NCBI GenBank assembly: GCA_949152475.1
Contig: OX424556.1
Span: 52,844,451-52,908,450 of the forward strand
DNA length: 64,000 bases
Direction: 5' to 3'
From: Terebella lapidaria
Taxonomy: Eukaryota; Annelida; Polychaeta; Terebellida; Terebellidae
The notes beneath the pieces were generated by a model. The model had not been told where the DNA came from. It searched no databases and saw only the letters and a program-made list of their open reading frames with translations. The position numbers and the translations under genes are program-made. This document shows, piece after piece, positions 1 through 64,000 of this stretch (positions are counted from its first letter, which is position 1; every line of letters begins with the position of its first letter).

Positions 1-1887
1 CAACCTGTTCACCCCTACCAGCCAGTCGCCGACGAGGAGTCAGATGCCATCCAACCTGTTCACCCCGACCAGCAAGTCGCCGACAAGGAATCAGATGCCA
101 TCCAACCTGTTCACCCCGACCAGCCAGTCGCCGACAAGGAATCAGATGCCATCCAACCTGTTCACCCCGACCAGCCAGTCGCCGACGAGGAGTCGGATGC
201 CATCCAACCTGTTCACCCCGACCAGACAGTCGCCGGCGAGGAGTCAGATGCCATCCAACCTGTTCACCCCTACCAGCCAGTCGCCGACGAGGAGTCAGAT
301 GCCATCCAACCTGTTCACCCCGACCAGCAAGTCGCCGACAAGGAATCAGATGCCATCCAACCTGTTCACCCCGACCAGCCAGTCGCCGACAAGGAATCAG
401 ATGCCATCCAACCTGTTCACCCCGACCAGCCAGTCGCCGACGAGGAGTCGGATGCCATCCAACCTGTTCACCCCGACCAGACAGTCGCCGGCGAGGAGTC
501 AGATGCCATCCAACCTGTTCACCCCTACCAGCCAGTCGCCGACGAGGAGTCAGATGCCATCCAACCTGTTCACCCCGACCAGCCAGTCGCCGACAAGGAG
601 TCAGATGCCATCCAACCTTTTCACCCCGACCAGCCAGTCCCCGACAAGGAGTCAGATGCCATCCAACCTTTTCAACCCGACCAGCCAGTCCCCGACAAGG
701 AGTCAGATGCCATCCAACCTTTTCACCCCGACCAGCCAGTCGCCGACAATGAGTCAGATGCCATCCAACCTGTTCACCCCGACCAGCCAGTCGCCGACAA
801 GGAGTCAGATGCCATCCAACCTGTTCACCCCGACCAGCCAGTCGCCGACAAGGAGTCAGATGCCATCCAACCTGTTCACCCCGACCAGCCAGTCGCCGAC
901 AAGGAGTCAGATGCCATCCAACCTGTTCACCCCGACCAGCCAGTCGCCGACGAGGAGTCAGATGCCATCCAACCTGTTCACCCCGACCAGACAGTCGCCG
1001 GCGAGGAGTCAGATGCCATCCAAACTTTTCACCCCGACCAGCCAGTCGCCGACAAGGAGTCAGATGCCATCCAACCTTTTCACCCCGACCAGCCAGTCCC
1101 CGACAAGGAGTCAGATGCCATCCAACCTGTTCACCCTGACCAGCCAGTCGCCGACAAGGAGTCAGATGCCATCCAACCTGTTCACCCCGACCAGCCAGTC
1201 GCCGACAAGGAGTCAGATGCCATCCAACCTGTTCACCCCGACCAGCCAGTCGCCGACAAGGAGTCAGATGCCATCCAACCTGTTCACCCCGACCAGCCAG
1301 TCGCCGACGAGGAGTCAGATGCCATCCAACCTGTTCACCCCGACCAGACAGTCGCCGGCGAGGAGTCAGATGCCATCCAACCTTTTCACCCCGACCAGCC
1401 AGTCGCCGACAAGGAGTCAGATGCCATCCAACCTTTTCACCCCGACCAGCCAGTCCCCGACAAGGAGTCAGATGCCATCCAACCTGTTCACCCTGACCAG
1501 CCAGTCCCCGACAAGGAGTCAGATGCCATCCAACCTGTTCACCCCGACCAGCCAGTCCCCGACAAGGAGTCAGATGCCATCCAACCTGTTCACCCCGACC
1601 AGCCAGTCGCCGGCGAGGAGTCATATGCCATCCAACCTGTTCACCCCGACCAGGCAGTCGCCGACAAGGATTCAGATGCCATCCAACCTGTTCACCCCGA
1701 CCAGCCAGTCGCTGACAAAGAACCCGATGCCATCCAGCCTGTTCACCCCGACCAGCCAGTCGCCGACAAAGAACCCGATGCCATCCAGCCTGTTCACCCC
1801 GACCAGCCAGTCGCCGACAAAGAACCCGATGCCATCCAACCTGTTCACCCCGACCAGCCAGTCGCCGACAAAGAACCCGATGCCATC
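1..1887 (+). repeat. Coding 51-bp minisatellite, 37 units
   Basis: There are exactly 37 units of 51 bp with no indel. In the true gene frame (frame 1) each encodes QPVHPDQPVADKESDAI or a close variant. The last four units carry EPDAI in place of ESDAI. Bases 1-255 and 256-510 are the same five-unit block, so a 255-bp higher-order duplication is present. The shifted frame (+2, from 44) is also open and encodes a different 17-aa repeat, but it runs out at 2092 and does not join the domains downstream. Confidence 0.9.
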
Positions 1888-4800
1888 CAACCCGGTCATC
1901 TTGACCAGCCAGTTGCTGTTGACCAGGAGCTCACTGATGTCTTGCGAGTTTCACGTCCCAGAAAACGTACACTTTCGAAGAAAGGATCTAGACGCAGAAG
2001 TAATAGCATCAGTGGCAAGAGAAGAGCTGGAGTCCGGACTAATTCCGAGGATATTGTTGATGGCAGTGATTCACGTGACACAAGTCCTGTGATATTACCG
2101 GCAATTCCACGCATATCAGACCATTTGAAGGGAGCCGAACTTGCCCAGTGTGAAGATTTTTCAAGCAGTGATGGTGAACACATATCACACCACTCGAAGG
2201 AAACCGAAATTGCCGAGATGTCCGAAGAGAGTTCAAGTAGTGGAGATGATTCAGAAAGTGAAACTAACTATGATGTGGCGACGACAGCTCCAGTGGGATG
2301 TATCTGCGATAAAACATACCCAAACATCTATATGTCGCTTGTAATGAAGAAAGATGGCAAAAGAATCTTCAATAGCAGAAATTGCTGTTTTTTCTGTTCG
2401 AAAATTGTGAGTAATTTCAGCAAACATGTGATCGGACAGCATGAAGATGAACTGGAGGTGGCTCGGCTATTAGGACTCAGCAAGCGTGGCAAGGCCAGGA
2501 GGCAAGCAATAGAGTTCATCAGAAATAAGGGGAACAATGTTCATAACACCAAAGTATTACAAGAAAGGAAGGGAGAGATATTTCTTGTTCGCAGAAGTAC
2601 TGAAAAGGCCTTTGATACTTCTCTTTATGGAGCCTGCTCGTGTTGCTTTGGTTGGTATGCCTTAGCGGACATTGCTAAGCATCAGCGTTACAGATGTGTG
2701 ATGAAGAGAGAAGTGACCTACAAGAAGGGTGAGCTTGTTTATATTGCTGAGGAAATGAAAAGGCCTGTTGAGGAAACTGACAAGATGGATGCCAAAATAA
2801 TGGGAAAAATATTTGGACACATGCGCATGGACCAAGCCACACGAATCATCAAGTCTGATCTGCTTTTGAAGAAACTAGGTGCGTACTGGTATCGAAAATG
2901 CATCAGGAACAAGTCAAAAAGAATCAAGTACTCGTCACAAAGAATTAGGGCTGCAGCAAATTTGTTGATGATGGCACGTGAAATCTACAAGTCGGATGAG
3001 GACAAGCCAGAACTTGACATAACAGACATGAAGTCGTTGTTGAAAACATGTCATTTCGACATAGTTGTTGAAGCAGCATTGAAGTGCAGTCACAAAGGGG
3101 AAGAAATTGATTTCCTTGAAGAAGAGGTCAAGCATCCCAGTGTTGCACTTAAGCTGGGATATGATTTGGAACGACTATGTGCAACGAAAATCTCTCATGG
3201 GATGGGCACCAGTGGTAATGAAGCCTGCATTCTCGAAGGGGAACGTTTTCTGAGGATGATGAAGACGGACTGGAAGCAGAGAGTGACTTCCATGTGCCAA
3301 GCATTGCTGGACGAGAGGAAATTCAACAAAGCTGTGAAATTACCAAAGCCAGAAGATTGTGCTAGGCTGACAACATTCCTCACTGAAAAACTGCAGCTTA
3401 TTGATGAAGAGGAGATGACATTTGTGGAAGTAGGACAATATGCGATGGCAAGGCTTATCACGTACAACAAAAGAAGGCCAGGGGAGCTAGAGGGAGCGAG
3501 GTACTAATTTACTGCCACAGTTATCATACATATTGAATAACCTGTTAGTATTTGCAAAAGCTAATACACTTGAGCTGATTGATCTTGAATAAACACTTGA
3601 TCACATAATCTTCCTTTTTCAGAATTAACAACTGGAAACAACGGCACAACCATGATGAACTGACTGATCAAGTTGACCTATCTGAGCTCGAGAAGAAATT
3701 GGTTACTGATCAAGATGTTTTCATAGTCAGGGGCAAGTTTGGGAGAGGTGTGCCAATTATTGTGCCCCGGGACACGAAACCAGCGATGGTTTTCCTGTGT
3801 GATGACGACAAAAGAAAACAGGCGCGCATAAAGGACGACAATCCTTACATTTTCCCCACATCAGGTATTGTTTCAGGTATCTGAAGGTCTGGTTATAATT
3901 CAGTTCTTTGCGTAGACCTGATAAAGTAACTATGTGGATTTGGTGTGTTGGCAGGTGAATTTCCGATGAGAGCTGGAGAAGTTTTGCAGAAGATTGCTTG
4001 TAGTGCAGAAGTACAACTTGATTTCCCGGCACTGATGAAATCTACACTGTTGCGGAAGACTTTAGCTACATCTGTCCAGGTGTGATATCTCAGGTGTGAT
4101 ATGAATCCCAGTCGTATAGTTGAATGCTTATTGATTATGATACATGTTTTTCTATTATAGACTCTTGACCTGCCAGAAAATCACATGCAATACCTTGTCA
4201 GACACTTGGGTCATACATTACGTGTGCACGAGACTCACTACCGCCAAACTTCTGGGATAATCGAAAGGGCAAAAATCGCGAAACTTCTGATTGCATCAGA
4301 ATATGGTGTCCTTGGAAAGTTCAGAGGGCATAACCTCGACAATATCGATATAACTGGTCAGTTGTTTCGAAGACATTATTTTGGACTGAAGCTTGCCTTA
4401 ATTACCCAGAAACTATCCTTTATGTAATAAGTTGTCTTCTTTCATTTCCAGCAATTGACAAGACTCTGACCGAATACGTTGCTACTGAAGGTTGGTATAC
4501 CCAGGGTGTTAATAGGCAATATTTTTTGTTTATGGTAGAAAATTTATGACCAAATTATACTAAATTTCTTGGCAGGATTGACTGTTCAGGAATCATCCGC
4601 TGATTCGAACCTGGCGAATGAGCCACAGCAGTTGCCACCACCTGCTCAGTGCGACCCTGATGAGAATTGTCCACCAGGTATTGCATTTCTTCCTACAGGA
4701 ATTTGGTAATGTCCAATTTTAGGTCCGATGTTCTCCCTGTGAGGTAGTGTCCAACTGTAGGTCTGGTGTTGGCCCTGTGAGGTCAAGTATCCAATTGGGG

Positions 4801-5938
4801 TCTAGTGGGGCCCCTGTGAGGTAGTGTCCCATTGTAGGTCTGGTTTAGGCCTGTGAGGTAGTGTCCAACTGTAGGTGTGATGTAGGCCTGTGAGATAGTG
4901 TTCAACTGTAGGTGTGATGTAGGGCTGTGAGATAGTGTCCAACTGTATGTTTGATGTAGGCCTTGTGAGGTAGTGTGTTATGGTGAAAATGAACAAGCCT
5001 TTGTCCAACTCTGGTTTTCTTTTGCAGGAGTGGAAAATTCTTCCGATCAGGACCATGATGAAAATGCACAGTGCGAGACAAACAGGGGGCAAATTTCAGG
5101 TACTGAATTATCCAAGTGATGAAGGTTCAGTTACATGGTGTTTTATCCTTAGACACGACAGGGACAGCATAGTGATTGTGTACTCGTCTGATATCACAAG
5201 GCACAAGTAATAGTTTGATATGAACTTGATTAGTGAATTTTGTAGGACAAGAAAAACGGAAAGTTTCTGATGAGGTCACAAGAGAGAACAAGAGAGCAAA
5301 ATCACCACCGTCAAAATACCTCAAATTGACAGGTATTTTCAAATTTGGGTGTTTTGAAGTGTTGTCATGTGAAGGATCTCATCTAGTGCTTTTCATGTAA
5401 TGGGTTTGAATAATATATTCTACCAAAATCCCTAACTTGTGTATGTCTGATTCTATGCATTTTTTTTGCAGGAGGAAAGCATGGAATACCCAAACGTGAC
5501 GATGACGTTGACCTTGACCCGGACTGGGTTCCAGATACTGGTGTCCAGGCTAGACCACATCTGCCGAAACCATCAGGTATTTCAATACAACAGTGTCGAA
5601 TTGTGCCAAAGTGAGGCTCAAATGTTATAGTATTGATACTGTCTAGGCAGTTTTCACCACATGGGTTATATTGTTCTAGTTTTCATTCCTATAGTTTGAA
5701 AATGGTTTCATATGTTGTAGGAAGTAGAACGTCAACTAAACGGCTTCATGTGAATTGGAGTGAAGAAGAAGTTCGTGAAGTCAAGACATTCTTTGGGGAC
5801 CATTTGAGGCAAAAGACAGTACCTGGGAAGAAAGATTGTCTCTCCGCCATGCGGCAAAGTCAAATAAGTGGCGGTCTACTCCATATGAGACCCTATGCCA
5901 ATATTGTCAAAAAAATATCCAATATGAATAAGAAATAA
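1..5938 (+). CDS. Zinc-finger / tyrosine-recombinase-like protein with 17-aa repeats (5' partial, 10 exons)
   Basis: Exons read as 1-3500, 3623-3864, 3955-4079, 4161-4356, 4452-4490, 4576-4677, 5028-5099, 5246-5332, 5472-5576 and 5721-5938 (stop TAA 5936-5938). All have GT-AG borders and all phases agree. Frame 1 is open from base 1, so the start codon lies upstream. Seen in order: 37 copies of an acidic, proline-rich 17-aa repeat; a basic stretch (RPRKRTLSKKGSRRR); a zinc-finger-like CCFFCSK...H...QH near nt 2380-2450; a second, CSCCFGWY...H...C, near 2630-2700. Then comes a recombinase-like fold: YNKRRPGE at the exon 1 end (box I Arg), LLRKTLAT at the end of exon 3 (box II Arg, with Thr where His is usual), and LVRHLGHT plus ETHYRQ in exon 4 (His and Tyr). 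A KRKV...KRAK nuclear-signal-like motif lies in exon 8. The last exon has the WSEEE...PGKKDC tail that I associate with a 'KRRPGE' family seen in invertebrates and fish. Catalytic activity is unproven. It may be a host gene descended from a Crypton-like transposon. Confidence 0.8.
4727..4978 (+). repeat. Degenerate 38-bp repeats inside intron 6
   Basis: About six diverged units with the core TGTCCAACTGTAGGTCTGG...CTGTGAGGTAG fill most of the intron between 4677 and 5028. They belong to the same family as the large array at 6741-11441. Each contains AGGT. Confidence 0.8.
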
Positions 5939-5939
5939 A
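5934..5939 (+). other. AATAAA overlapping the stop codon
   Basis: An AATAAA hexamer overlaps the TAA stop at 5936-5938. It could be the polyadenylation signal and would give a 3' UTR of only a few tens of bases. The next AATAAA is near 6551, after an inserted repeat. Unverified. Confidence 0.3.
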
Positions 5940-5990
5940 CGTGGCCATTCATGCCGTTTGAATCACATTTTTGGGTTGTCTTTGTTTTTG

Positions 5991-6530
5991 GTTACCGGAC
6001 CTTCGATTCGATAACCTATTGCCATGGCATTGCGTCTGTCGTCGTCGTATGTCTACATTTCTATCTTAAAAGTTTTCAATCTTATCTTTCTGAAGTTTTG
6101 CACAAAAATGCATAAAACTATTTCGGGAGGGAGGTAATTTTTTTTTCAGCAAATTTTTTTCAGAATGGCGGCCAATTTTGGACATTGACGGTCGTTTCCT
6201 CAAAATCTGTTCAGTAACTCTTTTCCTTATTGATACATACCACTTCTCATATGTACCTGTGTATAAGTTTCGTTGCCCTTGAATCACTCCAAGTGGGTTT
6301 GGGTCCAAACTCGCCCAAATGGGACTTTCCCATGTTAAATTCTCCTGAGCTTTATATTAAAATTAGAGATTAGGAATCAATTGTGGACATGTAGGAAATG
6401 ATACATGATGAATATTTCCATGACCTTGGATTTGACCAGGGACCTTATATTAAAAATAAACAGGATAAAGTGGCTAAAATATAAAACATGTCCGGTGACC
6501 GGTCTTAGCCTTTAGGCCAATTTTGTTATC
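5991..6530 (+). mobile_element. Short non-autonomous element, GGTTACCGGACC family
   Basis: It opens with GGTTACCGGACC...CGATAACCTATTGCCATGG and closes with GTCCGGTGACC...TTAGCC-TTTAGGCC-AATTTT. It carries one internal copy of the 134-bp satellite sequence (GGAATCAATTGTGGACAT...). The inverted GTTACCGGAC/GTCCGGTAAC ends recur in at least six places in the window. No coding capacity. It could be a Helentron-like derivative; the boundaries are approximate. Confidence 0.55.
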
Positions 6531-6740
6531 ATATATGCCTTAACTATAATGAATAAAATCATTTACTGTCACAAGATTCAATAAACACATGCTACTATCC
6601 CATTTCAATTTCTGCTGTTGGAATAATAACCCCCAAGAACCTGTCAAGTATGGAAATCTTGAATTTTGTATACAGCTATAAAAAAACATTCACATATCAC
6701 TGATTTTTAAAAATCAATAATCTCCGTATGACCCTGCAAT

Positions 6741-9700
6741 GATGGCACCCAACTGTAGGTCTGGTGTACTCCCTGTGAGGTAGTGTCCAACTGTAGATTT
6801 GGTGTAGTCCCTGTGAGGTAGTGTCCAACTGTAGGTCTGGTGTAGTCCCTGTGAGGTAGTGTCCAACTGTAGGTCTGGTGTAGTCTCTGTGAGGTAGTGT
6901 CCAACTGTAGGTCTGGTGTAGTCCCTGTGAGGTAGTGTCCAACTGTAGGTCTGGTGTAGTCCCTGTGAGGTAGTGTCCAACTGTAGGGCTGGTGTAGTCC
7001 CTGTGAGGTAGTGTCCAACTGTAGGTCTGGTGTAGTCCCTGTGAGGTAGTGTCCAACTGTAGGTCTGGTGTAGTCCCTGTGAGGTAGTGTCCAACTGCAG
7101 GTCTGATGTAGGCCCTGTGAGGTAGTGTCCAACTGTAGGTCTGGTGTAGTCCCTGTGAGGTAGTGTCCAACTGCAGGTCTGGTGTAGTCCCTGTGAGGTA
7201 GTGTCCAACTGTAGGTCTGGTGTAGTCCCTGTGAGGTAGTGTCCAACTGCAGGTCTGATGTAGGCCCTGTGAGGTAGTGTCCATCTGCAGGTCTGATGTA
7301 GGCCCTGTGAGGTAGTGTCCATCTGTAGGTCTGGTGTAGGCCCTGTGAGGTCGTGTCCAACTGTAGGTCTGATGTAGTCCCTGTGAGGTATTGTCCAACT
7401 GTAGATCTGGTGTATGCCCTGTGAGGTAGTGTCCAACTGTAGGTCTGGTGTAGTCCCTGTGAGGTAGTGTCCAACTGTAGGTCTGGTGTAGGCCCTGTGA
7501 GGTAGTGTCCAACTGTAGGTATGGTGTAGTCCCTGTGAGGTAGTGTCCAACTGTAGGTCTGGTGTAGTCTCTGTGATGTAGTGTCCAACTGTACGTCTGG
7601 TGTAGGCCCTGTGAGGTAGTGTCCAACTGTACATCTGGTGTAGTCCCTGTGAGGTAGTGTCCAACTGTAGGTCTGGTGTAGGCCCTGTGAGGTAGTGTCC
7701 AACTGTAGGTCTGATGTAGGCCCTGTGAGGTAGTGTCCAACTGTACGTCAGGTGTAGTCCCTGTGAGGTAGTGTCCAACTGTAGGTCTGGTGTAGTCCCT
7801 GTGAGGTAGTGTCCAACTGTAGGTCTGGTGTAGTCCCTGTGAGGTAGTGTCCAACTGTAGGTCTGGTGTAGTGCCTGTGAGGTAGTGTCCAACTGTAGGT
7901 CTGGTGTATGCCCTGTGAGGTAGTGTCCAACTGTAGGTCTGATGTAGTCCCTGTGAGGTAGTGTCCAACTGTAGGTCTGGTGTAGGCCCTGTGAGGTAGT
8001 GTCAAACTGCAGGTCTGGTGTAGTCCTTGTGAGGTAGTGTCCAACTGTAGGTCTGATGTAGTCCCTGTGAGGTAGTGTCCAACTGTAGGTCTGGTGTAGT
8101 CCCTGTGAGGTAGTGTCCAACTGTAGGTCTGATGTAGTCCCTGTGAGGTAGTGTCCAACTGTAGGTCTGGTGTAGTCCCTGTGAGGTAGTGTCCAACTGT
8201 AGGTCTGGTGTAGTCCCTGTGAGGTAGTGTCCAACTGTAGGTCTGGTGTAGTCGATGTGAGGTAGTGTCCAACTGTAGGTCTGGTGTAGTCCCTGTGAGG
8301 TAGTGTCCAACTGTAGGTCTGATGTAGTCCCTGTGAGGTAGTGTCCATCTGTAGGTCTGGTGTAGTCCCTGTGAGGTAGTGTCCAACTGTAGGGCTGGTG
8401 TAGTCCCTGTGAGGTAGTGTCCAACTGTAGGTCTGGTGTAGTCCCTGTGAGGTAGTGTCCAACTGTAGGTCTGGTGTAGTCCCTGTGAGGTAGTGTCCAA
8501 CTGTAGGTCTGGTGTAGTCCCTGTGAGGTAGTGTCCAATTTTAGGTCTGGTGTAGTCCCTGTGAGGTAGTGTCCAACTGTAGGTCTGATGTAGGCCCTGT
8601 GAGGTATTGTCCAACTGTAGGTCTGGTGTAGTCCCTGTGAGGTAGTGTCCAACTGTAGGTCTGGTGTAGTCCCTGTGAGGTAGTGTCCAACTGCAGGGCT
8701 GATGTAGGCCCTGTGAGGTAGTGTCCAACTGTAGGTCAGGTGTAGTACCTGTGAGGTAGTGTCCAACTGTAGGTCTGGTGTATGCCCTGTGAGGTAGTGT
8801 CCAACTGTAGGTCTGGTGTAGTCCCTGTGAGGTAGTGTCCAACTGTAGGTCTGATGTAGGCCCTGTGAGGTATTGTCCAACTGTAGGTCTGGTGTAGTCC
8901 CTGTGAGGTAGTGTCCAACTGTAGGTCTGGTGTAGTCCCTGTGAGGTAGTGTCCGACTGCAGGTCTGGTGTAGTCCCTGTGAGGTAGTTTCCAACTGTAG
9001 GTCTGATGTAGGCCCTGTGAGGTATTGTCCAACTGTAGGTCTGGTGTAGTCCCTGTGAGGTAGTGTCCAACTGTAGGTCTGATGTAGGCCCTGTGAGGTA
9101 TTGTCCAACTGTAGGTCTGGTGTAGTCCCTGTGAGGTAGTGTCCAACTGTAGGTCTGGTGTAGTCCCTGTGAGGTAGTGTCCAACTGCAGGTCTGATGTA
9201 GGCCCTGTGAGGTAGTGTCCAACTGTAGGTCAGGTGTAGTACCTGTGAGGTAGTGTCCAACTGTAGGTCTGGTGTATGCCCTGTGAGGTAGTGTCCAACT
9301 GTAGGTCTGGTGTAGTCCCTGTGAGGTAGTGTCCAACTGTAGGTCTGATGTAGGCCCTGTGAGGTATTGTCCAACTGTAGGTCTGGTGTAGTCCCTGTGA
9401 GGTAGTGTCCAACTGTAAGTCTGGTGTAGTCCCTGTGAGGTAGTGTCCAACTGCAGGTCTGGTGTAGTCCCTGTGAGGTAGTTTCCAACTGTAGGTCTGA
9501 TGTAGGCCCTGTGAGGTATTGTCCAACTGTAGGTCTGGTGTAGTCTCTGTGAGGTAGTGTCCAACTGTAGGTCTGGTGTAGTCCCTGTGAGGTAGTGTCC
9601 AACTGTAGGTCTGATGTAGGCCCTGTGAGGTAGTGTCCAACTGTAGGTCTGATGTAGGCCCTGTGAGGTAGTGTCCAACTGTAGGTCTGGTGTAGTCCCT

Positions 9701-11441
9701 GTGAGGTAGTGTCCAACTGTAGGTCTGATGTAGTCCCTGTGAGGTAGTGTCCAACTGTAGGTCTGGTGTAGTCCCTGTGAGGTAGTGTCCAACTGTAGAT
9801 CTGGTGTAGTCCCTGTGAGGTAGTGTCCAACTGTAGGTCTGGTGTAGTCCCTGTGAGGTAGTGTCCAACTGTAGGTCTGGTGTAGTCCCTGTGAGGTAGT
9901 GTCCAACTGTACGTCTGATGTAGGTCCTGTGAGGTATTGTCCAACTGTAGGTCTGGTGTAGTCCCTGTGAGGTAGTGTCCAACTGTAGGTCTGGTGTAGT
10001 CCCTGTGAGGTAGTGTCCAACTGTACGTCTGGTGTAGTCCCTGTGAGGTAGTGTCCAACTGTACGTCTGGTGTAGGCCCTGTGAGGTAGTGTCCAACTGT
10101 AGGTCTGTGTAGTCCCTGTGAGGTAGTGTCCAACTGTAGGTCTGGTGTAGTCCCTGTGAGGTAGTGTCCAACTGTAGGTCTGATGTAGGCCCTGTGAGGT
10201 ATTGTCCAACTGTAGGTCTGGTGTAGTCCCTGTGAGGTAGTGTCCAACTGTAGGTCTGGTGTAGTCCCTGTGAGGTAGTGTCCAACTGCAGGTCTGATGT
10301 AGGCCCTGTGAGGTAGTGTCCAACTGTAGGTCAGGTGTAGTACCTGTGAGGTAGTGTCCAACTGTAGGTCTGGTGTATGCCCTGTGAGGTAGTGTCCAAC
10401 TGTAGGTCTGGTGTAGTCCCTGTGAGGTAGTGTCCAACTGTAGGTCTGGTGTAGGCCCTGTGAGGTAGTGTCCAACTGTAGGTCTGATGTAGGCCCTGTG
10501 AGGTAGTGTCCAACTGTAGGTCTGATGTAGGCCCTGTGAGGTAGTGTCCAACTGTAGGTCTGGTGTAGTCCCTGTGAGGTAGTGTCCAACTGTAGGTCTG
10601 GTGTAGTCCCTGTGAGGTAGTGTCCAACTGTAGGTCTGGTGTAGTCCCTGTGAGGTAGTGTCCAATTGTAGGTCTGGTGTAGTCCCTGTGAGGTAGTGTC
10701 CAACTGTAGGTCTGATGTAGGCCCTGTGAGGTATTGTCCAACTGTAGGTCTGGTGTAGTCCCTGTGAGGTAGTGTCCAACTGTAGGTCTGGTGTAGTCCC
10801 TGTGAGGTAGTGTCCAACTGCAGGTCTGGTGTAGTCCCTGTGAGGTAGTGTCCAACTGTAGGTCTGATGTAGGCCCTGTGAGGTATTGTCCAACTGTAGG
10901 TCTGGTGTAGTCTCTGTGAGGTAGTGTCCAACTGTAGGTCTGGTGTAGTCCCTGTGAGGTAGTGTCCAACTGTAGGTCTGGTGTAGGCCCTGTGAGGTAG
11001 TGTCCAACTGTAGGTCTGGTGTAGTCCCTGTGAGGTAGTGTCCAACTGTAGGTCTGGTGTAGTCCCTGTGAGGTAGTGTTCAACTGTAGGTCTGGTGTAG
11101 TCCCTGTGAGGTAGTGTCCAACTGTAGGTCAGGTGTAGTACCTGTGAGGTAGTGTCCAACTGTAGGTCTGGTGTATGCCCTGTGAGGTAGTGTCCAACTG
11201 TAGGTCTGGTGTAGTCCCTGTGAGGTAGTTTCCAACTGTAGGTCTGGTGTAGTCCCTGTGAGGTAGTGTCCAACTGCAGGTCTGTTGTAGTCCCTGTGAG
11301 GTAGTTTTCATCTGTAGCTCTGAAGTAGGCTGTGTGAGGTAGTGTCCAACTATAAGTACTTTTAAGACCCTGTGAGATAGTTGTCCGACTGTAGGTCTGA
11401 TGTAGCCCTGTGAGGTACTCCTAATTTCCCTTGTGAGGTAG
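6741..11441 (+). repeat. 38-bp minisatellite, about 120 units
   Basis: The unit is TGTCCAACTGTAGGTCTGG followed by TGTAGTCCCTGTGAGGTAG. Variants such as TGATGTAGGCCC and TGAGGTATTG recur in fixed order, so multi-unit higher-order blocks have duplicated. The right edge (11280-11441) decays and the left edge is sharp. The minus strand is stop-free in all three frames because the unit lacks reverse stops and is not a multiple of three. The long minus-strand ORFs across it are therefore a composition artefact, not genes. Confidence 0.95.
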
Positions 11442-11543
11442 AATATGACTGTCCTTGTCAAGTATTTTCATTGTCCTTATCAGGTGTCTTCACAAGGACG
11501 AACATGACGCCAAAAAGTACGTCATAAGGACAATACCTCATAA
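11442..11543. other. Short spacer, no feature seen
   Basis: Spacer between the minisatellite and the Helitron-like element. It contains small repeats of TTGTCCTTAT/CACAAGGACG type. No gene or element was recognised. Confidence 0.5.
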
Positions 11544-11563
11544 TCCCTTGGCGGGAGTATAGC

Positions 11564-11613
11564 CGTCCGTCCGTCCGTCCGTCCGTCCGTCCGTCCGTCC
11601 GTCCGTCCGTCCG
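11564..11613 (+). repeat. (GTCC)n microsatellite
   Basis: Twelve perfect GTCC copies near the 5' end of the Helitron-like element. Confidence 0.97.
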
Positions 11614-13199
11614 GCGTTAACATTTTTATCTTTAAAGTTAACGATCGAATCTTTCTGAAATTTTGCACAAAAATGCCTAAAAATATTTTGAGAAGGAGGT
11701 ATCTTTTTGTTTTTTGATTTTCGCATTTTTTTCAAAATGGCGGCCGTTTGTGTCGAAAAACGCTCAATTTTGGACTTTGACGGCCATTTTCTCAAAAACT
11801 GTCTGATCAGTTTTGAGTTTTTGGTTTCAAAAGATTCCCCTCATATACCTCTGTGATATGTATAAGTTTGGTTGCCCTAAATCTGCCGGTTTTCGTGTGG
11901 CGGCCATTTTGAATTTTTGGCGGGTCGGCGAAAAAAAATTTTTTCGCCCCAGATCGCATTACTATCCATTTTGGGGCATTTCTAGAGCAAAAAAAAATTT
12001 TCACCCTTTGAAAAAAATTTTGGACTTAGAAAATTTTCGGCACTTTTTCCCTTCATAATGGGAGCTGTCCGGACTGTACTCATAGAACGCTTGAAGATAG
12101 AGCTTAGAAATTGGCACTTTCAAATGGGAAGTCATATATGGCGACTTGTGTGGTGACCTTGAATTTGACCTTGGATGACCTTGAAAGGTCAAAACAGCCA
12201 TTTTTGGGTCGAAAAACACTCAAATTTGCACCTGGTCTGTATTTTCTCAAAAACTGTCTGATCAGTTTTGAGATTTTTGCTTAAAAAGATTCCTCTTATA
12301 TACCTCTGTGACGTGTATAAGATTTGTTGCCCTTGAATCGCCGATCTCAGTGTGGCGGCCATTTTGAATTTTTGACGAGTCGGCGAAAAAATTTTTTTTC
12401 GCCCCAAATAACATTACTATCCATTTTGGGCCATTTCTAGGCAAAAAAAAATTTTCACCCTTTGAAAAAAATTTTGGACTTGGAAAATTTTCGGCACTTT
12501 TTTCCTTCATAATGGGAGCTGTCAGGACTGTACTCATAGAACGCTTGAAGATAGAGCTTAGAAATTGGCACTTTCAAATGGGAAGTCATATATGGCGACT
12601 TGTGTGGTGACCTTGAATTTGACCTTGGATGACCTTGAAAGGTCAAAACAGCCATTTTGGGGTCAAAAAATGCCCAGATTTGCCTTTGTAGATGAAATGC
12701 TTGCAGATAGAGCTCCTGTTTGCATTATGAACATATAGGAAGACATATATGGCACAACTAATGATGACCTTGAACTTGACGTCAGATGACCTTGAGTGCC
12801 AAATGTCTGACTTGGAATGTGTAAATTGACCTGAGCGGCCTAAACGATTCCACCCAACATATAGAATATCAAATGCCGCACACATACATGTAATGGTTAC
12901 ATCGAAGTTCATACGGATGACCTTGATTGGTAAATCCCAAGGTCATATGTTTACACTGCGAACCTTGATTGGTAAATCTCAAGGTCTGTTACCTGCCAAT
13001 GCTGCCATGGCCAAACCAAAATTGTCCGGTAACCTATCTTAGCCTTTGGGCTAATTTTTTCTTTTTGATACATAACACTCCTCATATGTACTTCTATGAT
13101 GTCTATAAATTTCGTTGCGCTTGAATCGCTCGAAGTGGGCCATTTTGGGCCCAAACTCGGCCCAGATGGGACTTTCCCATGTTAAATTCTCCTATGCTT

Positions 13200-16100
13200 T
13201 ATAATGGGACACATTATGCCTAATATCTCACTTAATATTGAGATTAGAGACTAGGAATCAATTGTGGACACATAGGAAATGATATATGCTGAATATTCTC
13301 GTGACCTTGAATTTGACCTCTGACCTCAGTTTCAAGGTCAGAGCACAAAATGGCTTATATCTCGCTTATTATCGACTCTACAGCTTAGGAATCAATTGTG
13401 GACATATAGGAAATGATATATGCTGAATATTCTCGTGACCTTGAATTTGACCTCTGACCTCAGTTTCAAGGTCAGAGCACAAAATGGCTTATATCTCGCT
13501 TATTATCGACTCTACAGCTTAGGAATCAATTGTGGACATATAGGAAATGATATATGCTGAATATTCTGATGACCTTGAATTTGACCTTCGACCTCATTTT
13601 CAAGGTCACAGGACAAAATGGCTAATATCTCGCTTGTTATCAACTTTACAGCTTAGTAATCAATTATGAACATATAGGAAATGTTATATGCAGATTATTG
13701 TCATGACCTTGAATTTGACCTTTGACCTCATTTTCAAGGTAACAGGACAAAATGGCTGATATCTTACTTATTATCGATTTTACAGCTTAGGAATCAATTG
13801 TGGACATATAGGAAATGATATATGCTGAATATTCTCGTGACCTTGAATTTGACCTCTGACCTCATTTTCCAAGGTCCAAGGCTCATACATATTGGCTCAT
13901 ATGTATGGCTTGGGAATCAATTGTGGACATCATATAGAAAATGATATACAATGAATATTTTGATGACCTTGAATTTGACTTTTGCCCCTTCATTTTCAAG
14001 GCCACAGCACAAAATTGCTTATATCTCTCTGATTATTGAATTTACAGCTTAGCAATCAACTGTGGACATGATATATGCTTAATGTTATATATGCTGAATA
14101 TTCTTTTGACCTTGAATTCAACCAGTGACCTGGCTAACTTCTAAAATATTAAACATTGTCCGGTAACCTATCTTTGGCCCTTGGCCTAATTTTTTGTTTA
14201 CAGGCGAATTTTTCTGAAATTTTGCAGAAAAATACTTAAAAATAATTCAAGAAGGAGGTATTTTTTAGTTTTTTGATTTTCACATTTTTTTCAAAATGGC
14301 GGCCGTTTTCGACGAAAAATGCCTGATTTTGGACTTTGGCGGCCATTTTCTCAAAATCTGTTCAGTAACTTTTTTTCTTTTTGATACATAAGACTCCTCA
14401 TATGTACTTCTATGATGTCTATAAATTTCGTTGCGCTTGAATCGCTCGAAGTGAGCCATTTTGGCCCAAACTCGGCCCAAATGGGACTTTCCCATGTTAA
14501 ATTCTCCTATGCTTTATAATGGGACACATTATGCCTAATATCTCACTTGATATTGAGATTAGAGACTAGGAATCAATTGTGAACATATAGGAAATGATAT
14601 ATGCTGAATATTCTCGTAACCTTGAATTTGACCTCTGACCTCAGTTTCAAGGTCAGAGCACAAAATGGCTTATATCTCGCTTATTATCGACTCTACAGCT
14701 TAGGAATCAATTGTGGACATATAGGAAATAATATATGCTGAATATTCTCGTGACCTTGAATTTGACCTCTGACCTCAGTTTCAAGGTCAGAGCACAAAAT
14801 GGCTTATATATCGCTTATTATCGACTCTACAGCTTAGGAATCAATTGTGGACATATAGGAAATGATATATACTGAATATTCTGATGACCTTGAATTTGAC
14901 CTTTGACCCCATTTTCAAGGTCACAGGACAAAATGGCTAATATCTCGCTTGTTATCGACTTTACAGTTTAGGAATCAATTGTGAACATATAGGAAATGAT
15001 ATATGCTGAATATTCTCGTGACCTTGAATTTGACCTTTGACCTCATTTTCAAGGTCACATAACAAAATGGCTAATATCTTGCTTATTATCGACTTTACAG
15101 TTTAGGAATCAATTGTGAACATATAGGAAAGGATATATGCTGAATATTTTCGTGACCTTGAATTTGACCTTTGACCTCATTTCCAAGGTCACAGGACAAA
15201 ATTGCTAATATCTCGCTTATTATCGACTTTACACTTAGGAATCAATTGTGAACATATAGGAAATGATATATGCTGAATATTCTCGTGACCTTGAATTTGA
15301 CCTTTGACCTCATTTTCAAGGTCACAGGACAAAATTGCTGATATCTCGCTTATTATTGACTTTACAGCTTAGGAATCAATTGTGAACATATGGGAAATGA
15401 TATATGCTGAATATTCTCGTTTCCTTGAATTTGACCTTTGACCTCATTTTCAAGGTCACAGGACAAAATGGCCAATATCTTGCTATTGGCGACTTTACAG
15501 CTTAGGAATCAATTGTGAACATATAGGAAATGATATATGCTGAAAATGCTCGTGACCTTGAATTTGACCTTTGACCTATTTTCAAGGTCACAGGACAAAA
15601 TGGCCAATATCTTGCTTATTAGCGACTTTACAACTTAGGAATCAATTGTGAACATATAGGAAATGATATATGCTGAAAATGCTCGTGACCTTGAATTTTA
15701 CCTTTGACCTATTTTCAAGGTCACAGGACAAAATGGTCAATATCTTGCTTATTAGCGACTTTACAGCTTAGGAATTATTTGTGAACATATAGGAAATGAT
15801 ATATGCTGAAAATTCTCATGACCTTGAATTTGACCTTTGACCTCATTTTCAAGGTCAACAGGACAAAATGGCTAATATCTTGCTTATTATCGACTTTACA
15901 GCTTAGGAATCAATTGTGAACATATAGGAAATGATATATGCTGAATATTCTCATGACCTTGAATTTGACCTTTGACCTCATTTTCAAGGTCACAGGACAA
16001 AATGGCCAATATCTTGCTTATTAGCGCCTTTACAGCTTAGAAATCAATTGTGAACATATAGGAAATGATATATGCTGAATATTCTAGTGACCTTGAATTT

Positions 16101-18560
16101 GACTTTTGACCTCATTCTCAAGGTCAACAGGACAAAATGGCTAATATCTTGCTTATTATTGACTTTACAGCTTAGGAATCAATTATGAACATATAGGAAA
16201 TGATATATTCTGAATATTTTAATCATATTGAATTTGACCTTTGACCTAAATTTCAAGGTCAGTCATTTTATTTTCAAAGTCAGATTACAAAATGGCTTAT
16301 ATCTCGCTTATTATCGACTTTACAGCTTAGGAATCAATTGTGAACATATAGGAAATAATATATGCTGAATATTCTTGTGACCTTGAATTTGACCTTTGAC
16401 CTCATTTTCAAAGTCACATGACAAAATGGCTAATATCTCGCTTATTATCGACTTTACAGTTCAGGAATCAATTGTGAACATATAGGAAATGATATATGCT
16501 GAATTTTTTCGTGACCTTGAATTTGACCTTTGACCTCATTTCCAAGGTCGCAGGACAAAATTGCTAATATCTCGCTTATTATCGACTTTACAGCTTAGGA
16601 ATCAATTGTGAACATATAGGAAATGATATATGCTGAATATTCTCGTGGCCTTGAATTTGAGCTTTGACCTCATTTTCAAGGTCACAGGACAAAATGGCCA
16701 ATATCTTGCTTATTAGCGACTTTACAGCTTAGGAATCGATTGTGAACATATAGGAAATGATATATGCTGAAAATTCTCGTGACCTTGAATTTGACCTTTG
16801 ACCTCATTTTCAAGGTCACAGGACAAAACGGCCAATATCTTGCTTATTAGCGTCTTTACAGCTTAGGAATCAATTGTGAACATATAGGAAATGATATATG
16901 CTGAATATTCTCATGACCTTGAATTTGACCTTTGACCTCATTTCCAAGGTCACAGGACAAAATTGCTAATATCTCGCTTATTATCGACTTTACAGCTTAG
17001 GAATCAATTGTGAACATATAGGAAATGATATATGCTGAATATTCTCATGACCTTGAATTTGACCTTTGACCTCATTTTCAAGGTCACAGGACAAAATGGC
17101 CAATATCTTGCTTATTAGCGCCTTTACAGCTTAGAAATCAATTGTGAACATATAGGAAATGATATATGCTGAATATTCTAGTGACCTTGAATTTGACTTT
17201 TGACCTCATTCTCAAGGTCAACAGGACAAAATGGCTAATATCTTGCTTATTATCGACTTTACAGCTCAGGAATCAATTATGAACATATAGGAAATGATAT
17301 ATGCTGAATATTCTCGTGACCTCGAATTTGACCTTTGACCTCATTTCCAAGGTCACAGGACAAAATTGCTAATATCTCGCTTATTATCGACTTTACGGCT
17401 TAGGAATCAATTGTGAACATATAGGAAATGATATATGCTGAATATTCTCGTGACCTTGAATTTGACCTTTGACCTCATTTTCAAGGTCACAGGACAAAAT
17501 GGCCAATATCTTGCTTATTAGCGACTTTGCAGCTTAGGAATCAATTGTGAACATATAGGAAATGATATATGCTGAATATTCTAGTGACCTTGAATTTGAC
17601 CCTTGACCTAAATTTCAAGGTTAGTCATTTTATTTTCAAGGTCAGAATACAAAATGGCTTATATCTCGCTTATTATCAAATTTACAGCTTAGGGGTCCAT
17701 AGTGAACATATATGAAATGATGTATGCTGAATATTTTGGTGATCTAGAATTTAACCTTTGAACTCATTTTCAAGGTCAGAGAACAAAATGGCTAATATGT
17801 CGCTTATTATCATCTTTACATCTGCCCCTGATGACGCCAGTGTGTCTTTGGATAAACTATTTGGTCGGGCTTTGTTTCTATTGCAAAGTGTTGTATTTTA
17901 CGTTTCTTATTGGCATCATCAAAATTTGATTGTATTGGTGGTAATAGATTGATACTTACATTTATACCACTGAGTCGGTGTCACTGCTGGCGGACGTTAA
18001 ATCTGTCCCCGAGGATACCATCAACTCAGTAGCCTTCGGGCTTGTGATTGGGTACTTTTGTACTTGTCATGTATCTATTCCGTGGGGTTAGATTCGGATT
18101 TCTAAATTATTTTCATAGGTTGTTGGGCAGTTGTATACTAATTCCATCTGGTGTACAGTAGAAACAATTACATTTAACACATTGTCTGCCCCTGAAGACG
18201 CCAGTGTGTCTTTGGATAAACTCGGGTCGGGCTTTGTTTGTTTCTATTGCAAAATGTAGTATTTTACGTTTCTTATTGGCATCATCAAAATCTGATTGTA
18301 TTGGTGGTAATAGATTGATACTTACATTTACAGCATAGGAATCAATTGCAAATATAGAGGAATGATATATACTGAATATTTTCATGACCTTGAACTTGAA
18401 CTTTGACCTCATTTTCAAGGTCAAATCACAGAATGGCTAATATCCACTTATTATCGACTTTACAGCTTAGGAATTTATTGTGGACATACTAGAAGTGATA
18501 TATTTGTTGAAAATTTCATGGCCTTGAATTTATCAGTGACTTTATTTTCAAGGTCACTGG
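13200..18560 (+). repeat. 134-bp satellite rich in AGGTCA half-sites, about 38 units
   Basis: The unit runs GACCTTGAATTTGACC, TTTGACCTCATTTTCAAGG, TCACAGGACAAAATGGC, TAATATCTCGCTTATTATCG, ACTTTACAGCTTAGGAATC, AATTGTGAACATATAGG, AAATGATATATGCTGAA, TATTCTCGT. Two 11-line inserts (13062-13200, 14200-14520) resemble the element body. Most units keep TGACCTTTGACCT (perfect DR1 of AGGTCA) and TCAAGGTCA. The same unit appears singly at 6370, 59240-59790 and 61300-61640. Confidence 0.9.
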
Positions 18561-18715
18561 ACAAAAGGCTAATATCTAAAATGTATATTGTCCGGTAACC
18601 TTTCTTAGCCCTTGGGCTAATTTTTCACACTTGACAGTGATATATTTGGGGCAACAGAGATGATAGGGCTACGGGGGATACACCCAAGCGGTCGTAGGCG
18701 ACCGGAAGCGTCTAG

Positions 18716-19654
18716 TTTAAAAGTGTGTAAAGACCCAGTCACACTGGATAGTAAGATTAGGAGACAAGTTAAATACATGTACCAAAGCATCTGTCACGCC
18801 GGATCTTGAACTTTTACAAGTGAAGTGCTTTGTTACACGGTCATGCAATTATCACTGGATTAGCTGAGATTGCACAAATCTGGTAAATTTGAGCATGGTA
18901 AAAAATTATTTGCATATTGTAAGACAATATCAAGCAAACAAAACTCTATCTTACATGTATGACACCTTAATTGCTGTACCACGATCTTGAACATCACTCA
19001 TGGACAGTTATCAGGGATGTTATCAGAGTATACTGTAAACGTGATTAATTTTACGTGTATCAAATTTTGCATTTTCCAATTTGCAGCATACTTGCGTGTA
19101 ATTATTTCTAGAGTTATCAACAGTAAGTGAACTAGGAATAGCAGTTTTACTCTTGAGATGTTGAAAATTATTTGTAATAGGCAATATTTGTAATCATTGA
19201 ATAATTCTGTGAGGTACGTAAAGAGTAAAGAGCTTTATTGAGGATAACCATTGGTACCATACTACTATTAGTGGTGTTCATTTGCATTAGCACCTTGTGT
19301 CAACAACCATAGGCTAGTGCTGACATAATGCTCCAAGTGAAAGGACGGTAACTGCTAGTATGACATTGATAACATTAATCATGCGTGTCAAGGAGCGCTA
19401 ACACTTTGCCATGTCCATGTCAGTCGGCAGACAAGCACCGTCGTCATCTGCCGAGTGCTTGGAATGTGTGTGTAGGACAAAAATAGTCACATGTATTTAA
19501 TTTCTCGATTTTTTTAGAACAACAAATTTTGCTGAATTAATACATCGAAAAATACGTACGTTTCATTCAGCATACAATTTATGAATGGCATGTACACGAT
19601 TGTCTCAGTGAATTGTATGGTGTTTGGGATCTGAAGTATTTCCTTCTGTTGCAG
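18716..19654. other. Apparently single-copy sequence upstream of the first visible slingshot exon
   Basis: About 940 bases of AT-rich sequence without repeats recognisable inside the window. It is probably slingshot intron (the exon at 19655 begins mid-codon, so an upstream exon exists). I could not identify that first coding exon or a promoter here. Confidence 0.5.
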
Positions 19655-22600
19655 TTTGTCTGAAAGTTACGTATCCTTTAAAGGCGCAGCACTGATATTG
19701 CCTCAGTCAGAATGTCTGCGAACAGTAACCAAGGGAACCAATGTCGGTGAGTTTGTACACTATACATGCTATATGGAAGGCGTGGGGAATTGCTTTCTCT
19801 CATCATTTGTAAATTTGACTCTATATTACAGACATCCACGCCCATTATTTGTAAATTTGACTCTGTATTACAGACATCCACGCCTATTATTTGTAAATTT
19901 GACTCTGTATTCCAGACATCCACGCCTATTATTTGTAAATTTGACTCTGTATTACAGACATCCACGCCCATCATTTTTGAATTTGACTCTGTATTACAGA
20001 CATCCACGCCCATCATTTGTAAATTTGACTCTGTATTACAGACATCCACGCCCATCATTTGTAAATTTGACTCTGTATTACAGACATCCACGCCCATCAT
20101 TTGTAAATTTGACTCTGTATTACAGACATCCACGCCCATTATTTGTAAATTTGACTCTGTATTACAGACATCCACGCCCATTATTTGTAAATTTGACTCT
20201 GTATTACAGACATCCACGCCCATTATTTGTAAATTTGACTCTGTATTACAGACATCCACGCCCATTATTTGTAAATTTGACTCTGTATTACAGACATCCA
20301 CGCTCATTATTTGTAAATTTGACTCTGTATTACAGACATCCACGCCCATTATTTGTAAATTTGACTCTGTATTACAGACATCCACGCCCATTATTTGTAA
20401 ATTTGACTCTGTATTACAGACATCCACGCTCATTATTTGTAAATTTGACTCTGTATTACAGACATCCACGCCCATCATTTGTAAATTTGACTTTGTATTA
20501 CAGACATCCACGCCCATCATTTGTAAATTTGACTTTGTATTACAGACATCCACGCCCATCATTTGTAAATTTGACTTTGTATTTCACACACCCACGCCCA
20601 TCATTTGTAAATTTGACTTTGTATTACAGACATCCACGCCCATTATTTGTAAATTTGACTCTGTATTACAGACATACACGCCCATCATTTGTAAATTTGA
20701 CTCTGTATTACAGACATCCACGCCCATCATTTGTAAATTTGACTCTGTATTGCAGACATCCACGCCCATCAATTGTAAATTTGACTCTGTATTACAGACA
20801 TCCACGCCCATTATTTGTAAATTTGACTCTGTATTACAGACAGCCACGCCCATCATTTGTAAATTTGACTCTGTATTACAGACATCCACGCCCATCATTT
20901 GTAAATTTGACTTTGTATTACAGACATCCACGCCCATCATTTGTAAATTTGACTCTGTATTACAGACATCCACGCCCATCATTTGTAAATTTGACTTTGT
21001 ATTACACACATCCACGCCCATCATTTGTAAATTTGACTCTGTATAACAGACATCCACGCCCATCATTTGTAAATATGACTCTGTATTACAGACATCCATG
21101 CCCATCATTTGTAAATTTGACTCTGTATTACAGACATCCACGCCCATCATTTGTAAATTTGACTCTGTATTACAGACATCCACGCCCATCATTTGTAAAT
21201 TTGACTTTGTATTACAGACAGCCACGCCCATCATTTGTAAATTTGATTTTGTATTACAGACATCCACGCCCGTCATTTGTAAATTTGACTCTGTATTACA
21301 GACATCCACGCCCATCATTTGTAAATTTGACTCTGTATTACAGACATCCATGCCCATCATTTGTAAATTTGACTCTGTATTACAGACATCCATGCCCATC
21401 ATTTGTAAATTTGACTCTGTATTACAGACATCCACGCCCATTATTTGTAAATTTGAGTTTGTATTACACACATCCACGCCCATTATTTGTAAATTTGACT
21501 CTGTATTACAGACATCCACGCCCATCAATTGTAAATTTGACTCTGTATTACAGACATCCACGCCCATCAATTGTAAATTTGACTCTGTATTACAGACATC
21601 CACGCCCATCATTTGTTAATTTGACTTCGTATTACAGACATCCACGCCCATCTCCAGTCGATGTTCTGTCTGCTGCGCCCTCAGGACACAATCAAAATGG
21701 TCAGTTTTCATGGCACTGAGCGTGTATGTGAGCAACGGGTGAATGTGAATGGCATTACATATAGGATGAGAGTTTGATGTCAATTCACGATGACTTACTC
21801 ACCTGTGATGGTTATACCGATTGCAATGGTGACAGGCAATCAAACTGGACAGTGTGGAGCAGGCTTGGGTGCGTTACATGGCGGTTGTCACGACTACGGG
21901 TGTACAGGACACAGAGGAAAGCGTGATTGTTGGTGTAGACATCAGCGACAGTGGCGCAACAATTGGTTTGGTACTGCCTGTGTGGGCCGACACGTCAGTC
22001 AGACTCAATGGAGATGGGTATGCAACCATATCTTACTCAACACCTACAGTGTTGCTTGCTCAAACAGTGATGCGTCTGATGTTCATAGCGTTCATGGTCT
22101 TCTTTTTTGCAGAGGATTCCACATCACCTCAGATCATGTTCAGTACATCTTCAAACCGGTGTCTGTGCAGGCAATGTGGTGAGACCTTGTAACAGGGATA
22201 CTATCTGACACTGTCTGTTATAGCAGTGATACTGACTGACACTGTCTGTTGTAACAGTGATACTGACTGACTCTGTCTGTTGTAGCAGTGATACTGACTG
22301 ACACTGTCTGTTGTAAGAGTGATACTGATTGACACTGTTGTCGCAGTGATACTGACTGACACTGCTTGTTGTAGCAGTGATACTGACTGACACTGTCTGT
22401 TGTAACAGTGATACTGTCTGACACTGTCTGTTGTCGCAGTGATACTGACTGACACTGCTTGTTGTAGCAGTGATACTGACTGACACTGTTTGTTGTAGCA
22501 GTGATACTGTCTGACACTGTCTGTTGTTGCAGTGATACTGACTGACTCTGTATGTTGTAGCACTGATACTGACTGACACTGTCTGTTGTAACAGTGATAC

Positions 22601-25600
22601 TGACTGACAATGTCTGTTGTAACAGTGATACTGAAAGACAGTCTGTTGTTGCACTGATACTGACTGACACTGTCTGTTGTAGCAGTGATACTGACTGACA
22701 CTGTCTGTTGTAACAGTGATACTGACTGACTCTGTATGTTGTAGCACTGATACTGACTGACTCTGTCTGTTGTAACAGTGATACTGAAAGACAGTCTGTT
22801 GTTGCACTGATACTGACTGACACTGTCTGTTGTACCAGTGATACTGTCTGACACTGTCTGTTGTAACAGTGATACTGAAAGACAGTCTGTTGTTGCACTG
22901 ATACTGACTGACACTGTCTGTTGTAGCACTGATACTGACTGACACTGTTGTAGCAGTGATACTGACTGACACTGTCTGTTGTAACAGTGATACTGACTGA
23001 CACTCTGTTGTAGCAGTGATACTGACTGACACTGTCTGTTGTAACAGTGATACTGACTGACACTGTTGTAGCAGTGATACTGACTGACACTGTCTGTTGT
23101 AACAGTGATGCTGACTGACACTGTTGTAGCAGTGATACTGACTGACACTGTCTGTTGTAACAGTAATACTGACTGACACTGTCTGTTGTAGCACTGATAC
23201 TGACTGACACTGTTGTAGCAGTGATACTAACTGACACTGTCTGTTGTAACAGTAATACTGACTGACACTGTCTGTTGTAACAGTGATACTGACTGACACT
23301 GTCTGTTGTAACAGTGATACTGACTGACACTGTTGTAGCAGTGATACTGACTGACACTGTTGTAGCAGTGATACTGACTGACACTGTTGTAGCAGTGATA
23401 CTGACTGACACTATCTGTTGTAGCGGTGATACTGACTGACACTGTCTGTTGTAGCAGTGATACTGACTGACACTGTCCATTGTAGCAGTGATACTGACTG
23501 ACACTGTCCGTTGTAGCAGTGATACTGACTGACACTGTTGTAGCAGTGATACTGACTGACACTGTCTGTTGTAACAGTGATACTGACTGACTCTGTCTGT
23601 TGTAACAGTGATACTGACTGACTCTGTCCAATGTAACAGTGATACCGACTGACACTGCTTGTTGTAACAGTGATACTGATTGACACTGTCTGTTGTTGCA
23701 GTGATACTGACTGACACTCTGTTGTAGCAGTGATACTGACTGACACTGTCTGTTGTAACAGTGATACTGACTGACACTGTTGTAGCAGTGATACTGACTG
23801 ACACTGTTGTAGCAGTGATACTGACTGACACTGTCTGTTGTAACAGTGATACTGACTGACTCTGTCTGTTGTAACAGTGATACTGACTGACTCTGTCCAA
23901 TGTAACAGTGATACCGACTGACACTGCTTGTTGTAACAGTGATACTGATTGACACTGTCTGTTGTAGCAGTGATACTGACACTGTCTGTTGTAGCAGTGA
24001 TACTGACTGACACTGTCTGTTGTAACAGTGATACTGACTGACACTGTCCAATGTAACAGTGATACCGACTGACACTGCTTGTTGTAGCAGTGATACTGAC
24101 TGACACTGTCTGTTGTAACAGTGATACTGACTGACACTGTCTGTTGTAGCACTGATACTGACTGACACTGTTGTAGCAGTGATACTTACTGACACTGTTG
24201 TAGCAGTGATACTGACTGACACTGTCTGTTGTAACAGTGATACTGACTGACACTGTTGTAGCAGTGATACTGACTGACACTGTCTGTTGTAACAGTGATA
24301 CTGACTGACACTGTTGTAGCAGTGATACTGACTGACACTGTCTGTTGTAACAGTGATACTGACTGACACTGTCTGTTGTAACAGTGATAATGAAAGACAG
24401 TCTGTTGTTGCACTGATACTGACTGACACTGTCTGTTGTAACAGTGATACTGACTGACTCTGTCTGTTGTAACAGTGATACTGACTGACTCTGTCCAATG
24501 TAACAGTGATACCGACTGACACTGCTTGTTGTAACAGTGATACTGATTGACACTGTCTGTTGTAGCAGTGATACTGACACTGTCTGTTGTAGCAGTGATA
24601 CTGACTGACACTGTCTGTTGTAACAGTGATACTGACTGACTCTGTCCAATGTAACAGTGATACCGACTGACACTGCTTGTTGTAACAGTGATACTGATTG
24701 ACACTGTCTGTTGTCGCAGTGATACTGACTGACACTGTCTGTTGTAACAGTGATACTGACTGACACTGTTGTAGCAGTGATACTGTATTACAGACTGATT
24801 GACACTGTCTGTTGTAGCAGTGATACTGACACTGTCTGTTGTAGCAGTGATACTGACTGACACTGTCTGTTGTAACAGTGATACTGACTGACACTGTCCA
24901 ATGTAACAGTGATACCGACTGACACTGCTTGTTGTAGCAGTGATACTGACTGACACTGTCTGTAGTAACAGTGATACTGACTGACACTGTCTGTTGTAGC
25001 ACTGATACTGACTGACACTGTTGTAGCAGTGATACTTACTGACACTCTGTTGTAGCAGTGATACTGACTGACACTGTCTGTTGTAACAGTGATACTGACT
25101 GACACTGTTGTAGCAGTGATACTGACTGACACTGTCTGTTGTAACAGTGATACTGACTGACACTGTTGTAGCAGTGATACTGACTGACACTGTCTGTTGT
25201 AACAGTGATACTGACTGACACTGTCTGTTGTAACAGTGCTAATGAAAGACAGTCTGTTGTTGCACTGATACTGACTGACACTGTCTGTTGTAACAGTGAT
25301 ACTGTCTGACACTGTCTGTTGTCGCAGTGATACTGACTGACACTGCTTGTTGTAGCAGTGATACTGACTGACACTGTCTGTTGTAACAGTGATACTGACT
25401 GACACTGTCTGTTGTAGCACTGATACTGACTGACACTGTTGTAGCAGTGATACTGACTGACACTGATGTAGCAGTGATACTGACTGACACTGTCTGTTGT
25501 AACAGTGATACTGACTGACACTCTGTTGTAGCAGTGATACTGACTGACACTGTCTGTTGTAACAGTGATACTGACTGACACTGTTGTAGCAGTGATACTG

Positions 25601-28600
25601 ACTGACACTGTCTGTTGTAACAGTGATGCTGACTGACACTGTTGTAGCAGTGATACTGACTGACACTGTCTGTTGTAACAGTAATACTGACTGACACTGT
25701 CTGTTGTAGCACTGATACTGACTGACACTGTTGTAGCAGTGGTACTAACTGACACTGTCTGTTGTAACAGTAATACTGACTGACACTCTCTGTTGTAACA
25801 GTGATACTGACTGACACTGTCTGTTGTAGCAATGATACTGACTGACACTGTTGTAGCAGTGATACTGACTGACACTGTTGTAGCAGTGATACTGACTGAC
25901 ACTATCTGTTGTAGCGGTGATACTGACTGACACTGTCTGTTGTAGCAGTGATACTGACTGACACTGTCCATTGTAGCAGTGATACTGACTGACACTGTCC
26001 GTTGTAGCAGTGATACTGACTGACACTGTTGTAGCAGTGATACTGACTGACACTGTCTGTTGTAACAGTGATACTGACTGACTCTGTCTGTTGTAACAGT
26101 GATACTGACTGACTCTGTCCAATGTAACAGTGATACCGACTGACACTGCTTGTTGTAACAGTGATACTGATTGACACTGTCTGTTGTCGCAGTGATACTG
26201 ACTGACACTCTGTTGTAGCAGTGATACTGACTGACACTGTCTGTTGTAACAGTGATACTGACTGACACTGTTGTAGCAGTGATACTGACTGACACTGTTG
26301 TAGCAGTGATACTGACTGACACTGTCTGTTGTAACAGTGATACTGACTGACTCTGTCTGTTGTAACAGTGATACTGACTGACTCTGTCCAATGTAACAGT
26401 GATACCGACTGACACTGCTTGTTGTAACAGTGATACTGATTGACACTGTCTGTTGTAGCAGTGATACTGACACTGTCTGTTGTAGCAGTGATACTGACTG
26501 ACACTGTCTGTTGTAACAGTGATACTGACTGACACTGTCCAATGTAACAGTGATACCGACTGACACTGCTTGTTGTAACAGTGATACTGATTGACACTGT
26601 CTGTTGTCGCAGTGATACTGACTGACACTGTCTGTTGTAACAGTGATACTGACTGACTCTGTCCGATGTAACAGTGATGCCGACTGACACTGCTCGTTGT
26701 AACAGTGATACTGACTGACACTGTCTGTTGTCGCAGTGATACTGACTGACACTGTCTGTTGTAGCAGTGATACTGACTGACACTGTTTGTTGTAGCAGTG
26801 ATACTGTCTGACACTGTCTGTTGTCGCAGTGATACTGACTGACACTGTCTGTTGTAGCAGTGATACTGACTGACCCTGTCTGTTGTAGCAGTGATACTGA
26901 CTGACACTGTTGTAACAGTGATACTGACTGACCCTGATGTAGCAGTGATACTAACTGACACTGTCTGTTGTAACAGTGATACTGACTGACACTGTCTGTT
27001 GTAACAGTGATACTGACTGACTCTGTCCGATGTAACAGTGATGCCGACTGACACTGCTCGTTGTAACAGTGATACTGACTGACACTGTCTGTTGTCGCAG
27101 TGATACTGACTGACACTGTCTGTTGTAGCAGTGATACTGACTGACACTGTCTGTTGTAGCAGTTATACTGACTGACACTGTCTGTTGTAACAGTGATACT
27201 GACTGACTCTGTCCGATGTAACAGTGATGCCGACTGACACTGCTCGTTGTAACAGTGATACTGACTGACACTGTCTGTTGTCGCAGTGATACTGACTGAC
27301 ACTGTCTGTTGTAGCAGTGATACTGACTGACACTGTCTGTTGTAGCAGTGATACTGACTGACACTGTCTGTTGTAACAGTGATACTGACTGACACTGTCT
27401 GTTGTAACAGTGATACTGTCTGACTCTGTATGTTGCAGGTCGGCATGGCAAAGCCTCAATAAACTGCTGGACACTGCCTCCCACTGTGGCTACTATGCCC
27501 ATGGACTGACACACACCTGGGTCCAGTTTTATGCTGTCACTTCCTCTCAGCCTCAAATCAACCTGTGGAACCTGATGGAGGACTTGGAGAGTGCTCGGCC
27601 CGACAACATCAGGTCTGACCGCCAAACTTCTGATTTGTGTGTGGCTGTTTGTTGCAGCAAGAAGTTTGCAGTAGTTTGTTTGGTTGCAGGAACACAGAAC
27701 AGGAGGACCTGGAGCTGATTGTCAGGAATAAACTGCGAGAAGTTATGATGAAAGTCGACTTGGAGGAAGTCACCAGTAAACTGGTCAGTAGCCAAGTCTT
27801 CTCGTTAGTCTTATCCTTAACCAAGTCCTCTGAGTGGAATGTCTGTGTAATCTGTGCATGTTTGTGTGTAGTATTTTTGTGTACTCAATTCCACCTCAAT
27901 ATCCATACTTCCGGTCCCATGAGATGACGTAGTGCATCGGATGGTCAATTAGCAGTGTGATCCGGATGTACGCAGTCGGGAAGAATTTATCACGCGTAAC
28001 AAACAGTCGAAAAACGTTGTCAATTTCGGGGATAAGAAGAATAAATACGGACTAGAATCTTCATGACATCACAGAGACTCTTTTGGACATAAATTGGAAC
28101 GCTCTACAAACTTTTTCTAGGAGTTTTCTGAAGGGAAAAAATTTCCAAGGAACAATTCATGGCAGAAACGGCGAAAATGCGCCTCCGTGAGGGAACACAA
28201 AAAACCCCTGCCAAGTGCGCACCGGGTGCAAAACACACACCAAAAGCTGGGTCAGCTGGTGTAGACGATTTAGAAAGGGAAATATTCGTCGTTGCGGGTG
28301 CGGCTACTGACTCAGAGCCAAACCTCGCCGGGGGGAAAAACACCCCGATTGCCGCCATTACTGGGGGGCGCCCCCAGCCAAGCCACGGCCAAATCTCGCA
28401 CCAGGTCCTGGGCGAGAGTTCAGGCGAGACTTTCGGCAACAAAATGGCCGCGCCCATGGAACCACCGGTCTGGGCCAAAGCTTTGCTCGAAACCCAACAA
28501 AACTTCATGCTGCAGTTTGCAGAGACACTTTCATCTTCACATAAACGATCCGCACATGACATGTCGGACGATGAACAATCCGAAGACGAATCTCTCGATG

Positions 28601-31600
28601 AACGAACGGCCCAAGTTGCTAAAAAACGATGCACTGACGGGCCTATCTTTTCTAGTGCTACCGCTACTAGCGGTGATTGCCTAGACGATCTGGACATGGT
28701 CTCTGTCAACGATCAGTCTCCAGCAGACGAGGAACAGGATGAAGTTTTGGATGAATTGCAACAGTTCTTTGGGAGTGCTGATACAGTGGGCCCAGACCTT
28801 GAAGAAAAATTGGCAACAGTTGTCAACACAAGTCTCAGAGTGCAGGTGCCTGACCAGAAAATTACAGAGATATGCCAGGCGGTCCACAGGCCGAAGAATT
28901 GCCCTGGTCTGACAACACCAAAGGTGAACCCGGAAATTTGGGACAAAATTCAGCGGCATACACGAAGCAGAGACCTGGGTATGCAGAAGCTACAAAATTT
29001 CCAGGGAAAGGCAATGACACCATTGCTTACTCTCATCGAACAGCTTCGGGAAGCAGCCAAAACAAGGACGCCAACAGAACCGGGGGCTGTGCGTGGCTGG
29101 CTGAAGCTGGCATCTGATGCATTCCGTATCATGGCGTTCGCGTTCGTCAAGACGACAAACCAGAGGAAGGACTTCATAAAGCCTGACCTCAACTCAACCT
29201 ACCGGCAAATCTGCTCGGACCAACAGGCGGTCACGGACTCGCTGTTTGGCGATGACCTCCCACAAAAGATAAAAGAGATCAACTCCGCTCAACGGCTTGG
29301 GTCACAGGTGCAGGGCAACGCTCGTGACAAATACAGGTTTCAGCGCCATCATCAACATGGAAGACAGTTCCAGCACAAAGGGAAAAGCCGGTACGCTGGG
29401 GGAAAGAAGGATTTTTTGGCGTATCGGCCGAGCCCAAAATTCCGTCCAGCAAAGGACAAAAAGTGAACTCCGGCTCGGCTGCTCAAAGGATGACTGAAAA
29501 TGAAGTGAGTGTTGGTTATCTTGATGGTAACACTGATGTGAAAAACACACCACAAAACTTTGTAGCAGGAAAGATCAGTGGCCACTGCATACAATGGCAG
29601 GACGTAACTCAGGACCCAGTAATTCTGGGCGTCGTTCGAGGCATATCATTAGATTTGCCTCCTGACCTAAACCAGCATTGGATTCCAACGCCAATCCAGT
29701 TCAATGATACTGAAAAAAGGGTTATGCAAAATGCTATTGATGACTTGACCGCTAAGGGTGTGATTCATCAAGTTGAACCATGTCAAGGCCAATATCTGTC
29801 GAACATTTTTATGAGACTAAAAAAAGACGGATCATGTCGGTTGATTTTGAACTTGAGGAAACTAAATGAATCTTTGCCAAAACAACATTTCAAAATGAGC
29901 ACTCTTAAAAGTGCCCTCCAACTAATCACTCCAGGTTGCTGGTTTGCATCTATTGACTTAAAAGATGCATATTTTTCTGTGAATATTATGGAACATCACA
30001 GAAAATTCTTTCGTTTCTTGTGGAACGATCAGCTCTTTGAGTTCACAGCTATGCCTAATGGGCTTAGTCCTGCTCCCAGATTTTTCACAAAAATTATGAC
30101 CCCAGTGTTTGCCTCCTTGCATCGTATTGGACATCAGAATGTGTCATACATTGATGACAGTCTTTTGCTTTCTGACACGCCAGAAGAATGTAGGAACAAT
30201 GTTCATGACACTGTCACCCTGCTGGATAAACTTGGGTTCACAGTTCACCCAAGCAAATCTGTGTTCATTCCAACCCAACAAATAGTTTTTCTGGGGTTCA
30301 AACTCAATTCAGTACAGATGCCAGTCAGACTGACCAATGAAAAGTCATCCAAAATCATTGCAGCTTGTAAGGATATTCTAAAGCCTAGGCTGATAGCCAT
30401 TCAGGCAGTGGCAGAATTGTTGGGGAAATTAGTTGCGGCCCAACCAGCAGTCCCTTGTGGGCCCCTATATTACAAAACTTTGGAAAACGAGAAAAACGCT
30501 GCACTTAAACAAAACAAAGGAGAATTTTCAGCACTCATGCAAATTAGCAGTGACTCAAAATCCCATATTCAGTGGTGGATTCAGCATTTGGCTGAATCAG
30601 AAGCTACTCTGAGGGATAGACCAGTGGATATTCGTATCAATAGTGACAGCTCCCTCTCTGGTTGGGGTGGGGTGTTCCAACCACTTGGACTTCAAACTGG
30701 AGGTTTTTGGAGCACCGAAGAACAACAGCATCACATAAATTTCCTTGAACTTTTGGCGGGGTTCCTCACCCTCCAATCCCTGTGTTCGGATAAACAAAAC
30801 ATTCACATTCGGCTCATGATGGATAATCAGACAGCTGTGTCATACATCAATAAAATGGGGGGCCGCATGGAAAAATTGAATGCTTTGGCACGACAAATTT
30901 GGCTTTGGTGTCTGCATAGAAACATTTGGCTTTCTGCAGCACATGTACCCGGACAGCAAAATGAATTGGCTGATAAACTGTCACGTAAACTCCATGATGA
31001 TATGGAGTGGAAACTAAACCCTGGTGTCTTCCAAAAACTTGTCGATCTTTTTGGGGAACTCAAATTGGATTTATTTGCTACAAATTGGATTTATTTGCTA
31101 CAAGCTTATGTAGCATGGCGTCCTGATCCATATGCAGTGGCCATTGATGCTTTCTCGGTTGAATGGAATACTAATGGGCTGTATATCTTTCCACCTTTTA
31201 GCCTACTCGGACGCATTCTTCAAAAACTCCAGCACGACCGAGGGTGAGCAGTGGTGATTTTTCCAGTTTGGGACACACAGGTCTGGTTTCCCAAACTTCT
31301 TTGGATGCTGGTCGCAGATCCAGTTTTGTTGCCAGACACCAACAACATCCTGATGTTGACACACAGACCTCACGTCAAGCACCGCCTCCACAAAACGCTC
31401 AGACTCGCTGCGGGGCTTTTATCCGGGCATCTCCAGTGCTGCGCGGATTATCAGCGCACGTTGTGGACATCATCATCTCGTCCTGGAGGGAAACCACGCA
31501 AAAACAATATGGAACATACCTCAGACAGTGGGCAGCATTTTGTGATCAAAGACAAGCTAATCCGTTTCAATCAAGTATTGATGTAGTTTTGGAATTTCTT

Positions 31601-33858
31601 GGACACCTGTTTCAAAAAGGACTGGGATATAGCGCCCTGAATACCGCCAGGGGAGCGCTGTCTGTGATTTCCGAGACAGCAGTGGGGAGCCACACACTGG
31701 TTACTCGTTTCATGAAAGGGGCATTCAACCGACGGCCAACACTCCCAAAATATCAAGTCACATGGGATGTATCTGTGGTATTAGATTACCTCAAGACTCT
31801 GGAACCATTGAGTAAATTGTCATTGAAAATGTTGCCATGTAAAGTGGTTATGTTGTTGGCCCTTCTGACAGGACAAAGAGGCCAGACCATTCATGTGATG
31901 AACATTCAAGATGTAATCATCGGTCCAACCAAAGTTGACATTCACATTACCTCACTCTTAAAACAAACCAGACTGGCAAAACAGTTAGAACCAATCACTA
32001 TACCTGCTTACTCAAAGGATCCCAGATTGTGTATAGTTCGGTGTTTGAACATTTATATATCCAAGACAAAGAAACTTAGGAAGGGGGACAAGTTGTTTAT
32101 AAGTACTATTGCCCCTTTCCACAGCATAAGTCGAGACACAGTGTCTAGGTGGTTGAGGCTGGTTCTGCAAAAAGCTGGTATTGATACTACTGTGTTTGAA
32201 CCACATAGCACTCATATGGCGTCCACTTCCAAGGCTAAAAGCTTACATGTTCCTGTGAGTACTATACTCAAAGCTGGAGGTTGGGCGTCAGAGTGTTGTT
32301 TTAGGAGGTTTTACGACAAACCCATAAGACAACAGACAAATGAATTTGCTCTTGCTTTGTTGCAATCTGCTTAGATGTACATGTACTAGGGTTAACATTC
32401 CTCACATATATGTTATGTGGTTGTGCTCTGTATTATACTCTAGAGTTTATCAATAAATTGTGTGGAAAATTATCTTTCTATTAATATACGTTGTAAAATA
32501 ACTGACATAGATACATGGGCTCTAAATTTCTCATGGGACCGGAAGTATGGATATTGAGGTGGAATTCAAAGATTAAACGAGACTTACCTGGAAGTTGAAG
32601 TTTGATCGGGATTCCACCGATATATCTAAATACTTTCGGTCACGTGCCCACCCTTTTAACCCACCCTCGGCACATGCATGTATCTATGTCACTCTCAAGA
32701 CTGACGATCCGATGCACTACGTCATCTCACGTGACCGAAAGTATTTAGATATATCGGTGGAATCCCGATCAAACTTCAACTTCCAGGTAAGTCTCGTTTA
32801 ATCTTTGAATTAAATCTGTTTATGACATATTGGTGACATATATTCTGTTAAGTACTTTGTGTATTCTGTTTGTGTGCTGAGTTTGTGTACGAAGTTTGTG
32901 TACTCTGTGTACTCGGTTTGTGTTCTAAGTTTGTGTACTCTGTGTATGTATTCTGCTTGTGTACTTTGTGTATGCTGTATGTGTACCCTGCTTGTTGAAG
33001 TTGTGTGCTAAGTTTTTGTTCTCTGTGTGTTTTGTTTGTGTACTAAGTTTATGTACTCTATGTACCTTGCTTCTGAACCCTGTTTTGAGTACTAAGTTTG
33101 TGTATTCTGTTTTTGTATTCTTTTTGAGTACTCTGTTTGTGTACTCTGTGTACCCTGTTTGTTTACTAAATTGATGTACTCTGCGTATTCTGTTTGTGTA
33201 CCTTGTTTGTGTACTAAGTTTGTGTACATGTTTGTGTATTCTATTTGTGTACTCTGTTTGTGTACTCTGTGTACCCTGTTTGTTTACCAAATTGATGTAC
33301 TCTGCGTATTCTGTTTGTGTACCTTGTTTGTGTACTAAGTTTGTGTACATGATTGGGTACTCTATATGTGTACTCTGTTTATTGACACGTGTGTCTCACT
33401 CCAGTACCATGTCTGCTCTGACAGGTTAGGACCAAGCTGGAGGAGGAGTTGGGGATGAGTCTACAGCAGCACAAACACTTTGTCGACCAGGAGATGATTG
33501 TGATTCTGCGTCAAATGGATGCTCCGTCTCAAATCTTTGACTACCTCTATCTTGGCTCTGAGTGGAATGCATCCAACCTTGATGAGCTTCAGAAAAATGG
33601 GTAAATTAGCGAATAGTATTTTATTGAGTTAATTGGCTAGGCTATCTGCCGAAGAATTCTTGTGGTTGTAAAACTCGCATCCAGCATGAAATACTGTTAT
33701 GGCGTTTGCAGAATCGGCTACATCTTGAATATGACAAGAGAGATTGACAATTTCTTCCCTGGCATCTTTCGTTACAAGAATGTAAGAGTGTATGACGTCG
33801 ATGAGTCAGACCTTCTTCGGCATTGGGAGGAAACATACAAGTTCATTAACAAGGCCAG
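19655..33858 (+). CDS. SSH: Slingshot protein phosphatase (SSH), 8 internal exons, 5' and 3' partial
   Basis: Exons: 19655-19746, 21638-21699, 21836-22017, 22113-22178, 27439-27612, 27690-27783, 33425-33600 and 33712-33858; 993 nt in phase without stops. Slingshots dephosphorylate cofilin/ADF and so promote actin turnover. Seen: LSESYVSFKGAALIL (N-terminal SSH signature), DIHAHLQSM, AWVRYMAVV, GFHI...YIFKPVSVQAMW and WNLMEDLESARPD (SSH-N region). A DEK-C-like segment follows (DLELIVRNKLREVMM...VTSKLVRTKLEEELG). The start of the dual-specificity phosphatase domain is FDYLYLGSEWNASNLDELQ and YILNMTREIDNFFPG, ending KFINKAR. The catalytic HCxxGxxR exon is not in the window. It must lie beyond 64000, because 33859 onward shows only intron-type repeats and transposons. 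Introns 1, 4 and 8 carry giant minisatellites and intron 6 a DIRS element. Identification is by recalled homology to vertebrate SSH and is strong. Confidence 0.93.
19832..21637 (+). repeat. 42-bp minisatellite of the intron 1 3' splice site, exactly 43 units
   Basis: 1806 bases = 43 x 42 with no indel. Each unit is ACATCCACGCCCATC, then ATTTGTAAATTTGACT, then CTGTATTACAG. The true exon 2 (21638) starts with the same 15 bases, ACATCCACGCCCATC, preceded by TATTACAG, so the unit is a duplicated acceptor plus the exon edge. A branch-point-like TTTGACT precedes each AG. Three AGs are changed to AC (near 20586, 21006 and 21467). Confidence 0.97.
22199..27424 (+). repeat. 27-31-bp minisatellite of acceptor-like units in intron 4, about 180 units
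   Basis: The unit is CAGTGATACTGACTGACAC followed by TGTCTGTTGTAG; a shorter form lacks TCTG. It fills nearly all of the intron between 22178 and 27439. The real acceptor of exon 5 (TCTGTATGTTGCAG|GTCGG) reads as the last modified unit, and TCTGTATGTTGTAG also occurs inside the array near 22550 and 22735. Longer blocks are repeated: 23400-24000 resembles 25900-26470. The minus strand is nearly stop-free, giving spurious SVSQYHCYN-type ORFs. Confidence 0.95.
27887..27924 (+). repeat. DIRS left inverted terminal repeat
   Basis: Starts AATTCCACCTCAATATCC and is the perfect reverse complement of 32529-32566. Confidence 0.9.
28159..29466 (+). CDS. DIRS ORF1, gag-like protein (435 aa)
   Basis: First ATG at 28159 follows a 270-base leader after the inverted repeat; stop TGA at 29464-29466. 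It is likely the structural (capsid-like) protein of the element. The N-terminal third is low-complexity, followed by acidic stretches (DDEQSEDESLDER and ADEEQDEVLDELQQFF). The C-terminal half has a helical region (WLKLASDAFRIMAFAFV...QRKDFIKPDL...SLFGDDLPQKIKEI) resembling DIRS gag as I recall it, and a basic, Gln/His-rich tail (YRFQRHHQHGRQFQHKGKSR) suited to nucleic-acid binding. No CCHC knuckle is visible. It overlaps ORF2 by a few bases. Confidence 0.8.
   Translation: MAETAKMRLREGTQKTPAKCAPGAKHTPKAGSAGVDDLEREIFVVAGAATDSEPNLAGGKNTPIAAITGGRPQPSHGQISHQVLGESSGETFGNKMAAPMEPPVWAKALLETQQNFMLQFAETLSSSHKRSAHDMSDDEQSEDESLDERTAQVAKKRCTDGPIFSSATATSGDCLDDLDMVSVNDQSPADEEQDEVLDELQQFFGSADTVGPDLEEKLATVVNTSLRVQVPDQKITEICQAVHRPKNCPGLTTPKVNPEIWDKIQRHTRSRDLGMQKLQNFQGKAMTPLLTLIEQLREAAKTRTPTEPGAVRGWLKLASDAFRIMAFAFVKTTNQRKDFIKPDLNSTYRQICSDQQAVTDSLFGDDLPQKIKEINSAQRLGSQVQGNARDKYRFQRHHQHGRQFQHKGKSRYAGGKKDFLAYRPSPKFRPAKDKK
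29490..31247 (+). CDS. DIRS ORF2, reverse transcriptase-RNase H
   Basis: The frame is open from 29463 (GTG); the first ATG is 29490. Reverse transcriptase motifs: RLILNLRKLN, ASIDLKDAYFSV (first catalytic Asp), MPNGLSPAPRFFTK, and NVSYIDDSLLL (YxDD box). RNase H motifs: DIRINSDSS (Asp), HINFLELLAG (Glu), LMMDNQTAVSYINK (Asp), and HVPGQQNELADKLSR (His/Asp). The C-terminal DLFATN...YVAWRPDP and IFPPFSLLGRIL stretch is usual after DIRS RNase H. No methyltransferase domain is seen, unlike DIRS-1 itself. A 20-bp direct tandem duplication (AATTGGATTTATTTGCTACA) lies at about 31063-31103, inside the DLFATN region, and the frame stays open. Stop TGA at 31245-31247 overlaps ORF3. Confidence 0.93.
   Translation: MTENEVSVGYLDGNTDVKNTPQNFVAGKISGHCIQWQDVTQDPVILGVVRGISLDLPPDLNQHWIPTPIQFNDTEKRVMQNAIDDLTAKGVIHQVEPCQGQYLSNIFMRLKKDGSCRLILNLRKLNESLPKQHFKMSTLKSALQLITPGCWFASIDLKDAYFSVNIMEHHRKFFRFLWNDQLFEFTAMPNGLSPAPRFFTKIMTPVFASLHRIGHQNVSYIDDSLLLSDTPEECRNNVHDTVTLLDKLGFTVHPSKSVFIPTQQIVFLGFKLNSVQMPVRLTNEKSSKIIAACKDILKPRLIAIQAVAELLGKLVAAQPAVPCGPLYYKTLENEKNAALKQNKGEFSALMQISSDSKSHIQWWIQHLAESEATLRDRPVDIRINSDSSLSGWGGVFQPLGLQTGGFWSTEEQQHHINFLELLAGFLTLQSLCSDKQNIHIRLMMDNQTAVSYINKMGGRMEKLNALARQIWLWCLHRNIWLSAAHVPGQQNELADKLSRKLHDDMEWKLNPGVFQKLVDLFGELKLDLFATNWIYLLQAYVAWRPDPYAVAIDAFSVEWNTNGLYIFPPFSLLGRILQKLQHDRG
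31244..32374 (+). CDS. DIRS ORF3, tyrosine recombinase with a substituted catalytic Arg
   Basis: The frame opens at GTG 31244, overlapping ORF2 by four bases (GTGA), so translation may be by reinitiation or frameshift. The recombinase joins the circular cDNA into the genome. Seen: N-terminal SAM-like core domain (SSWRETTQKQYGTYLRQW...FLGHLF), box I LLALLTGQRGQTIHV (Arg present), box II PHSTHMASTSKA, GGWASECCFRRFY (Trp and nucleophile Tyr). In DIRS recombinases box II is normally HSTR; here the Arg is His (CAT at about 32212). One transition from CGT would explain it, so this copy is probably unable to integrate by itself. Otherwise full length, no stops. Confidence 0.9.
   Translation: MSSGDFSSLGHTGLVSQTSLDAGRRSSFVARHQQHPDVDTQTSRQAPPPQNAQTRCGAFIRASPVLRGLSAHVVDIIISSWRETTQKQYGTYLRQWAAFCDQRQANPFQSSIDVVLEFLGHLFQKGLGYSALNTARGALSVISETAVGSHTLVTRFMKGAFNRRPTLPKYQVTWDVSVVLDYLKTLEPLSKLSLKMLPCKVVMLLALLTGQRGQTIHVMNIQDVIIGPTKVDIHITSLLKQTRLAKQLEPITIPAYSKDPRLCIVRCLNIYISKTKKLRKGDKLFISTIAPFHSISRDTVSRWLRLVLQKAGIDTTVFEPHSTHMASTSKAKSLHVPVSTILKAGGWASECCFRRFYDKPIRQQTNEFALALLQSA
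32529..32566 (-). repeat. DIRS right inverted terminal repeat
   Basis: Ends GATATTGAGGTGGAATT-type on the plus strand and is the perfect reverse complement of the left repeat over 38 bp. It overlaps the neighbouring palindrome by four bases. Confidence 0.9.
32563..32811. repeat. Perfect 84-bp inverted repeat with 81-bp loop next to the DIRS right end
   Basis: Arms 32563-32646 and 32728-32811 are exact reverse complements (start AATTCAAAGATTAAACGAG). Loop bases 32703-32729 are the reverse complement, with one mismatch, of 27920-27946 just inside the DIRS left end (TGAGATGACGTAGTGCATCGG). It may be the DIRS internal complementary region displaced outward, or the ends of a related DIRS element. 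The right arm reads CTTCCAGGTAAGT, a strong donor-like site; the left arm carries the same sequence in reverse. Confidence 0.85.
32850..33390 (+). repeat. TGTGTACTCTG-type degenerate minisatellite at the 3' end of slingshot intron 6
   Basis: Irregular repeats of TTTGTGTACTCTGTGTACC with variants (AAGTTTGTGTAC, ACCTTGCTT). A block near 33140-33235 is repeated at 33258-33350. The same motif (TTTTTGTGTACTC) lies just left of the DIRS insertion at 27874-27886, so the DIRS element landed in this repeat. Confidence 0.8.
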
Positions 33859-33874
33859 GTAAAATATACTAGTT

Positions 33875-36800
33875 CACAACAAAGCCAGGTGGAACACATG
33901 AGTCCACAACAAAGCGAGGTAAGACGCATGAGTTCACAACAAAGCGAGGTAAAACACCTGAGTCCACAACAAAGCCAGGTAAAACACATGAGTCCACAAC
34001 AAAGCGAGGTAAAACACCTGAGTCCACAACAAAGCGAGGTAAAACGCATGAGTTCACAACAAAGCCAGGTAAAAGGCATGAGTTCACAACAAAGCCAGGT
34101 AAAACACATGTGTCCACAACAAAGCGAGGTAAAATGCATGAGTTCACAACAAAGCCAGGTAAAAGGCATGAGTTCAAAACAAAGCCAGGTAAAACACATG
34201 AGTCCACAACAAAGCGAGGTAAAACGCATGAGTTCACAACAAAGCCAGGTAAAAGGCATGAGTTCACAACAAAGCCAGGTAAAACACATGTATCCACAAC
34301 AAAGCCAGGTAAAAAACATGAGTCCACAACAAAGCGAGGTAAAGCGAGTTCACAACAAAGCCAGATAAAAAGGCATGAGTTCACAACAAAGCCAGGTAAA
34401 ACACATGTATCCACAACAAAACCAGGTAAAACATGAGTCCACAACAAAGCCAGGTAAAACATGAGTCCACAACAAAGCCAGGTAAAACACATGTGTCAAC
34501 AACAAAGCCAGGTAAAACACATGTATCCACAACAAAGCCAGGTAAAACATGAGTCCACAACAAAGCCAGGTAAAACATGAGTCCACAACAAAGCCAGGTA
34601 AAACACATGAGTTCACAACAAAGCCAGGTAAAAGGCATGAGTTCACAACAAAGCCAGGTAAAACACATGAGTTCACAACAAAGCCAGGTAAAAGGCATGA
34701 GTTCACAACAAAGCCAGGTAAAAGGCATGAGTCCACAACAAAGCCAGGTAAAAGGCATGAGTTCACAACAAAGCCAGGTAAAACACATGAGTTCACAACA
34801 AAGCCAGGTAAAAGGCATGAGTCCACAACAAAGCCAGGTAAAACACATGAGTTCACAACAAAGCCAGGTAAAAGGCATGAGTCCACAACAAAGCCAGGTA
34901 AAACACATGAGTTCACAACAAAGCCAGGTAAGACACATGAGTCCACAACAAAGCGAGGTAAAAGGCATGAGTTCACAACAAAGCCAGGTAAAAGGCATGA
35001 GTTCACAACAAAGCCAGGTAAAACACATGAGTTCACAACAAAGCCAGGTAAAAGGCATGAGTCCACAACAAAGCCAGGTAAAACACATGAGTTCACAACA
35101 AAGCGAGGTAAAACACATGACTCCACAACAAAGCCAGGTAAAGCGCATGAGTTCACAACAAAGCCAGGTAAAAGGCATGAGTTCACAACAAAGCCAGGTT
35201 AAACACATGAGTTCACAACAAAGCCAGGTAAAACACATGTATCCACAACAAAGCCAGGTAAAACACATGTATCCACAACAAAGCCAGGTAAAACATGAGT
35301 CCACAACAAAGCCAGGTAAAACACATGAGTTCACAACAAAGCCAGGTAAAAGGCATGAGTCCACAACAAAGCCAGGTAAAACGCATGAGTTCACAACAAA
35401 GCCAGGTAAAAAGGCATGAGTTCACAACAGAGCCAGGTAAAACACATATATCCACAACAAAGCCAGGTAAAACACATGTGTCCACAACAAAACCAGGTAA
35501 AACACATGTGTCCACAACAAAGCCAGGTAAAACATGAGTCCACAACAAAGCCAGGTAAAACACATGATTTCACAACAAAGCCAGGTAAAACACATGTATC
35601 CACAACAAAGCCAGGTAAAACACATGAGTCCACAACAAAGCGAGGTAAAACGCATGAGTTCACAACAAAGCCAGGTAAAAGGCATGAGTTCACAACAAAG
35701 CCAGGTGAAACACATGAGTTCACAACAAAGCCAGGTAAAAGGCATGAGTCCACAACAAAGCCAGGTAAAACACATGAGTTCACAACAAAGCGAGGTAAGA
35801 TATGAGTCCACAACGAAGCGAGGTAAAACGCATGAGTTCGCAACAAAGCCAGGTAAAAGGCATGAGTTCACAACAAAGCGAGGTAAAACACATGAGTTCA
35901 CAACAAAGCGAGGTAAAACGCATGAGTTCACAACAAAGCCAGGTAAAAGGCATGAGTTCACAACAAAGCCAGGTAAAACACATGTATCCACAACAAAACC
36001 AGGTAAAACATGAATCCACAACAAAGCCAGGTAAAACATGAGTCCACAACAAAGCCAGGTAAAACACATGAGTCCACAACAAAGCGAGGTAAAACACCTG
36101 AGTCCACAACAAAGCCAGGTAAAACACATGTATCCACAACAAAACCAGGTAAAACATGAATCCACAACAAAGCCAGGTAAAACATGAGTCCACAACAAAG
36201 CCAGGTAAAACACATGTGTCCACAACAAAGCCAGGTAAAACACATGTATCCACAACAAAGCCAGGTAAAACATGAGTCCACAGCAAAGCCAGGTAAAACA
36301 CATGAGTTCACAACAAAGCCAGGTAAAAGGCTTGAGTTCACAACAAAGCCAGGTAAAACATGAGTTCACAACAAAGCCAGGTAAAAGGCATGAGTCCACA
36401 ACAAAGCCAGGTAAAACACATGAGTTCACAACAAAGCGAGGTGAAACACATGACTCCACAACAAAGCGAGGTAAAGCGCATGAGTTCACAACAAAGCCAG
36501 GTAAAAGGCATGAGTCCACAACAAAGCCAGGTAAAAGGCATGAGTTCACAACAAAGCCAGGTAAAACACATGAGTTCACAACAAAGCGACCTAAAACACA
36601 TGAATTCACAACAAAGCAAGGTAAAACACATGCGTCCACAACAAAGCCAGGTAAAAGGCATGAGTTCACAACAAAACCAGGTAAAACACATGAGTTCACA
36701 ACAAAGCGACCTAAAACACATGAATTCACAACAAAGCAAGGTAAAACACATGCGTCCACAACAAAGCCAGGTAAAAGGCATGAGTTCACAACAAAGCCAG

Positions 36801-39800
36801 GTAAAACACATGAGTTCACAACAAAGCGACCTAAAACACATGAATTCACAACAAAGCAAGGTAAAACACATGCGTCCACAACAAAGCCAGGTAAAAGGCA
36901 TGAGTTCACAACAAAACCAGGTAAAAGGCATGAGTCCACAACAAAGCCAGATAAAACACATGTATCCATAACAAAACCAGGTAAAACACATGAGTTCACA
37001 ACAAAGCCAGGTAAAACGCATGAGTTCACAACAAAGCCAGGTAAAAGGCATGAGTCCACAACAAAGCCAGGTAAAACGCATGAGTTCACAACAAAGCCAG
37101 GTAAAACACATGAGTTCACAACAAAGCGAGGTAAAACACATGACTCCACAACAAAGCCAGGTAAAACGCATGAGTTCACAACAAAGCCAGGTAAAACACA
37201 TGAGTCCACAACAAAGCCAGGTAAAACATGAGTCCACAACAAAGCCAGGTAAAACATATGAGTTCACAACAAAGCTAGGTAAAACACATGTGTCCACAAC
37301 AAAGCCAGGTAAAACACATGTATCCACAACAAAACCAGGTAAAACATGAGTCCACAACAAAGCCAGGTAAAACATGAGTTCACAACAAAGCCAGGTAAAA
37401 CGCATGAGTCCAGAACAAAGCCAGGTAAAACATGAGTCCACAACAAAGCCAGGTAAAACACATGAGTTCACAACAAAGCGAGGTAAAACACATGAGTTCA
37501 CAACAAAGCCAGGTAAAACACATGAGTCCACAACAAAGCCAGGTAAAACACATGTATCCACAACAAAACCAGGTAAAACATGAATCCACAACAAAGCCAG
37601 GTAAAAGGCATGAGTTCACAACAAAGCCAGGTAAAACATGAGTCCACAACAAAGCCAAGTAAAACACATGAGTTCACAACAAAGCCAAGTAAAACACATG
37701 AGTTCACAACAAAGCGAGGTAAAACACATGAGTCCACAACAAAGCCAGGTAAAACACATGTATCCACAACAAAACCAGGTAAAACATGAATCCACAACAA
37801 AGCCAGGTAAAAGGCATGAGTTCACAACAAAGCCAGGTAAAACATGAGTTCACAACAAAGCCAGGTAAAACACATGAGTCCACAACAAAGCGAGGTAAAA
37901 GGCATGAGTCCACAACAAAGCGAGGTAAAAGGCATGAGTTCACAACAAAGCCAGGTAAAACACATGAGTCCACAACAAAGCGAGGTAAAAGGCATGAGTC
38001 CACAACAAAGCGAGGTAAAACGCATGAGTTCACAACAAAGCCAGGTAAAAGGCATGAGTTCACAACAAAGCCAGGTAAAACACATGTATCCACAACAAAA
38101 CCAGGTAAAACATGAATCCACAACAAAGCCAGGTAAAAGGCATGAGTTCACAACAAAGCCAGGTAAAACATGAGTCCACAACAAAGCCAAGTAAAACACA
38201 TGAGTTCACAACAAAACCAGGTAAAAGGCATGAGTCCACAACAAAGCCAGATAAAACACATGTATCCATAACAAAACCAGGTAAAACACATGAGTCCACA
38301 ACAAAGCCAGGTAAAACACAGGAGTTCACAACAAAGCCAGGTAAAACATGAGTCCACAACAAAGCCAGGTGAAAGGCATGAGTTCACAACAAAGCGAGGT
38401 AAAACACATGAGTTCACAACAAAGCCAGGTATAAAACATGAGTGCACAACAAAGCCAGGTAAAGCACATGTATCCACAACAAAGCCAGGTAAAACACATG
38501 AGTTCACAACAAAGCCAGGTAAAACACATGAGTTCACAACAAAGCGAGGTAAAACGCATGAGTTCACAACAAAGCCAGGTAAAAGGCATGAGTTCACAAC
38601 AAAGCCAGGTAAAACACATGTGTCCACAACAAAGCGAGGTAAAATGCATGAGTTCTCAACAAAGCCAGGTAAAAGGCATGAGTTCTCAACAAAGCCAGGT
38701 AAAAGGCATGAGTTCAAAACAAAGCCAGGTAAAACACATGAGTTCACAACAAAGCCAGGTAAAACACATGAGTTCACAACAAAGCCAGGTAAAACACATG
38801 AGTTCTCAACAAAGCCAGGTAAAAGGCATGAGTTCTCAACAAAGCCAGGTAAAAGGCATGAGTTCAAAACAAAGCCAGGTAAAACACATGAGTTCACAAC
38901 AAAGCCAGGTAAAACACATGAGTTCACAACAAAGCCAGGTGAAACACATGAGTTCACAACAAAGCCAGGTGAAACACATGTATCCACAACAAAGCCAGGT
39001 AAAACACATGAGTTCACAACAAAGCCAGGTAAAACACATGAGTTCACAACAAAGCGAGGTAAAACACATGTATCCACAACAAAGCCAGGTAAAACACATG
39101 AGTTCACAACAAAGCGAGGTAAAACGCATGAGTTCACAACAAAGCCAGGTAAAAGGCATGAGTTCACAACAAAGCCAGGTAAAACACATGTGTCCACAAC
39201 AAAGCGAGGTAAAATGCATGAGTTCACAACAAAGCCAGGTAAAAGGCATGAGTTCAAAACAAAGCCAGGTAAAACACATGAGTTCACAACAAAGCCAGGT
39301 AAAACACATGTATCCACAACAAAGCCAGGTAAAACACATGAGTTCACAACAAAGCCAGGTAAAACACATGAGTTCACAACAAAGCCAGGTAAAACACATG
39401 AGTTCACAACAAAGCCAGGTAAAACACATGAGTTCACAACAAAGCCAGGTAAAACACATGTATCCACAACAAAGCCAGGTAAAACACATGAGTTCACAAC
39501 AAAGCCAGGTAAAACACATGAGTTCACAACAAAGCCAGGTAAAACACATGAGTTCACAACAAAGCCAGGTAAAACACATGAGTTCACAACAAAGCCAGGT
39601 AAAACACATGTATCCACAACAAAGCCAGGTAAAACACATGAGTTCACAACAAAGCCAGGTAAAACACATGAATCCACAACAAAACCAGGTTAAACACATG
39701 AGTTCACAACAAAGCGAGGTAAAACGCATGAGTTCACAACATAGCAGGTAAAGCGCATGAGTTCACAACAAAGCCAGGTACAACACATGAGTTCACAACA

Positions 39801-39945
39801 AAGCCAGGTAAAAGGCATGAGTCCACAACAAAGCCAGGTAAAACACATGTATCCACAACAAAGCCAGGTAAAAGGCATGAGTCCACAACAAAGCCAGGTA
39901 AAACACATGAGTCCACATCAAAGCCAGGTAAATCAGACTGGTTAA
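33875..39945 (+). repeat. 30-bp minisatellite of the exon 8 5' splice site, about 200 units
   Basis: The unit is TTCACAACAAAGCCAG followed by GTAAAACACATGAG. Exon 8 ends TTCATTAACAAGGCCAG|GTAAAATATACTAG, so the unit copies the last 16-17 exonic bases plus the donor. Most units keep CAG|GTAAAA or GAG|GTAAAA. Some have lost it (AAGCGACCTAAAA, AAGCCAAGTAAAA, AAGCCAGATAAAA). A 120-bp four-unit block is tandemly triplicated at about 36570-36930. Short 26-28-bp units (AAAACATGAG) are interspersed. Both strands carry long meaningless ORFs because 30 is a multiple of three. Confidence 0.97.
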
Positions 39946-40247
39946 TTTACAAAGCCATGTAAAACAGACAAGTTGATCAACAAAGCCAGGTAAAACCAGA
40001 TAGGTTTATCAATAAAAACCATTTAAAACAGACAGAACAATAAACGAAGCCAGGTAAAACAGACAGGCTAATCAGCATAGCCAGGTGATACAGACAGAAT
40101 AATCAACAAAGGTAGGTAGAACAGACAGGCTAATCAGCAACGCCAGGTAAAACAGACAGGTTAATAAACACAACCAGGTAAAACAAACAGGTACATCAAC
40201 AAAGCCGAGTAACACTGGACATGTTCATGAATAAAGCTAGGTAAAAA
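39946..40247 (+). repeat. Decayed edge of the 30-bp array
   Basis: Units of about 33 bp, such as CAGGTTAATCAACAAAGCCAG followed by GTAAAACAGA, are irregular and diverged. They resemble the exon 8 end (TTAACAAGGCCAG) more than the central units do, as expected for an old array edge not recently homogenised. The same decayed units continue on the other side of the inserted transposon at 58613-58727. Confidence 0.85.
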
Positions 40248-40623
40248 CTAGCCACGCTTGCGACGGTTCATTCTTTCATGACCGTCGCGAACAATGGACG
40301 TCTCTGCCGGGACGACGATAATGCTCCCAAACAATCTGTGATATAAACATAAATACCTCGAATTGGGCTCCCGGAATCTTTCTTTTGTGTTCCACTCGCG
40401 TGCAGCGACCACGCTGCACTAAAACTGATAGCTGTCGCCCTTTTTTTCATAGTTTTAGGAAGTTTGACAGATCCGCGTGGTAATTTCTGTTTTCTTTTCA
40501 AACGCCATCGATGTCCGCAATACTGCGCATGCGCGAAGGTGCACGCGCTCGTGCAGGCAACTGGTTCATTTTAACTAGACGGTTCGGTTGTGGACAGTGC
40601 AAGTAGCCTCTGATGCTGTGCTA
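40248..40623 (+). repeat. Left terminal inverted repeat (376 bp)
   Basis: Reverse complement of 58230-58605 with about six substitutions. It contains an ORF of 77 codons reading outward on the minus strand (40501 to 40268), mirrored at 58352-58585. GC-rich inner part with GCGCATGCGCGAAGG, perhaps a promoter for the helicase whose ATG is 79 bp inside the repeat. Confidence 0.95.
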
Positions 40624-40701
40624 CGTAGTTATTTGGAAAACACTACTCGAGTAATAGACCTATATCTCGTTATATACATGCACAAATAGGTCAAGTTCAA
40701 G

Positions 40702-43700
40702 ATGCTTGAGGAAGCAGTAAAGTCCGTTTGTCGGGTTCTGAATCTACCGTATGACCTCAAACAGAAACAAATGGAGGTTGTAAAGACACTGGTCGACGGC
40801 AAAGATTGTTTTTGTGTGATGCCCACAGGTTAGAGTGATAAGTGAACAAAAATTGCAATAACCCTGAGATCCAAATTCAAAATTGATTTGTATAGGAACA
40901 TCATATGCTGAAATTAATCTAATTCACACTAAATCTAACTGTTCCGATAATTTCATCATTCCTTGTATGTGTAAACCTCTTTTCAACATGTATTAGCAAA
41001 CCTCTTTTCAACACCTACATGTATTAGCAAAAATATCAGTCGATTGGCATACTGTATTCATTGTTCTGCACACACAATTGTACACCAGGAGTTCATTGGT
41101 TCAAAATAAAATTTTGTGCTACAGGGTATGGAAAGACCGCACCAATGATGTTGATGCCACTAATTATGGATGCCACTGATTATCGGCCCTTTGGGCCGAT
41201 AAGCTATTATCATGGTTTTTCGTCCGCCGTCCGTTGGCCGTCGTCCGTCCGGGTCTGTAACTTTTTTTTGGCATGATGAATTTCCCCATAATTTTGTCAG
41301 AACATACCTTAGGCCAATATCTAAAAACGTTTTTTTCATTTTTTTGATTGAATCGTTTTTGCCGATTTGGATTTTGGACTTTGGTGGCCATTTTCTCAAA
41401 AACTGTCTGATTAGTTTTGAGATTTTTGTTTCAAAACATTCCTCTCATGTACCTCTATGACATGTATAAGTTTCGTTGCCCTTGAATCGCCGGTCTGCGT
41501 GTGGCGGCCATTTTGATTTTTTGACAGGTCGGCGAAAAATTTTTTTTTTGTCCCAAATCAAGTCACTATTCGTTTTGAGCCATTTCCAGCAAAAAAAAAT
41601 TTTTTTGGACTTAGAAAATTTCACCCAATTTTTCCTTTATAATGGGAGCTATGCAGAGTAATCTCATAGAACACTTCAAGATAGAGACTAAGTATTGGCA
41701 CATTCAAATGGGAAATCATATATTGCGGTTTGAGTGGTGACCTTGAATTTGACCTTCAATGACCTTGAAAGGTCAAAATGACCTTTTTTGTCGAAAAAAC
41801 AATGAATTTTGCCTTTGGTGGTCATTTTCTCAAAATCTATTCAGACAGTTTTTCTCAAAATCATGTATAAGATTCTCCTTATGTACCTTTGTGATGTGTA
41901 TACAGTGGTCCCCCTCAGATAAGACCTACCCTTTTGCCACAAAATTAAGGTCCTATCTAAGGGGATGTCTTATTAGAGGGGTTCATTTACATGTTAAAGT
42001 CATTCTAGCGCCACAAGAAAAAGTCTTTACAGAGGGGGAAGTCTTTCTTGAGGGGGGTCTTATCTGAGGGGGACCACTGTAAATTTTGTAGCCTTTGAAA
42101 TGACAGTCTGCATGTGGCGGCCATTTTGTTTTTTTGACGAGTCAGCCAAAAAAAATTTTTTTGTCCCAAATCGAGTCACTATTGGTTTTGAGCCATTCCA
42201 GCAAAAAAAAAAAAAATTTTTTTTTTCGGCCATTGAAAATTGTTTCGGACTTAGAAAATTTCACCCCTGGTTTCCTTCATAATGGGAGCTATGCAGAGTA
42301 ATCTCATAGAACACTTCAAGATAGAGCCTAAGTATTGGCACATTCAAATGGGAAATCATATATTGCGGTTTGAGTGGTGACCTTGAATTTGACCTTCAAT
42401 GACCTTGAAAGGTCAAAACGACCTTTTTTGTCGATAAAACGATGAATTTTGCTTTTGGTGGTCATTTTATCGAAATCTATTCAGACAGTTTTCCTCAAAA
42501 TCATGTATAAGATTATCCTTATGTACGTTTGTGATGTGTATAAGTTTTGTTGCCTTTGAATCGACTGTCTGTGGAAATTTGTCATTAACGAAAAAAATCT
42601 TTCAAGATGTAACTTGATTTCGTATTATAGTCCATACAGAAAATGTGTTTCTATCAACATTTACGAAGATGTTTTAACATATTGATTTTAATATCAGTGT
42701 AACAATTTATATGTATTCAGTGTTCTACGCAATTCACATGATTGCCGGTAAGCTACAGCACCCTTGGTGCTATGTTTTTTCAGTAAGGCTAAATAGCCGG
42801 GGAGCACAGGTTGTGTGTGTTTATGATGTGCATTTGTAATATTTGGTAACATCACAAACAGTAATACAAAATTATTTATTATATTCGCTGACAATTCCTT
42901 GACAATAAGATCGACCCATGGCATGTGTAAATTACAGCAATGGGGTACCTGCTGATGCCATGTGCTTTTGGGGCTCTGAAACAGTCTATTATGCCTGAAA
43001 ATTACAAAAAACGTCATGTCTATTGTCTGCATTATGCAAAAACAAACATAACAAAATTTTAATGCTACTTTATTACGTTTTTGTATTATATGGCACAATA
43101 GACTGTTTCTATGGTTTATCTATACCCGAATTACATGGTGGCGATCCTGGTGGCAAACAGGAACCTCATTCACACGGAATGATAATTCCTGACAAATAAG
43201 GTATGAAGGAATATTATTACGATATTACACAGCTATACAAGAAGCACCACATCTGCTTAGTAATAAGCCCACTGAGGTCCCTGATGCGCGACCAGAAAGC
43301 TGCGTGGGACGAAAAACTTAACTGTAAAATAATCCTGAAGCTAGCTGAAATGAGTGACGAAGATATCAGCGGTATGTAGGCCTACTGTTCCAGGTATCAA
43401 TGTCAAACGAGTTTAAATACAAACTGAATGTGCTCTTGAGCAAGCCAAAAGATCACTCAAGTGAACAAGTGGTATAAATTGATATGGATCTGAATTTCGT
43501 CAGGTACAAGTCAAGAAATTTTGATCACTAGTACAGTAGATCCTGTGTTAAAGACCACCTGGTTTGAGAGACCACCCTGTGTTTTAAGACCATTTCACTT
43601 GGTCCCAAGTGGCCTTTTATCATGTAAATGGACCTGTAATGAGAGACCACCTGTCATTTAAGACCACCTTTTTGGGGTCCCTTGGGTGGTCTTAAAACAC

Positions 43701-46700
43701 AGGATCCACTGTATCATGATTTTATTTCAGAAATAAAACAAGGGAAATGCTCTGTTATAATATCTTCCCCTGAGGCCATATGTCAGGATGTATGGCGTGA
43801 AGTGCTTGAACGCCACAGCGGCAAGTTCTGTGCCATAGTGATTAATGAAGCACATTGCATGATCACCTGGTATTTATTATTATTTGTTCCCTACCAATCT
43901 ACATAGGCTCCACTTCTGATGGCTGACCCAAAATGCTGAAAACATTATGATACAAGTTTGTTAGCAACTGTAATATTACGTTTCACCCCAGGGGTAAGAC
44001 TTTCCGGTCCAAGTATCTGCGTGTAAGGGAACTTAGATCTCTAATGGGAAAAGTTCCCATACTATCCAGTACTGCAACAGCAACAAAGAAGATCATGCAG
44101 GAGATCCAGTCAGTACTAGGCATCCAGGACTTCCAGCCTGTAACAGTGCTACCTGACCGGTGAGTTTGTCCAAATATACAAGTCTGAGAACAAACACATC
44201 CCCAAAGTACATGTAATTCAGAAGAATTTAAACCAAAAACCACAATTAACTACGGAGTGAACCCAGTAACCCCCTAGATCGATTATATACATGTAGCCCG
44301 AACATACAATTAATGATCGAGCGAGCCCCAGCCGACGTACATATGCTGAACTGGGTGGTGGAAAAGCTGGGTACAGAAGGCAGAGAAGCCCCAAAGATGA
44401 TCATATTTTGCAGGTGCATAATAGGGACGTGTTACAAAATATGCCTAAAAAATAACAAGAAACACGAGTTACCTCGTCATGATATAAATATGAATACATT
44501 CAAATGAAGGATGTGCAATGACATTACTGGAAAATAATTATAATAATTGTATCCCCCGAACAAAGTTCGGCGGATACTATGAATTTGGCTTCGTCGTCCG
44601 CGTCCGCATCCGCGTCTGCAGAGATTTTCTTGTGAACGCGCTACAGGCCGCAATTCTCACCCGATCACCATTATTTTTTGCAGGCACATATATAATGGTA
44701 AGATCCCGAAACCAATCGATTTTGGTTGCCGTGGCAACTAAATTGGTCGTTTGGGGACACATTTTGCATTGAAAACAGCCTGTTTGAGACACATGGCTTG
44801 TGAACGCGCTACAGGCCGCAATTCTCACCCGATCACCATTATTTTTTGCAGGCACATATATTATGGTAAGATCCCGACACCAATCGATTTTGGTTACCAT
44901 GGCAACTGAATTGGTCGTTTGGGGACACATTTTGCATTGAAAACAGCCTGTTTGAGACACATGGCTTGGGAACGCTCTACAGATGGCAATTTTTGACGAA
45001 TCTCGATAATATTTGGAAGTGTTGTTGGGAAGGGCTGTCACATGAAACCAATTGTTTTTTAGAATGATCATGTAAATATTAATATGTTAACAGCCTAACT
45101 TATTACAGAATTTTGAAATATCCATTTTGACATGTAAGATCATTCCAATAGCCTGTACAATGGAAGGTAATGACACTGGTTTCTTGTTCAGAATGGAGAA
45201 CTGAAGTTTTCAGTGAAAACAGGACAATATTACTGAATAAGTTAACATTAGTTTTACTAGTTAAGTCTATTATTGTCCACAATAAAAATAGTTAAGACGA
45301 GAAACGTTTATTATTAAGCTCAACAAGGTAAAGGTTTTGTCCAGTACAGATTTCATGGGTGTGACTGAATAAGTTAACATTATTTTTAATAGTTAAGTCT
45401 ATTATTGACCACAATAGTTAAGACAAGAAATATCTATTATTAACCTCAACAAGGTAAATGTTTTGTCCAGTAAAACTTTCATTGGTGTAACCGAATAAGT
45501 TGAAATTACTTTCACTAGTTAAGTCTATTATTGACCACAATAAAAGTAGTTAAGTCTATTATTGACCACAATAAAAATAGTTAAGATGAGAAATATTTAT
45601 TATTAAGCTCAACAAGGTGAAAGTATGTCCAGTACAGATTTCATGGGTGTACTGAATAAGTTAACATTATTTTTACTAGTTTAGTCTATTATTGACCACA
45701 ACAAAAATAGTTAAGACAAGAAATATTTATTATTGGGCTCAACAAGGTGAAGAATCTGTCCAGTAGACATTTTATGTCTGTAACCAAATATGTTAACATT
45801 TTTTTTGCTAGTTAAGTCTATTATTGACCTCAATAAAAAATAGTTAAGATGAGAAACAATTATTATTGAGCTCAACAGGGTTAAGGTTTTGTCCGGTAGA
45901 AATTTCTGGGTGTAACCGAATAAGTTAACTTTAATGTTACATGTTAAGTCTATTATTGACCACAATGAAAATAGTTAAGACAAGAAATATTTATTATTGG
46001 GCTCAACAAGGTGAAGGCTTTGTCCTGTAGAGATTTTATGGCTGTGACCAAATAAGTTAACATTATTTTTTTGCTAGTTGTATCCCCCGAACAAAGTTCG
46101 GCGGATACTATGGATTTACGATCGTCGCGCCGCGTCCGCGTCCGCGTCCGCAGACACTTTCTTGTGAACGCGCTGCAGCTTGCAAATATGAACCGATTTT
46201 GATAATATTTCATATGGACATGTCTTATGGTGAGATCTGGACACCTATTGATTTTGGTTGCCATAGCAACCAAAATAGCCGATTGGCGTAACATTTTGTG
46301 CTCAAATTAGCCTGTTTAACACACATGGGTTGTGAATGCTCTACGGGTGGGAGTTTTCAATGAATGATGATGAAATCGCACAGGCTCAATGAGAAAGACC
46401 ATCACACGAAACCTATTGTTTTTCAGAATGATCGAATAAATATTAATACGTTTGAGAGGTTAACTTATTACGACAATTAAAATACCTACTTTGACATGTG
46501 TGATCACTCCAATAACCTGTACTATGAAAGCAAATTGCACTGGATTCTTGTTCAGAATACAGAACTGATGTTTTTGGTGAAAACAGAACAATATTACTGA
46601 ATAAGTTAACATTGGTTTTACTAGTTAAGTATATTATTGACCACAATAAAAATAGTTAAGACGAGAAACATTTATTATTGAGCTCAACAAGGTAAAGGTT

Positions 46701-49700
46701 TTGTCCAGTAGAGATTTCACAGGTGTAACCGAATAAGTTAACATTATTTTTACTAGTTAAGTCTATTATTGACCACAATAAAAATAGTTAAGACAAGAAA
46801 CATTTATTATTGAGCTCAGCAATTTAAAATTTCTGTCCAGTAGAGATTTCATGGGTGTAACCGGATAAGTTAACATTATTTTTACCAGTAAAGTCAATTT
46901 TTACACCAATTTCAACTTGAAACCAAGTTTGGCACATATTATGAATTAAAATTCAAACTATGGTTAAAAGTTGATCTGGCTCCAATTTCGTCATCTTGAA
47001 ATGTAGTTTTGGTCAACTTTTACTTTGAATTTCAACTTGGAACCAAGTTTGGCACATAGTATGAGTTGAAATATAACTTATAGTGAAAAGTTCGATCTGG
47101 CTCCAATTTAGTCATCTCGCAACTTGGAACCAAGTTTGTCAAATATTCTGAGTTGAAATATAGCTTTAGGTGAAAACTTTTATCTGGCTGTAATTTCGTT
47201 ATTTTTTTCGAACATGTCGAAATGGAAATTCGAATGCAGTGATTTTAGTGGTGATCTTGAATTCGACCTTCAATAAGCTTGAAAGGTTTCACACTCACAA
47301 TGTACATCAGGGATATATTTGGGGCAACAGGGATGATAGGGCTACGGGGAATACACCCAAGTGGTCGTAGGCGACCGGAAGCGTCTAGTTAAGTCTATTA
47401 TTGATCACGATAACTTTTTATGAAAACATTGATCAACTTTTACTTTGAATTTCAACTTGAGACCATGTTTGGCACAAATTATGAGTTAAAATATAATTTA
47501 TGGTGAAAAATTCGATCTGGCTCCATTTTCGTCATCTTGAAATGCAGTTTTGGTCAATTTTTAGTTTGAATTTCAACTTGAAACCAAGTTTGGCACATAT
47601 TATGAGTTAAAATATAACTTATGATGAAAAGTTCGATCTGGCTTCAATTTCTTCATCTTGAAATGCAGTTTTGGTAAACTTTTAGCTTGAATCTCAACTT
47701 GAAACCAAGTTTGGCACATATTATGAGTTAAAATATAACTCATGACGAAAAGTTTGATCTGGCTCCAATTTTGTCATCTTGAAATGCAGTTTTGATTAAC
47801 TTTTACTTTGAATTTCAACTTGAAACCAAGTTTGGCACATATTATGAGTTAAAATATAACTTATGACGAAAAGTTCTATCTGGCTCCAATTTTGTCATCT
47901 TGAAATGCAGTTTTGGTCAACTTTTAGTTTGAATTTCAACTTGAAATCAAGTTGGGCAGGTATTATGAGTTAAAATATAACTCATGACGAAAAGTTTGAT
48001 CTGGCTCCAATTTTGTCATCTTGAAATGCAGTTTTGATTAACTTTTACTTTGAATTTCAACTTGAAACCATGTTTGGCACATACATGTATTACCGTATTC
48101 GCGCGCATACAGTCGCATGTGCGTATATTCGAAGGTGTGCGGATATTTCGAATATACGCACATGTGCTTGTGATTGAAAAAAAAATCAAAATCAAGAAGG
48201 ACAGTAAAAAAATTTTGATCGTAAGATCATCGGTTCCATGTCATGTGCTTGGCTGATTTCACGCAATCGTGACTTCGTCAGTTCGTGTCAATCGCGGCTG
48301 TGTGTCTGTGGCCAATGGATTGCAAACTGTCAAAAAAGTTGTGATGTTGATTGCCTAATTACGGTGAGTGTAATTGACACTTGTGATTTCGTTTGACATC
48401 TTATGATCAGTATGTGTCATTTCTGTTCATGGTTGTGAAATAAATATCTTGAAAAGCCCTTGTTTCGTTCGTGTTTGTGATGTTTGCCTCCCAGCACTGT
48501 CATGAGCTGATTCACATTCCAACCAATCAAAAGTTACCTTTCAAAACGAATCAGCCAATGGTGAAAGGCCAGATATGATGTCATAAAAAACCCCACCAAT
48601 CAGGCAGCCTGTTTCACTTTCTTCTTCCAAGTGACATGTGTTTGAAACAGCAACGACCCAAACAACAAATTTTATTTGTTTCCCGAAGTCCCAACATCTT
48701 CACACAACAATAGATTATACATCATGCACATACACCAACACAAATACTGATGTCTGAATTCATTCGTGCACCAAACCATGTAATTGCAATTGACGAGTCG
48801 GGCGGATTTGACAGTCATGTCGGCCTCTTATGACAGTCAAACTATCTGAGCCTGATCAAAGGGCTTTGCAGTCAACCCCTTATCGAAAACGATCGCACAT
48901 GTGCGTATGTACGAAATATTTTCCAAATAGATGCTTTGCTGTGACGTCACACTGGACGGCAAAATCATGTACAACGTCCAGTGTTTGTCGGTTCTATTGT
49001 GATTTCACTGGGGATTTTGCCGTCCAGTATGGCGTCATAAATAGAGAAGAAAAACGTTATGACGTCACTTGCAAAGCATCTATTATAAGTGGCCTAAAAC
49101 AAGCAAATTTCGGATAAACGCACATGCGACTGTATGCGCGCGAATACGGTATGAGTCGAAATATAACTTATGGTGAGAAGTTCAATCTGGCTCCAATTTC
49201 GACATCTTGAAATGCATTTTTGGTCAAATTTTACTTTGAATTTCAACTTGGAACCAAGCTTGTAAAATATTCTGAGTTGAAATATAAATAGGTGAAAAGA
49301 TTGATCTATCTGTATTTTCGTTATCTTATCAAACATGTCGAATGGAAATTCATATAAAGAGATTTCAGTGGTGATTTTGAATTAGACCTTCAATAACCTC
49401 GGAAAATCAGTGCAGCAATTTTGGCGGGGAAAAGAAAACAGTTGTGACTTGAGATTTAACATTTCTCTGGTAATCTTTTTTAGCCCTTGCTCTAGTTTTT
49501 CACACTTGACAGTGATATATTTGGGGCAACAGAGATGATAGGGCTACGGGGGATACACCCAAGCGGTCGTAGGCGACCGGAAGCGTCTAGTTTCTTTTGA
49601 CACTGCCATCTAGATCTATTGATGATGTGACCAAAGTGTATGAAGGCCTAGTCCGCCTGATGGAGAATCAACAAGTAGACGACCGTCTAATTACTATGTT

Positions 49701-50130
49701 TCATGCGAAGGTAGACGGGGAAAGCGAGGTTGAGGTGCCGAAAGGCTTCATAACACATGCGTCGACAGTCAGGTGCCTGGTGACAACTATCGCCCTTGGC
49801 ATGGGGGTCCAGATTTCGGACATAGATTTTGCTGTACACTGGGGTCCGTCACAGAGTGTGCTTGATTATTGGCAGGAGGTAGGCCGTGGAGGCAGAGATG
49901 GGCGAAAGGCACAGGCAATCTTGTATTTGCCACCATACTCTTGCCATCCCAACAGGGTTGACACCGAAATGTTAACATTACTGCGAGAGTCTAAAGATGT
50001 ATGTGTTCGCAAACTGATTTTGGAACACATGAAAATCACAGATCATGATGAAACTTATGTACCAGGTTCGCATGAAATATGTTGCACAACATGCACTGCA
50101 AGTATTGGGGCAGATGCACAACAGGTGTAA
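40702..50130 (+). CDS. RecQ-like DNA helicase of the transposon, interrupted
   Basis: Exons: 40702-40828, 41125 to about 41170 (cut by a transposon), 43261-43371, 43731-43869, 43992-44159, 44297-44413 and 49614-50130 (stop TAA). Phases agree over the last five. A superfamily 2 helicase, presumably assisting excision or replication of the element. Seen: RecQ Q-motif-like LNLPYDLKQKQMEVV, Walker A VMPTGYGKT, motif Ia VISPLRSLMRDQ, motif II VINEAHC (usual DEAH has Asp; here Asn), motif III SSTATATKK, motif IV IIFCR, motif V TTIALGMGVQISDID and motif VI QEVGRGGRDG. The exon after Walker A runs straight into a mobile element at about 41172, so the exon end is missing. The intron 44414-49613 is almost all Helitron. 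With the Walker B change and the lost exon end, this copy is probably inactive. Confidence 0.85.
41172..42580 (+). mobile_element. Non-autonomous element interrupting the helicase gene
   Basis: It begins TTATCGGCCCTTTGGGCCGATAAGC, a hairpin-forming head like GGTTACCGGACC...GGTCCGATAACC elsewhere in this window. It contains two tandem units of about 460-470 bp (TGGCGGCCATTTT...AATGGGAGCTATGCAGAG...GACCTTCAATGACCTTGAAAGG). The right boundary is uncertain. Confidence 0.5.
41903..42079. mobile_element. Tigger/pogo-like MITE copy 1 (177 bp)
   Basis: Inverted ends CAGTGGTCCCCCTCAGATAA / TTATCTGAGGGGGACCACTG, flanked by TA on both sides (mariner/pogo-type duplication). Identical over 177 bp to 50321-50497. 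Confidence 0.85.
42581..43260. other. Helicase intron remainder, no feature recognised
   Basis: AT-rich. A short inverted repeat pair (GAAACAGTCTATTATGCC near 42975 and GGCACAATAGACTGTTTC near 43091) suggests one more small element of about 130 bp. The missing end of helicase exon 2 may lie here, but I could not locate it in phase. Confidence 0.4.
43534..43711. mobile_element. TA-flanked MITE (178 bp) in a helicase intron
   Basis: Ends CAGTAGATCCTGTGTTAAAG and TTTTAAAACACAGGATCCACTG-like inverted terminal sequence, flanked by TA. Internal GAGACCACC/GGTGGTC repeats. It lies 19 bp upstream of the exon 43731-43869 acceptor, in place of its polypyrimidine tract. Confidence 0.75.
45220..46075 (+). 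repeat. About 130-bp tandem repeats inside the Helitron
   Basis: Units carry GTTAAGTCTATTATTGACC, ACAATAAAAATAGTTAAGAC, GAAATATTTATTATTG and GCTCAACAAGGT. The same repeat occurs at 46600-46900 and 57140-57560. Confidence 0.8.
46083..47388 (+). mobile_element. Nested Helitron-like element, 1.3 kb
   Basis: A|TCCCCCGAACAAAGTTCGG at the 5' end and GGTCGTAGGCGACC + GGAAGCGTCTAG|T at the 3' end. Homologous over its length to 56625-58107. No coding capacity. Confidence 0.7.
47395..48070 (+). repeat. About 118-bp tandem repeats
   Basis: Units with TTTCAACTTGAAACCAAG, TTTGGCACATATTATGAG, TTAAAATATAACTTATG, GATCTGGCTCCAATTT and CATCTTGAAATGCAGTTTTG. Further units at 46900-47170, 49150-49280 and 57570-57950. 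Confidence 0.8.
48093..49149. mobile_element. TA-flanked element with CCGTATTCGCGCGC inverted ends
   Basis: Inverted ends CCGTATTCGCGCGCATACAG and CTGTATGCGCGCGAATACGG (about 37 bp) flanked by TA, inserted in a 118-bp repeat unit. The left end has an extra internal hairpin (ATATTCGAA...TTCGAATAT region). About 1.06 kb, no ORF of note; contains CCAATCAG-type single-copy sequence. Probably a mariner-type non-autonomous element. Confidence 0.75.
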
Positions 50131-50320
50131 GCACCATCTGAGTTGTTAAGGCTGTTGAGTTAGACAGTCATACTTTTGATGAATCTGAATAAATACAAAA
50201 TAAATACCTTTATAGGTCGTTCAAATACTTCTCTTTACATTCGAAAGGTTAATGCAGCCAAATTCAAAAACAATAATATAATTAATTGAGGATTGGAGTT
50301 ACTGTCCATACAATAGATTA

Positions 50321-50497
50321 CAGTGGTCCCCCTCAGATAAGACCTACCCTTTTGCCACAAAATTAAGGTCCTATCTAAGGGGATGTCTTATTAGAGGGGT
50401 TCATTTACATGTTAAAGTCATTCTAGCGCCACAAGAAAAAGTCTTTACAGAGGGGGAAGTCTTTCTTGAGGGGGGTCTTATCTGAGGGGGACCACTG
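50321..50497. mobile_element. Tigger/pogo-like MITE copy 2 (177 bp)
   Basis: Identical to 41903-42079, TA-flanked. It sits between the convergent stops of the helicase (50130) and the transposase (50516), 19 bp from the latter. Confidence 0.85.
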
Positions 50498-50515
50498 TAG
50501 TCCTTTTAGAGGACT

Positions 50516-53500
50516 TTAGGAGTCGGATCTTTCCAACTGCCTCTGTAACATTCGCTCTTCTCTGCGTTTCCAAAAGTCGAGCTTACTGTTGAGTGCACAG
50601 ATGTGGCGACCGAGTTTAACAGGATCATAGACTTCCCTGTCACGAGTGAACTGTGGAAAGGCCTCATGTTCCCTTGGAGGACAGTATTCGAACAGTGCTT
50701 TGCTCGAGAAGAGACGGATCATTTTCATGACATCTTTTTCGTGCGATCGGGACCTGTGATAGGTCACTGGTGAAGAACCGAATAGCGAGAGAAAGGACCT
50801 TTGGAACTGGAGAGAGAAAGATCCGGTCATTTTGCTACACCTTTCCAGTTGTTTAGCCGTGTCATTTCCTCTGGAGTTGAACAAAAGTGCTGCAACGTAA
50901 TGCATACATATTCAATAACTGGACATATTAACAGTAATGCGTGAAATGTCAAAAGGATAAAAATATTCAGATATTAAATGTCATCTACCCTTGAATTCTT
51001 TATTGAGGAACTCGTTCACCAGATCGAGTGGCAAATTGTGCCCGGAGCCTCCACTTAGATTTGCTACTCTTTTCCAGATAAGTTCGTGGCGAAGCCGTTC
51101 ATCCACAAATCCAGCAACATCTAAAAGAAAGAAACATAATAATATCATTTTTACAGTGCTATTGTTTCAAATCAAAGAACCCTCATTCTATTTCATGTAA
51201 ATGAAATAATACACACTGCACAGTAGCTGATGTCCAATGATGAAGTACTTCGGATGATTCATTTTCCAGAAGTAGGGTAGGTAGCACTTCCACATACTTA
51301 TGAGCCCTGGACCGTCTGCTTCTCGGATCACATCTCTGTTTGCCAAGTGCAAGAGTCCTCGTTCAAGCACAGCCAAAGAATATTCCAGGACATGATCGTC
51401 TGTTTCCTGTGCAGTTGGCAGCTGTCACTACAAAACCAGTTTGCAGGATCTGCAGATACACGTGAATGTACCATTATATCAGATCATCAGCACATTTGAA
51501 GTACAGTGTTTCAATGGCAATTAACTGATAGGTTTGAACGAAAAAAAAATTTGGACATGAGTCCATTGAGTCCATGGGTGAACGGGTATCATTCGTCTGA
51601 AATATAGTGAAAGAAGTACAATAGTATTAACAAGAACTACAGTAGAATTTCATAATGTACCTGAATTCCTGCCAATTCCAACACAAGAGCGATGGTAATA
51701 CTCGTGATGTCGACAATCATCACCCAAGGAACACCGTATCATCCCGTCCAAACAGTCGTCTGCCCCTCTGCGTTGATGGCACCAACAGTAGTTGAGGGAA
51801 AGGTTACGCCTGCAGACATCGCCACAGAACCACAGATGGTCCGGTACAGATGTCAGTGGCGGGTCAAAGCAATCCAAGTGGAACCGTTTTTCCTGACAAC
51901 GGGTGCTGCTACACTGCACCATTTCTCCTCCCTTGTCTGAAATACATGTATCATATCACAATTACATACCGGTATCCTAACTCGTGAATGGGAGTCTGAC
52001 AACATGATACATGTGTATTTGGGACCACATTTCTGATTCGACTCTTGCTCAACTGAGTTGATTGTCAAAATTTTATATCATAGGTTTTAAATTGTTCACC
52101 TTATTTACCTATCACCAGAATACTCATGATACCGGTACCATGAAAAATAGTATTCTCTAGGGGACAGCAACTTTTCATATGAATACATGTAGTACCTTCT
52201 CTGCAAGTACAGTAGGGAAAGCAATTTTTGGTATCAACGTCCGATGGCTTTACAGCAGCAGCGGTAATGCGAATTCCTTCGTCAGACACGGCCGAGGAGG
52301 CTTGTTGGGCGATCTTGGCAGAGGCAATTTTCAGCCATTGCAGCTGGGAAGGGACATCATCTGGGAAGTCTAGTAAGGGGTCATCTACAGTGGACATATG
52401 CTGCTGGGCAAGGAATGCTAGCACTGTGAACCCCTCGGTAACAAACTGAGAAAAAAACAACATCCAACAATAAGTTCAAATTACGGCATAGGTAACATGC
52501 AATGTAGAATGCAATGACACCACTAATATAGCGAAAAGTTGTAGCACAAAAATTAACACGACATCGAATTGAACATGTCTTTTGCATTGCATCACTTGTG
52601 GATTCAATGGAGTATACCTCTATGAAATCCCAAATGTGTTGGAAATTGTGCATCACTCGGTGTGGTTGCATCGACCTGAATATGTGTAACAAATGTTATT
52701 TAATTTTATTTTGGGTGTAATCACTGAAAATCAATACTTGCAATATTGGCATATATACAGTGTAGATAATGTAGGGATACCTATGCTTGAACAGGACTTT
52801 TATCTGTGCTAGTGTGCCAAATTCTGCAATACTGGAGTCGGTAAACAACAATTTCATGGTGTCCTAAAACAGAATAGTAATTTAGAGATATTTCCATCAG
52901 CATCACAAATGTATTATATTAATTGCATTTGACTCTATTCTTGAGGCATTCCTTTTACTGAAATACTAGTCTACCTGAAGCATGACTCCTTCACGGTGAA
53001 ACTCTTGCGGAGCTTCCTGCAGACCCTTCAGTCGCAGAGGAGGACTTGACGCCTCAATACGTGCATGCTGAGCATGAGTCATCCTCTCCACACTCAGTTG
53101 GTCCCCATTACACGCCAACAGATGCAACGTACCATCTTTCTTGACAGGCACATACTGGTGGAGGTCATCCATTATGTCTATGACTCCTCCCGTAGATGAG
53201 GGATCAGCTGACTTGGCTCCAAGGCTGAACACTTGACTCCTCTGAGCAGACTCCTTACTGAAAGCATGTGGTTGGTGGGCACATACCTTGCTCTGCAGAG
53301 GCTTCAGTTGTGAGACATACCTGATGATGACATGGAATTTCATTGTGAAAAACGTAACGGAATAAAAGTAACAAAGAGTATCTCCAAGTTTGCTTGAAAC
53401 ATACACACAATATAGGAACGGTTATTGTTTTTACCTAGTCAGTATGTGCTGTATCACAAGTGACTTTCGATCTTCCAAAAAATCCCAGTCAGCCCGTGTG

Positions 53501-55757
53501 GGGAGAATGGCGGTTGGATCGATTGAAGCTGCCGCCACTGTACGGGTGTCCAGAAGATGCATAGATGGAGTCCTATGAATTACGGCATATGACAGAGCCA
53601 TCATCAGAAACTTGCCAGAATCTTCGGGTGACTGATGTTTGCGATGCAGCATCTTCTGATTGTCCCATCCCAAACTATATCCACTGCAGAAAAAAAATCG
53701 AAATACTAAATATGTGGAAAATGTGTAGTGTCCGCAATCACATAGTCTATAATTATACTTCTATTCAGTAGATACAACCGTTGCATACACAAAAACATTT
53801 ATTGGCCTTAAATACACTTTTCGTTCAGTTTTATGAAACGTTTCTTTTAGCTTTCGGACACTGTCTAAAAGTATTTGTTGTCAATTTGTTGTGCACCAAA
53901 ACTTGTTAGGCAATCGTACCATTTCTTGTCCGGTACATTGAACGTCAGACGACGTTGCTGTTGTCTCTGCTGGGACTGGGGAACGGCAACAGGCATCTCC
54001 TACACGTAAATGTACAGAATAAAACTACCAAAAAAATCTTCTTTCTGGCATCCTTAACGTCATAGTCGTGATGAACTATGATTTTGTCAACGAGGCCGTG
54101 TGCGGTTTGTTTGGAAGTGGACAATCCCATATAGTTCAGGGTGCGGAAAATGTGGTAGCTGCAGCCTTGTATCCACATTTCAACACCAAGAGTCTGTTGC
54201 AAAAACTTGTAGCGACTGGGGGCATAGGAGTGTAGGAACAGACTAACAGCAATGACGAACCGACAGTCTGCAGCCAACTCACACTCTTGATCGGAAAGTC
54301 TCCTATGTGAACGACAATGTATGCGATATACTTCTCACCGACGACTCCATCTTTCATGATCCCGTAATTGAGTCATTAGGAGTGTAAGCATTTGCAAATT
54401 CTGAAGCTAAGAGTAATAACTACATGTATATATATATATGTTTACCTTTTTTTTCTTCCTTCTCCGGTGCTGACACCTGTTCGGATTTGTGACTTCGGTG
54501 GAATAAGCACAGACAAAACTTGAGGAGTCACAGGCATCTTCTCTTCACACTCATTTTTTATGTCACTCCAATGTAACTCTTCAACATTTTTCCCGCTTGT
54601 TTGCTTAATATAAACAATGTATTTCACCAACAATCTGACATAGAAAATACCCTAAAATTCTTAATAATAATATACCGGGCCCGTGAAATGATTGGGGGTG
54701 TCCAACAATTGACTAATAATAACTGGCTTTATTCATATTATCCACTACAAATGTGCGAAACTAATATAAACTATAAGAAACAAAGTACACTTTGTTTACT
54801 GTTTTTGTGTGTGTGTGTTCCCAAGTATTTGTTATGTAGCAATCACATACCGGGATGATCCTTTTTTCATAATTGTTTCAATATATGATTGACCAACGTC
54901 AATCTAACTGTGGATTTATCGAAGTATATGCGACTCCTTACACCGGGACAGTATTACCACACCTTGTCAGCGACCGAATTTGCCTCTCCTGTGGAGCTCT
55001 TTTCCTACTGATGCTTTTCAGCTCTTTCTGTACAGTTCTTATACTATGTTGCCGAATTGCTCTCGCTGCACTTGGAGATTCATCTACCAGGAGAGCCACT
55101 GCCTTGTCATAGTGGCTCTCCTCTAAGTACTTCACGACAGTCCTTTTCCAGGAGACGGTAGGTATGCATCCCCGTTGGACATCAGTATCATTCGCAAACG
55201 GCAGTTCGTCCAGTTCAGTTGACCCTGCGGGTGTCTCAGCAGGCGGCAGTGTGTTGGCAGGAGTACTGGGTACAAACTTTTTAACCAACCGTTTGGGAGT
55301 TCGGGGGCCATCCCAAGATCTAATCTTTTACGATTTGCACATGCCTGAGGATGAAAGTTGCAACAGGCTTATACATGGCGTTTGCACAAAATACTTGTAT
55401 ACCATTAATAGATATAATTTGTAGATCTAATTGCGATAAATGCATGTGCAAAATTTTACTATCCCGAGCCCCATTCTGAACCACTGAAAACGGAACTGGC
55501 CAACATTCACAAAAACGTTGCACACTGCTAATCACAAGTGAACCAGACATATATTCGCCGGTCTTTACCAAAGTCTTCTTTCTCAGAAGTCTCACGCAGC
55601 TGCCGCAGATGAAACTTTCGGTGGTGAGACTCTTTTTGGGAAACACTTGTTTCACGGTGTATGGGGAAGTCAATGTTCCCAGGCGATATTTATCCAGACC
55701 CTTCGACCTGCCTTTCTTGGGGAATAATTCTTCACACGAGGGACATTGTGAAGCCAT
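50516..55757 (-). CDS. Transposase-like protein with Cys-rich N-terminus, DUF6589-like core and two PHD fingers (14 exons, frameshifted)
   Basis: Minus-strand exons (high to low): 55757-55569, 55319-54963, 54634-54446, 54302-54029, 53999-53920, 53683-53435, 53320-52975, 52863-52781, 52675-52618, 52445-52196, 51936-51661, 51449-51217, 51120-50989 and 50889-50516; about 1030 codons. Phases agree from exon 2 to 11 and 13 to 14. The exon 1-2 join is out of phase (donor or a microexon missed). Seen: CPSCEELFPKKGRSKGLD...ICGSCVRLL (zinc ribbon-like); a helical region (LSDQECELAADCRFVIAV...LGVEMWIQGCSYHIFRTLN); CNGDQLSVERMTHAQ with EFHREG (a putative catalytic Asp); MHNFQHIWDFIE. Then PHD finger 1 (CTCRED...CSSTRC...HLDCF...WFCGDVC) and PHD finger 2 (CWCH...MIRCS...YYHRSC...WFCSDSC). 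Then DVIREADGPGLISMWK, SGGSGHNLPLDLVNEFLNKE and a basic C-terminus. Exon 12 is one base short between WFCSDSC and the following module: a frameshift, so this copy is likely dead. DUF6589/Academ assignment is from memory. Confidence 0.75.
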
Positions 55758-56624
55758 TCCTGTGGTGAATTTATATAATATATGTACAATATACAGTTAA
55801 AAATAACATGTGAACGTTTTTTTTTTTCATTTCCCATTACGTAAACAAAGGCAAGTCACCACACAGAGAACCATAATATTAAAGACCTAGTAGCATGCCC
55901 ATGAAAATGCTTTTCATTTAGTTCATTATGAATAGTTATCTGTAAATTCGAACGAATTTTACAAATACAATCAATGGGTTTCGAGATATTGAATCAAATA
56001 GGCACTCCTTCCATAAATTGCCGAAGATTTTGATCACGATTTTAGTATGGGTCACGTGGTTTGTGACGTCATTTGAGGCAGTACTGAAAGTACATGTAGC
56101 CAGCAAGGTAAACTGCCTGTCGCATATTCATTCTCGTTGTGTATGTCTGACAATTCAAGTGAACACGCGAGATAGTTGGAATACTGCATTTTCTTGTCTT
56201 GATATTTAGAATCAGTACTATTCATTCTCCCAGAAGGGAGGTTTGTTGACCTGCAAGATGTCCAGTATTTGTTGGTTTTCACGTGTTTTCGTTTGAATCT
56301 CATGCATTTTGGAGTGGTTTTCTATCTTTGAGCTGACCGCCAAAATTACGTGTTTTACGTTTTTGGCCAGCCATCAAAGCACATTTTGCCTCAACTGACG
56401 TCACAATTACGGAAACTGCCGAAGCTATTTTTTTCATCGGCATGAGAAGGCGATTGCAATACTGGCTCAATATACTCGATTATATGTCGCTGTTATTGAT
56501 TACCAATTAACGCGAACATCTTTTTTATCACCAAATGTTCACAATGCCTTTATCTGAACAGGAATAAAACCATATAATGGTACCTTGCTACTATGACTTT
56601 AATACTAGGAGATTTATCATTGTA
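55758..56624. other. Upstream region of the transposase gene, no feature recognised
   Basis: AT-rich sequence of about 870 bases between the transposase start and a Helitron insertion. It should hold the transposase promoter, but no clear TATA or known box was identified. No ORF of note. Confidence 0.4.
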
Positions 56625-58107
56625 TCCCCCGAACAAAGTTCGGCGGATACTATGGATTTACGATCGTCGCGCCGCCGCCGCCGCCGCCGCGTCCGCGTCC
56701 GCAGACACTTTCTTGTGAACGCGCTGCAGGTTGCAAATATGAACCGATTTTGATAATATTTTATATGGACATGGTGAGATCTGGACACCTATCGATTTTG
56801 GTTGCCATAGCAACCAAAATAGCCGATTGGCGTAACATTTTGTGCTCAAATGAGCCTGTTTAACACACATGGGTTGTGAACGCTCTACAGGTGGGAGTTT
56901 TCAATGAATGATGATGAAATCGCACAGGCTCAATGAGAAAGATCATCACACGAAACCTATTGTTTTTCAGAATGATCAAATAAATATTAATAAGTTTGAG
57001 AGGTTAACTTATTACGACAATTAAAATACCTACTTTGACATGTGTGATCACTCCAATAACCTGTACTATGAAAGCAAATTGCACTGGATTCTTGTTCAGA
57101 ATACAGAACTGATGTTTTTGGTGAAAAAAGAACAATATTACTGAATAAGTTAACATTGCTTTTACTAGTTAAGTCTATTATTGACCACAATAAAAATAGT
57201 TAAGACGAGAAACATTTATTATTGAGCTCAACAAGGTAAAGGTTTTGTCCAGTAGAGACTTCACAGGTGTAACCGAATAAGTTAACATTATTTTTACTAG
57301 TTAAGTCTATTATTGGCCACAATAAAAATAGTTAAGACAAGAAACATTTATTATTGGGCTCAACAAGGTAAAGCTTCTGTGCAGTAGAGATTTCATGGCT
57401 GTAGCCGAATAAGTTAACATCAGGTTTACTAGTTAGGTCTATTATTGACCTCAAGAAAAATAGTTAAGACAAGAAACATTTATTATTGAACTCAACAATT
57501 TAAAAGTTTTGTCCAGTAGAGATTTCATTGGTGTAACCGGATAAGTTAACATTATTTTTACCAGTAAAGTCAATTTTTACTTCGAATTTCAACTTGGAAC
57601 CAAGTTTGGCACATATTATGAATTAAAATATAATTTATGGTGAAAAGATCGATCTGGCTCCAATTTCATCATCTTGAAATGCAGTTTTGGTAAACTTTTA
57701 CTTGAATTTCAGCTTGAAACCAAGTTTGGCACATATTATGAATTAAAATTTAAATTATAATGAAAAGTTGATCTGGCTCCAATTTCGTCATCTTGAAATG
57801 TAGTTTTGGTCAACTTTTACTTTGAATTTCAACTTTGAACATAGTATGAGTTGTTTGGCGCATAGTATGAGTTGAAATATAACTTATAGTGAAAAGTTCG
57901 ATCTGGCTCCAATTTAGTCATCTCGCAACTTAGTTGCGAACCAAGTTGCGAATGCAGTGATTTTAGTGGTGATCTTGAATTCGACCTTCAAAAGTGTCTG
58001 AAAGGTTTCACACTCACAATGTACATCAGCGATATATTTGGAGCAACAGGGATGATAGGGCTACGGGGGATACACCCAAGCGGTCGTAGGCGACCGGAAG
58101 CGTCTAG
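56625..58107 (+). mobile_element. Helitron-like element, 1.48 kb
   Basis: 5' end A|TCCCCCGAACAAAGTTCGG, then a GCC trinucleotide run (56669-56690). 3' end GGTCGTAGGCGACC + GGAAGCGTCTAG|T. Homologous to 46083-47388. It lies 122 bp inside the right inverted repeat of the big transposon. Confidence 0.7.
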
Positions 58108-58229
58108 TTTTAAAGGATTTCATTTTGCATTGTGTATTTAATGTGTGCGTGTGTATTATATGATTCATGTAACCTTCGTATACATATGTACATGTATCAC
58201 ACAAAAAAATAATGTCAACACGAATAATA

Positions 58230-58605
58230 TAGCACAGCATCAGAGGCTACTTGCACTGTCCACAACCGAACCGTCTAGTTAAAATGAACCAGTTGCCTGC
58301 ACGAGCGCGTGCACCTTCGCGCATGCGCAGTATTGCGAACATCGATGGCGTTTGAAAAGAAAACAGAAATTACCACGCGGATCTGTCAAACTTTCTAAAA
58401 CTATGAAAAAAGGGGCGACAGCTATCAGTTTTAGTGCAGCGTGGTCGCTGCACGCGAGTGGAACACAAAAGAAAGATTCCGGGAGCCCAATTCGAGGTAT
58501 TTATGTTTATATCACAGATTGTTTGGGAGCATTATCGTCGTCCCGGCAGAGACGTCCATTGTTCGCGACGGTCATGATCGAATGAACTGTCGCAAGCGTG
58601 GCTAG
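58230..58605 (-). repeat. Right terminal inverted repeat (376 bp)
   Basis: Mirror of the left repeat, ending CGCAAGCGTGGCTAG before the flank GTAAAAA. Confidence 0.95.
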
Positions 58606-58612
58606 GTAAAAA

Positions 58613-58727
58613 CACAGGTTAATCAACAAAGCCAAGTAAGCAGACAGGTTAATCAACGAAGTCGTGTTAAACCAGACTCACTCAAGGAAAACGGCAGGTA
58701 AACCAGATCTTTTTGTACTGCTTTGTT
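58613..58727 (+). repeat. Decayed 30-bp array, continuation of slingshot intron 8
   Basis: CAGGTTAATCAACAAAGCC...AAGTAAGCAGACAGGTTAATC units match 39946-40247 and show that the 18-kb transposon split the array. Confidence 0.85.
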
Positions 58728-60920
58728 ATGTTACTGGACCTTTGGTCCGATAACCTATTGCCGTTGGGTTGCGTCCGTCGTCTGTCCGTCGTCCGTCCGT
58801 CGTCTGTCAACAATTTTATCTTTAAAGTTTACGGTCAGATTTTTCTCAATTTTTGCACAAAAATGCCTAAAAATATTTCGAGAGGGAGGTATTTTTTAGT
58901 GTTTTGATTTTCGCATTTTTTTTTCAAAATGGCTGCCGTTTTCGTCGAAAAATGGCAATTTTGGACTTTGACGATCGTTTTCTCAAAGTCTGTTCAGTAA
59001 CTTTTTTAGGTTACCGGACCTATTGTCCGATAACCTATTGGCATGGCGTTGCGTCCGTCATCCGTTGTCGGGGTCGGCGTCGTCTGTCCACATTTTTAGG
59101 TTACCGGACCTATGGTCCGATAACCTATCGGCATGGTGTTGCGTCCGTCGGCGTCGTCCGTCCACATTTTTATCTTTAAAGTTTATGATCGGAGCTTTCT
59201 GAAATTTTGCACAAAAATACCTAAAAATATTACCTAAAAATAAGTCAAAGTACAAAATGGCTAATATCTCACTTAATATCAACTTTACAGCTTAGGAATC
59301 AATTGTGGATATATAGGGAGTGATATATGCTGAATATTCTCGTGATCTTGAATTATATTTGACCTTTGACCTCATTTTTCAAGGTCAGAGCACAAAATGG
59401 CTAATATCTTGCTTATTATCGACTTTACAGCTGAGGAATCAATTGTGAACCTATAGGAAATAATATATGCTGCACATTATTGTGACCTTGAATTTGACCT
59501 TTGACCTTATTTTCAAGGTCAGAGCACAAAATGACTAATATCTTGTTTATTATCGACTCTACAGTTTGGGAATAGGTTGTGTACATGTAGAAAATTATAT
59601 ACGCTGAGTATTCTCATGACCTTGAACTTGACATTTGACTTTATTTTCAAGGTCAGAGCCCAAAATGGCTAATATTTTGTTTGTTATCAACTTGACGGCT
59701 TGGGAATCAATTGTGAACATGAATGAATGTATATGTTGAATATTGTTATGACCTTGAATTTGACCTTTGATCATTTTTCCTTCATAATCGGCCAGTTCGG
59801 AAATGTTTCTAGGTCAGGTCAAGTGGTATAAACAAAACATTCGTACGCGCCGTGTTCAAGTATGAGTGACGCGGTGAACTCGAAGTAAACACAGTATTTA
59901 CTATTGTACAAGCGAAATCGAGTAATGTGTTGGTGACAGTGACTTGACAATGGTAGTGGTACAGCATGGATTGGCTATGTTTATACAACTTGACCCTGAC
60001 CCAATTCCACTTACATGTACCTAACTTGAAAACATTTCGAACTCACGTATGGGATCTGTATGGAATAAACTCGTAAAACACTTCAAGATAGACCTTGAAC
60101 ATTGGCAGTATCAAATCTTAAATTTCACCTACCGTATTTATTCAATTAGTTCGAACAGCTAAAAATAATTAAATTTTGAAATGTTCGAATTATTAGATTC
60201 ACGATAAAATCATCCGTGAAAACGGAAAAAAACGCAAACCCAGATTTATCATACGCGAGTTGACAGATACCGTTCATCATGGTGGTTGGAACTAGGGCTT
60301 GTACTGTACGATTGAAGGGTTAACCGCAGACAACTAGCATTTTTAGAAAACTTGAATAACTTCCTGCTAAATCGCCCGGTAACTGTTGTTTATAATCTCA
60401 CATTGATACTAAATTCTGGTCATATTGCATGTGCATTCGAGTCACTCGAATCGGAAAAACTCCGCAAACCGCCTGGCACTCTGAGGTCCGCGCTTTCAAT
60501 ATTTCTGCTCCTATCATAGAGGGACATTATGAGCCCGTCAAAATGTACCTCTATGGCTTTGCAAACACTGCCACCTGGCGAATATATCGCTGATTACTCA
60601 TTTCGTAGTGCTGCCGCCTGGTGAGTTGTCAGTTTTGGCATCTGACAAGTTGATTTCGTTCGTTGTTTCAATCGAAATTTTGATCGTAAATTTGCCTGTT
60701 CGAACTAAACGAGTCAATTTGAAAATTATTGTCTTCAATAATTTTTGGTGTTCGAATTATTAGAGTGTTCGAACTAATTGAATAAATACGGTACAATGAC
60801 CATGAAAGGTCAATATGACAATTTGAATAAAAAATGTTATGGTTTAAAACTGAACATTTCTGGTTTAAAACTGAACATTTCTCCGGTAACCTCTCTTAGC
60901 CCTTGGGCTAATTTTTATCT
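58728..60920 (+). mobile_element. Nested GGTTACCGGACC-family elements
   Basis: Three heads in a row (58728, 59009, 59098: TTACCGGACC...GGTCCGATAACCTAT), one shared tail at 60884-60920 (TCCGGTAACC...TTAGCCCTTGGGCTAA). Contains diverged 134-bp satellite units (59240-59790). An imperfect inverted-repeat insert lies at about 59797-60053 (AGTTCGGAAATGTTT / AAACATTTCGAACT), and a TA-flanked element at 60132-60791. Confidence 0.55.
60132..60791. mobile_element. TA-flanked MITE with CCGTATTTATTCAATTAG ends
   Basis: Inverted ends CCGTATTTATTCAATTAG and CTAATTGAATAAATACGG flanked by TA, 660 bp, with internal repeats of TTCGAATTATTAGA. Non-coding. CCGTATT ends are shared with the element at 48093-49149. 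Confidence 0.8.
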
Positions 60921-61638
60921 TTAAAGTTTAAAGGTGAATCTTTCTGAAATTTTGCACAAAAATGCCTAAAAATAATTTTAAAAAGGGGTATTTTTTAGTT
61001 TTTTGATTTTTGTGTTTTCTTCAAAATGGCGGCCATTTTCAAGGAAAACGACCAATTTCTGACTTTGGCGGCCATTTTCTCAAAAATTGTTCAGACAGTT
61101 TTGAGATTTTTATTTCAAAAGATTCCCCTCATATACCTCTGTGATGTGTATAAGATTCTTTGCCCCTGAATCACTGGTCTGCGTGTGGCGGCCATTTTCA
61201 TTTTCTCGACGGGTCCCAAATGGGACTTTCCCATGTTAAATTCTCCTATGCTTCATAATGAGACACATTAAGCCTAATCTTTCACTTAATATTGAGACTA
61301 GAGACTAGGAATCAATTGTGGACATATAGGAAATGGTATATGCTTAATATTCTCTAACCATGAATTTGACCTCTGACCTCAGTTTTAAGGTCAGAACACG
61401 AAATGGCTTATATCTCGCTTATTATCGACTTTACAGCTAAGGAATCAATTGTGGACATATAGGAAATGATATATGCCGAATATTCTGATGACCTTGAATT
61501 TGACCTTTGACCTCATTTTCAAGTTCACAGGACAAAATGGCTAATATATCACCTTTCATCGGTTTTACAGCTTAGGGATCAATTGTGGACATATAGGATA
61601 TGATATACTAGTATGCTGAATATTCTCATGACCTTGAA
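60921..61638 (+). repeat. Diverged element body and 134-bp satellite units
   Basis: CTGAAATTTTGCACAAAAAT and TGGCGGCCATTTTC stretches as in the other elements, then about three satellite units (61300-61638). No gene. Confidence 0.7.
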
Positions 61639-63761
61639 TCAAGGCATTTCAGAAGAAATGCCTTCATGGTTTTGTCAAATTTTTTTTTTTTTTCTTTCAC
61701 TTTTTGGCTTCCGCCTGATAACTTCAGTTCGCCTCGATGTATTTTCACCAACTTTTCACCGCTGGTCAGAAATGTTGTGTAGAAGAAGCCTATTGTTTTT
61801 GAGCTGGCTACGAGGTCCGTGAGGATGAAATCAATGTTTCTGGTTTCCGCACGATAACTCAAAAAGTATTATGGAAATGATTGTGGAACTTTGCACGGAG
61901 GTTCATATATCACCAATGAAGAAGCCTATTGATTTTGAGGCCGATCCGTCAAACGACCTTTGACCTAGGGCTCAAAATAATTTTAGCTGAGTCATCTTTG
62001 AGGTACTCATGCATATCTCGGAAACGGTGCGTCGTAGAGCAAAACGGACGTTATTTTCGGACTCGTCATCCTAGACAAACATGTCAAAGGGGTATTATGG
62101 ATGACCTTTGACCTTGACCTTAAATTTTTTTGCTGAGTCGGCATTTTTCGTTTTCGTCGATATCTCGGAAACGGTGCGTCGTAGAGCGAAACGGACGTTA
62201 TTTTCGGACTCGTCACCCTAAACAAACATGTCTAAAGGGTATTATGGATGACCTTTGACCTTGACCTTAAATTTTTTCGCTGAGTCGGCATTTTTCGTTT
62301 TCGTCGATATCTCGGAATTGGTGCATCGTAGAGCGAAACGGACGTTATTCTCGGACTCGTCGCCCTAGACAAACATGTATATAGAGTATTATGGATGACC
62401 TTTGACCTTGACCTTAAATTTTTTCGCTGAGTCGGCATTTTTCGTTTTCATCGATATCTCGGAAACGGTGCGTCATGGATCGAAACGGACGAACATATCT
62501 TAATGGTATTATGGATGACCTTTCACCTTGACCTTGATTCGTTGATATCTCGGAAACGGTGTGTTGTAGAGCGAAACGGACGTTATTTTCGGACTCGTCG
62601 CCCTAGACAAACATGTCTTAAGGGTATTAGGGATGACCTTTGACCTTGATTTTTTTCGCTGAGTCGGCATCTTTCGCTTTCATCGATATCTCGGAAATGG
62701 TCCGTCGTAGAGCGAAACGGACGTTATTTTCGGACTCGTGGCCCTAGACAAACATGTCTTAAGGATATTAGGGATGACCTTTGACCTTGATTTTTTTCGC
62801 TGAGTCGGCATCTTTCGCTTTCATCGATATCTCGGAAATGGTCCGTCGTAGAGCGAAACGGACGTTATTTTCGGACTCGTGGCCCTAGACAAACATGTCT
62901 TAAGGGTAATAGGGATGACCTCTGACCTTGATTTTTTTCGCTGAGTCGGCATCCTTCACTTTCATTGATATCTCGGAAACGGTGCGTCGTAGAGCGAAAC
63001 GTAGAGCGAAACGGACGTTATTTTCGGACTCGTCGCCCTAAACAAACATGTCTAAAGGGTATTATGGATGACCTTTGACCTTGACCTTAAATTTTTTCGC
63101 TGAGTCGGCATTTTTCGTTTTCGTCGATATCTCGGAATTGGTGCGTCATAGAGCGAAACGGATGTTATTTTCGGACTCGTCGCCCTAGACAAACATGTAT
63201 ATAGAGTATTATGGATGACCTTTGACCTTGACCTTAAATTTTTTCGCTGAGTCGGCATTTTTCGTTTTCATCGATATCTCGGAAACGGTGCGTCATGGAG
63301 CGAAACGGACGTTATTTTCGGACTCGTCGCCGTAGATAAACATATCTTAATGGTATTATGGATGACCTTTCACCTTGACCTTAATTTTTTTAGCTGAGTC
63401 GGCATTTTTTGCTTTCATCGATATCTCAGAAACGGTGCATCATAGAGCGTAACAGGCATTAATTTTGGACTTGTGGCCCTAGACAAACATATCTGAGGGG
63501 TACTAGAGATAAACTTTGATCTTGACCTGAAATTTTTTTGCCGAGTCGGCATTTTTCATTTTCGTCGATATCTTGGAAACTGTGCATCGTAGAGCGAAAC
63601 GGAAATTATTTTCGGACTCATGGTCCTAGACAAGCATATCTGAGGGGTATCAGGGATGAACTTTGACTTGACCTGAAAATGTTTCACCAAGTTAGCATTT
63701 TTCATTTTCATCAATAGCTTCCCCTGAAATGCCTCCAAGGCCTTTAGGCCTTGACGTCTAG
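61639..63761 (+). mobile_element. Second Helitron-like family, 2.1 kb, filled by a 147-bp satellite
   Basis: 5' end A|TCAAGGCATTTCAG with hairpin AAGGCATTTC-AGAA-GAAATGCCTT; 3' end hairpin CAAGGCC-TTTA-GGCCTTG, then ACGTCTAG|T. These are Helitron-type TC...CTAG borders with A/T flanks. It was inserted into a TGACCTTGAA|TTTGACC satellite unit. Confidence 0.65.
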
Positions 63762-64000
63762 TTGACATTGACCTTAATTTTTTTCGCTGAGTCGGCGTCT
63801 TTCGCTTTCGTTCATATCTCGGAAACGGTGCGTTGTAGAGCGAAACGCCCTAGACAAAAGATGTCTAAGGGGTATGATGGATGAACTTTGACCTTGATCC
63901 GAATTTTTTTTGCCGAGTCGGCATTTTTTTGTTTCGTCGATATCTCAGAAACGGTTTGTCGTAGAGCGAAACGGACGTTTTTTTCGAACTCTTCACCCTA
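62000..64000 (+). repeat. 147-bp satellite, about 13 units
   Basis: The unit contains GGATGACCTTTGACCTTGAC, TTTTTTCGCTGAGTCGGCAT, TCGATATCTCGGAAACGGTG, CGTCGTAGAGCGAAACGGAC and GTTATTTTCGGACTCGTCGC. It carries TGACCTTTGACCT (DR1) overlapping TGACCTTGACCT (DR0). It continues past the Helitron 3' end to the window edge. Confidence 0.9.

Follow-up and report, generated by a model that had tools for sequence, protein, structure and literature searches.

Minisatellite arrays at splice junctions of an annelid slingshot gene and their likeness to the mirages of amphioxus

Minisatellite-like tandem duplications that straddle the border of exon and intron, whether on the acceptor or on the donor side, are known from amphioxus as mirages, and the available parts of the reports name Adh3, the globins BflGb6 and BflGb9, troponin C and PGBD5 as their hosts (PMC3087553, PMC3902484). 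The preliminary description of the arrays analyzed here had stated that no named system of this kind was known, which these accounts correct. In human segmental-duplication genes, internal tandem repeats with units of 30 bp on average have been described, some of them at exon-intron boundaries (PMC2812944), and intron gain by tandem duplication has been treated in the AGGT model of Rogers and in the potato RdRp case (PMC4974935).

The window, that is, the whole stretch of 64,000 nucleotides of Terebella lapidaria DNA that was analyzed, contains on its forward strand a slingshot gene, of which eight exons were joined to a protein of 331 aa. This protein showed PH_SSH1-like and DEK_C domains and a partial DSPc domain in Pfam, the latter below the cut-off, matched SSH2 (2nt2) in PDB, and had its best named homologue in Capitella teleta (61%). 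Numbered as in the preliminary description, the exons are exon 1 (19656..19746, beginning with LSESYVSFKGAALILP, assigned by Pfam and PDB), exon 2 (21638..21699), exon 3 (21836..22017), exon 4 (22113..22178), exon 5 (27439..27612), exon 6 (27690..27783), exon 7 (33425..33600) and exon 8 (33712..33858), in which the phosphatase domain begins. GT and AG were found at the exon edges, and the end of exon 7 was set by the reading frame, one base past the printed end. Four of the introns are 77-136 bp long. Intron 8 runs from 33859 to the end of the window at 64000 and on to 64540 in window numbering (30,682 bp), and is followed by the catalytic exon 9 (KSKSKVLVHCKMGVSRSAST; L009:541-603) just outside the window. 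A search of the window for the catalytic motif gave no match, and an N-terminal exon upstream of exon 1, sought with one motif, was not found. A truncated gene can be ruled out, as further exons sit just beyond the window. Rfam returned nothing at gathering scores. The COI sequence of the genome (G000:C438) had its best matches among annelids (Pilargis wolfi, 89%), and amphioxus was rejected as the source on these grounds.

Tandem Repeats Finder confirmed the large arrays described earlier in intron 1 (42 bp x 44), intron 4 (31 bp x 174) and intron 8 (30 bp x 207). The intron 1 array (19801-21652, 44.1 copies) has a unit of 27 intron letters, including the acceptor AG, and 15 letters of exon 2, namely the first 15 of that exon; by eye, CATC is common to the start and the end of the unit. 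The acceptor-like array of intron 4 (22187-27435, 174.1 copies, units of 27-31 bp) fills its intron (22179-27438), beginning 8 bases past the donor and reaching the acceptor, and by eye stays in phase up to the true acceptor CAG, with no exon letters in it. Within this array, a block of about 0.7 kb is repeated 2491 bp further on with 99.5-100% identity and a longest exact run of 389 bp. In intron 8 (33840-39996, 206.8 copies), the unit consists of the edge of exon 8 (about 19 letters, changed) and the donor, and decayed copies were seen by eye as far as about 40240. In addition, the same program detected a degenerate array of 12-13 bp units toward the downstream end of intron 6 (32856..33380); it stops about 44 bases short of the acceptor and spans no junction.

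The relation of the units to their own junctions was assessed by local alignment of five array units to 16 junction windows of 40 bases (80 comparisons), with 5,000 random stretches of the window as the null. The intron 1 unit aligned to the acceptor of exon 2 with a score of 62 (null maximum 28), and the first 15 exon letters matched exactly. For the intron 8 unit and the donor of exon 8 the score was 48 (null maximum 38), and the exon half by itself gave p=0.0008. The match of the intron 4 unit to the acceptor of exon 5 (score 26, p=0.0022) was confined to the intron side and is weak among 80 comparisons, an unrelated pair, the unit of an array in the upstream gene and the acceptor of exon 7, having given p=0.0014. 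The arrays of introns 1 and 8 thus span a junction, exon letters included, at the acceptor of exon 2 and the donor of exon 8, and their units combine intron and exon letters as in mirages. The array of intron 4 adjoins both donor and acceptor, is only acceptor-like, in agreement with the text of the preliminary description, and is not classed as a mirage. The heading of that description, with three introns whose arrays are built from their own splice sites, is wider than this result.

Genome DNA searches, which pass over very common words, placed 21 of 21, 90 of 90 and 74 of 74 listed matches of the three units within the slingshot locus. As each unit was found at this locus alone among the matches listed, the arrays appear to have arisen in place, and a dispersed satellite origin was ruled out. 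Introner-like dispersed elements have copies of their unit across many genes, and among the matches listed none of the three slingshot units was distributed in this way. Assembling arrays as long as 6 kb is difficult, and an amphioxus mirage was misassembled in a draft genome (PMC3087553), so that inflated copy numbers or misplaced arrays have to be considered. However, the copies vary, with 22 distinct unit sequences in 44 (intron 1), 55 in 174 (intron 4) and 69 in 207 (intron 8), the window lies within a contig of 61.9 Mb, and the arrays end at true gene junctions. An assembly artefact is thus the explanation that we consider least probable of all.

Many of the near-identical copies carry splice signals, as do those of mirages: AG was kept in 41 of 44 aligned units of intron 1 and 157 of 174 of intron 4, and GT in 201 of 207 of intron 8, counts that omit two partial units per array. 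Such near-perfect retention of splice-like copies could point to selection, either for decoys that hold the spliceosome, as proposed in the preliminary description, or for long, slow introns, likewise suggested there, that would regulate slingshot output. However, the splice dinucleotides were not clearly better kept than the other dinucleotides, ranking 27th of 41 (intron 1), 17th of 30 (intron 4) and 6th of 29 (intron 8) in conservation within the unit, and homogenisation by itself keeps copies alike. The donor of intron 8 falls in the upper half of its ranking without leading it, and in none of the three arrays were the splice letters kept above the rest of the unit, as would be expected of functional decoys. 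Use of a decoy would lead to a premature stop codon at all sites fitting the search patterns (38 of 38, 148 of 148 and 190 of 190), and thus to a truncated protein, while the reading frame remained intact with the exon-proximal sites; the full protein would therefore need the exon-proximal choice. With unexceptional ranks and truncating decoys, no sign of a decoy function was seen. Similar arrays in unrelated genes further argue against selection at slingshot, and we regard this explanation as very improbable.

The similar arrays come from myosin and kinesin genes, in which 85 exon gaps were surveyed, 77 of them below 600 bases and eight of at least 1.5 kb. The letters were read for 21 gaps, comprising 16 short ones and five of the eight long ones, the five having been chosen by length before their letters were seen. 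Junction-spanning arrays were present in two of the five long introns, and none of the 16 short gaps read had an array at a junction. The myosin array (L041), in an intron at G000:C6:386900-391700, is a donor array of 43 bp x 26, and its unit scored 40 in the 40-base junction test (null maximum 28), although the top alignment is out of splice register and the exon half by itself was not significant (p=0.11); the in-register match read by eye is GTCATSTCAG|GTCAGAGT. The kinesin array (L044), in an intron at G000:C9:677350-679100, lies at an acceptor (67 bp x 12), and its unit, read by eye, includes nine exon letters. The slingshot pattern is therefore not a one-off, and the growth of arrays from splice junctions put forward earlier is supported for at least two slingshot arrays.

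In 20 random stretches of 10 kb, minisatellites with units of 10-100 bp made up 23,189 of 200,000 bases; with one all-satellite stretch left out, they still accounted for 13,189 of 190,000, and such arrays are thus common in the genome. These stretches contained 13 arrays; one of ten flanking ORFs, picked by eye, was recognisable, a zinc-finger exon (L012) whose array ends about 70 bases before the acceptor. One array (L030) appears to be donor-adjacent and was left out of all counts. Arrays that touch no junction were found in intron 6, in the upstream gene, in the zinc-finger intron of L012 and in L035.

A splice-linked mutational process, for instance through transcription, R-loops or breakage coupled to splicing, could make duplications at junctions commoner than their placement predicts. 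The arrays in two of the five long myosin and kinesin introns, from two unrelated genes, would fit such a process, as would the two further junction-spanning arrays of slingshot and the one adjoining both ends of its intron. However, interior arrays occur, and four of nine arrays spanning a junction is, in these small numbers, not above the placement null, with P=0.20 when intron lengths were approximated by bin midpoints and P=0.66 when the four short slingshot introns were used. An earlier null with six arrays, four of them spanning, had given P=0.10 and P=0.44; the calculation was then repeated for nine arrays and for an unselected set of four. Because introns are mostly short (77 of the 85 gaps below 600 bases, and 77-136 bp in slingshot), duplications of 30-67 bp will often touch a junction. 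The special slippage at junctions suggested in the preliminary description is not needed, and we consider a splice-linked process unlikely.

The reading that we favor, with a probability of roughly 0.7, is that these are mirage-type minisatellites, formed by ordinary tandem duplication over junctions, tolerated, and then grown by unequal exchange. One short tandem duplication would have occurred across the acceptor (intron 1), across the donor (intron 8) or within a short intron (intron 4). It would have been tolerated if splicing kept to the exon-proximal sites, at the final copy of an acceptor array and at the first copy of a donor array, since with these sites still joined all extra copies become intron. 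Through slippage or unequal exchange, the arrays may then have reached their present 1.9-6.2 kb. The choice of exon-proximal sites in the cell, the neutrality of the arrays and this mutational route are what we infer from the DNA. Somewhat short of an even chance, in our estimation, is the broader proposal that in this annelid lineage junction-spanning minisatellites form a widespread and ongoing path from small to kb-long introns, in which the exon-proximal site is regularly picked among tens to hundreds of near-identical copies, at donors as well as acceptors. Such a path is concrete and checkable, two of the five introns read among the eight gaps of at least 1.5 kb having held junction arrays, and the genes offer natural tests of splice-site choice among up to about 200 near-identical sites in a row.

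Compared with the known systems, the arrays of slingshot introns 1 and 8 share with amphioxus mirages the boundary-spanning units and the presence of AG or GT in many copies. They differ in that the host is an annelid and not a cephalochordate, in that one gene holds two junction-spanning arrays and one adjoining array, and in copy number, the described BflGb6 haplotypes having 6 and 3 copies and the annelid gene 44-207. The amphioxus accounts also include splicing and length instability, whereas the slingshot arrays are known from the DNA of one haplotype. The human internal tandem repeats have four copies on average, alter splicing and form novel introns (PMC2812944), while the annelid arrays, viewed as DNA only, have far more copies. 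As in the intron-gain model (PMC4974935), a boundary duplication provides new splice signals, but the slingshot copies sit inside introns and give no evidence of a new intron position. An annelid intron with large minisatellite-class arrays has been described and is similar to those of slingshot, splice junctions within the arrays not being mentioned in the available part of that account. What is new relative to mirages is the phylum, the size of the arrays and their recurrence in several genes, by which a little-studied curiosity of amphioxus gains a counterpart, on a larger scale, in a second phylum.

Slingshot was resolved in the window as eight forward-strand exons sharing one joined reading frame and numbered as in the preliminary description: exons 1 (19656-19746), 2 (21638-21699), 3 (21836-22017), 4 (22113-22178), 5 (27439-27612), 6 (27690-27783), 7 (33425-33600, its 3' end set by the reading frame) and 8 (33712-33858). 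The 331 amino acids they encode contain, according to Pfam, the slingshot PH-like domain, DEK_C and a portion of DSPc, and the PDB match of the translation is SSH2 (2nt2). Searches of the assembly (761.6 Mb, 438 contigs), in which the window occupies positions 52844451-52908450 of contig C2, placed exon 9 outside the window, at positions 541-603 of the stretch just past its 3' end (L009), where it continues the frame of exon 8 and contributes HCKMGVSRSAST; this gives intron 8 a length of 30,682 bp. Introns 2, 3, 5 and 7 measure 77-136 bp each. Intron 6 holds a retroelement (27870-32800) with a reverse transcriptase (PF00078; best named relative from Mytilus, 49%), a tyrosine-recombinase-like ORF scoring below the PF00589 cut-off and, by eye, inverted copies of one sequence near both ends; we take it to resemble DIRS-type elements. 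Within intron 8, nested RecQ-helicase-like exons on the forward strand and further ORFs on the reverse strand (40700-55800) look by eye like a large mobile element.

Junctions were compared with array units against a null of 5,000 random 40-base stretches. The array in intron 1 (19801-21652, 44 units of 42 bp) repeats the acceptor and the edge of exon 2, as had been proposed, with a score of 62 against a null maximum of 28, and the exon half alone was matched at p < 1 in 5,000. Likewise, the array in intron 8 (33840-39996, 207 units of 30 bp) repeats the edge of exon 8 and its donor (score 48, null maximum 38; exon half p=0.0008). The array in intron 4 (22187-27435, 174 units of 31 bp), which leaves that intron as eight bases plus array, had been described as acceptor-like; this held for the intron side of its own acceptor, at a p of 0.0022 that is weak among 80 comparisons, but not for the exon side. 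A fourth, decayed array of 12-13 bp units (32856-33380) stops ~44 bases short of the acceptor of exon 7. In a genome DNA search that passes over very common words, all matches to the three units fell inside the slingshot locus (21/21, 90/90 and 74/74 for introns 1, 4 and 8).

Identity of units to their consensus was ~97% in intron 1 and ~92% in introns 4 and 8, with no clear gradient along any of the three arrays. A block of ~0.7 kb in the intron 4 array recurs 2491 bp downstream at 99.5-100% identity (longest exact run 389 bp), which suggests an exchange or duplication of several units. The CATC seen by eye at both bounds of the intron 1 unit would fit slippage at small homology. The splice dinucleotide is retained in 41 of 44 units in intron 1 and 157 of 174 in intron 4 (AG), and in 201 of 207 in intron 8 (GT); when every dinucleotide of each unit is ranked by conservation, however, it comes 27th of 41, 17th of 30 and 6th of 29. 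For sites matching our search patterns, use of a decoy is predicted from the reading frame to give a premature stop in every case (38/38, 148/148 and 190/190 for introns 1, 4 and 8). Since the decoys of introns 1 and 8 are almost identical to the real sites, position must decide the choice, and splicing there presumably takes place at the exon-proximal site.

Genome matches to myosin and kinesin exons gave 85 adjacent exon pairs among those kept, 77 with gaps below 600 bases and eight of at least 1.5 kb. On small contigs such as C150, C186 and C414, the match runs as a single long block in which in-frame TAA/TAG are frequent, triplets read as codons in some organisms; these contigs, and C417 with a second COX1 besides that on C438, possibly represent other organisms in the assembly. 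The C438 copy, translated with table 5, is closest to annelids among the 120 matches listed, led by Pilargis wolfi (89%), with several annelid groups (Phyllodocida, Saccocirridae, Namalycastis) following at 85-88% and molluscs at ~84%; this makes an annelid source secure and a placement in Phyllodocida no more than likely. We read 16 short gaps and five of the eight long ones, the latter chosen on length before their sequence was seen. Junction arrays were absent from all 16 short gaps, one of which (L035) has small interior arrays, and were found in two of the five long introns. In the myosin intron, 26 units of 43 bp (L041:3391-4539) continue into the exon edge CATCTCAG/GTCAGAGT; the 40-base test is clear for this array (score 40, null maximum 28), although the best alignment falls out of splice register and the exon half by itself is not significant (p=0.11). 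In the kinesin intron (L044), 12 units of 67 bp, ...TTCTCAG/TTATGGCCA, were recognized by eye, the real acceptor of the AYGQTGTGKT exon being the last array copy. Two of the other long introns (L040, L043) were array-free, and L042 carries repeats of 121-132 bp of a dispersed type; such repeats, with periods of ~121, 132, 134 and 147 bp, also occur at 13216-17820, 59244-59770 and 62013-63716 and in L009 and L010.

The genome is minisatellite-rich, as units of 10-100 bp cover 23,189 of 200,000 bases in random stretches (13,189 of 190,000 once a stretch made up wholly of satellite is set aside). One random stretch has 64 units of 44 bp (L030:2451-5270) beside an open frame on the minus strand, and the edge of this array shows a possible donor. 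In the window, a 37-38 bp unit is common to an apparent intron of the upstream gene (4705-4976) and a 4.7-kb array past that gene (6749-11417), and a 51-bp (17-codon) array at 1-1913, possibly a coding repeat, adjoins its reading frame (2002-3507), which had no Pfam match. When arrays were placed at random, the four junction-spanning cases among nine intron arrays, three of them the slingshot arrays singled out in the preliminary description, compared with 2.5 expected from intron lengths set at the bin midpoints of the myosin and kinesin gaps (P=0.20) and 4.1 expected from the four short slingshot introns (P=0.66); for the four unselected arrays, two of them spanning, P was 0.34 and 0.69 with the two length sets. 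A splice-linked mechanism, such as the slippage at splice junctions proposed earlier, is therefore without evidence so far in these small numbers; where an intron is short, duplication of a 30-67 bp unit will frequently reach a junction.

The arrays had been thought to lack any named counterpart, which does not hold, as minisatellite-like duplications spanning exon-intron boundaries are already named mirages in lancelets (in the accessible parts of PMC3087553 and PMC3902484). In published full texts, mostly outside subscription journals, no annelid mirage was found, the only annelid match for minisatellites, introns and splice sites being earthworm metallothionein; a full-text search combining mirage, minisatellite, intron and splice gave lancelets only. 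Human boundary cases are of low copy number, as far as the available part of PMC2812944 describes them. In lancelets, similar repeats occur in PGBD5 and troponin C, according to the accessible part of PMC3902484. From the available part of PMC3087553, the Adh3 mirage is cited as somatically unstable, and the globin genes BflGb6 and BflGb9 carry mirages at acceptor and donor, with normal splicing suggested by RT-PCR.
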